Origin: Diphasiastrum complanatum
Lineage: Eukaryota > Streptophyta > Lycopodiopsida > Lycopodiales > Lycopodiaceae
Direction: 5' to 3'
DNA length: 64,000 nucleotides
Assembly (NCBI GenBank): GCA_029204225.1
Contig: CM055095.1
Coordinates: forward strand, 67,109,940-67,173,939
Both the position numbers and the translations under genes were made by a program. Below the pieces are notes generated by a model. It was not told where the DNA came from. It ran no database searches and saw only the letters and a program-made list of their open reading frames with translations. This document shows, in pieces, positions 1 to 64,000 of this stretch (position 1 is its first letter; each line of letters begins with the position of its first letter).

Positions 1-556
1 TCAGCAATGAGAACACTTGCAGTGTCTCCAAGGATGGAAGATCCTCTCTGATAGCATAAGTCTGCACAATATTGTCATACTCATCTCTAAGTCCATTTAG
101 GACTACTTGAACAAGTTCAGTATTCTTAAGAGCATCACCAATACCAGCTAACTCTTGATGAAGATCCTTAACTCTCATGACATATGATGAAGCACTCTCA
201 TCTACTCTCTGATAACTTAGAAATATTTGGTTTCTAAGTGTAGTCAGTCTAGAAGTATTCTTGATTTCATAGATTGTTTTAAGAGTATCCCAAATTTCCT
301 TGGCAATGGTGCATGTACTGACCTCTCTTAACAATTCATTGGTTACATTCATTTTTATGAAATGAAGGGAATTTCTGGTTCTTTTGTGAAATGCTGTAGC
401 TTCATTAGGTGCAATAGGTTCTTTTTCAGCTCCACTCACAATATCCATTACATCTTGTAGAATCAATAATGATTCCATTCTGATCTTCCATATTGCATAA
501 TTGGAAGATGTTAATCTCTCACTGTGCTCCAAGAAATGTGAACCAGATGAAGGCAT
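1..556 (-). CDS. Ty1/copia gag polyprotein, N-terminal part, cut by the window edge
   Basis: Reading the minus strand from an ATG at 556 gives an uninterrupted frame of about 185 codons that runs off the left edge. Near its start it has the copia gag signature of a Leu-rich segment followed by NYAIWKIRMESLL, then AKEIWDTL, RLTTLRNQIF and VVLNGLRDEYD, in the order seen in plant UBN2-type copia gag. Gag forms the virus-like particle that packages element RNA. The frame has no stops, which is unusual here and suggests a younger copy than its neighbours. No primer-binding site was found just upstream (557-1290). The family call is firm; whether the whole element is intact cannot be judged. Confidence 0.75.
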   Translation of the reverse strand, partial: MPSSGSHFLEHSERLTSSNYAIWKIRMESLLILQDVMDIVSGAEKEPIAPNEATAFHKRTRNSLHFIKMNVTNELLREVSTCTIAKEIWDTLKTIYEIKNTSRLTTLRNQIFLSYQRVDESASSYVMRVKDLHQELAGIGDALKNTELVQVVLNGLRDEYDNIVQTYAIREDLPSLETLQVFSLL

Positions 557-1289
557 CTTCTCTCTGAGAAATTCTAGTAATGATAAAAAATGGAGTTGAA
601 AGGATGTCGCTTACTATCTCAATATAGGATCTAACATTGATGTTGATCCACCCTATGAAATCTAGCAACAGATGTGAGAACAAATTCTCAACACAGAAAA
701 TCAATCTATCTTGAATTTGGATCTTCAATCACAAAAAAGAAGCACATGCAAGTAAGAAGTCTATCTCTTCCATGAGCTTCAGGAACTCAAAAACTCTCTA
801 GGAACTTACTTTCAACTCAAACACAGTAATTTGTGTGAAATGAAAAGTCTAAGACCTCAAAACACTCACTTCTATCCAATTCTACTTGATTGACAGTGAA
901 AAATGATGAAAATGGTGAAAAGAACTGATGTGTGCTCACTTTGGCATGTCCCACGAGTTGAGTACTCTCTTAAACTCTCTGATTGACTAAAAATCTTCTA
1001 AAAACAAATCAAATTGATTTAGAAACATGAGCAACACATTCTACTCTTCAATACCTATCCAACAAGCTATAGAACATCAAATTTGGATTAAATCTAGAGA
1101 AGTAGCACTCAATTAATGAGGGCCGATTTCACACGTGTGAGCTCTCTATCCGTACAGGGCTCTGCTGGAGCAGATCAGGTTCGTTTTGATCCACTTATGA
1201 TCCACAGATAGCTTGTCTCTCAGCGAGTTTGAATCCCTCTCCCAAATTCGAGTTCCTGCAAGCAAAAGCACCAAAGATCTGATGTACTC
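557..1289. other. Non-coding leader or unidentified repeat
   Basis: No convincing coding frame. It lies upstream of the minus-strand gag and may hold its leader, but I found no CTCTGATACCA-like primer site in this orientation and no clear LTR end. Confidence 0.35.
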
Positions 1290-1745
1290 TCACCTCTTCA
1301 AAGCATGAAGCTCTGACTAGAGTGAAAAATGTAGCCAGTGGTGGATCTTTTGTTGTCGATATTATGTGCCCAGTCCAAATCAACAAAGCCTTGTAATATT
1401 GGTAAAGCTTTTTACTCATCATATAACAATCCATAAGTAGCCATACTTCTACCGTAGTGAAAAAATTTCTTCACAGTCTTTTAGTGCTTATCCCTAGGCG
1501 TAGCCATAAATTGACTCACTAGGCTTACAACATAGCTTATGTCAGGATGAGTAGTTGTAAGATAAATCAAGAAACCAACTAATTGACAAAACAATGTAGC
1601 ATCAACTTACTCTCATCCTCATTGTATAACCTCTTACCAACCTCCATAGGTGTAGGAACTAGTTTACTATCGCACATTGTGAAGCACATCAGAATCTCAT
1701 TTATGTAAGTGTGATGCCCTCATTTCTTTGCTAGAATTTCTCTCC
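1290..1745 (-). pseudogene. Ty1/copia reverse transcriptase C-terminus and RNase H start, remnant
   Basis: Minus-strand translation shows pieces of copia pol in the correct order: a segment like MCDSKLVPTPMEVGK (about 1690-1650), then SQFMATPRDKH, then DWAHNIDNKRSTTGY (about 1366-1325), the start of copia RNase H. The frames are broken by several stops and shifts. RNase H would degrade the RNA template during reverse transcription. Because this 3' part of pol lies upstream of the gag at 1-556 on the same strand, the two belong to different insertions. Confidence 0.7.
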
Positions 1746-2085
1746 CAAATAGTAGTGCATTAAGCCAAGATTGGTCATTGTCAAAATTGGAAAACAATTC
1801 TCTCTTTATTGCACTAATCAAATCACCATCATTAAGTTAAAATAGCAATGATCGACTTATACAGTGCTTTCTAATTTTGACGGCACCACGTGTGCTTAAT
1901 TCTAGAATTATCGGGCCGTCTTTCTTTTACGAGCCCTTTGAGTGCTCTTAAGCAACTTTATCTTTGTACTTGCTGATTAGTGTGAATATACAGTTTGTGG
2001 GAGAGCAATTCTGTTGTCTTGTCTTATTGCACTTGATGTTGTGCTGTGGTGATTGATTCGGTTGGGTTATTAAACTGTATTCTCA
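1746..2085 (+). mobile_element. Copia 5' LTR, 3' portion (left end not resolved)
   Basis: The DNA just before the primer site ends in TCTCA, as a plant copia LTR should (terminal CA at 2084-2085). The left TG end is not identified because the matching 3' LTR is missing from the window. Confidence 0.5.
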
Positions 2086-2088
2086 ACT

Positions 2089-2100
2089 TGGTATCAGAGC
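2089..2100 (+). other. Primer-binding site (initiator tRNA-Met)
   Basis: TGGTATCAGAGC is the exact complement of the 3' end of plant initiator tRNA-Met and lies four bases after the LTR end. It primes minus-strand cDNA synthesis of the copia element that follows. Confidence 0.85.
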
Positions 2101-2529
2101 CCTTGGTGGCTACAATCACCGGACATGAATGGAGAGCTGCGAATTCACGATGGTTTGCTGGTTGGGAAGCACAAAATTGAGTCTGTGGAGATTCCTAGAA
2201 CAGCTCAACTTTAAAAAGGATTCAGAGACAGGAAATTGTCGACTGAATCAGAAAGCAAGCAAAAATTGAAGCCCAAAATTCAGAAGGAGGGTTGTTTGGT
2301 ATTTGTGATTGGCTTGAATCCAATCAAATATTGTTTTAAGAATGGTTTGAAGCAAAAGACAACGTACTGCAGGGCAACCTCAGTGGGATAGGTAGCTGCA
2401 AAAAGTATTTCTGAATAAGACAGAATAAAGTCCAAGAAAAGCTCATCCTTCGTTCAGCTAGGGTTTTAAGCTGAGCAACTGCAAATCTTTCCTTTTTAGC
2501 CTACAGGTGGAGTTTCAAGCAGTTTGGAA

Positions 2530-4232
2530 ATGGCAAACATCAATGAGGCAATTTTGGGCGCAAACTTGATGGGGCTTCTAACTACAACATCTGGAAATTC
2601 AATATGAAGAGCATTTTGATGGAGAAGGAGTTATGGGACATTGTTGTTGGTATTGAAGCTTGGCCTAATACCACTCCAGGTGACATGAGGGCCTTTGATA
2701 AAAAGGCGCAGAGAGCATTGTCCTTTATCAACCTTTCAGTGAAAGACCATGTGATCATCCATATAAGTGATGCCACGACAACTAGGGGAGCTTGGGAAGC
2801 TCTTAGAATGCAATTTCAAACTTGCAATCCAACTTGAGCCATGTTCTTGAAGTCGAGGTTGAACACAATCAAGATGGAAGAAGGCGAATCGGTGGGATCT
2901 TTCTTCACCAGGATAAAGGAGCTAAGAGATCAACTTGTGGCAATTGAAGAACCAATTAGGGATGTTGAATTGGTACATACCATTATGAGTGGTGTTTTGA
3001 AAGGTCTACAAATGTTTGTGAGTGACATCACTTTGAGGGAGAGATTGCCTACTTTTGAAGACTTTCACGGAATCATGTTGCAGGAAGAGCAATGCCGCAA
3101 GGTGGTGAAGTCAAGGCAAACCCCACGGGATGATCAAGCATTGCTTGCTAAAGGCAAGCAGAAAGGGTGGAAGAGGATTCCTAAGAAATCCAAGGATCAT
3201 GATGATGAGGGAGAGTCATCATCGAAGGTGAAAAAGAAGAAGAAATGCAAATGTTACTATTGTTACAAACTGGGTTATTGGGCACGTGAATGTTACAAGA
3301 CGAAAGCAGACAAAAAGGCAGGAAAAGTGAAGCAACAAGGCAACATTGTTGAAGATGATGGGGAAGATGATGAGACAAGTGTCTTCTCATCGACATTGGC
3401 ATCCCAACATGATGATGGTGTCAGATGGTTCATAGATTCAGGCGCCGCAAGGCATATGATCGGGAAACGCAATTGGTTTGAGAAACTCTCGCCAATCCAT
3501 GATGGGGACAAGGTCACACAAGCCAATGGAGAGGAATGCCAATTAAAGGGTGTTGGCAATGTACCTGTGCAGTTTCCTAATGGTAAAATAAAAAATATCC
3601 CTAATGTGCTTTATGTTCCTGGACTCAAAAAGAGTTTGCTTTCTGTTGGTGTGATGGCAAATCAACATCTTAAGGTTGAATTTGTCAAGGATGGATGCCT
3701 AATGAAGGATATGAACCACAACCATAAGGTGGTAGCGAAAGGTTATAGGGATAGTAAATATGGCCTTTATAAATTGGATGCTGCAAAACCAGGAGAATAT
3801 GGTTTGGTTATCTCAACAACATCACAATCTGAGTTGTGGCATAGAAGACTTGGTCACTTGAACTATGGGAGCTTGAGATTGATGGCGAAGTTGAAAATGG
3901 TAATAGGATTGCCAACACTACAGGATGATCATCATGCCATATGTGAAGGATGTGTTATGGGAAAGCATCACAGGGAGACATTCAAGAAAGGTGGAGTTAC
4001 AAGAGCTAAGAAACCACTGGAACTTATTCACAGCGACCTGTGCAGCCTAATGAAGACCATGTCAACGGGGAAAGCCTATTATTTTATGACTTTCATAGAT
4101 GATTACTCTAGGAGAACATGGATTTATTTTTTGAAGAAGAAATATGATGCTTTTGCTCGTTTCAAGGGGTTTAAGGCTTTAGTAGAGAACCAACTGGATG
4201 CACGTGTCAAAGTGCTAAGATCAGATAGAGGG
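2530..4232 (+). pseudogene. Ty1/copia gag-protease-integrase, truncated
   Basis: Starts at an ATG at 2530 and needs a shift near 2560 to enter the main gag frame (NYNIWKFNMKSILMEK). A TGA at 2836-2838 interrupts gag, after which the same frame stays open to 4391. Domains in order: gag; a zinc knuckle at 3252-3293 in which the His is replaced by Tyr (C-X2-C-X4-Y-X4-C); protease motif FIDSGAARHM (about 3430); the pre-integrase motif LWHRRLGHLN; integrase with HSDLC and FIDDYSRRTW, ending at VLRSDRG. At about 4232 retroelement homology stops abruptly, so the rest of integrase, RT, RNase H and the 3' LTR are lost. The residues up to 4391 are read-through into a neighbouring LTR. Confidence 0.85.
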
Positions 4233-4251
4233 AGCGTGAAGAGTGTGATAT

Positions 4252-4263
4252 GCTTTGATACCA
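4252..4263 (-). other. Primer-binding site of a minus-strand copia LTR
   Basis: The minus strand reads TGGTATCAAAGC, a one-base variant of the plant copia primer site, immediately after an LTR end (CTTCA) at 4264-4268. Confidence 0.6.
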
Positions 4264-5172
4264 TTGAAGAGATTCGGAGCAGTCATGAAGGCGAACCACC
4301 CGCGACTCTCTTGAGATTCGGATGGATTTCATATGCGATCGCTGGACACTGCCAGCTGAATCACTCCTATAGTCCTCCAGAATGTAGTTAAACAACACTG
4401 CTGATCTACGTTTATAAGATTAATGCAGCATTTAACATAGTCTCAACCAAGGTGTAGATTTAAAATGAACAAGAAAATTCAAACATACAAATAACAGGAG
4501 ACACATTTGCATTCGAGATCAAACACAGCAAGAAAATCATCTATATTGATCTTTCTCTGATTTCTTCAAGAATTGCATGCAAATCCACGTAGTGCGTTGG
4601 CGTGGGAGAAACGCGGTTCTCTCACGAGCAATCGTCTCGCTTTATTAACAGACAGTTGGATCTACAGATTCTAGACAGAATTGTCTTCGCACGTAGGTGG
4701 ACATGTATTCTGTATCTTGATTGCTTACTAGCATTAGACTTCTACATTATACTATATGTGTTTCTTGTCATCTCACTGATCTATATGTCAAGTATCATCC
4801 AGTAAGTATAGTCGCTCTATGTAAATCTAAGATTAGAGTGATTAAGCATCTACAACTAATCAAGGAATTACAAGAGTGGCAGGTTAGCCATGACCTAGGG
4901 AGTATTTGTTGACGTCGTGCCATCAGATCAGATTTCTGTACTTCTAGGTACTTGCGTGATCTTTGTTGGTACTCTTTGGAGCGTGAGGGCAAAACAAGTT
5001 TCGCAACATTTTTCGTGTCGCGTCATTGGTTTCATTTTGCTCCTCTGCCTTTCTCTCGTATTGGACCGCAAAAGATTCTCGTTTGTGGATCTTTCGTGTT
5101 TGCGAACTGTTCATCTTCGTCTCCTTTGACTTTTGTGTTAGCAAAACTTTTTGTGTTTCGTGTCTCCTGACT
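4264..5172 (-). mobile_element. Copia LTR and flanking 3' sequence, minus strand
   Basis: Bounded on the left by the primer site at 4252-4263 and on the right by the point where copia RT homology is lost (about 5173). It has no coding content of its own. The stretch near 5050-5170 is rich in TTCGTGTTTGCGA-like imperfect repeats. The exact LTR right end is unresolved. A primer site on one side and pol on the other means this LTR sits between two internal regions, as in a recombined concatemer. Confidence 0.5.
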
Positions 5173-6945
5173 TTTGTGTTCGCGAAGCTTGAAGACCCAT
5201 TTGCATTTGATAGTCTCGCGCTTATGTGGTAATGGCTCCAGCGTCCATACCTGGTTCTTCCTCATGGACTCCATCTCTTCGTTCATGGCTTGGATCCATG
5301 TGTCCTTTTTTGGACTTTCAATCGCTTTCTCGAAAGTCTGTAGTTCATCACTGAATCCGCAGAACTCTTCTAATGTGGAAGTTGGACTGCCTGGCACATA
5401 TCTGGCTGGCACTCTTCGTGGTCTTGTCGACCTTTTGGGAGATCCTCCTGGAATAGCTATGCCTTTGCCTTTGTCTACTTTGCTCGGTCCGGAACCATCT
5501 TGGTTTACATGAACTACAACAACAAGCTACCTCTCGAATCTTTCTTCGTCAGATTCATCGTTCGAATGGGAGAGGACTCAAAAATCTTCGTTTTCGTGTC
5601 CGTCTTCTGCTCTCTCTGTCATTGGCGGCAGGTCATAGTACTGTCTCTCTAGAACTTCGTAGCTAACAGGATCGTCATTGGCCATTGTCCTGCTCTCATC
5701 GAATCTGACATCTCTCATTGTTTTCACAGTGTTCGTGTCTGGCATGTAGACTCTGTAGTATGATGAATTGTTGTCATAACCTACCAGAAATCCTTGCTCG
5801 GCTTTCTCATCAAGCTTCTATCGAAGCTTATCATGAATATGTGCATAAGTTGCATAGCCAAAGATTCTGACGTGAGACAGGTTGGGCTTTCTACCCCACT
5901 ATAGCTCATGTGGTGTCGTGTGTGGGACACCAGACTTGCCTGCTCTGTTCTGGATGTATGAGGCTGTAGCTACTGCTTCAGCCCACAGTGCCCTTGGAGC
6001 CTTTGAATAGGCCGTCATGCATCTGGATGCTTCCATCAAGGTCCTGTTCTTTCGTTCAGCAACACCATTGTGCTGTGGTGTGTAGGCTGCAGTTCTTCTA
6101 TGAATGATGTCACGATCATTGCAGAAGTCAGTGAAGCAATTCGAGATGTATTCGCCACCTCGATCTGTTCTGATCTGCTTCACTTTGTTGTTGTACATCT
6201 CTCAGCCCAATTCACATATTCAGTGAATTTATCAAGTGCTTTAGATTTATTTTGAATAAAATACACTGGCAAATTTTCTATAATCATCAATGAAGGTTAT
6301 ATAATACTTTGAACCTCCTACTGAGATCACGTTGAATGATCCGCAGATGTCAGAATGCACTAGCTCCAGAATCTTTGCCGTTCTGTAGGAGTCTTTGACG
6401 AATGGTGTGCGTGACATCTTGCCCTTCAAACGTGCATCACAGGTGGTCGAACTGGTTGCATTCGAGATGCTGACCCCTGTTATCGCTCCATGATGGCTTG
6501 CCTGGTAAAGTGCCATTGAGTTCATGTGGCAGAGTCTTCTATGCCACAGAGTGTCTGGCGAGTCGTCATGAGTCTGATGCACCTGTTCTGCAGGTAGGCA
6601 TACATTCAGATGATATAGACTCCCTTTCCTTCTGCCTTGAGCGATCAAAGTATTGGTAATGGCATCAACCACATTGCATGCTTTGTCTGAAAACGTCACA
6701 CGCATCCTTGCATCTGCTATTCTTGCTATAGAGAGCAAGTCTTGTTGCAAAGTAGGCACAAATAGAATGTCTTCGAGTCGTCTTTCTTTTCCATTTGTGT
6801 TGAGCCATAGTGAACCAATACCGTTCACTTGATGTCTAGATCCATCTCCAAGAACTATGAATCTTGAAGGATCTGCACTTCTGAAATCATACATAATTCG
6901 TCTTGATGTCACGAAGTGTGAGGTGGCTCCTGAGTCTAGAATCAC
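5173..6945 (-). pseudogene. Ty1/copia protease-integrase-RT start, remnant
   Basis: Reading down from 6945: protease DSGATSHF; the pre-integrase motif LWHRRLCHMN; integrase HSDICG and TFIDDY, then a shift near 6240. The second integrase half follows, with RTDRGGEYIS and PQHNGVAERKNRT (catalytic Asp and Glu present), then a stop at about 5898 where the C-terminal integrase continues in frame (NLSHVRIFGY). The RT start, AMNEEMESMRKNQVW to KWVFKLREHK, ends at about 5173. At least four disablements and loss of most of RT and all of RNase H show it is dead. The right border is about 6960, where a plus-strand gypsy gag begins; this copia piece probably inserted into that element. Confidence 0.85.
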
Positions 6946-6969
6946 CTCATTTGTGTCAGATGTTGATCC

Positions 6970-8033
6970 AAGTCTGGATATCTCAGTTTGAGTTGATGAA
7001 TCAACAACATCAACAACAGATGGAGAAACTCAACAAAGAGTTTCAGCAAGTCTTAGAATCTTTCAAAAGTCAGTTGACAAGGCAATTGCCATCTGGTAAC
7101 GCTATCCATAGGCGAGAAGATATCTGGTGCCCACAATGTTGTGGCGCACATACCGGTAATGAGTGTCCATTACACCGCCCTTACGAACCGCAACATTGTA
7201 TACTGTGTGATACGGCCACTCATACCACATCCAGCTGTAGGTACAACCCACACAACATGCAGTACTCTTGACCACAACAATATGCCCCATGAGGACAACC
7301 ACAAGCGCCATATAACCCACGTTATATGACTCCAGTCCAAGTCCAAGAATTGCCTAGACAACAACTACCTCCACAACAACAATGCTTGGCACTTCCAAGT
7401 CCAAGAGGATCTGCTCCACCCAACAGGCCAAACCAACAGAACTGACCACAAGTTTAGGCCAATGTCATGCAGAATACCTCCTATGACACCCCAACCTATG
7501 AATCTACTTATGATGATGGTCATCCTACCACATACGTAGATGAGACATCTACCTCCTATCCTAACGAACAATATTATCCAGAGGAACAACCTACTGAAAT
7601 TGATCAAAATGGTTATGCCATTTTCCCTTCAACACTTCAAAAGAGATGTTTTGTCTATGGAGAAACCACTCACTTTCAAAGTGAATGTCGACTTCGATAT
7701 GACTTTGTAGCTGAATGTGCTAATTGTATTAGAAGGCATTGCTATAAAGATTTCCCTAACCAAACTAAAAAGATTGTTCCAGCACGTAGGTTATATGAAG
7801 AGCTGTTGCATGCTATCACACGCGCCCAACATCGGGTCTTAGATGAGAACAAGGACCCAGCACAACCACAGCCTCTTGCTAATACTTCCATGATTCCACA
7901 ATATTACCCTGACCCTTTAAAAGCTCAAAGGCAATACCATGAGTTTCGACATCAGTTTGATAGAGCTAAAGCTAGGATTTCTACTCCGCCATCTGTCCAG
8001 TTACTACGCAGGGGCAACCACCACAAGGAATAG
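6970..8033 (+). pseudogene. Ty3/gypsy-type gag with unusual Cys/His clusters
   Basis: From about 6970 a Gln-rich, coiled-coil-like segment (QQQMEKLNKEF) leads into a Cys/His cluster at 7125-7250 (CPQCCGAHTGNECP, then CILCDTATHTTSSC). After a stop at 7269-7271 the frame restarts at about 7467 and contains a second cluster, CFVYGETTHFQSEC (7648-7689), followed by CANCIRRHC. This spacing resembles paired zinc knuckles but is not the standard CCHC box. The call as gag rests mainly on its position just upstream of gypsy protease and RT in the same orientation. The 5' end and 5' LTR are missing, removed or displaced by the copia remnant to the left. Confidence 0.6.
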
Positions 8034-8189
8034 AGGTTCTTTTCGATCTCTTACAAGCTAAAATCACCATGCCCTTCTAAATAGCCATGACGTATTCCAA
8101 ACCCCTACGGGATGCCATATTACACAGCTCCCAACAGCCTGATGTACCAGATGAGTCATGACGTCCGAAAAATGCTGAAGTACTTCATA

Positions 8190-9600
8190 ATGTTGACATG
8201 AGCTTACTTCATATAGGTGTTGCTAAAGGTAACAACATCACTTTACCAGTGCACTACAAATCTTATCCATCCGTACAAGCCATTCTCAATAGTGGGTATG
8301 GCATGAATATTATCGCCTTGTTCTTAGCAAAGGCATGGGGAACATTCACTTTGGAAAAGCCTAAGTACAAGTTATGTATGGCTGACCAATGAATGACGAC
8401 ACCTGCCGGTCACATATCAATTTACCGATCAAAATTGCCAGTTTGATTTTTACCATAGAGTGTGTAGTACTAGATTTTCCTGATGAACTGCACACCTATC
8501 AATTCCTTCTTGGAACACCATGGTTAGAAATGGCCAGAGTGATTCAAGATTGAAAGAAAAACAAAATTGTCTTTGGCAACAGAGAGAGGAAAATCTTTGT
8601 CGATGCCACCAGAAAGATAAAGCCTACACATGTTGAAGATGATTGGTCGTCAACTACCTATGATGACCCCGATAGTATCGATTCCATCGTAAAGGGTCGT
8701 TACGTGTAGAGTACCGATATCATCAATTGGGAACATGCCTTAGCGACCATTGATTGTATCAATGACACTCTTTGTGCGCAAGAAGTTCAAGAAGAGGACC
8801 CAATTGAAATCACTATACACTCCATAGATATCAAGACTCCCATCTTGCCCTTGTACATGATAGATGCACTCCCTATTGAGTGGATGCCTGAAGATGCCTT
8901 TGTTATGGACATATCGAGGATGGCATTCTTCCTAGGGAAGAACATGAGTTATTTGACGACCAACTAATTCACTTGTTGGATCTCGAGCATTTAGGAAAGC
9001 ATCGTATACTAAAAGCAATTAAGCTTCCATCACCATTGGCTTGTGTGCATCCACAACCAGTCATGTATATCGACCCAAACTGAAAGTCTATCAATGGGAT
9101 GTGCACAATGATGAAGTTTTGAACACCATTCACGAAGACTTAGTCCGAGCAACACCACCAAAACATCCATGCATGCCTACCACTACAAATCCACAAATAT
9201 CCTGCATGCTAAAAAAAAAATCAAGAGTTGACATACGATTGACTGATAAGTAATTCCAAATGCGTGAAAAGCTGAAGCAGTCAATGAAACCTTTGATTCA
9301 AAATCAGAAAAATCCTAGTCAGGCTTCATCATCTACAAGTAAATCTGTAGAGGATATTCCTAAGATCCCACATGAGGTAATTGATGATCCACTTTATGAT
9401 GTTCCCCAACATTTTAATGATTACACAACTGGTGACGTTGTCATCAATATGGTAAGGCCAAAACGAGAACCTCATCCACCATCAACTTCTTTTGAAGGAC
9501 CTACAAAGACCATATCTGTTAATATGAAGGATGATGATGAAGACATAGACCGTATCGTACATGTAGGAGCCCACCTCAACCCTACCCAATTATAGGATTT
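8190..9600 (+). pseudogene. Gypsy retropepsin-like region and pol linker, decayed
   Basis: The segment at 8198-8392 resembles the start of a retropepsin, but the catalytic DSG is read as NSG (AILNSGYGMN). Downstream, in another frame, FLLGTPWLEMA (about 8500-8535) matches the retropepsin C-terminal flap region. Stops at 8392, 8554 and elsewhere break the frame. From about 8640 to 9600 there are only low-complexity, acidic or Pro-rich pieces (for example 9260-9595), presumably the pol linker before RT. A protease would cleave Gag-Pol; here the active-site Asp is lost. Confidence 0.55.
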
Positions 9601-10930
9601 GTAAAAGTTATTGCACAAATACAAAGATGTGTTTTATAAAGAAATGAAGGGGGTTCCTCCTGACGTTGTCGTCCATAGAATCCCATTGTAGGATGGTGCC
9701 ATACCTGTCCGAGCAAAACCTTATCACACTAATCTCACATATCGCGAGAAGATACGAGAAGATATTCAGAAGCTTCTCGATGCTGGTTTCATTTATAAAA
9801 TCAAGCATACCAGTTGGGTATCACCAATTGTGGTGGTACCAAAGAAGAACGGTTAACTCCGTATCTGCATGGATTTAAAAAAACTTAATGATCAAACAGA
9901 GAAGGATCAATTTTCCTTACCTATGACTACACAAGATATGGTAGGAGCATAAGCTTTTAGCTTCCTCGATAGTTTTAGTAGCTGCTTCTTAGTCCAAATC
10001 GCTCCTGAAGATCATTTCAAAATGGCTTTTGTTACAGAGTTTGTTACTTTCGCGTATAACATTATGCCATTCGGTCTGTGCAATGCCCCATCCACATTTC
10101 AAAGGGTGATGCAACGAGCTTTCAAAGATCTGTTGCACAAAAATCTAGAGATTTATCTTGATGATCTTGGTGTGCATTCTTCTCAAGATAAGCATCTCAA
10201 TGCCCTTGAACAAGTGTTCATTTGTTGTCAAAGGTTCAGAATTTCATTGAATCCCGACAAGTGTCAGATCTGGGTTACCCATGGTGTGGTACTGGGCCAT
10301 ATTATTTCTCGAAATGGTATCACCACTGATCCCAAAAATATCAGAGTCATTCTTGAAATGGCCCTACCCGACACAGTGAAAGAAATTTACATCTTTGTGG
10401 GCCACACAGGTTATTATCGAATATTTATAATACACTACGCCGATAAAGCACGGTTAGTATATCAAATCGTTACTGATCCAAGGTGGACAGAGGACCGGAT
10501 TAAATCCTTTGAAGATCTTAAACAGGCTTTAATTACCGCACCCATTCTTCCCGTGCCTAATTATACTAAGGAGTTCCATGTGTATATGGACGCAAGTAAG
10601 TATGCCATTGGCGCTGTTTTAACGCAACCCGAATAATTCAAAAATGATTTTTCCAATCCGCCTAAGCCATCAGCTTGTTCCAGCTGAGGTTAACTAATCC
10701 ACAACAGATCGAGAAACACTAGCAATGGTCTATGTTGTTCAACAATTTCGACGTTATTTGCTAGGCCAGTTTTTTGTTTTCTATACCGACCATCATGCTC
10801 TTCTTTCTATTGGATAAATCTTGCAAAACCGGACGAATTGCATGATGGCTATTGATTATTTTAGAATTCAACTTTCGAGTTATTATTCGGAAGGGATCAC
10901 AACATTTTTTGGCTGATCATCTTTCACGAA
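9601..10930 (+). pseudogene. Ty3/gypsy reverse transcriptase and RNase H
   Basis: RT begins near 9600, with a palm segment at 9840-9900 (KNGXLRICMDLKKLND, stop inside). The longest open piece is 10,022-10,636. It has MPFGLCNAPSTFQRVM, then the catalytic box YLDDLGVHSS, where family members normally have YLDD(I/M)LV, and the thumb motif GHIISRNGI. RNase H follows at about 10,580 (YMDASKYAIGAVL), continues in another frame with FYTDHHALL (10,775-10,800) and ends with HFLADHLSRI (about 10,900). The Asp pair is present but many frame breaks make it inactive. It reads on from the gag/protease region and into integrase. Confidence 0.9.
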
Positions 10931-11039
10931 TACCTAATGCTGAAGCATCTGATGAGCCAATAAATGATGAGTTACCAGATGCGTGTCTATTTTATATAGA
11001 TGCTACTCCATTATGGGTAGATGATATCACTAGATATCT

Positions 11040-12240
11040 AGCCATTGAGAAGATAGATCCTCAATTGACCACACCGCAAAAAGTAAAGCTTATTATGAAA
11101 TCTTTACCATATCATCTTATTGCGGGACAACTATATAGGTTAGGTGTTGATGGTATTACATGTCATTGTGCCCACGAATCTGAAGTTCGACAGATTATTG
11201 CCTCGACACACGAAGGAATTGGGGGAGGCCATTTCTCCTTTGATGCTACTGCTAGGGCAATTCTTCTGGCAGGATTTTGGTGGCCAACCCTTTTCAAAGA
11301 CACTTAACGCTTATATAAAAGTTTGCGACGTTTGCCAACACGCAAAGAATACAAAAAAAGTTGACCACAATCTCCTATTCCAATACTTGAAAGCAAAGTC
11401 CAGCAGCACGTGGCACACAATCACGATATATCTTGATTGCCACTGATTATGCAACAAAGTGGATTGAGGCTAGAGCAACACGAAAAGCATATGCAAAGTC
11501 TGTAGCACATTTTCTCTATGAAAACATTATCACTAGATTTGGTTGTCCAATCGAGCTTGTCAATGATCGAGGTTCTCACTTCCTTAATGAAGTAATCAAC
11601 AGTTTACTGACTCATTACTTTGTTATCCACTGAAAGAGTATCCCCCCGTACTATTCTAGATGCAATGAACTAGCTGAGTCTACGAATAAAATGATTTGTA
11701 AAATCTTAACCAAGATAGTAGAAACCAGTCGATCAGATTGGGAAACAAAGTTATTCTCTACTATCTGGGCATATCGCACAACGCCAAAGCGAGCAATGGA
11801 TTGGAAAACACCATTTGAGCTGGTATATGGCCAAGAGGCTGTTATGTGAGTAGAATTTTTAATTTTGTCCTTACGCGTTACTTTAGCTTATGCCACTGAC
11901 TTGTGTGACGATAATGCTTATCAACACCAAGTTCAGAATCGACTTTTCACGTTGACAAAACTGTGTGAGATACAACTTATATCCTACCGTGCACAGTTAG
12001 TCCACAAATGACAACAGAAGGCCTGACATGATCATCATGTCTAGACTAAGGATATTCATAATGGTGATAAATCTTCCAAAGTCCATCCAAGAAAATTGAA
12101 ATTTCGTAGCCAAGATCCTTATGTTGTCCAGAATTTTTTTTACCAATGGTGCCGTGCAATTAGAGATGCTAGAAGGCATACCCCTTGACACCTTAGTCAA
12201 TGGTAGCCACCTATGACGATACTATGAAGACACCTTTATG
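11040..12240 (+). pseudogene. Ty3/gypsy integrase
   Basis: The zinc-binding HHCC domain spans 11,150-11,360: HEGIGGGHF and FWWPTLF, then, after a one-base shift, CDVCQHAK. The core follows with IATDYATKWIEA (11,435), VNDRGSHFLNE (11,560), a TGA at 11,631 and then NELAESTNKMI (11,670), so Asp, Asp and Glu of the DDE triad can all be located. AYRTTPKRAMDWKTPFELVYG ends near 11,840. Weak pol C-terminal sequence runs to about 12,240. No chromodomain was recognised. Integrase would insert the cDNA; the stops and shifts show this copy is dead. Confidence 0.88.
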
Positions 12241-13655
12241 ATAGATCATGTTTGAGAAGGACTTCCGGGTTATTACTTTTCTTCTATTTTTTTTTGATCC
12301 ATCTTCTATGTATAATGATTAGAGTTATTTTTTTTCCCTTGTATATTCCTACCTACATTTTTCAAAAACCATTGGTTTGGTACTTACTTTTGAAATAAAA
12401 GTTATATATATGAAGACTCAAATTTTTTTAAGCACAGTCTCAAAAAATATTTTTTCGATACCTGCTCTTTTTTGGTCCCTTGTAAATTTCTACCAACTTT
12501 AAAAGTTTTCGATACTCGGCTCAAATTTTTCAGATTTTTTTTGATACAGTATCGACTCGATTTTTCGTAGTTTTTTTACAATTCTTTATAAATTTTTTTG
12601 ATACTTTTCATGTTTTTGAGTCTTTGTAAAAATTTAGATACTTGAGAATTTTTGGGGTCACTGCAAATTTTTTGAATCATTGTAAATTTTCGAGTCAATA
12701 ATAATTTTTTTCATCATTTTTTCAAGTCATTAATTTTCGATTCATTAATTTCTCGATCCGTTATCTATTTTTTCGATACATTGTTTTCTTGAGTCGCTCT
12801 CATTTTTCGAGTCTTGTTATTTTTTCGACCTTGAATTCCATCCGCCAGTTTCTGTGATATCTTGCATCCGACGCCTATCCTAAATTTTTTTCCTATAAAT
12901 TCGTCAACCGTGCCTTCCTTTTTATCTCACAATTTTCAGAAAAGCTCATGTCAGATTAACAAATCTCTGGCGCTTTTCAGGATTTCTGATCCAAGTTAGC
13001 CGATTTCAACTACACACTGACCGCTCTCACAGATTCTTTCATTTGTTTCTTCATCCCCCGCTTCTGCACACGCATGCATCTGACACAACTATTCTTCACA
13101 TCCGCCTTCAACTGTATCCGTCACTTGCAGCCGCCAAGTCCATCCGCCACTGTACCTCTTCTGTCTACATCACAAGTACATCTTCTGTTTCCATCCATCA
13201 GTTTCAACCACCATCTGCATCTGTCGTCTTCAGATCTGTCTGCATCCACCATCTCTCACAAGTACCCTCTGTTTGTATCCGCCAGTGTACATTTCAGTTG
13301 CATCCATCCACGCTCAACCAACAGTTCTAGTTGACAAAACATTCGTATCTACCAGATTGCATCCGCTAAGTTTTTCTTGACTCCATTCGACGACCAACTT
13401 TTCTCTTTTTTATTGCATCCGCCACCCTCTATCTGCCTACATGAATTTTTTCGAGTTTGCTTGTTTTTCGAGTCTGCTTGCTTCAACTTTGTGCATTTTT
13501 TGAGTCTGAACACTTTTCGATACCCTACATTTTTTAGAGTTTTTGCAACTTTTCCGATACACTTTCTTTTTTCAAGTCTCCTCATTTTTTAGATACCTCT
13601 GAATTTTTAAGATACCTTTGCATTCCTACCACTATAGAGACTCCAAAAAGAAGAA
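12241..13655. other. Non-coding spacer with recurring TTTTTCGATAC/TTTTTCGAGTC words
   Basis: No coding frame. From about 12,440 to 12,840 and again from 13,440 to 13,620, T-runs are followed again and again by CGATAC or CGAGTC variants. Between them (12,840-13,440) the words CATCCGCCA/CATCCATC recur in a pyrimidine-rich stretch. It lies between gypsy pol and the downstream frames and may be a leader or promoter for them. Confidence 0.5.
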
Positions 13656-15125
13656 ATGGCAGAATCAGATTTCGATCAAGTGCAGAGGTACCGGAGATGC
13701 CTCCGACATTGAAATTGGTTCCATGTGAACATAACGCCATGCTCCAGTGGTACACACAAGCAGAGATGTTCTTTCAGATGTTTGAGTTCAAAATTCCTAA
13801 GTGGAAGGGACATCAGAGCCTTTATCTGATGTACCAGGCCTATGAAAATTTTGCAGCCAAAGAGCTAATGTTCTGCATTGATATTCCCAATCTTCAGCTC
13901 TATGTCTACTTGGCTGTTAGCAGTCTTACTGCCTTCGGCTTCCCAAGTGGTCATAAAGAGAAACCGGTAAATCTGACCAATATGATGTAGCAATTCTATG
14001 CCAAGTTCCTTGACACCTCAGTCGACAAGTGGAAGAACAAAGATGGCATCCTATTCGAAGCCATCAAATCCAAGGAATTAGGAGTTGCCTGTGCCTATCT
14101 CACCAGGTACACATTTACACGCAAGGCACATCTGTTGTGGATTCCACTCCAGATTTTTGCCATGCTCAAAGAATCCTATGAAGCCTGCCACAACCGTATA
14201 ATTGGACAGAATTCATCTCCCGACAGTTGACCAATGCCTTACAAAAGAGAGCCCCAGTCACATCGTTGGGCTACATCCTTTTTGATCTTACTCGATGTCA
14301 GTCCTCAATTAACTTGAAGCTTGCCTTAGCTCCAAGAGATGCTGCTGTTAGCCGAGGCTATACCCATCCACAACTTCAGCTACATCTTTCCCACAAGCTG
14401 TTGCAGCTCATGAATGTCGCATCAAGAAGAGACATGACCGATCATCACCACAAGCCTCTCAACTTGCTGATACCACACCACCACTGAAGAAGCTGAGGAT
14501 GAAGATGACCGGCAGCAAACCGGCCCCTGAATTCAACACAGAGTCCAATAACTCACTACCATCTACGACAAATCAACTAACTCCGAGGAAACAGAAGAAG
14601 AAGATGGTTGTGTACGAAGATGTTCCATCTACCAGTGAAGACAATGAAGATGAAGACGAAGGCAGCCTCAAACCCGAGACACCCCATACGACGACAAATG
14701 CCGAGACCTCTTACCACCTTCATTGGATGGTAGACCAGTTAGCACAACACACAAATGAGTTCAGAACGACAAAGCACGACCTGCAGTTAAGAGATGCAGA
14801 GTTGTTGACAATTATGAAAAAGTTGCAGAGTGAAAGGGCCAAGAGATTGGAAGAGCAGAACCAGTTTTCAAATCAGCTCCAGTCTCTCCAAGAGGTGCAA
14901 GACCAGTTTGAGCGGCGGTTAGATCTCATGAATCAGAAAAATAAGAGACTAATTGATGTGATGACCATAGTCAAGCAACCAATCATGCCAGAAGATATAA
15001 AAGTTCCAGTTTCATCTTCAAGGGCAACAATAAAAATGGAAAAGTATATCTCCTTAATCCAGAAACATGAAGCCCTGAAGAGAAACCATCAAATTTCAGA
15101 AGACGAAAGCAACAAGAAGTTGTGA
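13656..15125 (+). pseudogene. Extra gypsy-element frame, N-terminal and coiled-coil part, unknown function
   Basis: An ATG at 13,656 with one early shift leads into a frame starting MPPTLKLVPCEHNAM at 13,697. It is interrupted by TAG at 13,988 but continues to about 14,229. Segments at 14,227-14,487 and 14,499-15,125 follow. The last is highly charged, with an acidic patch (EDNEDEDEGS) and then a long Gln/Glu/Arg/Lys-rich coiled coil (about residues 75-150). I do not recognise the protein. Its position after pol and before the polypurine tract at 16,723 matches where Athila-like elements keep an extra ORF, but no signal peptide or membrane segment of an env-like product is seen. Confidence 0.45.
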
Positions 15126-15141
15126 GCACTCAAAGAAAGCG

Positions 15142-16560
15142 TTGACAAGATCCAAGAGGAACTTCTCATGTCAAAGCGGCAAATGGACCTCATATGGAAT
15201 ATGTCCTATAGACTCGATGCAAGCGTATCAGTGTAGAAAAAATATGAACATAATGATGATGTTGGAGCTCTTGAGCAAAGTCGATCCATCAACCAACGAG
15301 GTGTTGATTTTCCATATCAAGGTTCCACAGCTGGCTCTCTCCACAAACCTGTCGTGGACTCCTCCACTTATGCTCAGTTGTCCCACTTACCTTCTTATTT
15401 TAATGAACCATTTTCATCTTACCAACCTTCATCTCTTACATTTGCTTGTTCAACCACCTCCACCTCCACTTCTAACACCATATTCCCCACATCGTCTCTT
15501 AAAACTGATGACCATTTTCTAAAATAGTTCATTTAACCAATAGCTCAGTATAACCTCATAACTAATCCACTACCCTCCACTCGTAAACTGTTTTTGCCTC
15601 CCATCACTGCTTGACTTTAATTTTCCTGATCAAGATCCACTTGATGAGAATGTGCAGCCTACTATGGGACTTTCTTCATCCCTTCCAAAAGGAAAGAGCA
15701 TCATCTTCGCTGGATCAAAGTCCGAGGGTTCAACACCAAGGATTCCTAATACAAAGAGTGCCACAACCCTGGACAACTATTTGGCAAGGCCCTCAAGGAA
15801 GCTATCCGAGAAATCCATAGAAAAGATCAAAAGATGGTATGACGATAAAAAAGAGTCTGATGAATTCCAGAAGACCTATAAGAAAAGAGAATGAGGGGGG
15901 ACAAAGAAAGTAACTATAGAAGAATTTCCAAAGCTCAACAGCCACGTGAACGCCTTACGACCACAACCTTCTTGGCGGATTGTGATGATGCTTAATAGTG
16001 ACGAGAAGCTTCAGGAGTACCTAAGGGCACCAAGCTGGAAAAGGGCAATTGATGAGACCCTTGGGAGAAAACAAAACCAGCCGAGCAACAGATCAATTGG
16101 CCTTTTATTCCAAGAATTGACTCAAGCTCAACTGTGGTAGAGTATCGAGATGCGCTACTAAAGTTTGGACACGCCTATAGAGGAAGTACAAATACTATAG
16201 TCCAAGAAAGTGCAGATTATTGTTTATCCATAGCCTTTCTCATGACATTGGAGTGCTACTGGGATAAGGGGCTACCACCCATAAAGTTGGACCTAAATCA
16301 ACCTTTGCGATCAGAAGATACACACCTAATGATGGCTAGGCTTTATTTTCGAGCCACATTTACTTCCAGTCAGGTTATGCAGATGATCAAAAAGTGGTAT
16401 GAAAATAAACTCATACATGGGATAAGGTCGTAGTTGGGACCTATTCCGTTGGACGCAAAGACAAGATTCATCACATTTGAAGCCATCGGAAAGAAGGTCG
16501 GCCATGAGAAATCTCTTGATAGTTGAAAAGCTGAAAAGAGCAAGCAAGAGACTCTTGGTC
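15142..16560 (+). pseudogene. Extra gypsy-element frame, C-terminal part, unknown function
   Basis: Further pieces of the same coding stretch in shifting frames. 15,142-15,522 is Pro/Leu-rich. 15,652-15,894 is basic and ends in a run of Lys/Glu (KIKRWYDDKKESDEF). 15,946-16,140 holds PQPSWRIVMML and APSWKRAIDETLG. 16,134-16,433 holds ESADYCLSIAFLMTLECYWDKG and ends at a TAG. The repeated continuation of frames across single stops shows this was once a protein of several hundred residues. No family recognised. It ends about 160 bp before the polypurine tract, which supports its being part of the element. Confidence 0.4.
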
Positions 16561-16722
16561 ACGTAGGGCTATCCTGATAAGCTGATGCACTCTTGAAATT
16601 TTGTCAAGAAAAGCAACAACGAAGCCAATAAGTTCTTAGTTTTACGTAGGCAACACTGATCTATGCCTTTCCAAGAACCACATGTCGAAGCTGAAGCAAT
16701 GCAGTGAGACCTGCAACACCAT

Positions 16723-16732
16723 AGGGGGAGGA
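16723..16732 (+). other. Polypurine tract of the gypsy element
   Basis: AGGGGGAGGA followed four bases later by TGTTAGC, the usual arrangement of plus-strand primer and LTR start. Confidence 0.6.
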
Positions 16733-16735
16733 TAA

Positions 16736-17250
16736 TGTTAGCTAATGTCATCATTAGAGGAGTTTTAAATCCAAAAAAGACCCTTTGTAAAGATTCTTTT
16801 TATATTTTTTCTCAATTTTTTCTTACACGTGGACCAATCAAAACACTCAAATTTGAAATCTACGTAACATAACTTTTTGAGTCCACATTTTGATTCCACA
16901 CTAAAAAAGGCATAACTTTTTTTAGTGGTAAGTCCAAATTTAGCGGAGTTTGGTGCATTGGAAAGCGCTTGACAAGGGCTTTCCAATGATATGTTACATG
17001 ATATACTTTTGATCTACGATTAAAAAGTTATGGCAAGTCAAAAGTATTAGTGTTATAATATTTTAATAATATAAACTACATCTTGCACGAATTTTTAAAG
17101 GGTCTTTTTGGAGCTCAAAACTCCTCTAATGGCCCTGAGGTGTCGATGCAGAACCTCTCCACTCAAAAGGGCTTCTAGCAGAGATGAAGTTGAGAGCCGA
17201 GTCTAAGAGCACAAGAACTATTAGTGCTAGGCTAAATTATACAATTGTGA
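16736..17250 (+). mobile_element. Gypsy 3' LTR start (right end unresolved)
   Basis: Begins TGTTAGCTAATG right after the polypurine tract. The 5' LTR is absent, so the length cannot be fixed; a fold-back element appears to sit inside it. The right limit given is where copia RT coding begins. Confidence 0.4.
16752..17131. mobile_element. MITE-like fold-back element, about 380 bp
   Basis: The left end (16,752-16,793) and right end (17,097-17,131) are near-complementary: CATTAGAGGAGTTTT, a short divergent stretch, then CCAAAAAGACCC. The interior is AT-rich and non-coding. No convincing target duplication was seen next to the ends, so the family is not assigned. Confidence 0.5.
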
Positions 17251-17259
17251 GCCCCATGG

Positions 17260-18254
17260 ATGGTGAGAACACATTCTGACCCTAATCTTTATGTCCTATG
17301 CTTTGATGGTATGATTGCTTTGGTTGCTCTCTATGTTGACGATCTGATTATTACGAAAAATGATCAAGAAATAATCAATATGATCAACAAGGGTCTCACG
17401 GATCAATTCGAGATGACAGATCTCAACCTGATGCATTATTGTCTTGGAGTTGAGGTGTGGCAAAAAGGACATGAGGTGGGACTAACACATGCCAAGTATG
17501 TCAGAGAGTTGTTGCACAGGTTCAGGCTACATGATTGCAATTTCAAGCTTGATGAGTCACAACCATTTGATGCTACACTATATAGGCAGCTAGTAGGGAG
17601 CTTGATTTACCTTACCACGACTAGGCCAAATATATGCTATGTTGTTGGTATTGTTAGTCAATTTATGGTAGCACCTACTAGAACACATTGGAAGACAACC
17701 AAAGGCATTTTGTGATACGTCAAAGGCACTCCCGATTATGGCTTGGTGTACAAGAAGCATGAAAGTTCACCTGAGTTATGTGGCTACTTGGATGCGGATT
17801 GGAGAGGCGATTGTGATGACAGTAGATCTACCATAGGGTATGTATTCCAATTTTGTGGCAATTGCTTTTCCTGTTCTAGTAAGAAGCAAAGTATAGTTGC
17901 TTTATCCACAACAGAAGTAGAGTATATGGCAATGTGTAGCGCAAGCATTTGGTTGAGGCAAATCTTGGATGAATGGACATGAAGCAAGAAAAATCCACAA
18001 CCATACATAATGATAGTTAGACTGGCATTTAGTTGGCAAAGAATCCGGTGTTCTACGCAAAAACCAAACACATCAAGATTCATTATCACTTTATACGTGA
18101 ATCACTGTTGAGTAAAGTTGTTCATTGTAGCAAAGATGAGCAACTAGTCGACATCTTCACTAACTTTCTCATTAGAGAAAGTTTGATAATTTTAGATCAA
18201 AACTTTATGTACTTAAAGTTTATTGACTTTGATGCTATGTATATGAGAGAATGA
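17260..18254 (+). pseudogene. Ty1/copia RT C-terminus and RNase H
   Basis: Open from 17,260 to 17,715 with the RT catalytic box ALYVDDLIIT (about 17,328), YCLGVEV and the thumb motif VGSLIYLTTTRPNICY. A TGA at 17,713-17,715 is followed in the same frame by RNase H: LDADWRGDCDDSRSTIGY (17,790-17,843), KKQSIVALSTTEVEYMA and the end of the active-site helix. After a stop at 17,980 and a shift, the last piece (18,033-18,254) has TKHIKIHYHFIRE and VDIFT, the copia C-terminus. The N-terminal pol and 5' LTR are missing. The key Asp residues of RT and RNase H survive despite the breaks. Confidence 0.88.
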
Positions 18255-18271
18255 GAAAGTAGATTGTACCT

Positions 18272-18540
18272 TTAGGGAGAGAGTTAGAATAAAATTAGAA
18301 TTATTGAGTTATTGTAATGTGGGTCCGGTCAGTGGATTAGGACCAGTTGGTCTCGCCACGAGGCATGTCGACGAGACATGCGTCCCGTCAACGACAACTT
18401 GGGGGCCATGCATGGGTTGCCAAAGAAGAAATTATATGTACAATGTTTTTGGTTTTGAAAAATACAGTTGCTATGTGAGGTTGGTGTGGGAGAGTGCTTT
18501 ATGTGTGTGATGATCTGTGATCCTGTTTTAAGCAAATTTT
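18272..18540 (+). mobile_element. Copia polypurine tract and 3' LTR start
   Basis: TTAGGGAGAG at 18,272-18,281, directly after the copia C-terminus, looks like a polypurine tract. The following AGTTAGAATAAAATT would be the LTR start with TG mutated to AG. The right end is not defined. Confidence 0.4.
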
Positions 18541-18850
18541 AACTTATTCCACATACATTGCGACAACACAAGACATTTGAAAAGTATGTGCACATTCTTA
18601 GGACCATTATAAGTTGAAAAATAATAGTGAAAGACAATTTCAAGTGTACAAAAAACAAGCCTTGCATCACATCCATGACTGACTTTGTATTGCAAATTTT
18701 CAAGATCTTTATTATGTTCAATGTTATATCGATAGTGAAAAAAATGTTCTCTTAAGCTGAATGCAGACTATGAAAAGACACATTTTTAAAAATTGGACAA
18801 TCATGAAACCTAAACATTACATATATTCAAATTAACACCAAACCCAAACA
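18541..18850. other. Unassigned spacer
   Basis: No gene seen; AT-rich sequence between a plus-strand copia and a minus-strand gypsy remnant. Confidence 0.4.
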
Positions 18851-21200
18851 TCTTGTGTAGAGGACCATCAACACTTTTAGTAATAAAATAAAGCACATGA
18901 TGACATATGCAGTTCTTTCCTAATTTTTTTTTAACAAAAAACTTCTCATCTTAAAATTCTTAAGACAATACAAATATGTTTTATATGCTCATTCATTGTT
19001 CTGCTGTAGACCAAAATGTCATATATACGCTACTACAAATTTTTCTAGAAAAGGACAAAAGAAATCAATCATCATTTGGTGAAAAATAGCCAGAATGTTC
19101 GTCAAACCAAAAGGTAAGATCAAAAACTTATAGTAGCCAAATCATGTCCTAAAACCAGTTTGAATACATCATGCGGATATATTTGAATTTGATGATATCT
19201 TGTTTGCAGATCGAATTTTGTGAAGAATTTTGCTCCAGTCAACCAATCTATGGGATCGTCCATCCTAGAAAGCAAGTATTTGTTTTTAGTGGTAACTTTA
19301 TTTAAGCCTTTTTTCGACGCAAAATTGAAATTCCCCGTCTTTTTCATCTTTGATATGAATGGGCGCTCTCCAAGGTGAATTCTTAGGCCTAATCTATTTC
19401 GTTTTAAGGTACTTCTTAATTTTCCTGGCCACCTCTTCCTCTTTTTTCTGACTAATTTGATAATGTTGTTAAAAGATGGGATGGCTATCGGGCACTGAAT
19501 CGATCCTATGGTCCACATACCGAGCATGTGGTAAACCATATGGAATTTGTTTATGAAAAAAATCAATAAATCCTTGTTTTAAATCTTGCATTAATTGTTG
19601 ATCTTGATGGGATTTTTTGTGTTACAACTATAAAACATATTCACATCATGTTAATTTGCAATATCACAATGCAATGTAGAATTTAAAACAAGATAAAACA
19701 ATTCATAATTGGAATCATTAACTTTTTCAATTGCTTTTGCCAAAGAAACTATTGGTGATGGGAGTACATTAGTCTCTCAAAAAGAAAATATGTTTTTAGT
19801 GTTACAATCTTTAAATACCAAAGAGTGAGTGTTGAAATCTATATTTGAAGTATTTGATTTATTGTAAAACCAATCATATCCTATAATTACATTAGTTTGA
19901 TTCAAATGCATGATATGGATTGAAAGTCTCTTGGTATAATCCTGCATCCAAAGCTCCAGATCGGGGCTTTTACATCCCATATCTCCATGTCCGATCCCGA
20001 GGCCAAGTGGACTACATATCAGTGATTGCTAGCGATGGTGGGAACCTGAAGCTTCTACACAAGCTGAGCATTAGTGAAATTGCCAATGCTTCTTGAATCT
20101 AGCAAAATGTTGATATCTTTTCCTAATATCTTGTTTCTAACACAAAACATTTGATTATGATGGAAAGATAATGAGCTAAAATTAGAAAAACATGCACAAT
20201 TTCCAATTAAATTGATCTCAAGTTTACCTGCAGGTAACACCATCATTGCATTGGATGACTTGTTCTTTTACTACGAGCACTATTTCATAGGATGCCTAGA
20301 TTTATTGCATAAGAAACAAAGATTTGTCTTGATTGCCAATTTTTGTGCTTTATCTTTTACCATCGGCTTTTTCTTTTTCTTTTTCTTTTTTTGATGTGCC
20401 GCAACATCTAATTCATCAAAAAAAAAAAGGATAATTTGATTTGTTTTCTTTATGTTTCAAGACCGTTTGGCCATGTCCCCATTTATGTGAGGCCACCAAA
20501 GTACTATCGTAAGCTTTCTCTACTTGAATAGCATTCTCAAGGGTGTGGAGGACATCACACTTGCACTCATTTTAATAGTCGGCAGACATAATCCAAGCAT
20601 GAATTGCCATTGAACCAACTTTCGATTAAAATGGTACTTTGACCAAAAAGTTCATGAATTCTTTATATGTGTTCAACTCACGGTTGCCCATCCAACTATT
20701 GACAGAAGGGAGATACATCTTCAATTCGTCCGCAACAATGAAAGGCTTGTGAAATTCCTCAAGGAGTCTTGTCCAAGTTGTCAATTTCGTGGGTAGTTCC
20801 CTCCACCAAGACAAAGCCTTATCCTCTAGAAAGAAGAGGAATGACAAAATCCGCTTATACTTTTTGGAACATTATGCAAGCTAAAATTGCTTGTCCACAT
20901 ATTAATTCATTCTTCGACAACTTCGAGAAGTTTAAATTTTTTTCACTGATAAATGTATTCTGTTGATAGCCCAAGTTGTTAAAATTAATAGACTGAAGTT
21001 GATTGAATAAATATTTTATTTGGTGATTGTGTTGCTTATTGCTCTCGTGGAGTTCCATAACTGCTCTACTTAATGTATCAAGTAAATAGTGGAAACGCGA
21101 CGATCCTTCCAGAGCGGGAGTGACATGTTGATTCTAGAAAGAAGTTATTTGGACTTCTCCGATTACATGAAACTCCTCATGTGCCATTTTCTTGTGCAAA
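18851..21200 (-). pseudogene. Ty3/gypsy gag-protease-RT, decayed
   Basis: Read from the right on the minus strand. Gag-like sequence at 21,190-20,450 includes LEDKALSWWRELP (about 20,820). A CCHC zinc knuckle lies at about 20,345-20,300 (C-X2-C-X4-H-X4-C) with a stop codon inside it. Retropepsin-like LLDSRSIGNF is at about 20,090, where DSG has become DSR, and VIIGYDWF follows at about 19,870. The RT start has LSRMDDPIDWL, FTKFDLQTRYHQI (about 19,230) and FWLTNIPA-like sequence near 19,100. The fragment dies before or around the YxDD region. The 5' LTR and all of RNase H and integrase are absent. Many frame breaks. Confidence 0.8.
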
Positions 21201-21432
21201 ATGCCCACTAATTGGCATTAAGAATTTTAAACCCAAGTAGAGCTTAAAATTGTAGAACAAGATAGCAATTTTTTAGAAGAAAAACCACAAAACTAATCCT
21301 AAACCCCTCCCACTTTTACTCATCTCTTTGGGCATGAGTTCCACGAGCTTGCTTGCTTGTGACTCACTTATGGGGCCTCGATCCACGAGGTTGCTCTGAG
21401 GACCCGAGGAGAAGAAGCCATCCTCCCAAAGT

Positions 21433-22318
<886 letters not shown>

Positions 22319-22484
22319 ATGCAGATCCACCATCATGAGTTTTGGGCCTCTAAACCAATAATTATGACTTTAGAACTATTGAGGGCCTTAACCGCTACTA
22401 GCCATATTGATTTACGGGTCAAGATAAGCCCATTAACCTCCTTACGGACATTTGTCCGAGATCAGATCAAACGTGGGCATGACA
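22319..22484 (-). mobile_element. Gypsy LTR fragment related to the LTR ending at 62,238
   Basis: Shares with 62,090-62,238 the words ACCATCATGAGTTT, GGGCCTC, TAATTAT, and the end CGAGA-CAG-CGTGGGCATGACA. In the 62-kb copy this end is the LTR terminus next to a polypurine tract; here it is followed by unrelated DNA, so it is a solo or truncated LTR. Confidence 0.55.
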
Positions 22485-22542
22485 CATAGGCTATGGCTAG
22501 ATTCAATTTTGTGCGGTAATGGTAGATCGATCGATCGGAAGC

Positions 22543-22612
22543 TTACCACATATAATCTAGCAGTTTGTGGCCTCTGCTCCTCAACTCCCGACTCCCAGAT
22601 TATATGTGGTAA
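22543..22612. repeat. Perfect 16-bp inverted repeat with a 38-nt loop
   Basis: TTACCACATATAATCT at 22,543-22,558 is exactly complementary to 22,597-22,612. The two arms are flanked by related GGTAATGG words. Confidence 0.8.
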
Positions 22613-23104
22613 TGGCCCTCTCAATGGCCATTACCTAGTACATACACTTTCTATGGAGTTTGGTTTTTAAAATGCTACCATGAGAAGCTCATCTCTATAG
22701 TTATGCCTCAAAGTATCATGAGTACCACGAACCCTTATCTCCCAGTGCTCGGGAAAGCCGACATTCTTAAGGAATGGAACAGGCATCTTTTCCCAAAAAC
22801 TGACAACTACAAAATTTTGCAGGATTTTTTATGTGATAAATTTAAGATTTTATAGGGAAATACCGACAAGTAAAAGCATATCCCCTGTTAGTAGCCGGAA
22901 TACTCCTTAAGATATGGGATTTTTGAAGGAAACTTCAAAACACTCCTTATCTCCATGTTAAATAATATCAAAAGCAGGATACATATTAGATTAGTGTACC
23001 ATTCCTGTCACAAGCTTGGAACTTAAAAAAAAGTTCTGAATCATTTACATGATGGGTTTTCTGATTTGCTCTTTATCCCTGCCGATTATTTCCTTTTATA
23101 TCTT
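22613..23104. other. Intergenic sequence
   Basis: Nothing recognisable between the hairpin and the tandem repeat. Confidence 0.4.
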
Positions 23105-23215
23105 CACCATCAAGAGCATATGATGATTTGAAAGCAAAGGTTCTTAACCATCAAGAGCATAACATGATTTGAAAGTAAAGGTTCTTCACCATCAAGAGCA
23201 TATGATGATTTGGAA
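23105..23215. repeat. Tandem repeat, unit about 43 bp, about 2.5 copies
   Basis: Three starts of ACCATCAAGAGCATA followed by TGATTTGAAAG and AAAGGTTCTT, with small differences. It lies about 180 bp 3' of the metalloproteinase gene. Confidence 0.75.
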
Positions 23216-23390
23216 AATGCAAAGCTGACTGAATTGGCATGCATTCTGTTTCACCACCTTATCAGCAATGCTTGGTGCAGGTATTATCAGCTCGTGGGAT
23301 CACAGAGAGAATCAAACGTAGTGAGTGAGTGAGTGAAACTGAATTACGAATCACGATACCCAACTCACCACTGATGGGAAGATTAGTGAA

Positions 23391-24581
23391 TCAATGATCA
23401 GCAATGAAGTAATAAAGAAGAAAATGCGTTAGGAAGAGAAGCAAGATGCTTTTGGGTTGTATTGAGAAGTGGGGAGAATCAGAAACTGTCTGGTTTGACT
23501 GGTCGGATTGCCGAGCTTGAACATTCTGGACATGTCTGGCTCCATAGAGCTCCTGCGCGCCCATAATATCATCCTGAGTAAGATGAGTCCTGACTTCCTT
23601 GGGGCCGATGCTGGGAAACATGATGGCGGTTTGATCAGATGAGTGCGCAAGGCCTAGGAGGTGGCCTATTTCGTGCACAACCACTGATTGTAAGTCTATG
23701 GCATAGTTGGAAGCTTCTTTATGGACATCTACTGACCAGTACTCGGCACTGTCAAGGTGAAAACGACCATCTTCAGGAGCAAATGCGTGTGCTAGAATGC
23801 CGAGGATGCCGTCGAAAGGATTGTCGTCACCGTGTTCGCCACTTACGAAATCGATCTTGATGTCTGCACTCTCAATGTCACTGATCTCAAAGAAGCTTAG
23901 GGGCACCACAGTAGACCATACCGCAAAGGCCATTGCAAACGCGGATCTTCTTTGTGGCTCTGGAATTCTGAAGTTCGCAAAGCTGGGAGCGAAGGCATAT
24001 GTCAGGTTACTACGAGAGATCCATGAAGGACAGCCAGGAAGGAGCTGGAAGCGCTCCGTACCTGTGAGGTGTGTGAGGCTTTTATTGCTGCTGTTATGGT
24101 TATGGCGCAGATGCATCACAGAGGTTCCATTCACTACATCCTCGCGGCCACATCGAGGCTTAGTTAACTGAGCGATGGTAGCGGCGTCGAGTATTCCTGT
24201 CACAGGCAGGCCAAAGTTCTCTTGATACAGCCTCACCGCAGCCTCTGTGTTATTGTCAAACACATCGCTCGGGTTTGATCCGGCAGGCAGATGCTCATAG
24301 CCAAAGGTTTGGAAATACAGCTTCAGCTTGCTCAGCGCCTGGTGCATCTCTCCTTTGTGCGCATTAAGCAGAGATGCAAAATCCGACCATGCTGATGCTC
24401 CCACGGAGCTTTTTACACTTGAAAGCGTTTCATTAGTCAGGATTTGTGATATTGTTTCCACCTCTACTCCCAAACCCACTTGCACTGCATCAATACTAGT
24501 GCTTATTATCATGATCAAGCTCAACAATGTGCAGAATACCCGCATGCTTCCTACTCTGATCACTTCCTTATCCTTGATCAT
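23391..24581 (-). CDS. Matrix metalloproteinase (matrixin, M10A), secreted and probably GPI-anchored
   Basis: A single uninterrupted frame of 396 residues from ATG at 24,581. Plant matrixins are zinc endopeptidases of the cell surface and wall, usually intronless and of this length. Order of parts: hydrophobic signal peptide (about 13-32); peptidoglycan-binding-like propeptide domain (about 65-140); cysteine switch PRCGREDV (142-149) that keeps the zymogen latent; calcium and structural-zinc loop with HGDDNPFDG and LAHAFAPEDGRFHLD (250-277); active-site zinc motif HEIGHLLGLAH (303-313) with catalytic Glu304; Met-turn Met321 in IMFPSIG; and a C-terminal hydrophobic stretch (about 376-393) after a polar spacer, as in GPI-anchored plant members. 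No hemopexin domain, as expected in plants. All key residues are present, so the gene appears functional. The start is supported by the signal peptide and a TATA box upstream. A second in-frame Met13 could also start translation. Confidence 0.96.
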   Translation of the reverse strand: MIKDKEVIRVGSMRVFCTLLSLIMIISTSIDAVQVGLGVEVETISQILTNETLSSVKSSVGASAWSDFASLLNAHKGEMHQALSKLKLYFQTFGYEHLPAGSNPSDVFDNNTEAAVRLYQENFGLPVTGILDAATIAQLTKPRCGREDVVNGTSVMHLRHNHNSSNKSLTHLTGTERFQLLPGCPSWISRSNLTYAFAPSFANFRIPEPQRRSAFAMAFAVWSTVVPLSFFEISDIESADIKIDFVSGEHGDDNPFDGILGILAHAFAPEDGRFHLDSAEYWSVDVHKEASNYAIDLQSVVVHEIGHLLGLAHSSDQTAIMFPSIGPKEVRTHLTQDDIMGAQELYGARHVQNVQARQSDQSNQTVSDSPHFSIQPKSILLLFLTHFLLYYFIADH

Positions 24582-24659
24582 GTTCTGTAAGCCGAGAGTG
24601 CAGCTGCCGAGCTTTGAGAATAGATTGATCTCCAGCTAATACCCATGATTTCGTTGACT

Positions 24660-24672
24660 ATCATATATAATT
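24660..24672 (-). promoter_or_regulatory. Candidate TATA box of the metalloproteinase gene
   Basis: The minus strand reads AATTATATATGAT about 80-90 bp upstream of the ATG, giving a predicted 5' leader of about 50 nt. Confidence 0.55.
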
Positions 24673-27165
24673 CGGCAACTGATGACCAAGAATGAACGCC
24701 CATGGCTTATTGATATGAGATACACAAAACTGAGCTGTATAATAGAGGAATAACAGATATACTATAATGCAGCCCAACATATGAATATATACATATCTTT
24801 CATTCATTTGTTGATCTAAATCTAAAGAGACATATATCTTGATCATGACTCAGGATTAAGATCCACAACTAACGCTAGAAGTTTAAGAGTAGCATATTCC
24901 ATACCACCAATAATATTGTAGTCCTTGGTGGGCTCCCACACAACCAAGGGTTAGAACTTAGGAAACACTTGGAAGGGTTGGAACTTGGAAGATATACACC
25001 ATCACCTTGGAGAGATAGTGGTATCAACCACCATCCTATAGTTACACCATGACTTCATGCACATTAAGGCTCATCCAAGAATTTGAGGTGCACACCCACC
25101 TTTTAGATTGAAGGGCCCACCTTTTAAAACTTTCTTATGATATGTATATGGGAAGGTTACCTTTTAAGATTTAAAAATATAAAATAATTTAACCTTTTTT
25201 AAAAAGAATAGTGCGTAATTTTTAAAGAATTTTTTTAAAATTTGACCTACCATAAAGTTTAACTTGTATAGTTTACCTTTCAATGAGAAGGATAGTTTTT
25301 TAGTTTGGCTCTCAAGCAACAAAAAACTGACTTTATTTGAAGGGCAAATAGGCCTTTGGCATGCATTGCAACTTGCATATCAAAACTAGGACTTATTTGA
25401 TATTTTTTGATGAAGCAACTATAGCCATATGTTGTGGGTCTCCATAATTTCAGCGCATGCACGAGTGGGCATGTAGGCATGCATGAGCCCAAGGGGACAT
25501 TGGGGATGGGCCCTCCCTACACAACATAGGTGCCACATGAGGTGCTAAAATTATGGAGAGCCACTACCTTGGACACAAGGGTTTTGTTTCACACACAAGT
25601 GTTTTGCTAGTGTCATGAGGATATCAATAGGTAAGTTTCCTACCAACTCAGGTATCAAAGAATCAGTCCATATGCTCCCAAAAAGCAAATATGCTGGCCT
25701 TATGAAAAAGAAAAAGAAACTTGTGAAAGGTCTTGCTCTAAGCAATGGATGTTAATATTGATAGTGTTTATATTCATTCATGAATGGTCATATTCTACTA
25801 TTTGGCTTCATGCCCCACTTTGCATCTATGACCAAGACTTTAAGTACCTATCATCTACTATAGGTCGGCCTTCAAAATTTTAGGCACCTCTTTAATTGAT
25901 TTTTCACAAACTAAATTGACCAACCTAAACACATTGTATTACCTTTGCAAGCAGGTAAGGCCAAAAAAAAGTTCAATACCTAGTGGTACAATTTAGTCAA
26001 TATCATCCAAGACCTAAGCCAATATCACCCAAGACTTGCATTAAAGTCAAGGAATAAATGCATATCTTGACCTAGCATTTGACTTGTTCTTAATACTCAT
26101 AATTGTTAAACTAAAGTTTTTAATGTACCTAGCTTTTGTCATAAATATCTAATGAAATCCCTTAGACCAAAAGTTTTTACAAACCATTATCCAATATGCG
26201 TCATAAATAGACATTACTATCCCAGCACTAGGCATATTTCCCCTTCCGAAAATCCTTGTGCAACCAAAGCTCGTGGCCATCACCATTTAACCATTCATAA
26301 TGATTACTTAATAACATCCATCAATATTTCTCAAGCACTCACCAACCTTCCTAAAGCCTTGAATGGTGATAGTGCCATGACAATCATAGTTGCTTATATG
26401 TGCATCCATACATGACCAATTAGTGATTTTCTTACACTATGAAAACCCACACATGTTTGGAGAGACTCCTTTCGTAACAAGGTTCATGTGCTATTTGTGA
26501 GTTAGTGAGTGGCTACCTATAAAAGGTATGTGAGCATTGTTGAAATTTGATGGAGTCATGCCCTTTAGAGGTCATTTTGGACATATTTGAAGAGTAATTG
26601 CAATTAGGGGGGTTTAACCATGAAGCTCACAATGTTTCTAAAAGTGTCACATTGACGCCTAATTTCGTATTCCTTACAACGTCAAGACTAGGATCCTATA
26701 TTTGGCTAGTGCCAGCTAGGCTCAAGATGAAAGGCCTACTTTCTTAAATCAAAATTTTTAACGTCTTAAGCCTAGATGAAGGCCTGGCTCGAGGCTGAGC
26801 ACCTATCATGGACCATGGTTTATGACAAAATTTTACAGCAGATTCAATCCCAATCAATCCTGAAAGTGATGGAGGATGCACAAATAAAAGATCTAGATCC
26901 AAACTATGAGCTAGAATCAAGACTAGTTACCAAAACTAGCAAATTTGGCATTTAACTCCACATTAGGCACATAGATTTGATCAAATGAACCAAAGTAAAG
27001 TACAAAAAGCTTCTTAGACCTGTAAACAAGTTCAGAACCTTCCAATCCAAGCAATTAATGCATAAAAACACTCACATCCAATGGATGGAACTCGCCACCA
27101 AAAGACAATGATGATAGAAGTGGAAAAACTCGATTTTTCTTGATAATTTGATGGAGATCCCATCA
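24673..27165. other. Long intergenic stretch, nothing coding recognised
   Basis: About 2.5 kb with no frame that I can support as a gene. Short frames, such as those at 25,280 and 26,152, show no family signature. It probably contains old repeats. Confidence 0.5.
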
Positions 27166-27521
27166 TGCATTTATACATTTCAAGCTCGGATCTGAGCATA
27201 TTAGGGCACCTCTGAACTTATCATACCCTAACCCTAGCATCTAACCTAATAGGTCATTGGATCCACCCTAACTTGGGGTCAAGATCTCGAGATCCCAAAA
27301 CAATGAAAAACATGCTATTTTTAGCTCCTATTTCTCTCTAGCTTATCAAAGCACTATTTGGACTCACTCCAAAGGTGCCACTCATATGCTAGGTTAGGAA
27401 TGAGACTTACAAAGAGTATCCTATGCTATTTGGCACGTGTGACAAGCCACAACATGACCATAATACAATTTACAAGCCATATGACCAAAATTGGTCAAGC
27501 TAGAATTGTGAAATTTTAACA
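27166..27521 (-). repeat. 3' LTR of the compact element
   Basis: 356 bp, TG...CA ends, adjoining the polypurine tract on its right side. Confidence 0.75.
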
Positions 27522-27554
27522 CTCCTTCTCACAATTTAGCTCGATGAGACTATC

Positions 27555-28073
27555 CTAGATCAATAATACATGGATAAAAACAATATAACTTCCAGGTTCT
27601 TGCTTTGTTGAGTGACTATAATCACTCATCATGATAAGAATATGATTTGAGCTCCAAGTTCTCAAATGTAGTGAGAGCTCAATAAAGGTTGTCTTCAAGA
27701 TCCAAGCTTTGTCTTTGGTGGGTTGTTGAATGATCACCTTGGGCTGAAAAATGTGAGTCTCCTCCTCAAAATAAACATGAAAAACAGCAGCTTTCCATAA
27801 GATCCAACTTTTGTTTGAAGCACATACTATCAAAGCTTGATATATCGCCATCTTAACTTTATCCACTAAAACATTGAACTCCAACTTGGCATCCTTCCAA
27901 TGAAGGTCTTCATTCCTTGGAAATTCAAGAGTGAATGGATCACAAGATGAGGCCTTTGAATACATATTTGAAACTCTAATCAAAGTAGTAATGATCACTA
28001 TTTCATCATCATAAGATATAGGATGAAAAACAATGTTCATACTAGCATCATCAAAAGACTTTGTCAAATACAT
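27555..28073 (-). CDS. Single open frame inside the compact LTR element, function unknown
   Basis: 172 residues from ATG at 28,073; the frame also extends seven codons upstream to a GTG. It fills most of the 609-bp interior and ends 33 bp before the LTR. The product has charged and aromatic segments (FPRNEDLHWKDAKLEF, KSWILWKAAVFHVYFEEE). I see no zinc knuckle, DSG, YxDD or DDE motif, so it is not a recognisable gag or pol. It could be a relic of copia sequence, a captured host fragment or a novel frame. It is intact in a near-identical-LTR element, which argues against long decay. Confidence 0.4.
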   Translation of the reverse strand: MYLTKSFDDASMNIVFHPISYDDEIVIITTLIRVSNMYSKASSCDPFTLEFPRNEDLHWKDAKLEFNVLVDKVKMAIYQALIVCASNKSWILWKAAVFHVYFEEETHIFQPKVIIQQPTKDKAWILKTTFIELSLHLRTWSSNHILIMMSDYSHSTKQEPGSYIVFIHVLLI

Positions 28074-28130
28074 GACATGTTTTCTATCAAACACAAAATA
28101 AGATGAGTAAAGGGAGATATGGATAAATCA

Positions 28131-28486
28131 TGCATTTATACATTTCAAGCTTGGATCTGAGCATATTAGGGCACCTTTGAACTTATCATACCCTAACCCT
28201 AACATCTAACCTAATAAGTCATTGGATCCACCCTAACTTGGGGTCAAGATCTCGAGACCCAAAACAATGAAAAACATGCTATTTTTAGCTCCTATTTTCT
28301 CTCTAGCTTATCAAAGCACTATTTGGACTCACTCCAAAGGTGCCACTCCTATGCTAGGTTAGGAATGAGACTTACAAAGAGTATCCTATGCTATTTGGCA
28401 CGTGTGACAAGCCACAACATGACCATAATACAATTTACAAGCCATATGACCAAAATTGGTCAAGCTAGAATTGTGAAATTTTAACA
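28131..28486 (-). repeat. 5' LTR of the compact element
   Basis: Second 356-bp copy, matching 27,166-27,521 along its full length with few differences. Confidence 0.75.
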
Positions 28487-28829
28487 GTTTAAGGCTAAAG
28501 CTTGAGAGCCACACTTTCAATAAATTAAGGTGAGGTCCAAGTGCTATAAGGGCCCTTTGTAAAGATACTTTTTTTGACTTTTCAACTATTCGACGTCCAC
28601 ATGTCCTAATAGTATTTTTACATGTGTGCAAGACTGTAACGGTGTTTGTTGGACAAATTTTTTTACAATTTCCCGGGCATATTTTTAGCCCATTCAAAAC
28701 TCCCGCCGGGTAGAGTCTAGACATGTGATTGGATAATATATTGTTGCCCGTCAGCAAAAGACTGCCCGAGTTTAACTAGCTGAAGTTAAACTAACTTGCA
28801 TGGATGGTTCAACTAGCTGAAGTTATCAA

Positions 28830-28897
28830 TCGTTGTGTACATTATCAATCGTTTTGTATCTTGCATATTCATTATCAATCGTTTTGTATCTTGCACT
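28830..28897. repeat. Short tandem repeat of CATTATCAATCGTTTTGTA
   Basis: Three imperfect copies, two sharing the longer word ATTATCAATCGTTTTGTATC followed by TTGCA. Confidence 0.75.
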
Positions 28898-28904
28898 GTT
28901 ATGC

Positions 28905-30474
28905 AATGGCCGCTTGCAATCGAAGACCACGTAGTGCGATCAATTCGGTCACTGTCTGTAATGAAAGGGATTCTGAAGGGTTATGGATACCATGCACATA
29001 CAGAAAGTTTCAATGGGATGTGATGCATCCCTCATCAAAAGGTGCATTTTGCAAAAAAAAAAGATCAAATATGGATTACAGAAACTTTTGGAAAGGAATA
29101 ATTTTAGAGTTCAAAGTTTCAAAGGGAGGTCAACAAAAGTCTTGATTCAACATGTGTATATGCACAACGAAGTTATGGTGGTGAATGTCAATCCCGTAGA
29201 TCGACTCAAATGCAATTGTATGTGATGCAACTTATGCTGGTTTTTCTATGTTAATGATCCACATTCATTATTGTGATATATTTGTGTTAAAATGAAAAAT
29301 TGTCTTTTGCAGACTTGTATCCATTGAGCATAAGCGAATGGCAACCAATACAATCACTTGCAGGCATCATAGACGTCATTCATTCTGATATCGGTTTACT
29401 CCAGTATAAGCATCATCCTTTAAAGTCACTTTTGGATTCTGGCATTTTTTTTTTACGATTCTCTTTACATACCATGCAAAAATGGTTTGAATGGCAAACT
29501 AGAAACTCTACCTCTACCACATTTTTTAAGTGAGGAATGGGTTCCCCCCGATTCTACCATAGTAGAAAGTTTTAGATTGAAGTTTTTTATGGACATTCAA
29601 AACTGCATGAAATGTAGCACATGCTCAAAAACCAATAGACTATATTGGTATTTACCATTTGCAATTTTTGTAGATTAGATGTAATGTTCGTAAAACAGCT
29701 ACAATGTTCATTGCTAAGGATTTAACTGATGAAATGATATCAGAACTCTTTGATGATCATTGGGATGTGAAAACTGATGGCAACATTCAATGTAGAGCGA
29801 ACAAATCATCCATGATATTTCGATATCATATAGAAAAACAAATGCTTTCTTTTATGTTTTATTATAGAAGATGGATTAGAGTTAATAATGAATGAAAATC
29901 ATTAGATCAAGACTTTACAGTGAACCATCAAGAGCAAATGCAAATAGAGTTGAAGCAAAATGGGGTTGTTATTGCGACAATTGAAGTGGAGGAGTACTGG
30001 AGTCTAAAATATATAGGATTAGAATTTACAATGCTCCAATTTGACATCTCTCAAAACTATGGTTTTCGAGTAAATGGAAGAATGGTACGCTTTTGTATTT
30101 GAATAGTTTGTTATGTAATTGTTATCCTGTTATTTATTAACAATGATTTATTGATAGACCATTTGCAATGTTAATGCAGATTAGAGCAAGGCAAGAAGAT
30201 CATATCCCATGCAAAAATTTATTGTCAAGCATCGAAATTGTCGAAACAAAATAAATCTTTGATGAATCAGTAAATCTACAATATTGGTGAGCTTAACTTT
30301 CCTTGTTAAATTTTAGATTGCTAACTTTTGGCTCCTTTTATATTAACCCACATTGTTTATAGAAAAATGTAATTCCATTGTTTTCATGTGCAGGTTCAAG
30401 GAAAGTGAAATGAAAGATGGAAATAGCAACAATAGAATATCAAATGATGGAAATAGCAACAATCGAACATGAAA
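28905..30474 (+). pseudogene. Decayed spliced gene, product unknown
   Basis: Coding blocks join in phase across three plausible GT-AG introns: 29,218-29,312 (95 nt), 30,085-30,179 (95 nt) and 30,287-30,393 (107 nt). For example, VDRLKCN before the first intron continues as YPLSISEWQPIQ after it, and LQYW spans the last. Other blocks are KIKYGLQKLLERNN (about 29,070), DSTIVESFRLKF, LTDEMISELFDDHWDVKTDG (29,719-29,775) and MQIELKQNGVVIATIEVEEYW (about 29,938-30,002). Frame shifts near 29,030 and 29,460 and stops near 29,675, 29,893 and 30,251 show decay. The final exon ends at a TGA at about 30,472. I do not recognise the family. It may be a host gene relic or cargo of a large element. Confidence 0.4.
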
Positions 30475-31680
30475 AGACCCAAAAGGGTCATCATTTGTAC
30501 ACATTGAATGTAAATTTTTGAAATACATATTTTTGAATTGGCCTTTTGTAATTTGTAGAGACAAATTGCTCCTAAGTAATAAAGACTTTCCCAGCTTCCA
30601 ACCCAGATAGACTTTGATGATATAGAATTATCAATGATCAATATTCTTTTAGGATACTGTATGAATTTATTACTTTAATGAATTGAGTAATAGACATTGA
30701 TACATGTAGAACTAAGAATCTTCTATGATTTATGTTTGATGGTAGTATGAACACTGACCTTTGTGTGAAGGGATGTGTAGGTACACACAAACGTACCTAA
30801 ATAATCTGAACAAGAATAAGAAGTCCTTTGGGCTTAAGGACTAATCTCTCTTTGAGGGTATGTGCAGGTACTCGAGAAAGTGCCAAAAGAAGAAAGTGCC
30901 TAGGGTCTGATCACCTAGTGACCTTTTCCACCATGATTGGGGATGGGCAACCTCTAGAAAAAAGGGCCTAGAAATTGATGGACATTATGCAAAAACAAGA
31001 TGGACATATACCTCGGCTCTTCCTTAGGAAGATTGCACTTGGGTGAATTCCCAAATTTTAACCATGTAATATTATATGTAATTAAAAGTCAAGTTGGAAT
31101 CTTGTACCACCTACCTCCCACCTACTTTTCCACATGCATTCTAGGCTATTTGACACCTAGAATGGGACACCCTCCTACACTCTCACTTCATATGCCAAAT
31201 CACCAAAATAACTCTCCCAAGCTAATACACATCACCCATTCACCCTCTCTAACTAATACACCTCATCCATGCACTCCACTTCACCCTAAGTCCAATTGGA
31301 GTCTTCCTCACACCTCATGCACTTGAACTTGACACCTCACTCACTTTGGAAAGACTCTCCACTCTCTACATAAGTGGAAATGTGCCCCTCTACAAGAGGA
31401 TGGAAGGATGTTGCATCCAAACTCTGCCATTTTGTTTTTTGTTGTGTACAGGTGCTTTGGAGAAGAGGATTGAGGCATTACCTCAAGGAGGCTATGTTAT
31501 TTTGTGATTTCGGGATTTTTGGAGCTCAAACCCTCAGATTTCTATCTCTCTTTCACATCACACACAAACACACACACACACACACTCTCTCCCTCTCTCA
31601 CTTTCACCTTCTCTCGAAACCATGGTATGCTCTTGAAATTGTTACCCGTATGTAAGAATGGCTGATCAGTACTTTTGCAA
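30475..31680. other. Intergenic, with a short CA repeat at 31,560-31,585
   Basis: No gene recognised. 31,080-31,330 is rich in C and A (short CACC/CTCA words); 31,560-31,620 holds (CA)n followed by CT-rich DNA. Confidence 0.5.
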
Positions 31681-31684
31681 GTCA

Positions 31685-32090
31685 GGCTATCTGTGGCCTG
31701 TTGTCCATGCATGTCAGATCTAGAGCTTGCATGTCAGATTTGAAGCTTGCATGTCATAGCATCAGTGGCCTATTGTCCATACATGTTAGATCTAGAGCGT
31801 GCATGTCAGATCTAAAGCTTGCATGTCAGATTTGAAGCTTGCATGTCATAGCATCAGTGGCCTATTGTTCATGCATGTCAGATCTAGAGCTTGCATGTCA
31901 GATCTAAAGCTTGCATGTCAGATTTGAAGCTTGCATGTCACACCATGCATTGCCAAATGACCATGCATGTCACTTCATGATTGTTGCATGTCAAGAATCT
32001 ATGAACCCTTATGATTGCATGTCAAGAATCTATGAACCCTTATAATTGCATGACAAGAATTTAAGATCCAACATGATTGCATGTCAGAAA
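31685..32090. repeat. Minisatellite built on GCATGTCAGATCTAGAGCTT
   Basis: About fifteen imperfect copies of an 18-20 bp unit (TTGCATGTCAGATYTRAAGC). They are grouped into higher-order units of about 100 bp that also contain CATAGCATCAGTGGCCTATTG. It decays towards 32,090 into TTGCATGTCAAGAATCTATG copies. Confidence 0.85.
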
Positions 32091-32273
32091 AATTAAGACT
32101 TATGAAGAAATTTCTATGCTTTTGTTAAGCTAGATATGGAATTAAGATCATTGAATATGAACTAAGTTTATGTAAGTTGATGTTACTACATCTGAGACCC
32201 CTATTGGAATCCATTGTATATGTAATTGGCATTGGCCAATTGGATTTGCATAATGATAAAAAAAGAATCCTTT

Positions 32274-32290
32274 GGGGGGGGGGGGGGGGG
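32274..32290. repeat. Run of 17 G
   Basis: Uninterrupted poly-G followed by AGTCCCC. Confidence 0.95.
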
Positions 32291-32519
32291 AGTCCCCATC
32301 TTGACCCCTCAATGCTTCCGCTATTGTGTGAATGAATCTATGTGATGCAATGTTTTTTGAGTTTTGATTTAAAATCTTAGCTGATTTTCATTAAGTTGAT
32401 TCGAGACTAGCTTTATGTGAACGATAAGCCAATTAAATCTTTTGGCCTTTAAAGAACTTTGGACAGGCGTTCACCCTCGAGTTCACACCTTTCAATAAGA
32501 CCATCTATCTATTTCTCTA

Positions 32520-33520
32520 TATAAATTTCTTTCCATCAGCTCTTTCAAGTGCAAGCTCCCCAGCTTCTTGTTCCATTGTCATCAATGTTGCATTAGAGAG
32601 AAAAATCTTAATCATCTCTTGTTGAAATTCAAATGTCATTTTGTGTGAATTTTGGATAGGTGAACCGCAAATCATCAACAATAGACAAGTTAGACGAATA
32701 CACAAAAAGCAAAAAATCATATAAATAAAATCAGTGTACATTTAAACTCAAATTACTTGACATATATCGACATTTTCATCTTGACTGATGAACCATTCCA
32801 TAAAGCATTTAACATTTTTAATGGCATATCAGCCACAACTGAATGAGTCAACTTGCTGAGAGGACTGAGAATCAAAATACAAAATGTTGATTTCACATTT
32901 TTTTATATGGCAATTTGCATCACGAAAAAAGTAATTGAAAAATTGGTTACATGTGCGTCTATTATCTCTATGTGCTTTGCTACACACAGGGCCTTCGTTG
33001 GAGAATATATCATCATGCTTTTGTACATCTCAATGTCGACATTGAGGTGTGTTGATCTCAAAGAATCCATTCTCAACACCCTTGGATTGCACAAACCGGC
33101 TTCATCCACTCTTAGTGATATAATATGTATAGACCAGTGATGACTGCAATCAACCAAATAGTCAATGATGTGTAAATGAAAAAAATACAAATAAAGCATA
33201 CAATAAAACAACACATACTTTTGACAGTATGGTACAACAAAAATTTCGGTATCGCTTGGCATGGGTCGTAAACATGATGAAGCTGATTGCTCGTCCTTAA
33301 GCAAGTGACAAAAAAATTGAGTAAGCACAAAAACACCTGGAATAGTGTCGCTTTTGTACAACTGAACCCAATAATTGAGTCCAACTTCGACAATTGGGTC
33401 TGTGAGGTCCGAAGACTTATTCGTTAATTCCTTAAAGATAGCAGAATTAAAATAATTCATATATGAGGCCGAATATATATTAAATACAAAGTGACCACCT
33501 AATTTATCTATTTTTTTTAG
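32520..33520 (-). pseudogene. Ulp1/SENP-type (C48) cysteine protease domain, C-terminal part of an H3 fusion
   Basis: Minus-strand frames from about 33,520 carry an N-terminal part (SYMNYFNSAIFKELTNKS, VGLNYWVQLY). IFVVPYCQ follows, and then a 75-nt GT-AG intron (33,144-33,218). After splicing the domain continues HHWSIHIISL, with the catalytic His in HHW, and VLRMDSLRS, with the catalytic Asp codon at 33,065-33,067. The catalytic Cys lies in DSFSCG, codon 32,835-32,837, in the usual Gln-then-Asp-Cys-Gly context, but the next codon but one is TGA. A tail (TYPKFTQNDI, FEFQQEMIKIFLS) ends at about 32,520 after another shift. C48 proteases remove SUMO or related modifiers and are common in plant MULE and CACTA transposons. 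The frames follow directly on those of the histone-like part. Confidence 0.75.
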
Positions 33521-33565
33521 CTATGTACTCGTCAAAAATTATATATTGTTCATAATCAAGAAATG

Positions 33566-34413
33566 TTAGCATGGAATCGATCGAATATTGAGAACTAAAC
33601 TTTTATACACAGTTCCTATTGATTGAGATGGGCTTTCAGGAAAGCGAGCAATTGATTTTGTGATGTATCTATCCAAATCCTCTGTGGTGCATCTGGGCAC
33701 ATCCAAAGGCTGGTCACTATCAAAAGAGTAATCTAGTAAAAAATTTAGACCAGGAGTGACAAGAAGACCCTCTTGAACTTTCAGTGTATCAAGAATTAAT
33801 TTGGTCTGGCCTATCATATGCTCAGTCTCATCTGATAGTAGTAATATTCTTTTAGATGGAGGTGGAGGAGAGGGGGAGTCTTCAGCTTCCACCCTAGACG
33901 ACCCAACTTGATCATGAGTTGGCTGGTCTTCGACTGGCTTGATTTGGCCCTTTTTGGCCCTGGTTCCTGACCTCACTGGCCTTGACTGCTTTCTTTTCCT
34001 CTGATAAGGGGGTCTAACCCTGGGAGCAGGTTGGGGAGGTGGAGGTGCCTTGAACACCTGTTCGTACTGATTCCTCAGCCTGAACACAAGCTCCATATCT
34101 TTGGGCATGATAGTCACATGCTTTGCATGTACAGAAGCAAGCACAATGTCCTCAAAAAACCTAATCCGATAATCTTCATAGGCTGTATGCAAAGCTTCAA
34201 TGGCAGTCACACACATCTCACATCCACGAATAAAGATCTCGTCACATCCCTCAGGTTGGTGGACTTCTGTAGCCTCCTAATATCTCTAAGCCATGGGCGG
34301 GGTTTTCTTCCAGTCCCCCTAGCACGAGATCTAACAGCTGCAGGATGAAAGGATGATGTAGGTTGACCAGCAGACGAGATAGTAGGACACGTGGTTTGTT
34401 TAGTCCTTACCAT
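33566..34413 (-). pseudogene. Histone H3-like domain with Pro/Lys-rich C-terminal linker, N-terminal part of a protease fusion
   Basis: ATG at 34,413 opens with MVRTKQT, nearly the canonical H3 start. A diverged tail follows, then RKPRPWLRDIRRLQKSTNL, matching the H3 RPGTVALREIRKYQKSTEL region (alpha-N). After a shift at about 34,215 and a gap of about 15 residues relative to H3, the second frame resumes with TAIEALHTAYEDY, FFEDIVLASVHAKHVTIMPKDMEL, the H3 alpha-2, loop-2 and alpha-3. The tail lacks most modifiable lysines (K9 and K27 contexts are gone). After alpha-3 comes a foreign linker of about 165 residues: KAPPPPQPAP, basic QRKRKQSRPVRSGTRAKKG, acidic/Pro DSPSPPPPSKR. It ends at 33,566, where a frame shift leads straight into SMLTFLDYEQY and the C48 protease. 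It would make a nucleosome-directed protease if intact. Confidence 0.75.
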
Positions 34414-34648
34414 TCCCTTCCAATATCGCAGACATGCGAGTAGGTCGTAGATGAATTAATCATATGTAGATCCTCGTGTGGCTCCTATTTCACTCAAAGA
34501 TATTTCAATATCGTAGGGGCGCGAGTAGGGACCAAGCCTCTCAGAAAGAAACTAGAAGGTCGCGCGGCTCTGATATTCAGTTTGGGTAATAGAGAGCAAG
34601 AAACAATTCACGAATCTGATAAGCAAATTGTTTTTAATCGCGGTCTCT

Positions 34649-34662
34649 ACTTATATATAGAG
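34649..34662 (-). promoter_or_regulatory. Candidate TATA box of the H3-protease gene
   Basis: The minus strand reads CTCTATATATAAGT, about 240 bp upstream of the ATG at 34,413. Confidence 0.55.
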
Positions 34663-34692
34663 GGATTTTTTATGCATTAAATGAAAAAACAC

Positions 34693-34860
34693 CACGTGCC
34701 AATTTCTGATTGGTGTGTCCTATTAATGATTGCTCCACACATGCGGGATATACGTGTCCAATTTTCAACCACACACGTGCCAATTTTTCATTCGTGTGTC
34801 TTATTAATATTTACTCCACACGTGCGGATATATGTGTCCGATTTTCAACCACACACGTGT
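34693..34860. repeat. Tandem repeat, 80-81 bp unit, two copies plus a partial third
   Basis: CACGTGCCAATTTYTSATTSGTGTGTC, then TATTAAT, ACTCCACACRTGCGG, ATATRYGTGTCC and ATTTTCAACCACA, repeated. It lies between the two TATA boxes. Confidence 0.85.
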
Positions 34861-34982
34861 CACCTATGGATTTGGCCGACATTGCACATAAATGCTTCGC
34901 ACGTGTTACAGGAATGGACGTATCTCAGAAGTGTCGCGTATCTAACAGTGATTTTCGAACGGCTGCGATGAATCTACGGGAT

Positions 34983-34991
34983 GTATATAAG
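34983..34991 (+). promoter_or_regulatory. Candidate TATA box of the divergent plus-strand gene
   Basis: GTATATAAGGG at the right edge of the repeat region, about 340 bp upstream of the ATG at 35,323. Confidence 0.55.
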
Positions 34992-35322
34992 GGCTAAACA
35001 TTGTCATAAAATGTTTTGCTTACTCAGAGATTTTGAAGGCAATATCGCAACCACGCAACTCTACTACTTTTGATCTTATTTGCCAACACTCCCTCGCGTG
35101 CCTACAATATCGGATATTCTCTTTGACTACCCAATATCGCTACCACACGATGCTGCTGCTACTTTCCGATTTTTCCAGCACACCATCGCGTGCCTGCGAT
35201 ATCGTTACATGCTTGTTGCCTTGATGTCGCTGCCACGTGACAATGTCTCTCCAAATCCGAATTTTGGCCATTCCTCGCGTTGTTGCGATATCCAGTATCC
35301 AATTTTCTTTGTCATTTCTAAT

Positions 35323-36806
35323 ATGGAATCTAAAAAGCTGCATAAGTTTCTCTCTAACGTCGGTGTTCAAGACAGGACTGAGTACTTTTCATTTCTTTTT
35401 TGACTTAAATTTGATGTCGATAGATTTGTGCTTGAGCACAAGTCTCACCTATTGGAATTATTCAAAAAGTTTCGGAGTAGCATCCTAGAATTATCTCTTG
35501 TTATTGATGGCCTGAAATTTATTCATTTCCATGAACTGATAGTTGCCCAGCCTGAAGCCAAGCACAAGCATGATAGGAAGTTTACCAAGCTTGACAAGAG
35601 CCTGAAGGTTGTATAATATCATGATCATGCAGGTTTATAGTTGAGGGCATAGCTTTTGTTTTCTTCATATCTGCCTTAATACCTGATGAAGGCCAATCTT
35701 CCAGATCAATTGGTGTTGGTTCTTCAAGTAGAACATCTACTCAGAGATGTACTGTCGATGTGGACAAAAATTTAGAAGACAAAAATTGGGTGATGAGGAA
35801 GAGGCTAGGCTGGCTTCGATGTATGACCCTACTCTGTCACAGTCAATGGTAATGTCTTCTACATAAGGTGTAGAAGAACACGATAAAAGCAAGACACTAC
35901 TTGACATTCCTGTATACCATATGAATAGCCTGCCATATTTTTTATTGAATGATATTGGGGATGTGTTCGACATGAGAGAGGACGAGATCCTATTTGTACT
36001 AGCCAATGCATTGTCAGAATTTTCGGATATAATAGACTTCAATCATGATGATTTAATTGAAGGGATTGACTATGAAGATGAAGGTGGTTGGAAGTTTGGG
36101 GAGCAGGCCTGACAAATTACAAGGCAACAATGTCTAGCCTATGGAGCAAATGCTCCTAGTGAGGAGGAGATCATTGAGTTTCAAAAAAGATATCCTCCTC
36201 CAGAGCAATACGTTTTTTCTGAGGATACGTTTCTTGCTGGGCATGACTTGCATGGAAAAGGATTGTTGGAGTATGACCAACATGACATGGTAATTTTTAT
36301 TTTCTTATTCCATCATAATCATATTTAGCATTGTATTCAATCAAAATCCATCTGAAAATCAAATTGATTACAAATTTTCGTATTTATGTTGCAGGACACA
36401 ATTGAAGTTGATGATTTTGCTACAAGAAGAGGAGGTGCTCGAGGTGTTGTTGGCCAAAAGGATTCAACATTGTGCCATTACCTGAAATGCTTTGTACAAA
36501 ATTAAATTTTATTTACAAGCAGGAACTATAGTAATGGCAATAAAGGCATTGTCCTATTTTTGTGATGGACATAGATATCCTAACAGTACATACAAAATCA
36601 TTCTTGTGAAGAGGGACATAACTATAAAAATATCGGGTTATGTTTCTGAAAATGTACCCAAAAGATCATCTGCTTTAGTAGTGTACGCAAGTTACATAGA
36701 GTTGAGCAAAAGAAGATCGATTGAGCATCTCAATCCATATGAAAGGAGACAATTTCTTCATGACCATACTGCTCAGCTGACCTTTGATACCGATGAGGAT
36801 ATGTAA
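35323..36806 (+). pseudogene. Second gene of the candidate element, product unknown, decayed
   Basis: ATG at 35,323 (MESKKLHKFLSNVGVQDR) opens a frame that is broken by one TGA at 35,401 but runs in phase to 35,616 (DRFVLEHKSHLLELFKKFRS, HFHELIVAQPEAKHKH). Further blocks in phase with each other, apart from TAA and TGA stops, are at about 35,775-36,289: GDEEEARLASMYDPTLSQS, LNDIGDVFDMREDEILF, DYEDEGGWKFGEQA and RYPPPEQYVFSEDTFLAGHD. A GT-AG intron at 36,290-36,394 (105 nt) follows, then DTIEVDDFATRRGGARG. The last block, 36,529-36,806, ends PYERRQFLHDHTAQLTFDTDEDM and is basic then acidic. No known domain is recognised. Its divergent placement from the H3-protease gene across a shared promoter suggests a common element. 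Confidence 0.5.
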
Positions 36807-36959
36807 TGTTTTAATTGTTTTCTATTACGGTGATGAAGTTGAGATATTTCTCCTCAGATATTGAAATGCCTTTTTGAATGAAATGAGATTTGTTAAATAT
36901 TTGGTTTGATATCTAAACTGTTTGTAGAACCATTGAAATAATTGATATAAGTAGCATTT

Positions 36960-39407
36960 CTTTGAATTATATCCTCCATGGTTGGTTGCTCGATGAAAAG
37001 CTCCTCTTGCTTGCCAATGCGATTTCTATACATACATCAGAAATCAAATATATGACGTTGTAGAACAATTTTTGCACAAAAACAAATAATGAATTACCAT
37101 ATAGTGTGTGACAGGATCCTCTCCCCAACATTCTGCTACCGATTTGACAAATATCTCACAATATTTTTGTAAATTTGCAATGTCGATTTTAGATAACTTT
37201 TCTTTTCGCAACATGCCAATCAAATTGTCGAGATTTTGGCATACTGCAGCTTTTTTTAATCGTGTTGCCCCTATCTTCAAAGTCTTTTGATGCTGCAACA
37301 ACGTCTTTCCAAACATTGTATGTCACGGTAGAAGACTTTCCAGTGTGATTGGATAAAAACCTTCTAGCTTTTGCACCTCCAATAGATGGCTTGTTTGAAA
37401 CGTTCCCTAATTTACTCGATAGTTTTTTCACTTTTTTTTATTTTTACATTCCCCTTGTGCAAACCTGCTTTTGAAAGTACTTGCTCTAATCTCTCAATTC
37501 CAATTTTAGAGGTCGATTCAGATTTGGTATTTCAGACATACAAAATATGATTGTAAATCAATTTTTCAATAATTCGTACCTCATCATGCAATGTGCATAT
37601 GTGAACATTGATCAAAGGAATTGCAAGCACACATCCAAAGTTCGAATCCTCTCGATCTCTTGTTGGACCAACTCTTGATCTTGTCAAATTCAAGTCCTTA
37701 CAATTCTTCATACAATACAAACAAGGATGTTTAGTATTTGCCCCATGCGAAACATTATACATACATTTCAGTGTCTTTAAATCACTTGCAAGATGCCATA
37801 AAATTTGAAACGTGCCATAGTTTGGCACATATATTTTGTTTCCACCCATGTGCTCTTCAATAATCTTCACATAATTTGAGGTCGAAAAAATCCACGACAA
37901 GATAGCATGGTCTTCTTTTAAAACCTGAAAAGTAACAAACACATACAAAGTTACGAACATTGACATTAGCAACTTAGGTGATAAAATACAATAACAAGTA
38001 AAATTGAAATATACCTGAAATGCTGCTAACCACCATATTTCATTCTCTGATTGAACACTAAATGATGAATCATTTGCATCATTTTCAGTATTGTTCAATG
38101 CTCTGTTCATAAAGGTGATACTTACCCGTTCCAATTTTTGTCCCTTAACAATTTCAGACTCATCAAGTTTAATAACCAATATTAATTTTCCTTGGACTTC
38201 TCTTTCAAATATTTTGTAATATATAATCATGTAAGCCACTACTTTGTTAATATCCAAAAATAAATTGCTGGACTCATTGTATTCCAATGTTCGACTCTCA
38301 CATGTATACAATTTCTTGATATGAAATGGTTCACCGATAAGCATAGTCATACTCTCATTAAGACAATATCTTGTTTTTTTTTACTCGAAGTGGACGAGAA
38401 AGAGGTAGCTTTCGAATCTTCACATGTGCAAAGTTGTACAATTTTAAACAATAGAGTATATGATTTACGACTAATTCCTGAATCATCACATGCTCCCTTG
38501 ATAACTCTTGCATCCAAGACATGTTGAATGCTCTGTATAATCACTGCAGCAATATCATTCTTAATCCTATCATAACGAGAATTCTTTAACATTTCTTTTG
38601 TAGTTTTTGATGACAATATAGAACCCAAAGATTTTCCAATACTCGTAGAATCTTTATAATGTTCTCTCGCCACCAAAGATGATCTACAAGACATAATAAA
38701 TAATTAAATTAGCAAGTAGTTGAAAAACAAGCACATAAAAACCTAGCAAGCGTGTCATTTGCTCTTTTAATTAATACTTACTTGAATGCTTGAATCCTTT
38801 TCTTCTTGTTTCCACTTCTTGAAGACAGATTATCTATGTCTTTTTTTTGGAAGTCGTTTGCATTTTCATATATTTAATTTTCTCCTGAGAACTTCAGCCT
38901 TCAACAATAGCACTCAAGCTTTCCCTTTTAAAATTCTCAACGTCTCTCAACATAAGTTGACTGGATATTTGAAGATCAATAACAATAGTTTGCAATTCTG
39001 ATATATTGGAGCTCAATTTCGTATTCTCGTATATTTGTTTCTGCAAATTATCTTGAAGTATTGCCTTCTCATTGTTTGTTTGATTCAACAAATACTCCAA
39101 TACTTGTGTTCGCTTCATTGCTTCATACATCCCGTATTGGCTCAACTTTTGACAGTATCCCAACAATCCACTATGTCCATTACACACAAAATTCAATAAT
39201 TGGCCAATAGTTTGAAAGTCCAAAAAACATCATGTACTTGGATCTTTGGGATAAATTGATCCAACTGTCCACAAATCGCTATTTCTACAATTTTTTTTAT
39301 CTAAGTTCTTTCTTACAAGTCTCATTAATCTGACCAGCTTTGGTGTTTTTCTTATAAATTGGAGCACAATCGCGTGGGAGCACAATATGAAGATCAAACT
39401 TTTCCAT
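36960..39407 (-). pseudogene. Spliced gene for a probable RNase H-fold (DDE-type) transposase, family not named
   Basis: ATG at 39,407 (MEKFDLHIVLPRDCAPIYKK). After a shift at about 39,300 follow NSDLWTVGSIYPKD and FLDFQTIGQLLNFVCNG, then a coiled coil (39,120-38,900). Introns with GT-AG ends: 38,684-38,781 (98 nt) and 37,925-38,014 (90 nt, a multiple of three, so the frame reads through). The core has ACDDSGISRKSY (about 38,500); ILVIKLDESEIVKG with an Asp codon at 38,162-38,164; HMGGNKIYVP and ASDLKTLKCMY; CLYCMKNC (37,721 down); and IPLINVHICTLHDEVRIIEKLI (37,600). VWKDVVAASKDFEDRG, with the likely last acidic helix FVKSVAECWGEDPVTHYM, ends near 37,100. Asp, a CxxC pair, a CTLH-x-x-x-RI-x-EK block and a late Glu/Asp-rich helix resemble uncharacterised transposase-like proteins known from diverse eukaryotes. 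Only a few stops and shifts interrupt it. Confidence 0.55.
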
Positions 39408-39593
39408 TATTTCAAAAATCAAACAAACTAAATCATGTAACGAAAAAACGATTCACACGAAACCAAAACAAGCTTGTAAATCATTAAACATGCATGTTAT
39501 ATGATCTACCTTTTAAATGTTTTCAAAGATTTTTGGAGGAAACACCAAATTATCCTCTCCTCCTCCTCCTGATACTGATATCTTCTTGAGAGG

Positions 39594-39872
39594 GTGGATA
39601 AAAGCTTTTTGGTGTGCTTAGGCGGCGTGTGCTTAGTCGACTGTGTGTATTCTCAGATATGGTTAAATATAATCATCAAAGGATGTCTTGTATCAACTTT
39701 TTATGATGAAATGGTAAGTTGTCCAACGATTGACATATTGCGCGATTTTCATTTAGTGGATATTTTTGTAGCTCGCCTCACTAGCCGCGATGGTGGCATA
39801 TCACTTCCTTACATCCCTCTATGGAAACGCTTTAGTGACAGTGATGAATCAACTATCTGCATTGTCATCTGA
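39594..39872 (+). CDS. Small frame of doubtful reality beside the palindrome array
   Basis: About 92 codons without an ATG at the start (GTG first). A TATA-like GGATAAAAGC overlaps its start, so it is unlikely to be translated from there. The later part (ARLTSRDGGISLPYIPLWKRFS) is not low-complexity. No family recognised. Confidence 0.15.
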   Translation: MDKSFLVCLGGVCLVDCVYSQIWLNIIIKGCLVSTFYDEMVSCPTIDILRDFHLVDIFVARLTSRDGGISLPYIPLWKRFSDSDESTICIVI

Positions 39873-40301
39873 ATGCTTTACTTTACTTCTTGTATGGGCA
39901 ACGATGGAAAGGCATTATCACTTGCCTTCTTGAGGCTTCTAAATAAGTATGAATGATTGTAGATGTCCAACGATGGACAGATTGCATACTCTTCTATTTG
40001 TAAATGATGGATCACAAGGTTGAGGTGTATCCTGGCCAACAATAGACAACAAACACCTTTTACCAATCCTCTGTTTGCTTACACTACTCCTACTGTCCAG
40101 CGATGGACAATAGGAGCACTTACTTTTTGAGTATATATGATTTAACTTGCTTGTTGTCTAGCGATGGACAACAAGCTAATAAACTCCTTATTCTTTGATG
40201 CTTCATACGTACATACCATCTATTATCCAACAATGGATAGAAGGTTGTTTTTTGGATCAACTTTAAAGTAAATGCATTCATTCTTTGGTCTAACAATGAT
40301 T
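39719..40301. repeat. Array of imperfect palindromes TGTCCARCGATGGACA
   Basis: Copies start at 39,719, 39,895, 39,964, 40,033, 40,094, 40,155, 40,224 and 40,286. From the second on, spacing is 69, 69, 61, 61, 69 and 62 bp. The best copies (39,964 and 40,094) have perfect 6-bp arms around a 4-bp centre. The word GCATACTCT recurs beside the first and last well-spaced copies. It lies just 5' of the transposase-like gene, where binding sites near a transposon end would be expected. Confidence 0.8.
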
Positions 40302-40580
40302 GCATACTCTCTAATATCACCCTCTGCTCAATATACGATACTAAACACTTATCGGTTTATGTGATAATGTAGCATTGTTTGGTTACTACGGTCTGTTATC
40401 ATTCACAGTCTGGTTCATATTATAACCCAACATCATCGTACTCCAAGCAAATGTATGCTGCCTACTGAGATTTCACAAAGCAAGCAGTTTAGCATACTCT
40501 GTACACTTTATCTAAACGTTTTTACATACTCTTAAACATAGCTATGGACTGGAAAAACTTTCTTTTTGTCGTTATGATAT
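40302..40580. other. Spacer, nothing recognised
   Basis: AT-rich DNA between the palindrome array and a long direct repeat. Confidence 0.4.
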
Positions 40581-41284
40581 AAAGAGTAAACCTTTACGAA
40601 AAAACAACAATGGCAGCCTCCCAAGAAGCCTCGTCTACAAACATTTAGGTATCACTTTTCGTTACCAATTTTTATACAAATTTCACAAAGCACAAACAAG
40701 AAAGGGATGAGCATTTCTTTATATCTACTTTTCCTTAGCACTATTCTCAAAATTTTTATCCAAAAAAAATGACTAAAGTAAAAGATACTACATCCATAAA
40801 GCTGATCAACTAATTGATTCTTTAAGAAACCCTTGTCAAAAACCTTACAATGGGGACTCCAATAAAACGGTCCTAGATAACATGGATATGCATAAGATAC
40901 ATAGTTTCTACGAAAGGGTTAGAATGGCATGGATCTGCCCTAATACCTTGTAGAAACTTTGGAAATCTCTCACTTATAATTGATTATGTCTATCCAAAGA
41001 AATGTCCTTATACCATGGTTGATATATGATTTCGGTATGGCATGATTTTGTGCAAAAAGAATCATACAATCAATCATGGCAAATCTTAAACTTACACTAG
41101 TAAGTGTTACTTTAGACTTCAAGTGAGATACAACTAGAAAGCATGGATATGCTCAGGAGTATGGACAACAGTGCGTGACATACCTTGCTCTGCAAGGGTC
41201 ACTTGGGTTAGCATGGCATGGATTTGCCCTAATATTAGCACACGTGTCCACACCAAGTCTTCTGGCTAAGCAAATTAAAAACGG
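40581..41284. repeat. Long direct repeat, copy 1 (704 bp)
   Basis: Starts AAAGAGTAAACCTTTACG and ends CTAAGCAAATTAAAAACGG. It matches copy 2 along its full length with scattered differences. No clear TG...CA ends. Confidence 0.85.
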
Positions 41285-41859
41285 TTAAAACTTTTCATAC
41301 TCTTTTATTACTAAAAACGAACGGATATGGACCAACTGCCCGTAAGCTGATCAGCATGGCACTCGCCCTGATATGGTGATATAACGGCTTGGCCTATCGC
41401 CAAAACATTGTTTGAATGGGAAGACTGGACTATGTTTTAAATGTTATGCAAAGCTGTCAAGTAGTAAAACTTCTTTTGGACATGAATAACAACTGACACT
41501 CGGCTATGACACATGTATTCCTCACTAAACTAACTTGTGCGGTTGTGTTTTGTGGAATGGTGGCAGGTATCAACTGGACGTCTTGAGAGTGGTTATGCTT
41601 TATGGTGCTTTTTAGTACTGTATTTTAGTTTTCAATTATATTTTACCTTGTTGGATTATGAATAAAGGCTTCAAAAGATTTCAGTCTTGCTTTGTCAAGA
41701 GGAACTAAGTGCAGTCTTGTATCTCTCTCTATGCATCTTGGTGGTGTAAATCCGACTATTCCTTGGTTGAGATAGTACTGAAACCTTTACCTTTTATCCG
41801 ATTCATAAGCTAACAAAGGTCTTTTTTTTATGGTTTAGTCCACAGGATGGTTTCAGGAT

Positions 41860-42204
41860 GCTGCTTCTTTGGATTATGGGGAGCCCCTTCCTCCGCCTAA
41901 CCATTTTGTTCAGACACTGATTTGTTGTATGAAAAAGGTCATTGAGATGCATAATTTTGTCATTAACACTGATAGGGCTACATGTTCTTCTGCTGGACCT
42001 AAGGATAAAATTCTTTGCCTTATTGATCTGCTTGAAACTATTGACTGGGTAAAGATTTATCTTGAGTTTGTTAAGGAGAAAGACTCTCTGAGCTTAGTGG
42101 AAAATCTTTACACTCATCTTAATGATTTTGTTGAAAAATTTGAAGAAGAGGAGCCAAATAGTACATTAGTGGCGAGACCCACTAAGTGCCCAACAAGAAG
42201 CTAG
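41860..42204 (+). CDS. Exon-like open frame of unknown function
   Basis: About 114 codons after an acceptor-like TTTCAG at 41,849, opening FQDAASLDYGEPLPPPNHF and continuing with NHFVQTLICCMKKVIEMHNF and DLLETIDWVKIYLEF. It ends with an acidic segment (DFVEKFEEEEPN) and a basic tail before TAG. There is no ATG near its start, so it would need an upstream exon. The composition looks coding rather than random. It lies between the 704-bp repeats and could be element cargo or a gene relic. Family not recognised. Confidence 0.3.
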   Translation, partial: AASLDYGEPLPPPNHFVQTLICCMKKVIEMHNFVINTDRATCSSAGPKDKILCLIDLLETIDWVKIYLEFVKEKDSLSLVENLYTHLNDFVEKFEEEEPNSTLVARPTKCPTRS

Positions 42205-42347
42205 TTGATATGGGCAATACAAGCCGCATGGATCAAGGGAGAGACTTAATAGAGTTAGCTACCAGCATGATCATGAAGGTGGTGTCGACGAAAATAGTAA
42301 GGACAAAGAGCATGAAATTTTTGAGATAGAGATAGCTCACTAAAAGA

Positions 42348-42655
42348 TGGGGTGTACTCGTAGAGTCACAATAAGCAAAAGTCCCTCATACACATGTCCA
42401 AATGTTATGCCTTGTTCCATAGGAGGGAAAGTTTTTTGGCTAGTGATCATATGTATTTTATTCACATGTGTGTATCAGGACTAAATTTTTCATACTTTAT
42501 TGAAGGATCAAGGGGTGTACTCTTAGAGTCACAATAAGCAAAAGCCCCTCCAACACATGTACAAATGGTATGTTTTGTTCCATAGGAGGGGGAAGTTTTT
42601 TAGCTTGTGAATAAATGTATATATTTATACGTGTGTATCATGACTAGATCACAAC
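42348..42655. repeat. Tandem duplication, unit about 160 bp
   Basis: Two copies of GGGGTGTACTCKTAGAGTCACAATAAGC with following CAAAAG, CCCCTC, ACACATG and CATAGGAGGG words, starting at about 42,349 and 42,512. Confidence 0.8.
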
Positions 42656-42767
42656 GATAGCATGTATAGAAACCAACCCATGATGTTAAATGTTGAGCTT
42701 TTTTGGGTGTTGAGATTTTTGGGTGTTAAATTTTGAGCTTTTATGGGTGTTGTTATGCACAACTAAT

Positions 42768-43471
42768 AAAGAGTAAAACTTTATGAAAAAACAACAATGG
42801 CAGTCTCCCAAGCAGTCTCGTCTACAAACATTCACGTATGACTTTTCGTTATCGATTTTTATACGAATTCCACAAAGCATGAACAAGAAAGGGATGAGCA
42901 TTTCTTTATATCCACTTTTCTTCAACACTACTCTCAAAATTTTATCCAAAAAAAAAATGACTAAAGTAAAAGATACTACATCCATAAAGTTAATCGACTA
43001 ATTGATTCATTAAAAAACCCCTGTCAAAAACCTTATAGTGGGGACTCCAATAAAACGGTCTTAGACAGCATGAATATGTGTAAGATATGCAGTTTCTACG
43101 AAAGGTTAGAGTGGCACAAATCTGCCCTAATACCTTGTAAAAACTTTGGAAATCTCTCACCTATAATTAATTTTGTCTATCCAAAGCAATGTCCCTATAC
43201 CATGGTTGATATATGATTTTTGTATGGCCTGATTTTGCATAGAAACAATCATACAATCAATCATGACAAATTTTAAACTTACCCTAATAAGTGTTACTTT
43301 AGACTTCTGGTGGGATACAACTGGAAAACACGGATATGCTCAGGAGTATGGAGAACAGTGCGTGACATACCTTGCTCTACAAGGGTCACTTGGGTTAGCA
43401 TGGCATGGATTTGTCCTAATACCAGCACACGTGTCCACACCAAGTCTTCTGGCTAAGCAAATTAAAAACAG
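42768..43471. repeat. Long direct repeat, copy 2 (704 bp)
   Basis: Same length and order as 40,581-41,284; the two copies are separated by 1,483 bp. Confidence 0.85.
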
Positions 43472-43530
43472 CTAATTGACACCAAAAATAGCGAAGAACC
43501 AGAGAACCCTCACCAAACTGAATTTTTTTG

Positions 43531-43532
<2 letters not shown>

Positions 43533-43601
<69 letters not shown>
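43533..43601. repeat. (TA)n microsatellite
   Basis: About 34 uninterrupted TA units; frames coding Ile-Tyr runs across it are artefacts. Confidence 0.98.
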
Positions 43602-43602
<1 letters not shown>

Positions 43603-44395
43603 TATCAACTTTCACCAATTTGCCAATAGGTACTTTTCCTTGGTTTCTAGCTCCAAACAATTCTCCAAAGGTTAATATAGTCAAAAAGTTGGCCGGTGAA
43701 GGTTCCCAACCCTTTGAGATCAAACAAGTTCAAGTAATCCTCACCAACCTTTGCCAACCCTTGTCAACCTTCTCCAATGCATGAACAATCTTCGTCGAGC
43801 TTAGAATAGTTGTAAAATATTGTTCTATAGTCTCAGTGAAGATGGCGAAGGTTACGAAGATCAGTATGACCTCCGTCGAAAGTTCCCAGCCCTCTGAGAG
43901 TTAAATTGCCATCAGAACCTTTGCCAATCCATCTCTTACTGAGCTCTCTAATCACCATTTAAGTCTTCCCTGCAAGTTGGCAAAGATTCTCAACCTAGAT
44001 CATGTTCAAACAACCTTCAGAACCCTCGTCGACCCATCCTTTTCTTGCAAGAACACTCACCGAACTCCTTGAAGTGGTAAAATACTGAACTAAACCATAT
44101 GTGAGGCAAAGTCTCCTGATAAAAAAATCAAAAAAAATTCCAAAAAATTGTCGCATCTGCTAGTGGCTTGAACCACAAAACACTCGTTCAATCCTACAAT
44201 CTTTCAAAACAAACACGTCAATTGATGAGCACATGATTCATACAATATTCTCGTTATCTACTAATTCAAAATTATATGCTATCCATCTCTCATTTCCTAG
44301 TCAGTATACAAATAATATCGTGTGTCCTTAATTATCTTCATTAAAGGATGGCTAGTTATTCAAAATTATGTAATTTAACCTCTTTGAAGGTATAA
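43602..44395. other. Intergenic, nothing recognised
   Basis: C/T-rich DNA with recurring AACCTTCNCC words; no gene seen. Confidence 0.4.
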
Positions 44396-44690
44396 TTTTG
44401 TTTGTCGTATTTTTGCATGTATTGTGCTCCTTCAGCTCAGCCAACTCTTCCTCGACAAGAGCCTTCGCATCCTTGAGCGGTTGTAAGAACTCGACTCGAA
44501 AATTTTTGAGCATCTGGCCTTGGAGCTGGTTCAGCTTTGTGAGGTCGACTGTGATTGACCCTGCATTGGTGCTCAAAGAAAGAGCAGCTTCTGCCTTTAT
44601 TCGTGCCATTCGAACCTCTTGTAAATATTTCTGGAGATCGACGTGATGTTGATGTCCATCTCCATTCCATGTTCCATCCCCTCTTAGCAC
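44396..44690 (-). pseudogene. Coiled-coil fragment, possible transposon or gene relic
   Basis: About 90 codons with heptad-like content (QKYLQEVRMARIKAEAALSL, LQGQMLKNFRVEFLQPLKDA, LVEEELAELKEH). No ATG with context, and no domain recognised. Confidence 0.25.
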
Positions 44691-44937
44691 TGATTTTAAT
44701 CCATATCAGTATAACCTTCATCTTGTTCACCTATTATATCAATGTGTTACTCCACATGTTATTTTTTTGTTCGTAATTTTTTCATTCATACTGATCAATT
44801 TTTTATTTATTCTTTTATTTTCTTGTTTCAAAAAAAGATTGAGACACCACAATTGGGCAACTCTTGAAGCAATCTCTTACATCACAACAATACTACATTC
44901 CATCCCTACCAAGTTTGTGACATTATCTTCATTTTAG

Positions 44938-45234
44938 ATGTTTTTCGATGAGATAGTTCATCAATATACCAGACGACTGTATAATCTGGTGAAAGACAAT
45001 GATCTACTGAGCCCAGAGTCCATAATGTACAACTACTATATCGGAGTACTCGACAAGATCAAATATGGTATGAAGAAGTTCACATCCTACACTTCATTGC
45101 CACAAAATCTATCAAGATGTTGTAATCATGGAAAATCTTATCTTAAAAAGAAGAGAGTAGATAACTTATGTCCAAACAAAGAGATATCAGATGGGGAATT
45201 AAAAAAATCTGAAGGTTCACTGCTAGTCGAGTAG
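44938..45234 (+). pseudogene. Gag-like fragment
   Basis: 98 codons with the feel of a retroelement capsid C-terminus (FFDEIVHQYTRRLYNLVKDN, SPESIMYNYYIGVLDKIKYGMKKF). A basic stretch follows (YLKKKRVDNLCP). The order, an acidic helix, a short YYxG segment and then Lys-rich sequence, is like gypsy gag. The downstream frame at 45,528-45,809 may continue the same element but has no motif. Tentative. Confidence 0.35.
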
Positions 45235-46038
45235 ACAAGGGCGGAAGGCTACGAATCATCAAGGAGTGCAAAGGAGTCAAGCGGATAAGGTGCAATAAGT
45301 GACCACAAACCTAGTACTTCAAGTTATGACTATAATCAAACTCAGGCTCGCAAAGTAAAGTTTCTTGAGAAAAACCAATATATACTGCTTTGAGGATCAT
45401 CAAAGTACAAGATGTCTAATCAAGAATCCGTGCCTCTTACAAAGACAAAATGTGAAGCAGAAAGTTCGACAACAAGATCAAAGGTCAAAACCATAATCAA
45501 GCCAACAAGGAGATTACTAGACGGCGGATGGATGTCAAATTGATCCATCTAAATCATGATTTTCTTCAACAAAAAGTGAAAGTATCGGTCATATCATCTT
45601 GCATGTCACCAAACTCATTAGTTAGGAGGCACTTAGCTTACGTAGATCTACATGCACCAATATTGTACCATTCACATGCAGACTTAATGTGCTACAAAAG
45701 AAAAAATTTACTGCCACCTGGGTATGAAACAAATGAGAAAGAAGTCAATTTGACAAAAGTACCAAAGTATGCAGACACACCCATGGGCAAACTGACAACA
45801 ACATCATAGAAGACGGAGTTGGACGATTGACTATGGAGGAGAGTTTTCAGTTTCAAGAGTACTAAGAATACCTAGATAGACACAACAATCAAGTGAGCAT
45901 GTCTTATCCACATTATGAATTGGGAGAGTCTATGACACTGGGAGCAATTACGCCGATTGTTGGGTTCTGATAGTTTGCTTGTTGGCTCTAATACCACTTG
46001 TCAGGGTGGTACAAGCTTTAGGGATTAATTATTTATCA

Positions 46039-46050
46039 GCTTTGATACCA
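46039..46050 (-). other. Primer-binding site, minus strand
   Basis: The minus strand reads TGGTATCAAAGC next to the left end of a copia LTR. A second variant, TGGTATTAGAGCC, lies 50 bp further (about 45,981-45,993). Confidence 0.5.
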
Positions 46051-46057
46051 GTCTTTC

Positions 46058-47042
46058 TGAAAATAAAATCCAAACAAGAAAAAACTCAACGTCAAATTAT
46101 TACAGGATCTGCACAGACTGATGATTCAGACTATTTCTTAGATCGACAAGAGAAATATCTTTGTAGGTGTTTAAGACAACCATGAAGGAAGCGATACAAT
46201 TAGGTGTCTATGATAGCCATGCTTACTTCGAATAATATATTGTGTATGAGTCATGGGAACAAGTATTAGTAGCAGAGAAAGAAGTTATCGGAAAGCATTC
46301 ATTAATGTAAATACATATAAAGAAATAGAGAATCTATATATTAGCTTGTTGTAGTAACAACGATCAGATCATGATCCCATATCCGAGAATGGTTCAAAGT
46401 ACTAATGCACTATGTGTTGTAATCCTACTATGTTGGTTACAGATTGAATAATATCTCTACTTCTAGGATTACTTTCACTTTCTCTAATGATCTTTGATTC
46501 TATAAGATCAGATAGTCTGATACAATGGAGTTCACAGAGGAACTCTTATTCATGCTTTTGCTGATCTCTAATTGATCTTCGACTCTTCTCTCGTTCTTGT
46601 TCTCGTATTGTATTGATCAACTGATTTATTGTGTATATACATACATTAGTTGCAGCAGTCATGAAGATTACAAGTGTACTGTCTAGTATAAACTGTGTAG
46701 GTAACAGTCGTGAAGTGGTGCAGCTACTACATAGTGAATGGGGATGTAGTCTGTATTGGATAGAGCAAAGGGAGAGCTTTCTATTGAGTGGTGATAGTCG
46801 ACAGCAGACATCAAGGGTGTCAAATGAGTCGAGTCGATTGTTTTCCCTTGAGTCGATGTCGTTGGAGTCGGAGTTGGGTCTGTCGAAGTCGATCATGCTC
46901 TGCTTCAAAAGTTGATGTATATACAGACTATTCGACTTATGTGAATAAGGTTTTCTGTTGTTTTAGAGAGAGAATATTTACATAGTATATGAGTACTCAG
47001 GACATGCATTTAGCTGAGTATGAGTAAAGATTAACTCCATCA
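46058..47042 (-). mobile_element. Copia LTR, left copy
   Basis: The right end GATTAACTCCATCA adjoins CTCCCCCTTAA, the complement of a polypurine tract. The left end is next to the primer site. Matches 47,272-48,186 over about 915 bp. Confidence 0.7.
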
Positions 47043-47044
47043 CT

Positions 47045-47271
47045 CCCCCTTAAGCCTAACTCTTAGGATCCTGAATTAATAAGGTTGCATAAGACAACAT
47101 GCTTGTCCCTTGACAGTGTTGGAGTTAAACATTATTAGTATGACATTAAGTTAATTCGACAACTTTTTCATGACAATGAAATTGAGATTCAACGTGTTTA
47201 GTTCTAGAGTGAGTTCGTGGGTTCAGTGGATGCAATGTATTTGGATGCTTATTACAAGATATGCACATACT
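47045..47271 (-). pseudogene. Copia pol C-terminal scrap with polypurine tract
   Basis: The minus strand encodes NPRTHSRTKHVESQFHCHEK, the last segment of copia RNase H, followed by AAGGGGGAG just before the LTR start TGATGGAGTTAA. Everything between this scrap and the other LTR has been deleted. Confidence 0.7.
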
Positions 47272-48186
47272 GTTGACTCAGACTATTTCTTAGATCGACA
47301 AGAGGAATATCTTTGTAAGTGTTTGAGACAACCATGAAAGTAGCAATATAGCTAGGTGTCTATGATAGCCATGCTTCCTTCGAATAAGATATTGTGTATG
47401 AGTTGTGGGAACAAGTATCAGTAGCAGAGAAAGAACTTATCAGAAAGCATTGATCAGTGCAAACACATATAAAGAAATAGAAAATTTATATATTAGCTTG
47501 TTGTAGTAACAATGAATAGATCACAATCCTCTGTCCAAGAATGGTTCACAATACTGATGCACTATGTGTTGTAATCCTACTATGCTGGTTACAAATCGAA
47601 TAATATCTCTAATTGTAGAATTAATTTCACTCTCTCTAATGATATCTGATTCTATGGAATCAGATAGTATGATACAGTGGAGTTCACGGAGGAACTCTGA
47701 TTTACACTTCTGCTGATCTTTGATTGATCTTTGACTCTTCTCTCATTCTTGTTCTCGTATTGTATTGATCAACTAATTTATTGTGTATGTACATACATCA
47801 GTTGCAGCGGTCATGAAGATTACAACTCTATTGTTTAGTTTAAACTGTGTAGGTAACAGTCGTGAAGTGGTGCGATTACTACATAGTGAATGGGGACGTA
47901 GTCTGTATTGGATAGAATAGAGGGAGAGCTTCCTATTGAGTGGTGATAGTTGACGTTGAGGGTGCTGAATGAGTCGAGTCGACTGTTTGCCCTTGAGTCG
48001 ATGTCACTAGAGTTGGAGTTGGATGTCGAAGTCAATCCTACTCTGCTTTAAAAGTCGATGTATATTTTTGACTGTTCGACTTATGCGAGTAAGGTTGCAT
48101 GTTGTGGTAGAGAGAGAATATTTACATAGTATAGGAGTACTCAAGAGATGAATTCAGATGAGTAGGAATAAAAATTAACTCCGTCA
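47272..48186 (-). mobile_element. Copia LTR, right copy, truncated at its inner end
   Basis: Matches 46,120-47,042 but lacks the terminal stretch of about 60 bp next to the primer site. It ends GATTAACTCCGTCA at 48,186. Confidence 0.7.
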
Positions 48187-48449
48187 CCGATCTATGAGGA
48201 TCTCTATCAACAAGCTTTATCATGTGATCCTCTGATGGACTGTGTCGACTATCCATTTGTCGATGAACAAGGTTATTAGGAATGGCCACCAGACCCATAT
48301 GGTTATTATTGAAAATCTAGCAAATCTATGTTCTTGTTGATCACCATCAACAAATAAAGCCTCAGGATTTACATAAGCGATATCCTATCCACGCCTTTCT
48401 TGACGCATTTTCTCATCAACAATAAACGTATCAACATCCTTCTTCCACA
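48187..48449. other. Spacer
   Basis: No gene recognised. Confidence 0.4.
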
Positions 48450-48764
48450 TCAAACACATACAAGTGTCATGGGATCGTTTCTCACCTGCAACTTCGATTC
48501 TCTTTGTACCAAATGATTTATCCCTATTGGCATGGCCTCAAGCTCAAGGTCATCCTCCCCATCATCAGACTCACCCTCATCCTCCTCATCCTCATCCTCA
48601 TCCTCATTCTCAGTGGCGAATTCCTCATCTAAGTTAGAGGGAGTCTCAAAGGTGTCTGAGACTGCTTGATGGCTTGGAACCTCTCCTGCGTTCGTGCACA
48701 CAAGGAAATTGAAATCAGGACTTAGGATTGACATTACTTTTAACCAATGTTTCATGGGGGTCAT
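48450..48764 (-). pseudogene. Acidic C-terminal tail related to the hAT transposase tail
   Basis: Encodes an Asp/Glu run (ENEDEDEDEEDEGESDDGED) preceded by AGEVPSHQAV. The same arrangement recurs at about 49,560-49,700, next to hAT sequence, so this is probably a second, truncated hAT copy. Confidence 0.4.
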
Positions 48765-49484
48765 TTCTTACGTCATTTTGAAACGACTGGTTTGAGTTCG
48801 AAATGGAAATTATTTTTTAGGTTTTTATTTTTTTTTGAAAATAAGTTTTTAAGGGTTTACACATTCATAGAAAGTCTAGTACCAAGTAGATACATCCACT
48901 TTCATGAGAATGCTCTAGAGAATGCAATTTCAAGAAGAGAAACTATGTATGGTGACTATGGTCGCTTTCCTCAGTCAATTATTGCTATTGTCATGCCCAT
49001 TGCCGGTACAAAGCTTATGGCCCTTGAGAAATCACGCTCAAGTCACAAGTGCATTCGGGAAGTATGCAAACAATGACCATCATCATCTTTAGAGTCTTGT
49101 AACTTGTAAGTACTAAGAGAACAAGAAGTTTAGCTCGTGAGTGTTTGCATATGACCATTGCCACATGGTAGTAGGTACTCGATAAAATGTCAACAAACAC
49201 ACTTCTATGCACGCAACACATTACAGTCTCAAACATCCAAAAAACTTCCAGAATTATAAATAGTAAAGCTATAAACTATACAATGTATTGACCAGTGACC
49301 AATGACAAATCACAAATTACAATTAAAGAGTCAAAAGTTTAAACTTTAGTCTTTAAAGTAAAAGCATAAATAACAAGAGTGTCAAGCGTGGCCTCAAGGC
49401 TCAAGCTCGAGGCCCCATGAGTCATATGTATAACTACTATGCTAGAGCCTAGAGTATGCCAGTTGAGTATTGAGTGAAAAAGCA

Positions 49485-49512
49485 GACCCCCCCCCCCCCC
49501 CCTTCCCCCCCG
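49485..49512. repeat. Poly-C tract with two T interruptions
   Basis: Runs of C around CCTTCC and CCGCCCC at the start of the duplicated acidic-tail region. Confidence 0.9.
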
Positions 49513-49539
49513 CCCCTATCTAGGCTCTACCTGCCCACC

Positions 49540-51600
49540 TCAGAAGCTGCCGTCGTCGAGGCACTAGCATGGACTCAAGCTCAAGGTCATCCTCCCCATC
49601 ATTAGATTCACTCTCATCCTCACCCTCAGTGATGGAGTCCTCATCTCTGAGTCAGAGGGACTCTAAGAGGTGTCTAAGATTACTGGATGGCTCGGACCCT
49701 CTCCTGCGCTCATGGTCCTACCTGATGCAACAACTCGAGTGGTAGGCTTGTGCAGTTCACACAAGGAAATTGGAATCAGGACTTAGGATTGACATTATTT
49801 TTAACTTCCAAATTACAATTTGCAATCTTGAATCTAGTATACCTACAAAGTACTAATAGAAAGCAGTGAATTAGGGGATCGGGCATCGAAATCAACCTGC
49901 AGCTACTAAGGCCTCCCGATGGAGTAAAGCATAGACATCCTCCTCCTCTTGTGATCTTGGTGGCAACTCTGGAACCCTTGCCACATTGATGTCATTGGGA
50001 TTAACCTATGCAATTAAACCAAGATCTCGATTCTTAGTACTGGTAAACGATTTTTAAAAAATAGCAAATTCAAATGTTTAACATTGAAACTTGAAGGCTC
50101 TTAGTCCAAACTCTAGAGAATTCAGATTACCTGTGTGGGCTCCCCGGTCTCCCTTAGTTTCTTTAGAAGTCGTAGGTTGGCATGCACATAGACCAACCTC
50201 TCCAGCTACACAGTAGAAAGTTCCTCCTCTTCGTATGAATCAGAGAAAACACACTCCAATATCTCTCGCATGCAACTGCTGCACAATCTTGTGAGAGGAC
50301 ACGTATGGCAAGTTTCTGCAACTTGGGTTCCCATACTTCATCCACCATGAAGCAGGGCGCAATTGCCCTTCTCTTAGCATGGCACCAAAATCAAGGTGCT
50401 CGGTCCTGAACATTCAACATTCATCACCATTCAAAATAGTAAATAGTAAATGCTTACTACTAACTTAGACTTCAGTACATACTAAATAGATGAAATTTGA
50501 ATCATGATTCATGATGGCACGAAGTGGCAAGTAATAAGTTATAACTACCAAGTAATTACTACTAGCTAGTTTGTAATTACTAATTACATACCTGAATAAA
50601 TTCAAGTCATCCATGAGTGCATCTTGAACCCTAGGATCAAGATAGATAGAGGAGACGTAGGAATGCCATCTCTGCCTGAGATCTCAATCATGGAATTGAT
50701 CTTCCTTCCTCCATAGTGGATGAAGCAAGCAAGCCACGACATGCAGAGGTTGATGGAACCATAACCACATGTCTAGAAACAAGCCGCATACTTCTTCTAG
50801 CTTGCAAACAATCATGAGTGAAGTTTGAATATCCAAGTCTCACGAACCATGCTTCTGATTATGATTATCAAATTTACAAATACTCATTACTATTTACTAA
50901 TCATGAATGTTCAATGAAGAATTAGCATATACCTGTCAGTAGCTATATGCTAGTGCAACTTCGAAGCTACTCTCCCAATTATCCATAAACTCATAGAGAA
51001 GGCCTAAAGTGCAACCCTCTCTATCAGTAAGGTGCACCACATTATAGATAGTTGCATGGATGTGATAATGGCCCATGCATCATCCCAAAATGCAGTAGAC
51101 ATCACAGTCGCCTCACACTGTCTTCAACTAGGAGGTCAAGGTAGTGTGCAGCACATGGAGTCCAAAAATCCAAGGGTACATCTCATTCATGAGCTTCCCC
51201 ATGACAACACAATTGGATGCGTTATCCGTGACAAGTTGCATTGGAATTCCGAACAAACGTCGAATCATAACTCAAGAACATTCAACATTGAGCATTCGGG
51301 AATCCGCAAAGTTCAAACAAGTCACAATGTAACTTCAAAGCTCAATGTTGAAACTTGAAAGTGCATACCTGGACAACATTTTCTTTTCCAACCTCCTCAA
51401 TGGCCTATGAGATGTACTCAAACAATCTACTGCCATCCAATGCCATGCCTCAAAAACATGGTGCCCATGCAAGAAGACACCAATATATTCACAATATGAT
51501 GCCTCCTTGCATCGGTCCAACCATCTGATAGCATCCATACCTAGAACATTCGACAACAATTTCAACTATCAAGTAGCTTGCAGGCCTCAAGCTACTAGGT
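49540..51600 (-). pseudogene. hAT-superfamily transposase remnant
   Basis: Minus-strand pieces in order: MDAIRWLDRCKEASYCEY at about 51,540-51,480; a DUF659-like block at 51,240-51,130 (QLVTDNASNCVVMGKLMNEM, then IFGLHVLHT); and the C-terminal dimerisation domain at 50,348-50,163 (LQKLAIRVLSQDCAAVACERYWSVF, then HTKRRNFL). The acidic tail is at about 49,700-49,560. hAT transposases cut and paste DNA elements and leave 8-bp duplications. Frames are broken throughout and element ends were not found. The later piece VYVHANLR is readable only after a shift at about 50,200. Confidence 0.75.
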
Positions 51601-51789
51601 TACTAACTAGAGCAGTGAGCACTCAACATTGAATACAAGGAGTCAAATAAAGTTGAATTTTGAAAGTTGAGGCTTTTAACTAACTTGCAAAGCTAGAAAT
51701 TGAAAGTTCAAAGTTGAAACTTGAAAGTACTAAGTGCAAAGGTTTTGAAGAGGTAAGGTATACCTCGCCCATGACTCTTCCTAATGGGT

Positions 51790-52045
51790 TGTAGGTCATT
51801 ATCCACGGACTGTTGCTCAACATATAGCTCTCTTGTCCTCAACTGCTCCATGCTCGGGCCCGCTCACTCAACACCAATACGAGATACTTGCATCATATCC
51901 CTCCATGTAGGAGTGCATGTGCCTAACTAGCCTTAGGTGGGTGTTGTAATGCACCAACTTGATTAGCCGAGGAACACTGAGCTTGTTGCGTCTCTTTGTG
52001 TGCATAACAAACCAAGTGCTCCAGTTCCGTTCAACAATATGACTA
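51790..52045 (-). pseudogene. Second hAT dimerisation domain
   Basis: The minus strand encodes ERNWSTWFVMHTKRRNKLS, then RLIKLVHYNTHLRL and a short tail to a stop at about 51,870. This is the same domain as at 50,163-50,348 but clearly diverged, and it lies upstream of the first element's start, so two hAT copies are present. Confidence 0.7.
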
Positions 52046-52432
52046 TGAGGAAGAATCAGCTTTCAAAAAATTTCAAATCATAGAAGTTATCTATAGTTTT
52101 GGCTTTTCTAAAAATTTGAGTTTTGAAACCCTAAAACTGAATCGCCGATTCGAAAATCCTAGGACCGATTTGAATAGGGAAAATAGGCCGATTTGGCCGA
52201 TTCCAATTCGATCGATTCTGAATAGGAAGGAAACTTTAAACAGAGTAACATTGCTCATAAGAGTGAAGACTTTGCTACTCATAAGTAATGATACACTGGG
52301 ACTATTGAAGTAAGACGCCCAAACCAACCGAACTACCATCAGTCTTGACAATGAACTTCTGATCAAACTAAGGTAAACACATAGAAACAACAACGTGACG
52401 AAAACTATCAAGGTTGTCTAACAATCATAATT

Positions 52433-52925
52433 TTACAAGAAAGAATAAGATTTCTTCAAAAGTATGAAGAGTGCGGCAAAATGTGGAATAGGATGGTGAG
52501 TAGCCAAACCCAAAAATATACGAACATGATGAACATCAGTACGCATAGGCCAATCTTGAATAACCTGGACCTTATGAGGATCAAGATGAATACGACCATC
52601 ACAAATAAAAAAACCTAAAAACTCCATCTTTGGAATAGCAAAAGAGCACTTAGACATTTTAGCAAACAACAGATGAGTAACAAGTAACTGAAAAACAGAA
52701 GAAAGATGGGAAACATGCTTGCAAAGAGAAGAACTTAAAATGAGAATGTCATCAAGATAAACTAAAAATCCCGACGAAAAAGTGGATGCATAACATTACT
52801 CATGACATTATGAAGTGTAGGTGGACCATTTGTAACACCAAAAGCAAGCACACGAAACTCATGAAGGCCAAGGTGAATACAAAAAGTAGTCTTATACCCA
52901 TCAGAAGGCTGATATATAAAAATAG
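52433..52925 (-). pseudogene. Ty3/gypsy reverse transcriptase fragment
   Basis: Read from 52,925 down: PSDGYKTTF, LGLHEFRVLAFGVTNGPPT, then a stop and the catalytic VYLDDILIL (about 52,770), followed by FAKMSKCSFAIPKMEFLGFFI and DPHKVQVIQDW with IFLGLA. This covers RT fingers to thumb only, with no other domain beside it. Few disablements compared with other gypsy pieces here. Confidence 0.85.
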
Positions 52926-54090
52926 CCAATAGTGTTTGTAAAAACTAAAACTAGTTTTTGATTTCATGATATTGAGTTCATTAAAATTTATATATGGTTG
53001 GCAAGTTGGAAAGCCATAGTGCTTTACATCGTCACTAATTCATATGTACTAAAAGATTGAAGTTGCTCACAATGCCATACATGTATATAGTTGGAATGCC
53101 AAATGGAAAAGTTGCAAAGATTTGGAACATGGATGATAATCTAGCTACCTATAAGTTGTTTTGATGTCTATTACAGTGTGAATAATGACTAGTAATGTTG
53201 TCCGTGTCATCTGAAGTGGCATGCGCATCATAACCATCAAAAACGGTTCAAGGGTAGTTTTTCACTCCTACAAGAAGATGAGTAGTGCGCCTGTGCTCAT
53301 TTTGAAGATACATCAAGAGAGAGCGTGAGAGAAAGAGAGAAGAATTCATGCTTTGTTTCATAACAGGACAATAAAGAAAGTACAGCTTCTGCATGTTATT
53401 GCAGCCATTGATTGGCATTTTGCTGCTTTCCACTTTCTTGATTATGAATGCGTGATGTTTTTCCTATGCTGTGGATTTCAGATCTCTTAATCCTGATAAT
53501 GGATTGTTGTTAGTTGCGTTATTGATCATAAGCATTAACAAAATATCTTGTATAGATTTTATGGTATTGGATTAGTGGATGAGCATACTATCGACAAGTG
53601 TCATGTCTATATGTTATTCTGGTCACCCAAGAAGTTTGAATCTGAACTTTGCAGGGATGATTTGTGTGGACATTGATTAAAATCTTTGAACTCTGATAGC
53701 GTTCTGATAGTAAATTACTGTCAGGATAGGTTCCTAATTACTTCCAACAGTTTCTTACTTGTCAATGAGATACAATTTATCATCTTCCAAATCTCCAATC
53801 CGACAATGTGACAACGGACTTGAACTTGCAAAAATTCACTCCATACAGACTTGGTCAACTCTCAAAGATCCCCTGAAGTTGGTTAGTTGTTATGTCTTGC
53901 AACCCACTGTTACAAACCCTCAAATGTAAGCTTGTCACTCCAAACTCACCAGTGTAAGAAGTGCAACCATGGGCCACTACCTACCTTGCCATTTTTGAGT
54001 CACACGGTTTGCCTTCAATTGTTGGCCGAACCAGCATGTATTCTCATTCAACAACTTGGAAGCCTCATACACACTATGTCATATTTTCAG
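52926..54090. other. Intergenic, nothing recognised
   Basis: No coding signal or LTR end that I can support; short frames at 53,248 and 53,887 lack motifs. Confidence 0.45.
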
Positions 54091-54522
54091 TCATTCAGTT
54101 TCTAATCTGTGGGACATTTCCTCCATAGAGGATGTCCGTTGATTGATAACTTTTGTCAGCTTCATGGCTTGGGTAGCCACTGTAGTGTACGCAACCTGGT
54201 AATAGGTGGCTTCACTAGCAGCTAGATTTCCCTTGAGTACTTCTATATTTGTATTCTCTCTAGTCTTACTAGACAATTGTCTTAGCAGCTGGGCTTTTAG
54301 GATGGACGTTCTATCGATCCAACTATCAATCAAAGAAGTGTCCACACAACCATAGGGTGAGAATCGGAGATAGCAGCAGGGGTCTCTACAATTGCACTCC
54401 TTGGGGAGTGGTGTCGCCCTAATCATAGAGGACATGTCTGTTGGATGGTGTATCATGTACATAATGATCCTTTCCAGAGTCTGGCTCCTCGGTACTAACC
54501 ACACCTTGGAAAAAAGACACAT
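54091..54522 (-). CDS. Open frame of uncertain reality beside a copia primer site
   Basis: 143 codons without stop; 5' of it (to the right) is a copia primer site and LTR. It has no gag zinc knuckle or UBN2 motif. C-terminal half: SKTRENTNIEVLKGNLAASE, MKLTKVINQRTSSMEEM. It could be a diverged gag or a chance frame. Confidence 0.2.
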   Translation of the reverse strand: MCLFSKVWLVPRSQTLERIIMYMIHHPTDMSSMIRATPLPKECNCRDPCCYLRFSPYGCVDTSLIDSWIDRTSILKAQLLRQLSSKTRENTNIEVLKGNLAASEATYYQVAYTTVATQAMKLTKVINQRTSSMEEMSHRLETE

Positions 54523-54756
54523 CAGCGGTAGATTTGGTGGGTGTAGTCATGTCGATATGCTATGACATGGGCTGCACAAATCCACTCTAACTAAAAGGTG
54601 AACTCTATGGGGTTTTAACAAACCCTAGTGGCCCGTGGGCCAGTATCATGTTCTTCAGCAGTAGTATCAGCAACAGTGGCATCAGTGTCAGAAATTGATA
54701 GTTTATCAGAGATGATTGACTGATATCGGATTAGAGGAGTTCTGATAAAAACAGAG

Positions 54757-54767
54757 GCTCTGATACC
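54757..54767 (-). other. Primer-binding site, minus strand
   Basis: CTCTGATACCA on the plus strand, that is TGGTATCAGAG on the minus strand, followed by TGTCGGAAATC, an LTR end. Confidence 0.7.
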
Positions 54768-55133
54768 ATGTCGGAAATCAGTGAGAATGAGCGGAAGCTG
54801 ATGAGCGAGCTTGGTGTAGGATTGGAAGCACCACAGTTAGCAGTAGATCGTTCAAAATGAATGATTCACAGATGCACAATGAAACAATATAGTAGTAGGG
54901 CTGAAATTGCACTTTGATTAATATCAACAAAATGAGTACAATTGCTTGAAGTAATAACTTTAGCTGGTTGAGCGTGATAACGCTAGCTACAAAAACTACA
55001 AAATCAGAAGAAATTTTTTATGAAGTTTATGTTAATTAACTTACTACCTATCCATAGTTTATTTGTCTATTACAAAATATCTTCTACTTGCTAAATATCT
55101 AATTAGCATTAAATGCTATCTGTCTCATTTATT
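54768..55133 (-). mobile_element. Copia LTR, minus strand
   Basis: Bounded by the primer site on its left and by TATCCCCCTTTCC, the complement of a polypurine tract, at 55,134-55,147 on its right. About 366 bp. Confidence 0.6.
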
Positions 55134-55459
55134 ATATCCCCCTTTCCATTAGCACTTATGTCAATTTTGCATAATGAGATGTAAATAGAACATTAAAAAT
55201 AAAATAGAATCATGATAGATGATTTTCCCCTTGCTTAAATTTTTGATATTTATGTAAAATAGCAACACACATGTGAAATCAATCGTATGGGTGAGTGCTA
55301 GCTTGGTTTCTCCATATGGCACTTCATGTGAGGTAAATACAACATGAAAGACCATGTATGAGTTGTCTATTGCCATCTAGCCATTGAAGATCTCCAACTC
55401 CTATAAAACCTATGACTGAATGAGGGCCAAAATAAAGCTTCCTTTGCTCCCTTACCATG

Positions 55460-55460
<1 letters not shown>

Positions 55461-55508
<48 letters not shown>
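55461..55508. repeat. (CA)n microsatellite
   Basis: Twenty-four uninterrupted CA units. Confidence 0.97.
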
Positions 55509-55509
<1 letters not shown>

Positions 55510-55689
55510 TTCCATTTTGATGTCTCTTTCTTACTCCAAATGACTAATTTCCACTTGGTGTTGATGAAGCCCTTTAAGGTCAACCTCATAAGGATATTAT
55601 AACCTTTGTTCATAAGTATATTTCCATATTTGAACCTTTGGAAAGCTCCCTTTCAAACATTTGATTAAGGTCCAACAACATTACATCAA

Positions 55690-56290
55690 ATCTCCTTTCG
55701 CTAGCCATAGTGAGAACATTGGCACCATCATAAAGCAAAACATAGATGCTATGTGTGATGTTCATATTCGATATAGAGGATTTGGAATAGTCCTTGATGT
55801 GGATATTTATTCTTGATAGTTAATTTATTTAACTCTTTATAATCAACACACATATGGAATCCTCCATCTTTCTTTGCTTTTAGAAAAACAGAAGCATCCA
55901 TGGTGATTTATTAGCTTTTATATATCCCATCTTAAGATAATTTTCAATCTGATTATTTCTTCTTTATGAGAAAACCAATACGATTGTCTAAAAATAGGAT
56001 GACTACCTAGAATTAGGAGCATTGGTACTTTGCCTTCCCAAGTCTCCAACTTGAGTTGATTGAACCATTGATCAATAGAATACTAACTTTCTAAATTTTT
56101 ACTATTTCTCAAAACAAATAAATCATTAGGCAAATAACAAGTCGTACTGAAGGAACATTCACACTCACCATCAATCAGATGAATTTTCAGTTTCAAATTT
56201 TGATTACTTGACATCCCAATAGCTTGAGTTGCAAGTTTCTTCCATTCTGGGCATAATTTCATTACGTGTCTAAGCTTATTGCAAATTAAA
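55690..56290 (-). pseudogene. Ty3/gypsy reverse transcriptase start, short remnant
   Basis: Minus-strand translation at about 55,895-55,790 reads VFLKAKKDGGFHMCVDYKEL followed by NKLTIKNKYP, the typical RT palm start. The flanks are too decayed to follow. Confidence 0.65.
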
Positions 56291-56379
56291 TTTAAAAATT
56301 AGAAACTAAAATTTAGAAAGAAAAAAAAAGAAATGGCTACATTGTTGGGAACCAAGGATCCATCTACTTTCAGGGGAAG

Positions 56380-56498
56380 TGGAGCCTGCAAATGAGCAAG
56401 TTGTGGATATTTTTACCAAAGGACTTGGCAAAGAAAAGTTTCAAAAGTTTAGAGAACTTCTAGGAGTAATAGATAACAAAGTAAACATTAAGGGTGAG
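56380..56498 (+). pseudogene. Copia pol C-terminus with polypurine tract
   Basis: Encodes EPANEQVVDIFTKGLGKEKF then QKFRELLGVIDNK, the standard last residues of copia RNase H. The tract TAAGGGTGAG directly precedes the LTR. Confidence 0.85.
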
Positions 56499-59286
<2,788 letters not shown>

Positions 59287-59613
59287 TGTTGGATTTGAAA
59301 GCTTAGGTTTACTGAGACGGTATAAACCTGTCAGTACAATGCTTTCCTTTTTTGACAGTGTACACACGTCCTTGTCACGATTTCAATATGGTTATGCATG
59401 TGTTGCATACTAGCATAGGTGTTGGGACTTGGTCTTGTCGGCGACAACCTTGCCATGCGGGACTGCCCCAAGAAGAAAAACTCTATGTATATAGTAGTGA
59501 TAGTAGAGAGAGGATCTTCAAATGGCTTTTGAATACTTTCTTTTATCAGCCTATGTGTGCTTGATAGCTTATGGTGATTGGTAGCATTATTGAAAATGTG
59601 ATCCATCTTGTCA
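59287..59613 (+). repeat. 5' LTR of the deleted copia element
   Basis: 327 bp; its first 100 bp recur at 60,582-60,677. Confidence 0.8.
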
Positions 59614-60581
59614 GTGGTATCACAGCGCTGGTGAGGTGCAGGTTGGTTGCTACATAGCCAAATTTAGAGAAATCCAAAGAGCCAATAAAGTTGATTTAAA
59701 GCTATCGAACTAGTGCTGAAAAAGCTAGTATTAGCTTTAGGGTCTTGGAATTTGCAGAGAAGCTACAAGTGCAAGCCATAAGCAATTTACATGAATCAAT
59801 GAAGTGGAAATCTAAAGAAATTATGAATTTTTCAGTTTTCGTGGGATATTGAAATTTTTTACAAGAAAGCAAGGTTATTTGCCGTCGATACCACACCAAT
59901 TGATAAGCAGTCAGTTCCAGGACATAGTACAAGCAGCAGGGCAATCTCAGGGAGGTGTGCATGTGCAAATGTATGGTCGGGAATTGCTCAAGAACTCTGG
60001 TCTTTGGTGAGCTAGGGGGGTTGCAAAAACTCAAGAAATCAAGCTACATGAGGACAATTATAAGGTTGTAAAAAAATGGATGGTGCAATAGGTGGTGGGC
60101 GCAAGTGCTGCCAAAGTGTCATGCATGGCCATGAGCCAGAGGAGGAGTTGGATCAATTTGTGGCTGGCAGCCATAGCTGCAAGCTTGGGTTTCAAAAAAC
60201 CAAAAGAAGGAGAAGAGAAGGGGCAACGGACCTCACACGTGCCCAATTGGAAGAGAACTTAGTGTAAAGTGGGATCTCGCCACTATAGGAGTTCCCTTTG
60301 ACACACAAGCAGATTCGTGATCTTCAAATCCGGCCCAAAGTTGATCCATGACCCAAATCGTGTGTCTTTGGGAGAGGTAGGCTTGTAGGATCAAGCTAGA
60401 TGGCACTGCAAAGATGACCTAAAAATGTGTGTTTAATAATAAGGTTAAAATAGTATATTGTAGCAATGTTGATCAAATATCTAATGTTCTTACAAAACCG
60501 TTAAGTAAGGACAAGTTTAAGATGTTTAGAAATAAGCTTTCTGTTTGTATCATTGAAAGTAAACTTAAGCTAGAGGGAGAG

Positions 60582-60680
60582 TGTTGGATTTGAAAGCTTA
60601 GGCTTATTGTGACAATAGAAATTCATTAGCACAATGCTTTCCTTTTTTGACAATGTCTGTCATGATTTCAATATGGTCTT
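60582..60680 (+). repeat. 3' LTR of the deleted copia element, truncated
   Basis: About 95 bp matching the LTR start, ended by the insertion beginning at 60,688. Confidence 0.75.
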
Positions 60681-60687
60681 TGAAAAA

Positions 60688-61288
60688 TGTTAAAATCTAG
60701 CATCTAGATTATTGCCATGTGGCATCTTGATGGATAGCCAAGTGTCATCCACATGTGTACATAATTAGGATTAGATTATGTTGAATCAAGTCACAGCTCT
60801 TAAAATATGCTCATGTCAAGGCCAAAAATCACGGTGCTAGATTATAGAGATTTTTTGGTGTGCTCGGCCACCTCCAAGATGAGCCACCTTGACTCGAGGC
60901 ATCTTGAGCCTAACTTGCTTGATCTAAGGCATTAAGTCCTCTCAAATCTTAGATATGGATTTGGAGCTCATTTGTATATACACTTTTTGGAGATCGAGAT
61001 TGATCGTGATGTTTGAAATTTTGCGCTTGCAAGTAGATTTAATGCATGATGAATGTATGATTTTTTCTTATGAATTGATTTGAAATTGATAAGAGTTCCC
61101 TACTATTCACACATGTGAAAGGCCATGAGGATCAACAAGTGCTATTTCGATTGTGGTGTTCAAAGGCAATTGCCAAATTAGATGCAAAATAGCTAGATTT
61201 GTTGTCTAGTTTTCAATCATAGAGCAATCCTTGATGTTTGATTCATGTTTGGAGATCCAAATGAGGTTGAAACCCTCTAATTTTACCA
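60688..61288 (+). mobile_element. Copia-type 5' LTR inserted into the previous 3' LTR
   Basis: Starts TGTTAAAATCTAG and ends in TTTTACCA, directly before the primer site at 61,289. About 601 bp, no coding content. Confidence 0.6.
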
Positions 61289-61301
61289 TGGTATCAAAGC
61301 C
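61289..61301 (+). other. Primer-binding site
   Basis: TGGTATCAAAGCC, complementary to initiator tRNA-Met with one change. Confidence 0.65.
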
Positions 61302-61465
61302 ATGATCCAAGAATTCACCAAGTCCATCCAAAATTAGCAAGTTTTTCATGATCTAAGTGAATTTTTGAAGCAATTCATAAACTTGATTGGATCTTGAGCT
61401 TGGTACTCTGATTCTAATCAAAACTTGGGTGGTTTTAGGATCAAATTGTTCATTTCACTGTGTGA

Positions 61466-61550
61466 CCCAACGGGGTTGGCTCAACTGGTTAGCTTGGCAT
61501 CCAAAGTTTCTTTGGTCCCAGGTTCGAGCCTCCCCTTGGAAACCAAGAAG
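61466..61550 (+). mobile_element. tRNA-like retroposon (short SINE) with 15-bp target duplication
   Basis: 85 bp flanked by perfect copies of CATTTCACTGTGTGA (61,451-61,465 and 61,551-61,565). The insert contains an A-box-like TTGGCTCAACTGGTTAGC and a B-box GGTTCGAGCC (61,521-61,530) at tRNA-like spacing. GGGG near the start and CCCC near the end could pair as an acceptor stem. The T-stem does not pair well, so it is not a working tRNA gene. Confidence 0.8.
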
Positions 61551-61629
61551 CATTTCACTGTGTGATGCTCAAAAACCATGGATGATCCAAGACTTTGCTA
61601 TAGTACCAATATACTAATGTGTTGCTAGA

Positions 61630-62238
61630 TTGAGTCTCTAGAACATTCTAGAATCAAGAGCTTAAAATGTACTTTCACATGCATATCAACTCTAGGGAAG
61701 CAAAGCACTATTTTTGTAGTTATGATCTGATGTTTAGACCTCGGTAGGGGATCCAACCTATAAAGTTCTAAACCAAGGATCCTATTCTAAGCATGCCAAA
61801 ACAAGCAACACAAGGGAAACAAATGGTGGACAAACCAACCCAACTAATCCTAGATCGAACGGATCTAGCCTCCTAGCTATGGATCAATCTCAAAGAGAAA
61901 TGAGGCATCACACCAGCGACATACGGCTACTAGTCTCACAATCAAGGATACACTAGTGAGAGCCCAATAGGCATACTTATACCCTCCAGGGCCCATGCAC
62001 CACTAGTAATGCACTGTGACACCTCTGTAGTCTATCTGGGCCACGTCATCCAGTTCCTCAATGACTCACGGATAGACCCATACAAATCTACCATCATGAG
62101 TTTAGGCCTACAACCATTAATTATAACCATATACACATAAGGGCCCCAATTCCCTTATAGTCACAATTAACCTACAGGCTGTTGGTCTATCGATCTCTAG
62201 CATGGACATGCTATCCGAGACCAGTCGTGGGCATGACA
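61630..62238 (-). mobile_element. Gypsy 3' LTR, minus strand (left end unresolved)
   Basis: The minus strand begins TGTCATGCCCACGAC directly after the polypurine tract. The far end is not defined; 61,630 is a guess. A related fragment lies at 22,319-22,484. Confidence 0.6.
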
Positions 62239-62252
62239 TTCTTCCCCCCTTA
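62239..62252 (-). other. Polypurine tract of the minus-strand gypsy element
   Basis: The minus strand reads AATAAGGGGGGAAGAA, directly before the LTR start TGTCATG. Confidence 0.75.
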
Positions 62253-63420
62253 TTCAAATTCTGTCCTCAGAACTTAAAACTAAGGAAGTCCTCCTTAAGC
62301 TTCCTTCCTGTTCCGAGGAATCATCATCATCTATGTGACCCTTCCGTTGAAGCAGATGCTCGGTAACTGTTCGATTTCTCAATCTTTTAGTTCTTATATC
62401 CAAGATTTTTTCGGGTTCAAACTGAGACACACTTCCAACAAGTCCAATTGGTCTCCAGAACCAAGATGCTCTCTTTTACGTAGACTCTACTAGAGTCAGG
62501 TTACGTGAAAAACCATATGCATTTGAGTTGGTTTAGGAAGGTCCAACTGGTAAGCTAAGGATGTGATCTTTTACAAGATCTATAACGGTCCTCTGTACTT
62601 AGGGGACAAATTATAATGCTTGTCGGTATGCATTACACTAGAATCCTTCGGGATTCTTCAACATGCCCAAACCCCCATTTGAAATTCTCGGGGCGATAAT
62701 CTCATATTAGCATAATGTCGTTCCCTATCCTGGGCACACTGGACATTTTCACATGCAATCTGTAGCATTTCCTACATATCATGTAGGAAAGTCACTACCT
62801 TATAAAACCTGATTGTACGAGTCTCTACTGAAATGAGTGATACACGTTCAAAACTGCATAACCGGTTGCCAAATGCTTAATAATACTTAATCTCCACCAA
62901 GGATAACTTCCTCTCCGAGGAGATTGCAGTTAAAATGTAGATATTATCTGATCTTTTGATCATGCGGGTAATCCTTCTCTTAAACGATCAAGTATAACTA
63001 GAATCTAACTATGATTTGTCAATCATAATTCATCAAAGTCTTGTCCTATACTCAATAAGAGAATGTGATACCCTAGCATAGGCAACTTGATCAAGGGTAG
63101 AAACACTTCCCAATGAGATTACTGTTGGAAAATATTACCAATGGTCAAAAGAACTTAAGCTCAGAGTCATCTCTAGTTTAGCGAATACAGCCGACCAAAA
63201 GTGACCAGTAAACCTTACGATTGCTCGCAATGTCAATTGGTAATCCATAAAGCCAAAACATATGCTCTACAACTACTTGAGCAAAATCAGATGCATTTTT
63301 AGTGGTCTTTACCCAAATAAACATAGCCGACTTGGTAAGATGGCCAGTCATTATCAAAATTCCACTATCATGTTTATTCATCCGGGGTAATCTTATCGTG
63401 ATCTAAATCCTCTCTTATTG
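62253..63420 (-). pseudogene. Ty3/gypsy integrase and pol C-terminus, decayed
   Basis: From about 63,410 on the minus strand: LPRMNKHDSG, then LTKSAMFIWVKTT and LYGLPIDIASNRKV, which is the integrase core with SDR changed to SNR at the second Asp. Further on come NLSPKYRGPL, AYQLDLPKP and a VFHV piece (62,640-62,510), the region after the core in Del/Tekay-type chromoviruses. The element's last residues (EDRILN-like) end before the polypurine tract. Stops are frequent. The order integrase, C-terminal segment, polypurine tract and LTR is exactly that of a gypsy 3' end. The catalytic Asp change and breaks make it dead. Confidence 0.8.
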
Positions 63421-64000
63421 ATCAGGTATATCCTAGAGTCTGAGTTATGATTCTCCAATCACGACTCTCCAGATTCTTGAGATCATACCATATGATAAGA
63501 TTGCATCACGATTCTTAGAAGACACATGATTTGTTCCAAAAAGTCCTTTCCATCAGGAAAGTTTCAGACTTTTCCAACTCACTTACGATGCCTATATAAG
63601 GATTGTAATCCAAAAACACCCTTACTTTAGCCATGGCACAAAGTGTCTTTCCAAAGTTAGGGTCCAATCTAAAAAATATCTAGATTTTACTCTTAAGTTC
63701 TAATCTAGAATAACTTAAGACTCACCAGAATTTCATTACGTGAAACTCTATCTTTTGGCTTCTATCAACTATCCAACTCTCTTGAGACTTTCGGGATAGT
63801 ATTCCATCTTTCCAATCGGAAAAAGGTAAGGCCAAAAGTTCTTGTGTATTCTATGCACATAGACCTTTATATAAATCCAAACTTGACCCATAAAGATTAC
63901 GACTTATAAGCAATACATTTCAACAACAATATCCATAAGTAAGATCATATTGTTGATTTTAAACACTAACTCAGAAGTAGCGCTCCTGACTCGGTTAGTT
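63421..64000. other. Right edge, nothing recognised
   Basis: Should hold RNase H/RT if the gypsy element continued, but no such motif is seen on the minus strand, so the element is probably interrupted here. Confidence 0.4.

What the first reader, a model, noticed from the sequence alone, without database searches (positions are those of the whole stretch)
32520..34413. Histone H3-like protein fused to a Ulp1/SENP-type cysteine protease
Seen: a minus-strand frame begins MVRTKQT, carries RKPRPWLRDIRRLQKST and the H3 core word HAKHVTIMPKD, continues through a Pro- and Lys-rich linker and runs, with a frame shift but no gap, into a C48 protease with HHW, RMDSL and DSFSCG. Known: both families are defined by these motifs, and C48 domains occur in plant transposons. 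Inference: the two were one protein, which would place a SUMO-type protease on chromatin. I know of no described gene with this layout.
Basis: partly seen in the sequence, partly recalled or inferred. Interest (0 to 1): 0.92.

Follow-up and report, generated by a model that had tools for sequence, protein, structure and literature searches.

The report
Transposon gene joining histone and protease
A high-copy mobile element in this large, plant-like genome carries a gene whose single protein joins a histone H3-like part to a SUMO-type protease part, an arrangement I found in no paper I searched, and the one in this window is a decayed copy.

Summary
On the minus strand (34413-32517) an H3-like domain, a basic/Pro-rich linker and a Ulp1-type (C48) domain form one gene. 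The window copy is a decayed, end-truncated member of a repeat family: the H3+linker piece matched at least 157 places in the same genome. In sister copies H3 core and C48 share one open frame: L030 (527 codons), L010 (440), and L056 (422), a subfamily 39-66% identical in the two domains. Of 81 H3 places checked, 61 have C48 just downstream on the same strand, none opposite. The H3 core was under purifying selection (dN/dS 0.27 over 25 copies; tail 1.03). The element is about 9 kb, has CATTAGGGGA inverted ends, three genes, and a 19-bp motif array between two divergent promoters. The family triad reads His-Asn-Cys; the window's "MDSL" is private. I found no transposase family in Pfam and no described gene of this layout. 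Best reading, inferred: a transposon-encoded chromatin factor bringing a deSUMOylating activity to chromatin, perhaps against silencing, analogous to Ulp1-bearing VANC/KI-MULE genes. The anatomy is near certain; the mechanism is not.

The parts
32488..39647 (.). Extent of the window copy of the roughly 9-kb repeat element; both ends missing (about 0.2 kb at the high-coordinate end, about 1.5 kb at the low end)
   Evidence: blastn against 16 other copies; L047 has both ends, 788-9782
32517..34413 (-). Gene C: H3-like domain + linker + C48 domain, decayed (frame breaks near 34215 and 33590-33500, stop after SCG)
   Evidence: sister copies
34052..34413 (-). H3-like domain, MVRTKQT start to RLRNQYEQVF, with an 11-residue gap in helix 1 not seen in the other 29 copies aligned
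   Evidence: PF00125, PDB H3, copies
33566..34051 (-). Pro/Lys/Arg/Ser-rich linker, 161 codons open in the H3 frame, then stop
   Evidence: 3 of 20000 shuffles open
32757..33520 (-). C48 (Ulp1-type) region in three exons: 33520-33219, 33143-32951, 32864-32757
   Evidence: PF02902 29.4 bits
33144..33218 (-). Intron 1, 75 nt, GT..AG
   Evidence: same borders with other lengths in L005, L010, L017, L030
32865..32950 (-). Intron 2, 86 nt, GT..AG
34421..35293 (.). Array of 10 sites (at least 13 of 19 matches, two overlapping) of TCGCGTGCCTGCGATATTG in both orientations, between the divergent genes
   Evidence: 7 such sites in the rest of the window; 500 letter shuffles of the region: mean 0.12, max 2; present in other copies
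34650..34657 (-). TATA-box-like TATATAAG upstream of gene C
   Evidence: same place in L034, L038, L047
34984..34991 (+). TATA-box-like TATATAAG upstream of gene B
35324..36806 (+). Gene B, divergent, no Pfam match, decayed here; first frame 353 codons in L039
36900..39400 (-). Gene A (approximate borders), no Pfam match, candidate transposase by position only

Best explanation
Shown: the feature is gene C of a high-copy, roughly 9-kb element with short inverted ends (CATTAGGGGA), which reads like a DNA transposon. Gene C encodes one protein: an H3-like histone fold, a basic linker, and a Ulp1-type cysteine-peptidase domain with His, Gln and Cys kept and Asn at the Asp position. The H3 core was held by purifying selection while the family spread. 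Inferred: the H3 domain docks with host H4 or histone chaperones, or on nucleosomes, and carries the protease-like domain to chromatin, where it strips SUMO (or a relative) from silencing or chromatin proteins, so that the element is expressed and can move. The 19-bp motif array between the two divergent promoters would be the address, bound by gene A or B product or by gene C itself. I put the anatomy (one transposon-borne fusion gene under selection) at about 0.95, and the anti-silencing mechanism at about 0.35.
For: Fusion in one frame in L030, L010 and diverged L056; H3C and linker in one frame in 30 of 30 loci and C48 exon 1 in that same frame in 20 of 30 (window copy included); both domains pass Pfam cut-offs in the window copy and C48 in 3 of 4 further copies; at least 157 H3+linker and 151 C48 matches; 61 of 81 paired on one strand; dN/dS H3 core 0.27 +- 0.04, linker 0.66 +- 0.05, C48 exon 0.66 +- 0.12, tail 1.03 +- 0.07 (25 copies); His 21 of 21, Gln 19 of 19, Cys 20 of 20 where aligned; ends; motif array in 14 of 17 copies. 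Analogy: Ulp1-bearing VANC/KIU genes and motif-directed anti-silencing in VANDAL elements (PMC13317346 passages; PMC5735166 passages; PMC10398659 passages).
Against: I verified no copy with gene C open through all exons: L030 has a stop at the end of exon 2. Its spliced protein gave no PF02902 hit at E 0.01, and L019 fell just under the cut-off (20.3 of 20.7 bits). Asn at the Asp position in 21 of 22 copies may mean weak or no proteolysis. The H3 tail as a whole shows no constraint (dN/dS 1.03). Intron 1 read as codons gave 0.77, not 1, so the linker and C48 values of 0.66 are weak evidence. No transposase family was recognised, no target-site duplication was resolved, no expression data were seen, and the searches outside this genome found no relative of the fusion.
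Confidence: 0.42

Rival explanations
1. Centromere route: the H3 domain derives from, or imitates, CENH3, and the fusion acts on centromeric chromatin (loading, or insertion targeting), where SUMO removal is known to control KNL2 and CENP-A/CENH3 loading.
For: Family H3 cores read LLIP.. and RW at helix 2, as in plant CENH3 (sequences recalled), with NLLIPKAHFNRIVRDVT..VRW; weak sub-cut-off CENP-T_C hits (23.9, 19.2 and 19.0 bits, cut-off 28.1); plant KNL2 deSUMOylation by ULP1d and SENP6 in humans (PMC12903445 passages).
Against: The 60 best PDB rows shown of 173 are all H3 types, none named CENP-A. Loop 1 has no CENH3-type extension, and the score against recalled H3 (214) exceeds recalled Arabidopsis (190) and rice (186) CENH3, with identity about equal (43-44 of 88). 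60 copies on 15 contigs spread over all tenths of contig length (4,3,7,6,10,6,6,4,4,10); centromere places are unknown.
Confidence: 0.2
2. Captured passenger: a transposon picked up an H3 gene and a ULP gene, the pieces were amplified, and they have no function for the element, as with histone H3 in fungal hAT elements.
For: Transposons capture H3 in fungi (PMC6710886 abstract) and ULP domains in plants (PMC2528002 passages); the window copy and L030 are damaged, and most of the top rows show stops.
Against: dN/dS 0.27 in the H3 core; catalytic His/Gln/Cys kept; the same fusion in a subfamily 62% identical over the H3 domain (80/129) and 39% in C48 exon 1.
Confidence: 0.1
3. The C48 part no longer cuts, and acts as a SUMO-binding or other docking module; gene C is a structural chromatin protein.
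For: Asn replaces Asp in 21 of 22 copies, also in diverged L056; C48 dN/dS 0.66 is weaker than the H3 core's.
Against: Cys 20 of 20, Gln 19 of 19 and His 21 of 21 are kept where aligned, and papain-type enzymes use Cys-His-Asn (recalled).
Confidence: 0.2
4. Chance neighbours: a decayed H3 pseudogene next to an unrelated C48 transposon fragment.
For: The window copy alone has frame breaks between the parts.
Against: Same-frame joins in L030, L010, L056; 61 of 81 pairs, 0 on the opposite strand.
Confidence: 0.01

Closest known systems
KI-MULE / VANDAL elements with Ulp1-carrying VANC (KIU) genes
   Same: Plant DNA transposon with a Ulp1-type domain in an accessory gene; several genes; short motif arrays in non-coding parts
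   Different: No MULE transposase match in Pfam, short inverted ends, and the Ulp1 domain is joined to an H3 histone fold; 'histone' occurs 0 times in the review PMC13317346 that describes KIU
CACTA-ULP elements of grapevine and rice
   Same: DNA transposon with inverted ends carrying a ULP1-like region
   Different: Tnp2 not found here by Pfam; ends read CATTAGGGGA, not CACTA; H3 domain added
Histone H3 captured by hAT elements in Pseudocercospora and relatives
   Same: A mobile element amplifies an H3-like sequence to high copy
   Different: Fungal, no protease part mentioned in the abstract read, copies inactivated by RIP; here the H3 core was under selection and is part of a larger protein
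Host histone H3 / CENH3
   Same: Full H3 fold, MARTKQT start, VTIMPKD
   Different: About half of core residues differ, fused to C48 by a long linker, and repeated genome-wide

Membership tests
Histone H3 (PF00125) | Profile match over the curated cut-off | tested here: met
   36.1 bits window; 88.2 bits L030; cut-off 26.4
Histone H3 (PF00125) | Complete fold with tail start ARTKQT | tested here: met
   L030 residues 1-129 align to an H3 chain end to end, E 5.5e-25; the window copy lacks 11 residues
Centromeric H3 (CENH3) | Closer to CENH3 than to H3; longer loop 1 | tested here: inconclusive
   Mixed residues; loop not longer; scores favour H3 (with recalled plant sequences)
Peptidase C48 (PF02902) | Profile match over the curated cut-off | tested here: met
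   Window 29.4, L017 29.9, L009 27.4, L005 22.7; but L019 20.3 and L030 not listed at E 0.01; cut-off 20.7
Peptidase C48 (PF02902) | Catalytic His, Asp, Cys and oxyanion Gln | tested here: not met
   His 21/21, Gln 19/19, Cys 20/20 but Asn in 21 of 22 at the Asp place
Peptidase C48 (PF02902) | Cleaves SUMO or a relative | not testable with these tools
   needs an assay
VANDAL / KI-MULE (Mutator-like) | MULE transposase in the element | tested here: not met
   Six-frame Pfam scan of L039 500-9700 at E 0.01: only Histone; copies are decayed and split by introns, so a diverged one could be missed
VANDAL / KI-MULE (Mutator-like) | Array of a short motif in non-coding parts | tested here: met
   19-bp motif, 4-9 sites in the intergenic part of 14 of 17 copies
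CACTA | CACTA ends and Tnp2 | tested here: not met
   Ends CATTAGGGGA; no Tnp2
DNA transposon (cut-and-paste) | Inverted terminal repeats at sharp ends | tested here: met
   10-bp match of left and right ends in L047; right end with one change in L046
DNA transposon (cut-and-paste) | Target-site duplication | tested here: inconclusive
   ATAT ambiguous in L047, none seen in L046

The most novel reading that the evidence does not exclude
A clan of DNA transposons encodes its own H3-type histone, kept by selection over deep divergence and fused to a chromatin-directed SUMO-type protease (and in other members to gene A-like parts), so that the element builds or edits the chromatin on its own promoters: a mobile element that carries a private histone.
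Probability: 0.3. Interest if true: 0.95.

Novelty: new variant of a known kind. Interest (0 to 1): 0.85.

Why it matters
Transposons are known to carry Ulp1 domains whose role is unknown, and VANC proteins show that transposons encode anti-silencing factors. A selected H3-Ulp1 fusion suggests what such a Ulp1 domain may be for, namely SUMO removal on chromatin, and offers a single protein in which to test it. It would also be a case of a mobile element keeping a histone under selection.

Tried and rejected
Rejected: (a) that the missing lysine next to H3K4 in the tail marks a silencing-proof histone: 25 of 30 copies have a lysine there (MARTKQTARPKS type), so that loss is a trait of this and a few copies. 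(The rest of the tail is poor in lysine in L030 too; not pursued.) (b) That His in HAKHV is a Sin-type nucleosome-loosening change: 22 of 30 copies have Arg, 6 Trp, 1 His, 1 Gln, and the two papers looked into gave no R116 passage (from the listing). (c) All motif sites in one orientation: the 8-mer looked so, the full 19-bp motif runs both ways. (d) Structure models of the H3+linker frame and of gene A were low confidence (mean pLDDT 41.0 and 29.6) and were not used. (e) A blind scan for inverted ends and duplications in the window found nothing above its controls; this copy lacks both ends. (f) Protein collection: H3+linker, none of 253 candidates at E 1; full read-through, one hit among 5153 candidates, a predicted CSE4-like H3 of Lipotes, E 1.3e-3; H3 region in 274-873 aa proteins, none of 61. 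Viral contigs and genome contigs: none confirmed. (g) Ten paper searches (searches had other aims) listed no H3-Ulp1 fusion gene that I could recognise from titles and abstract starts; the library holds only CC-licensed PMC papers, and of papers opened I read only passages, or outline and abstract (PMC6710886).

Full report
Observation. On the minus strand of 32520-34413 the H3 words and the C48 words are there. The frame holding HAKHVTIMPKD passes PF00125 by itself (36.1 bits, cut-off 26.4), and a read-through from MVRTKQT aligns to histone H3 over its length (E 3.1e-13). The protease part shows no Pfam hit as read. Removing two GT-AG introns of 75 and 86 nt gives PF02902 at 29.4 bits (cut-off 20.7), with a weak SENP2 match over the part up to HHWSIHIISLR (E 0.08). 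A codon-usage scan shows the linker and the C48 part mostly in the same frame from about 34220 to 32960, broken near 33545. The linker's 161 codons stay open in 3 of 20000 dinucleotide shuffles.

What it belongs to. The window lies at G000:C4:67109940-67173939 of a 1.74-Gb assembly. That it is a plant is my inference from genome size, Copia/Gypsy-like reading frames and an M10 matrixin gene; the species is not known to me. The H3+linker frame matched 157 places (150 of 5313 candidates scored) and a C48 piece 151 (150 of 5021 scored), so both counts are lower bounds. Of 81 H3 places that I copied from the head of the list, 61 have a C48 place from a hand-copied part of the list within 1500 bp downstream on the same strand, median gap 71 bp, and 0 on the opposite strand; the other 20 may have C48 rows that were unlisted or not copied.

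Fusion in sister copies. In 30 loci with 1.5-kb flanks (window copy included), the second half of H3 and the linker lie in one frame in 30 of 30, the first half of H3 too in 27, and C48 exon 1 follows in that same frame in 20 of 30; in 9 it is in another frame and in 1 (L013) it was not found. Same frame does not mean free of stops. L030 has one open frame of 527 codons from before MARTKQT through the H3 core, linker, C48 exon 1, the open intron 1 and exon 2; L010 has 440 codons from the H3 core on, and L011 has 326. A second query (recalled Arabidopsis CENH3 core) found 13 H3-like places at 60% identity without stops and 137 other H3-like frames at 46-56% (150 of 5526 candidates scored), many open for 300-434 codons. 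I fetched three of these. One, L056, has one open frame of 422 codons from before MARTKQT through C48 exon 1, followed by HWSMHIIS..KMNSL and QQEDGHSCGW in later exons. Its C48 exon 1 is 39% and its linker 27% identical to the window's, and its H3 domain is 62% identical to L030's (80/129). So the fusion predates a deep split inside this genome. L055 has H3 and C48 pieces too, and L057 has no C48 in the stretch held.

Selection and catalytic residues. Over 25 copies (5 near-duplicates dropped of 30), pooled pairwise dN/dS with jackknife error is: tail 1.03 +- 0.07, H3 core 0.27 +- 0.04, linker 0.66 +- 0.05, C48 exon 1 0.66 +- 0.12, intron 1 read as codons 0.77 +- 0.10. The intron value shows that 0.66 is weak evidence; the H3 core value is strong. 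Decay after insertion pushes values towards 1. The triad reads His 21 of 21, Asn 21 of 22 (the one Asp is the window copy), Gln 19 of 19 and Cys 20 of 20 among copies with the position aligned; 2-3 more per position had no aligned letter. C48 passes the cut-off in 3 of 4 further copies (29.9, 27.4, 22.7; L019 20.3), but the spliced L030 protein was not listed at E 0.01.

The element. Sixteen further copies of 9.9 kb were compared. A left end was located in 8 of them: 7 begin CATTAGG, L038 GATTAGG; the flanks before them differ except that L039 and L045 share theirs. Right ends of L047, L048 and L046 read CCTCCCCTAATG, CCTCCCCTAATG and CCTCCCCTAACG, giving a 10-bp inverted match CATTAGGGGA and an imperfect continuation. 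L047 has both ends and is 8995 bp long, with a stretch of about 0.45 kb missing against L034. The target-site duplication is unresolved. A 62-nt left end matched 40 places (40 of 154 candidates scored). Three genes: A (no Pfam match), B (divergent, no Pfam match), C (H3-C48). Between B and C lie two TATA-like boxes facing outwards (window, L034, L038, L047) and 4-9 sites of a 19-bp motif at 14 or more matches (14 of 17 copies, none elsewhere in those 9.9 kb; L035 and L041 have 9 and 5 sites at other coordinates, L048 none). The window copy runs from 39647 to 32488 and lacks both ends.

How it most likely works. Shown: a repeat-borne fusion gene whose histone core was selected. Inferred: chromatin docking by the H3 part, SUMO-directed action by the C48 part, and help to the element's own expression, by analogy with VANC proteins, which bind short motif arrays and remove silent marks (PMC5735166 and PMC10398659, passages), and with Ulp1-carrying KIU genes of unknown Ulp1 function (PMC13317346, passages). 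A centromere route is the main rival, given CENH3-like residues (recalled) and the SUMO control of KNL2 (PMC12903445, passages), but H3 scores are better and copies are spread along chromosomes. The Asn in the triad leaves it open whether the domain cuts.

Novelty. Ulp1 capture (PMC2528002, passages) and fungal H3 capture (PMC6710886, abstract) are known. A gene joining both was not recognised in the listings of ten searches of the CC-licensed PMC library nor in three protein-collection searches; subscription papers and repeat databases were not searched, so the claim is limited.

Noticed in passing
L055 1-1207 (+), G000:C7:53543700-53546000: One 402-codon open frame joins a gene A-like stretch (GISREAYATILKLIREAF..) to an H3 core and the start of a C48 domain; it may be a deletion copy or a real three-part fusion.
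   Followed up: partly
L058 (reverse strand) 616-1788, G000:C17:8897200-8899000: A 391-codon open frame joins a gene A-like N-terminal part (GLLGYCQAM) to an H3 core, and no convincing C48 match was found in the roughly 1.9 kb held downstream (L057): perhaps another transposon family with a histone domain.
   Followed up: partly
whole genome G000: A CENH3-like query gave 137 H3-like frames beyond 13 H3-like places at 60% identity, many open for 300-434 codons, so H3-bearing repeats look more varied than the window's family (three fetched).
   Followed up: partly
window 31675-32086: Tandem array built on TGCATGTC units just outside the low-coordinate edge of the element copy.
   Followed up: no
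window 40579-43423: About 635-bp stretches repeated at 2187-bp spacing, 86-90% identical, near the high-coordinate edge of the element.
   Followed up: no
window 27162-28492: Direct repeat of roughly 360 bp at 965-bp spacing, 96-100% identical.
   Followed up: no
window 23391-24635 (-): Open-frame matrixin (M10, E 6.6e-48) with a peptidoglycan-binding domain, probably a host gene.
   Followed up: no
window about 37028 (gene A/B side): Against several copies the window element is 92-94% identical on the gene A side and mostly 85-92% on the gene B/C side, changing near one point; this may be recombination between subfamilies.
   Followed up: no
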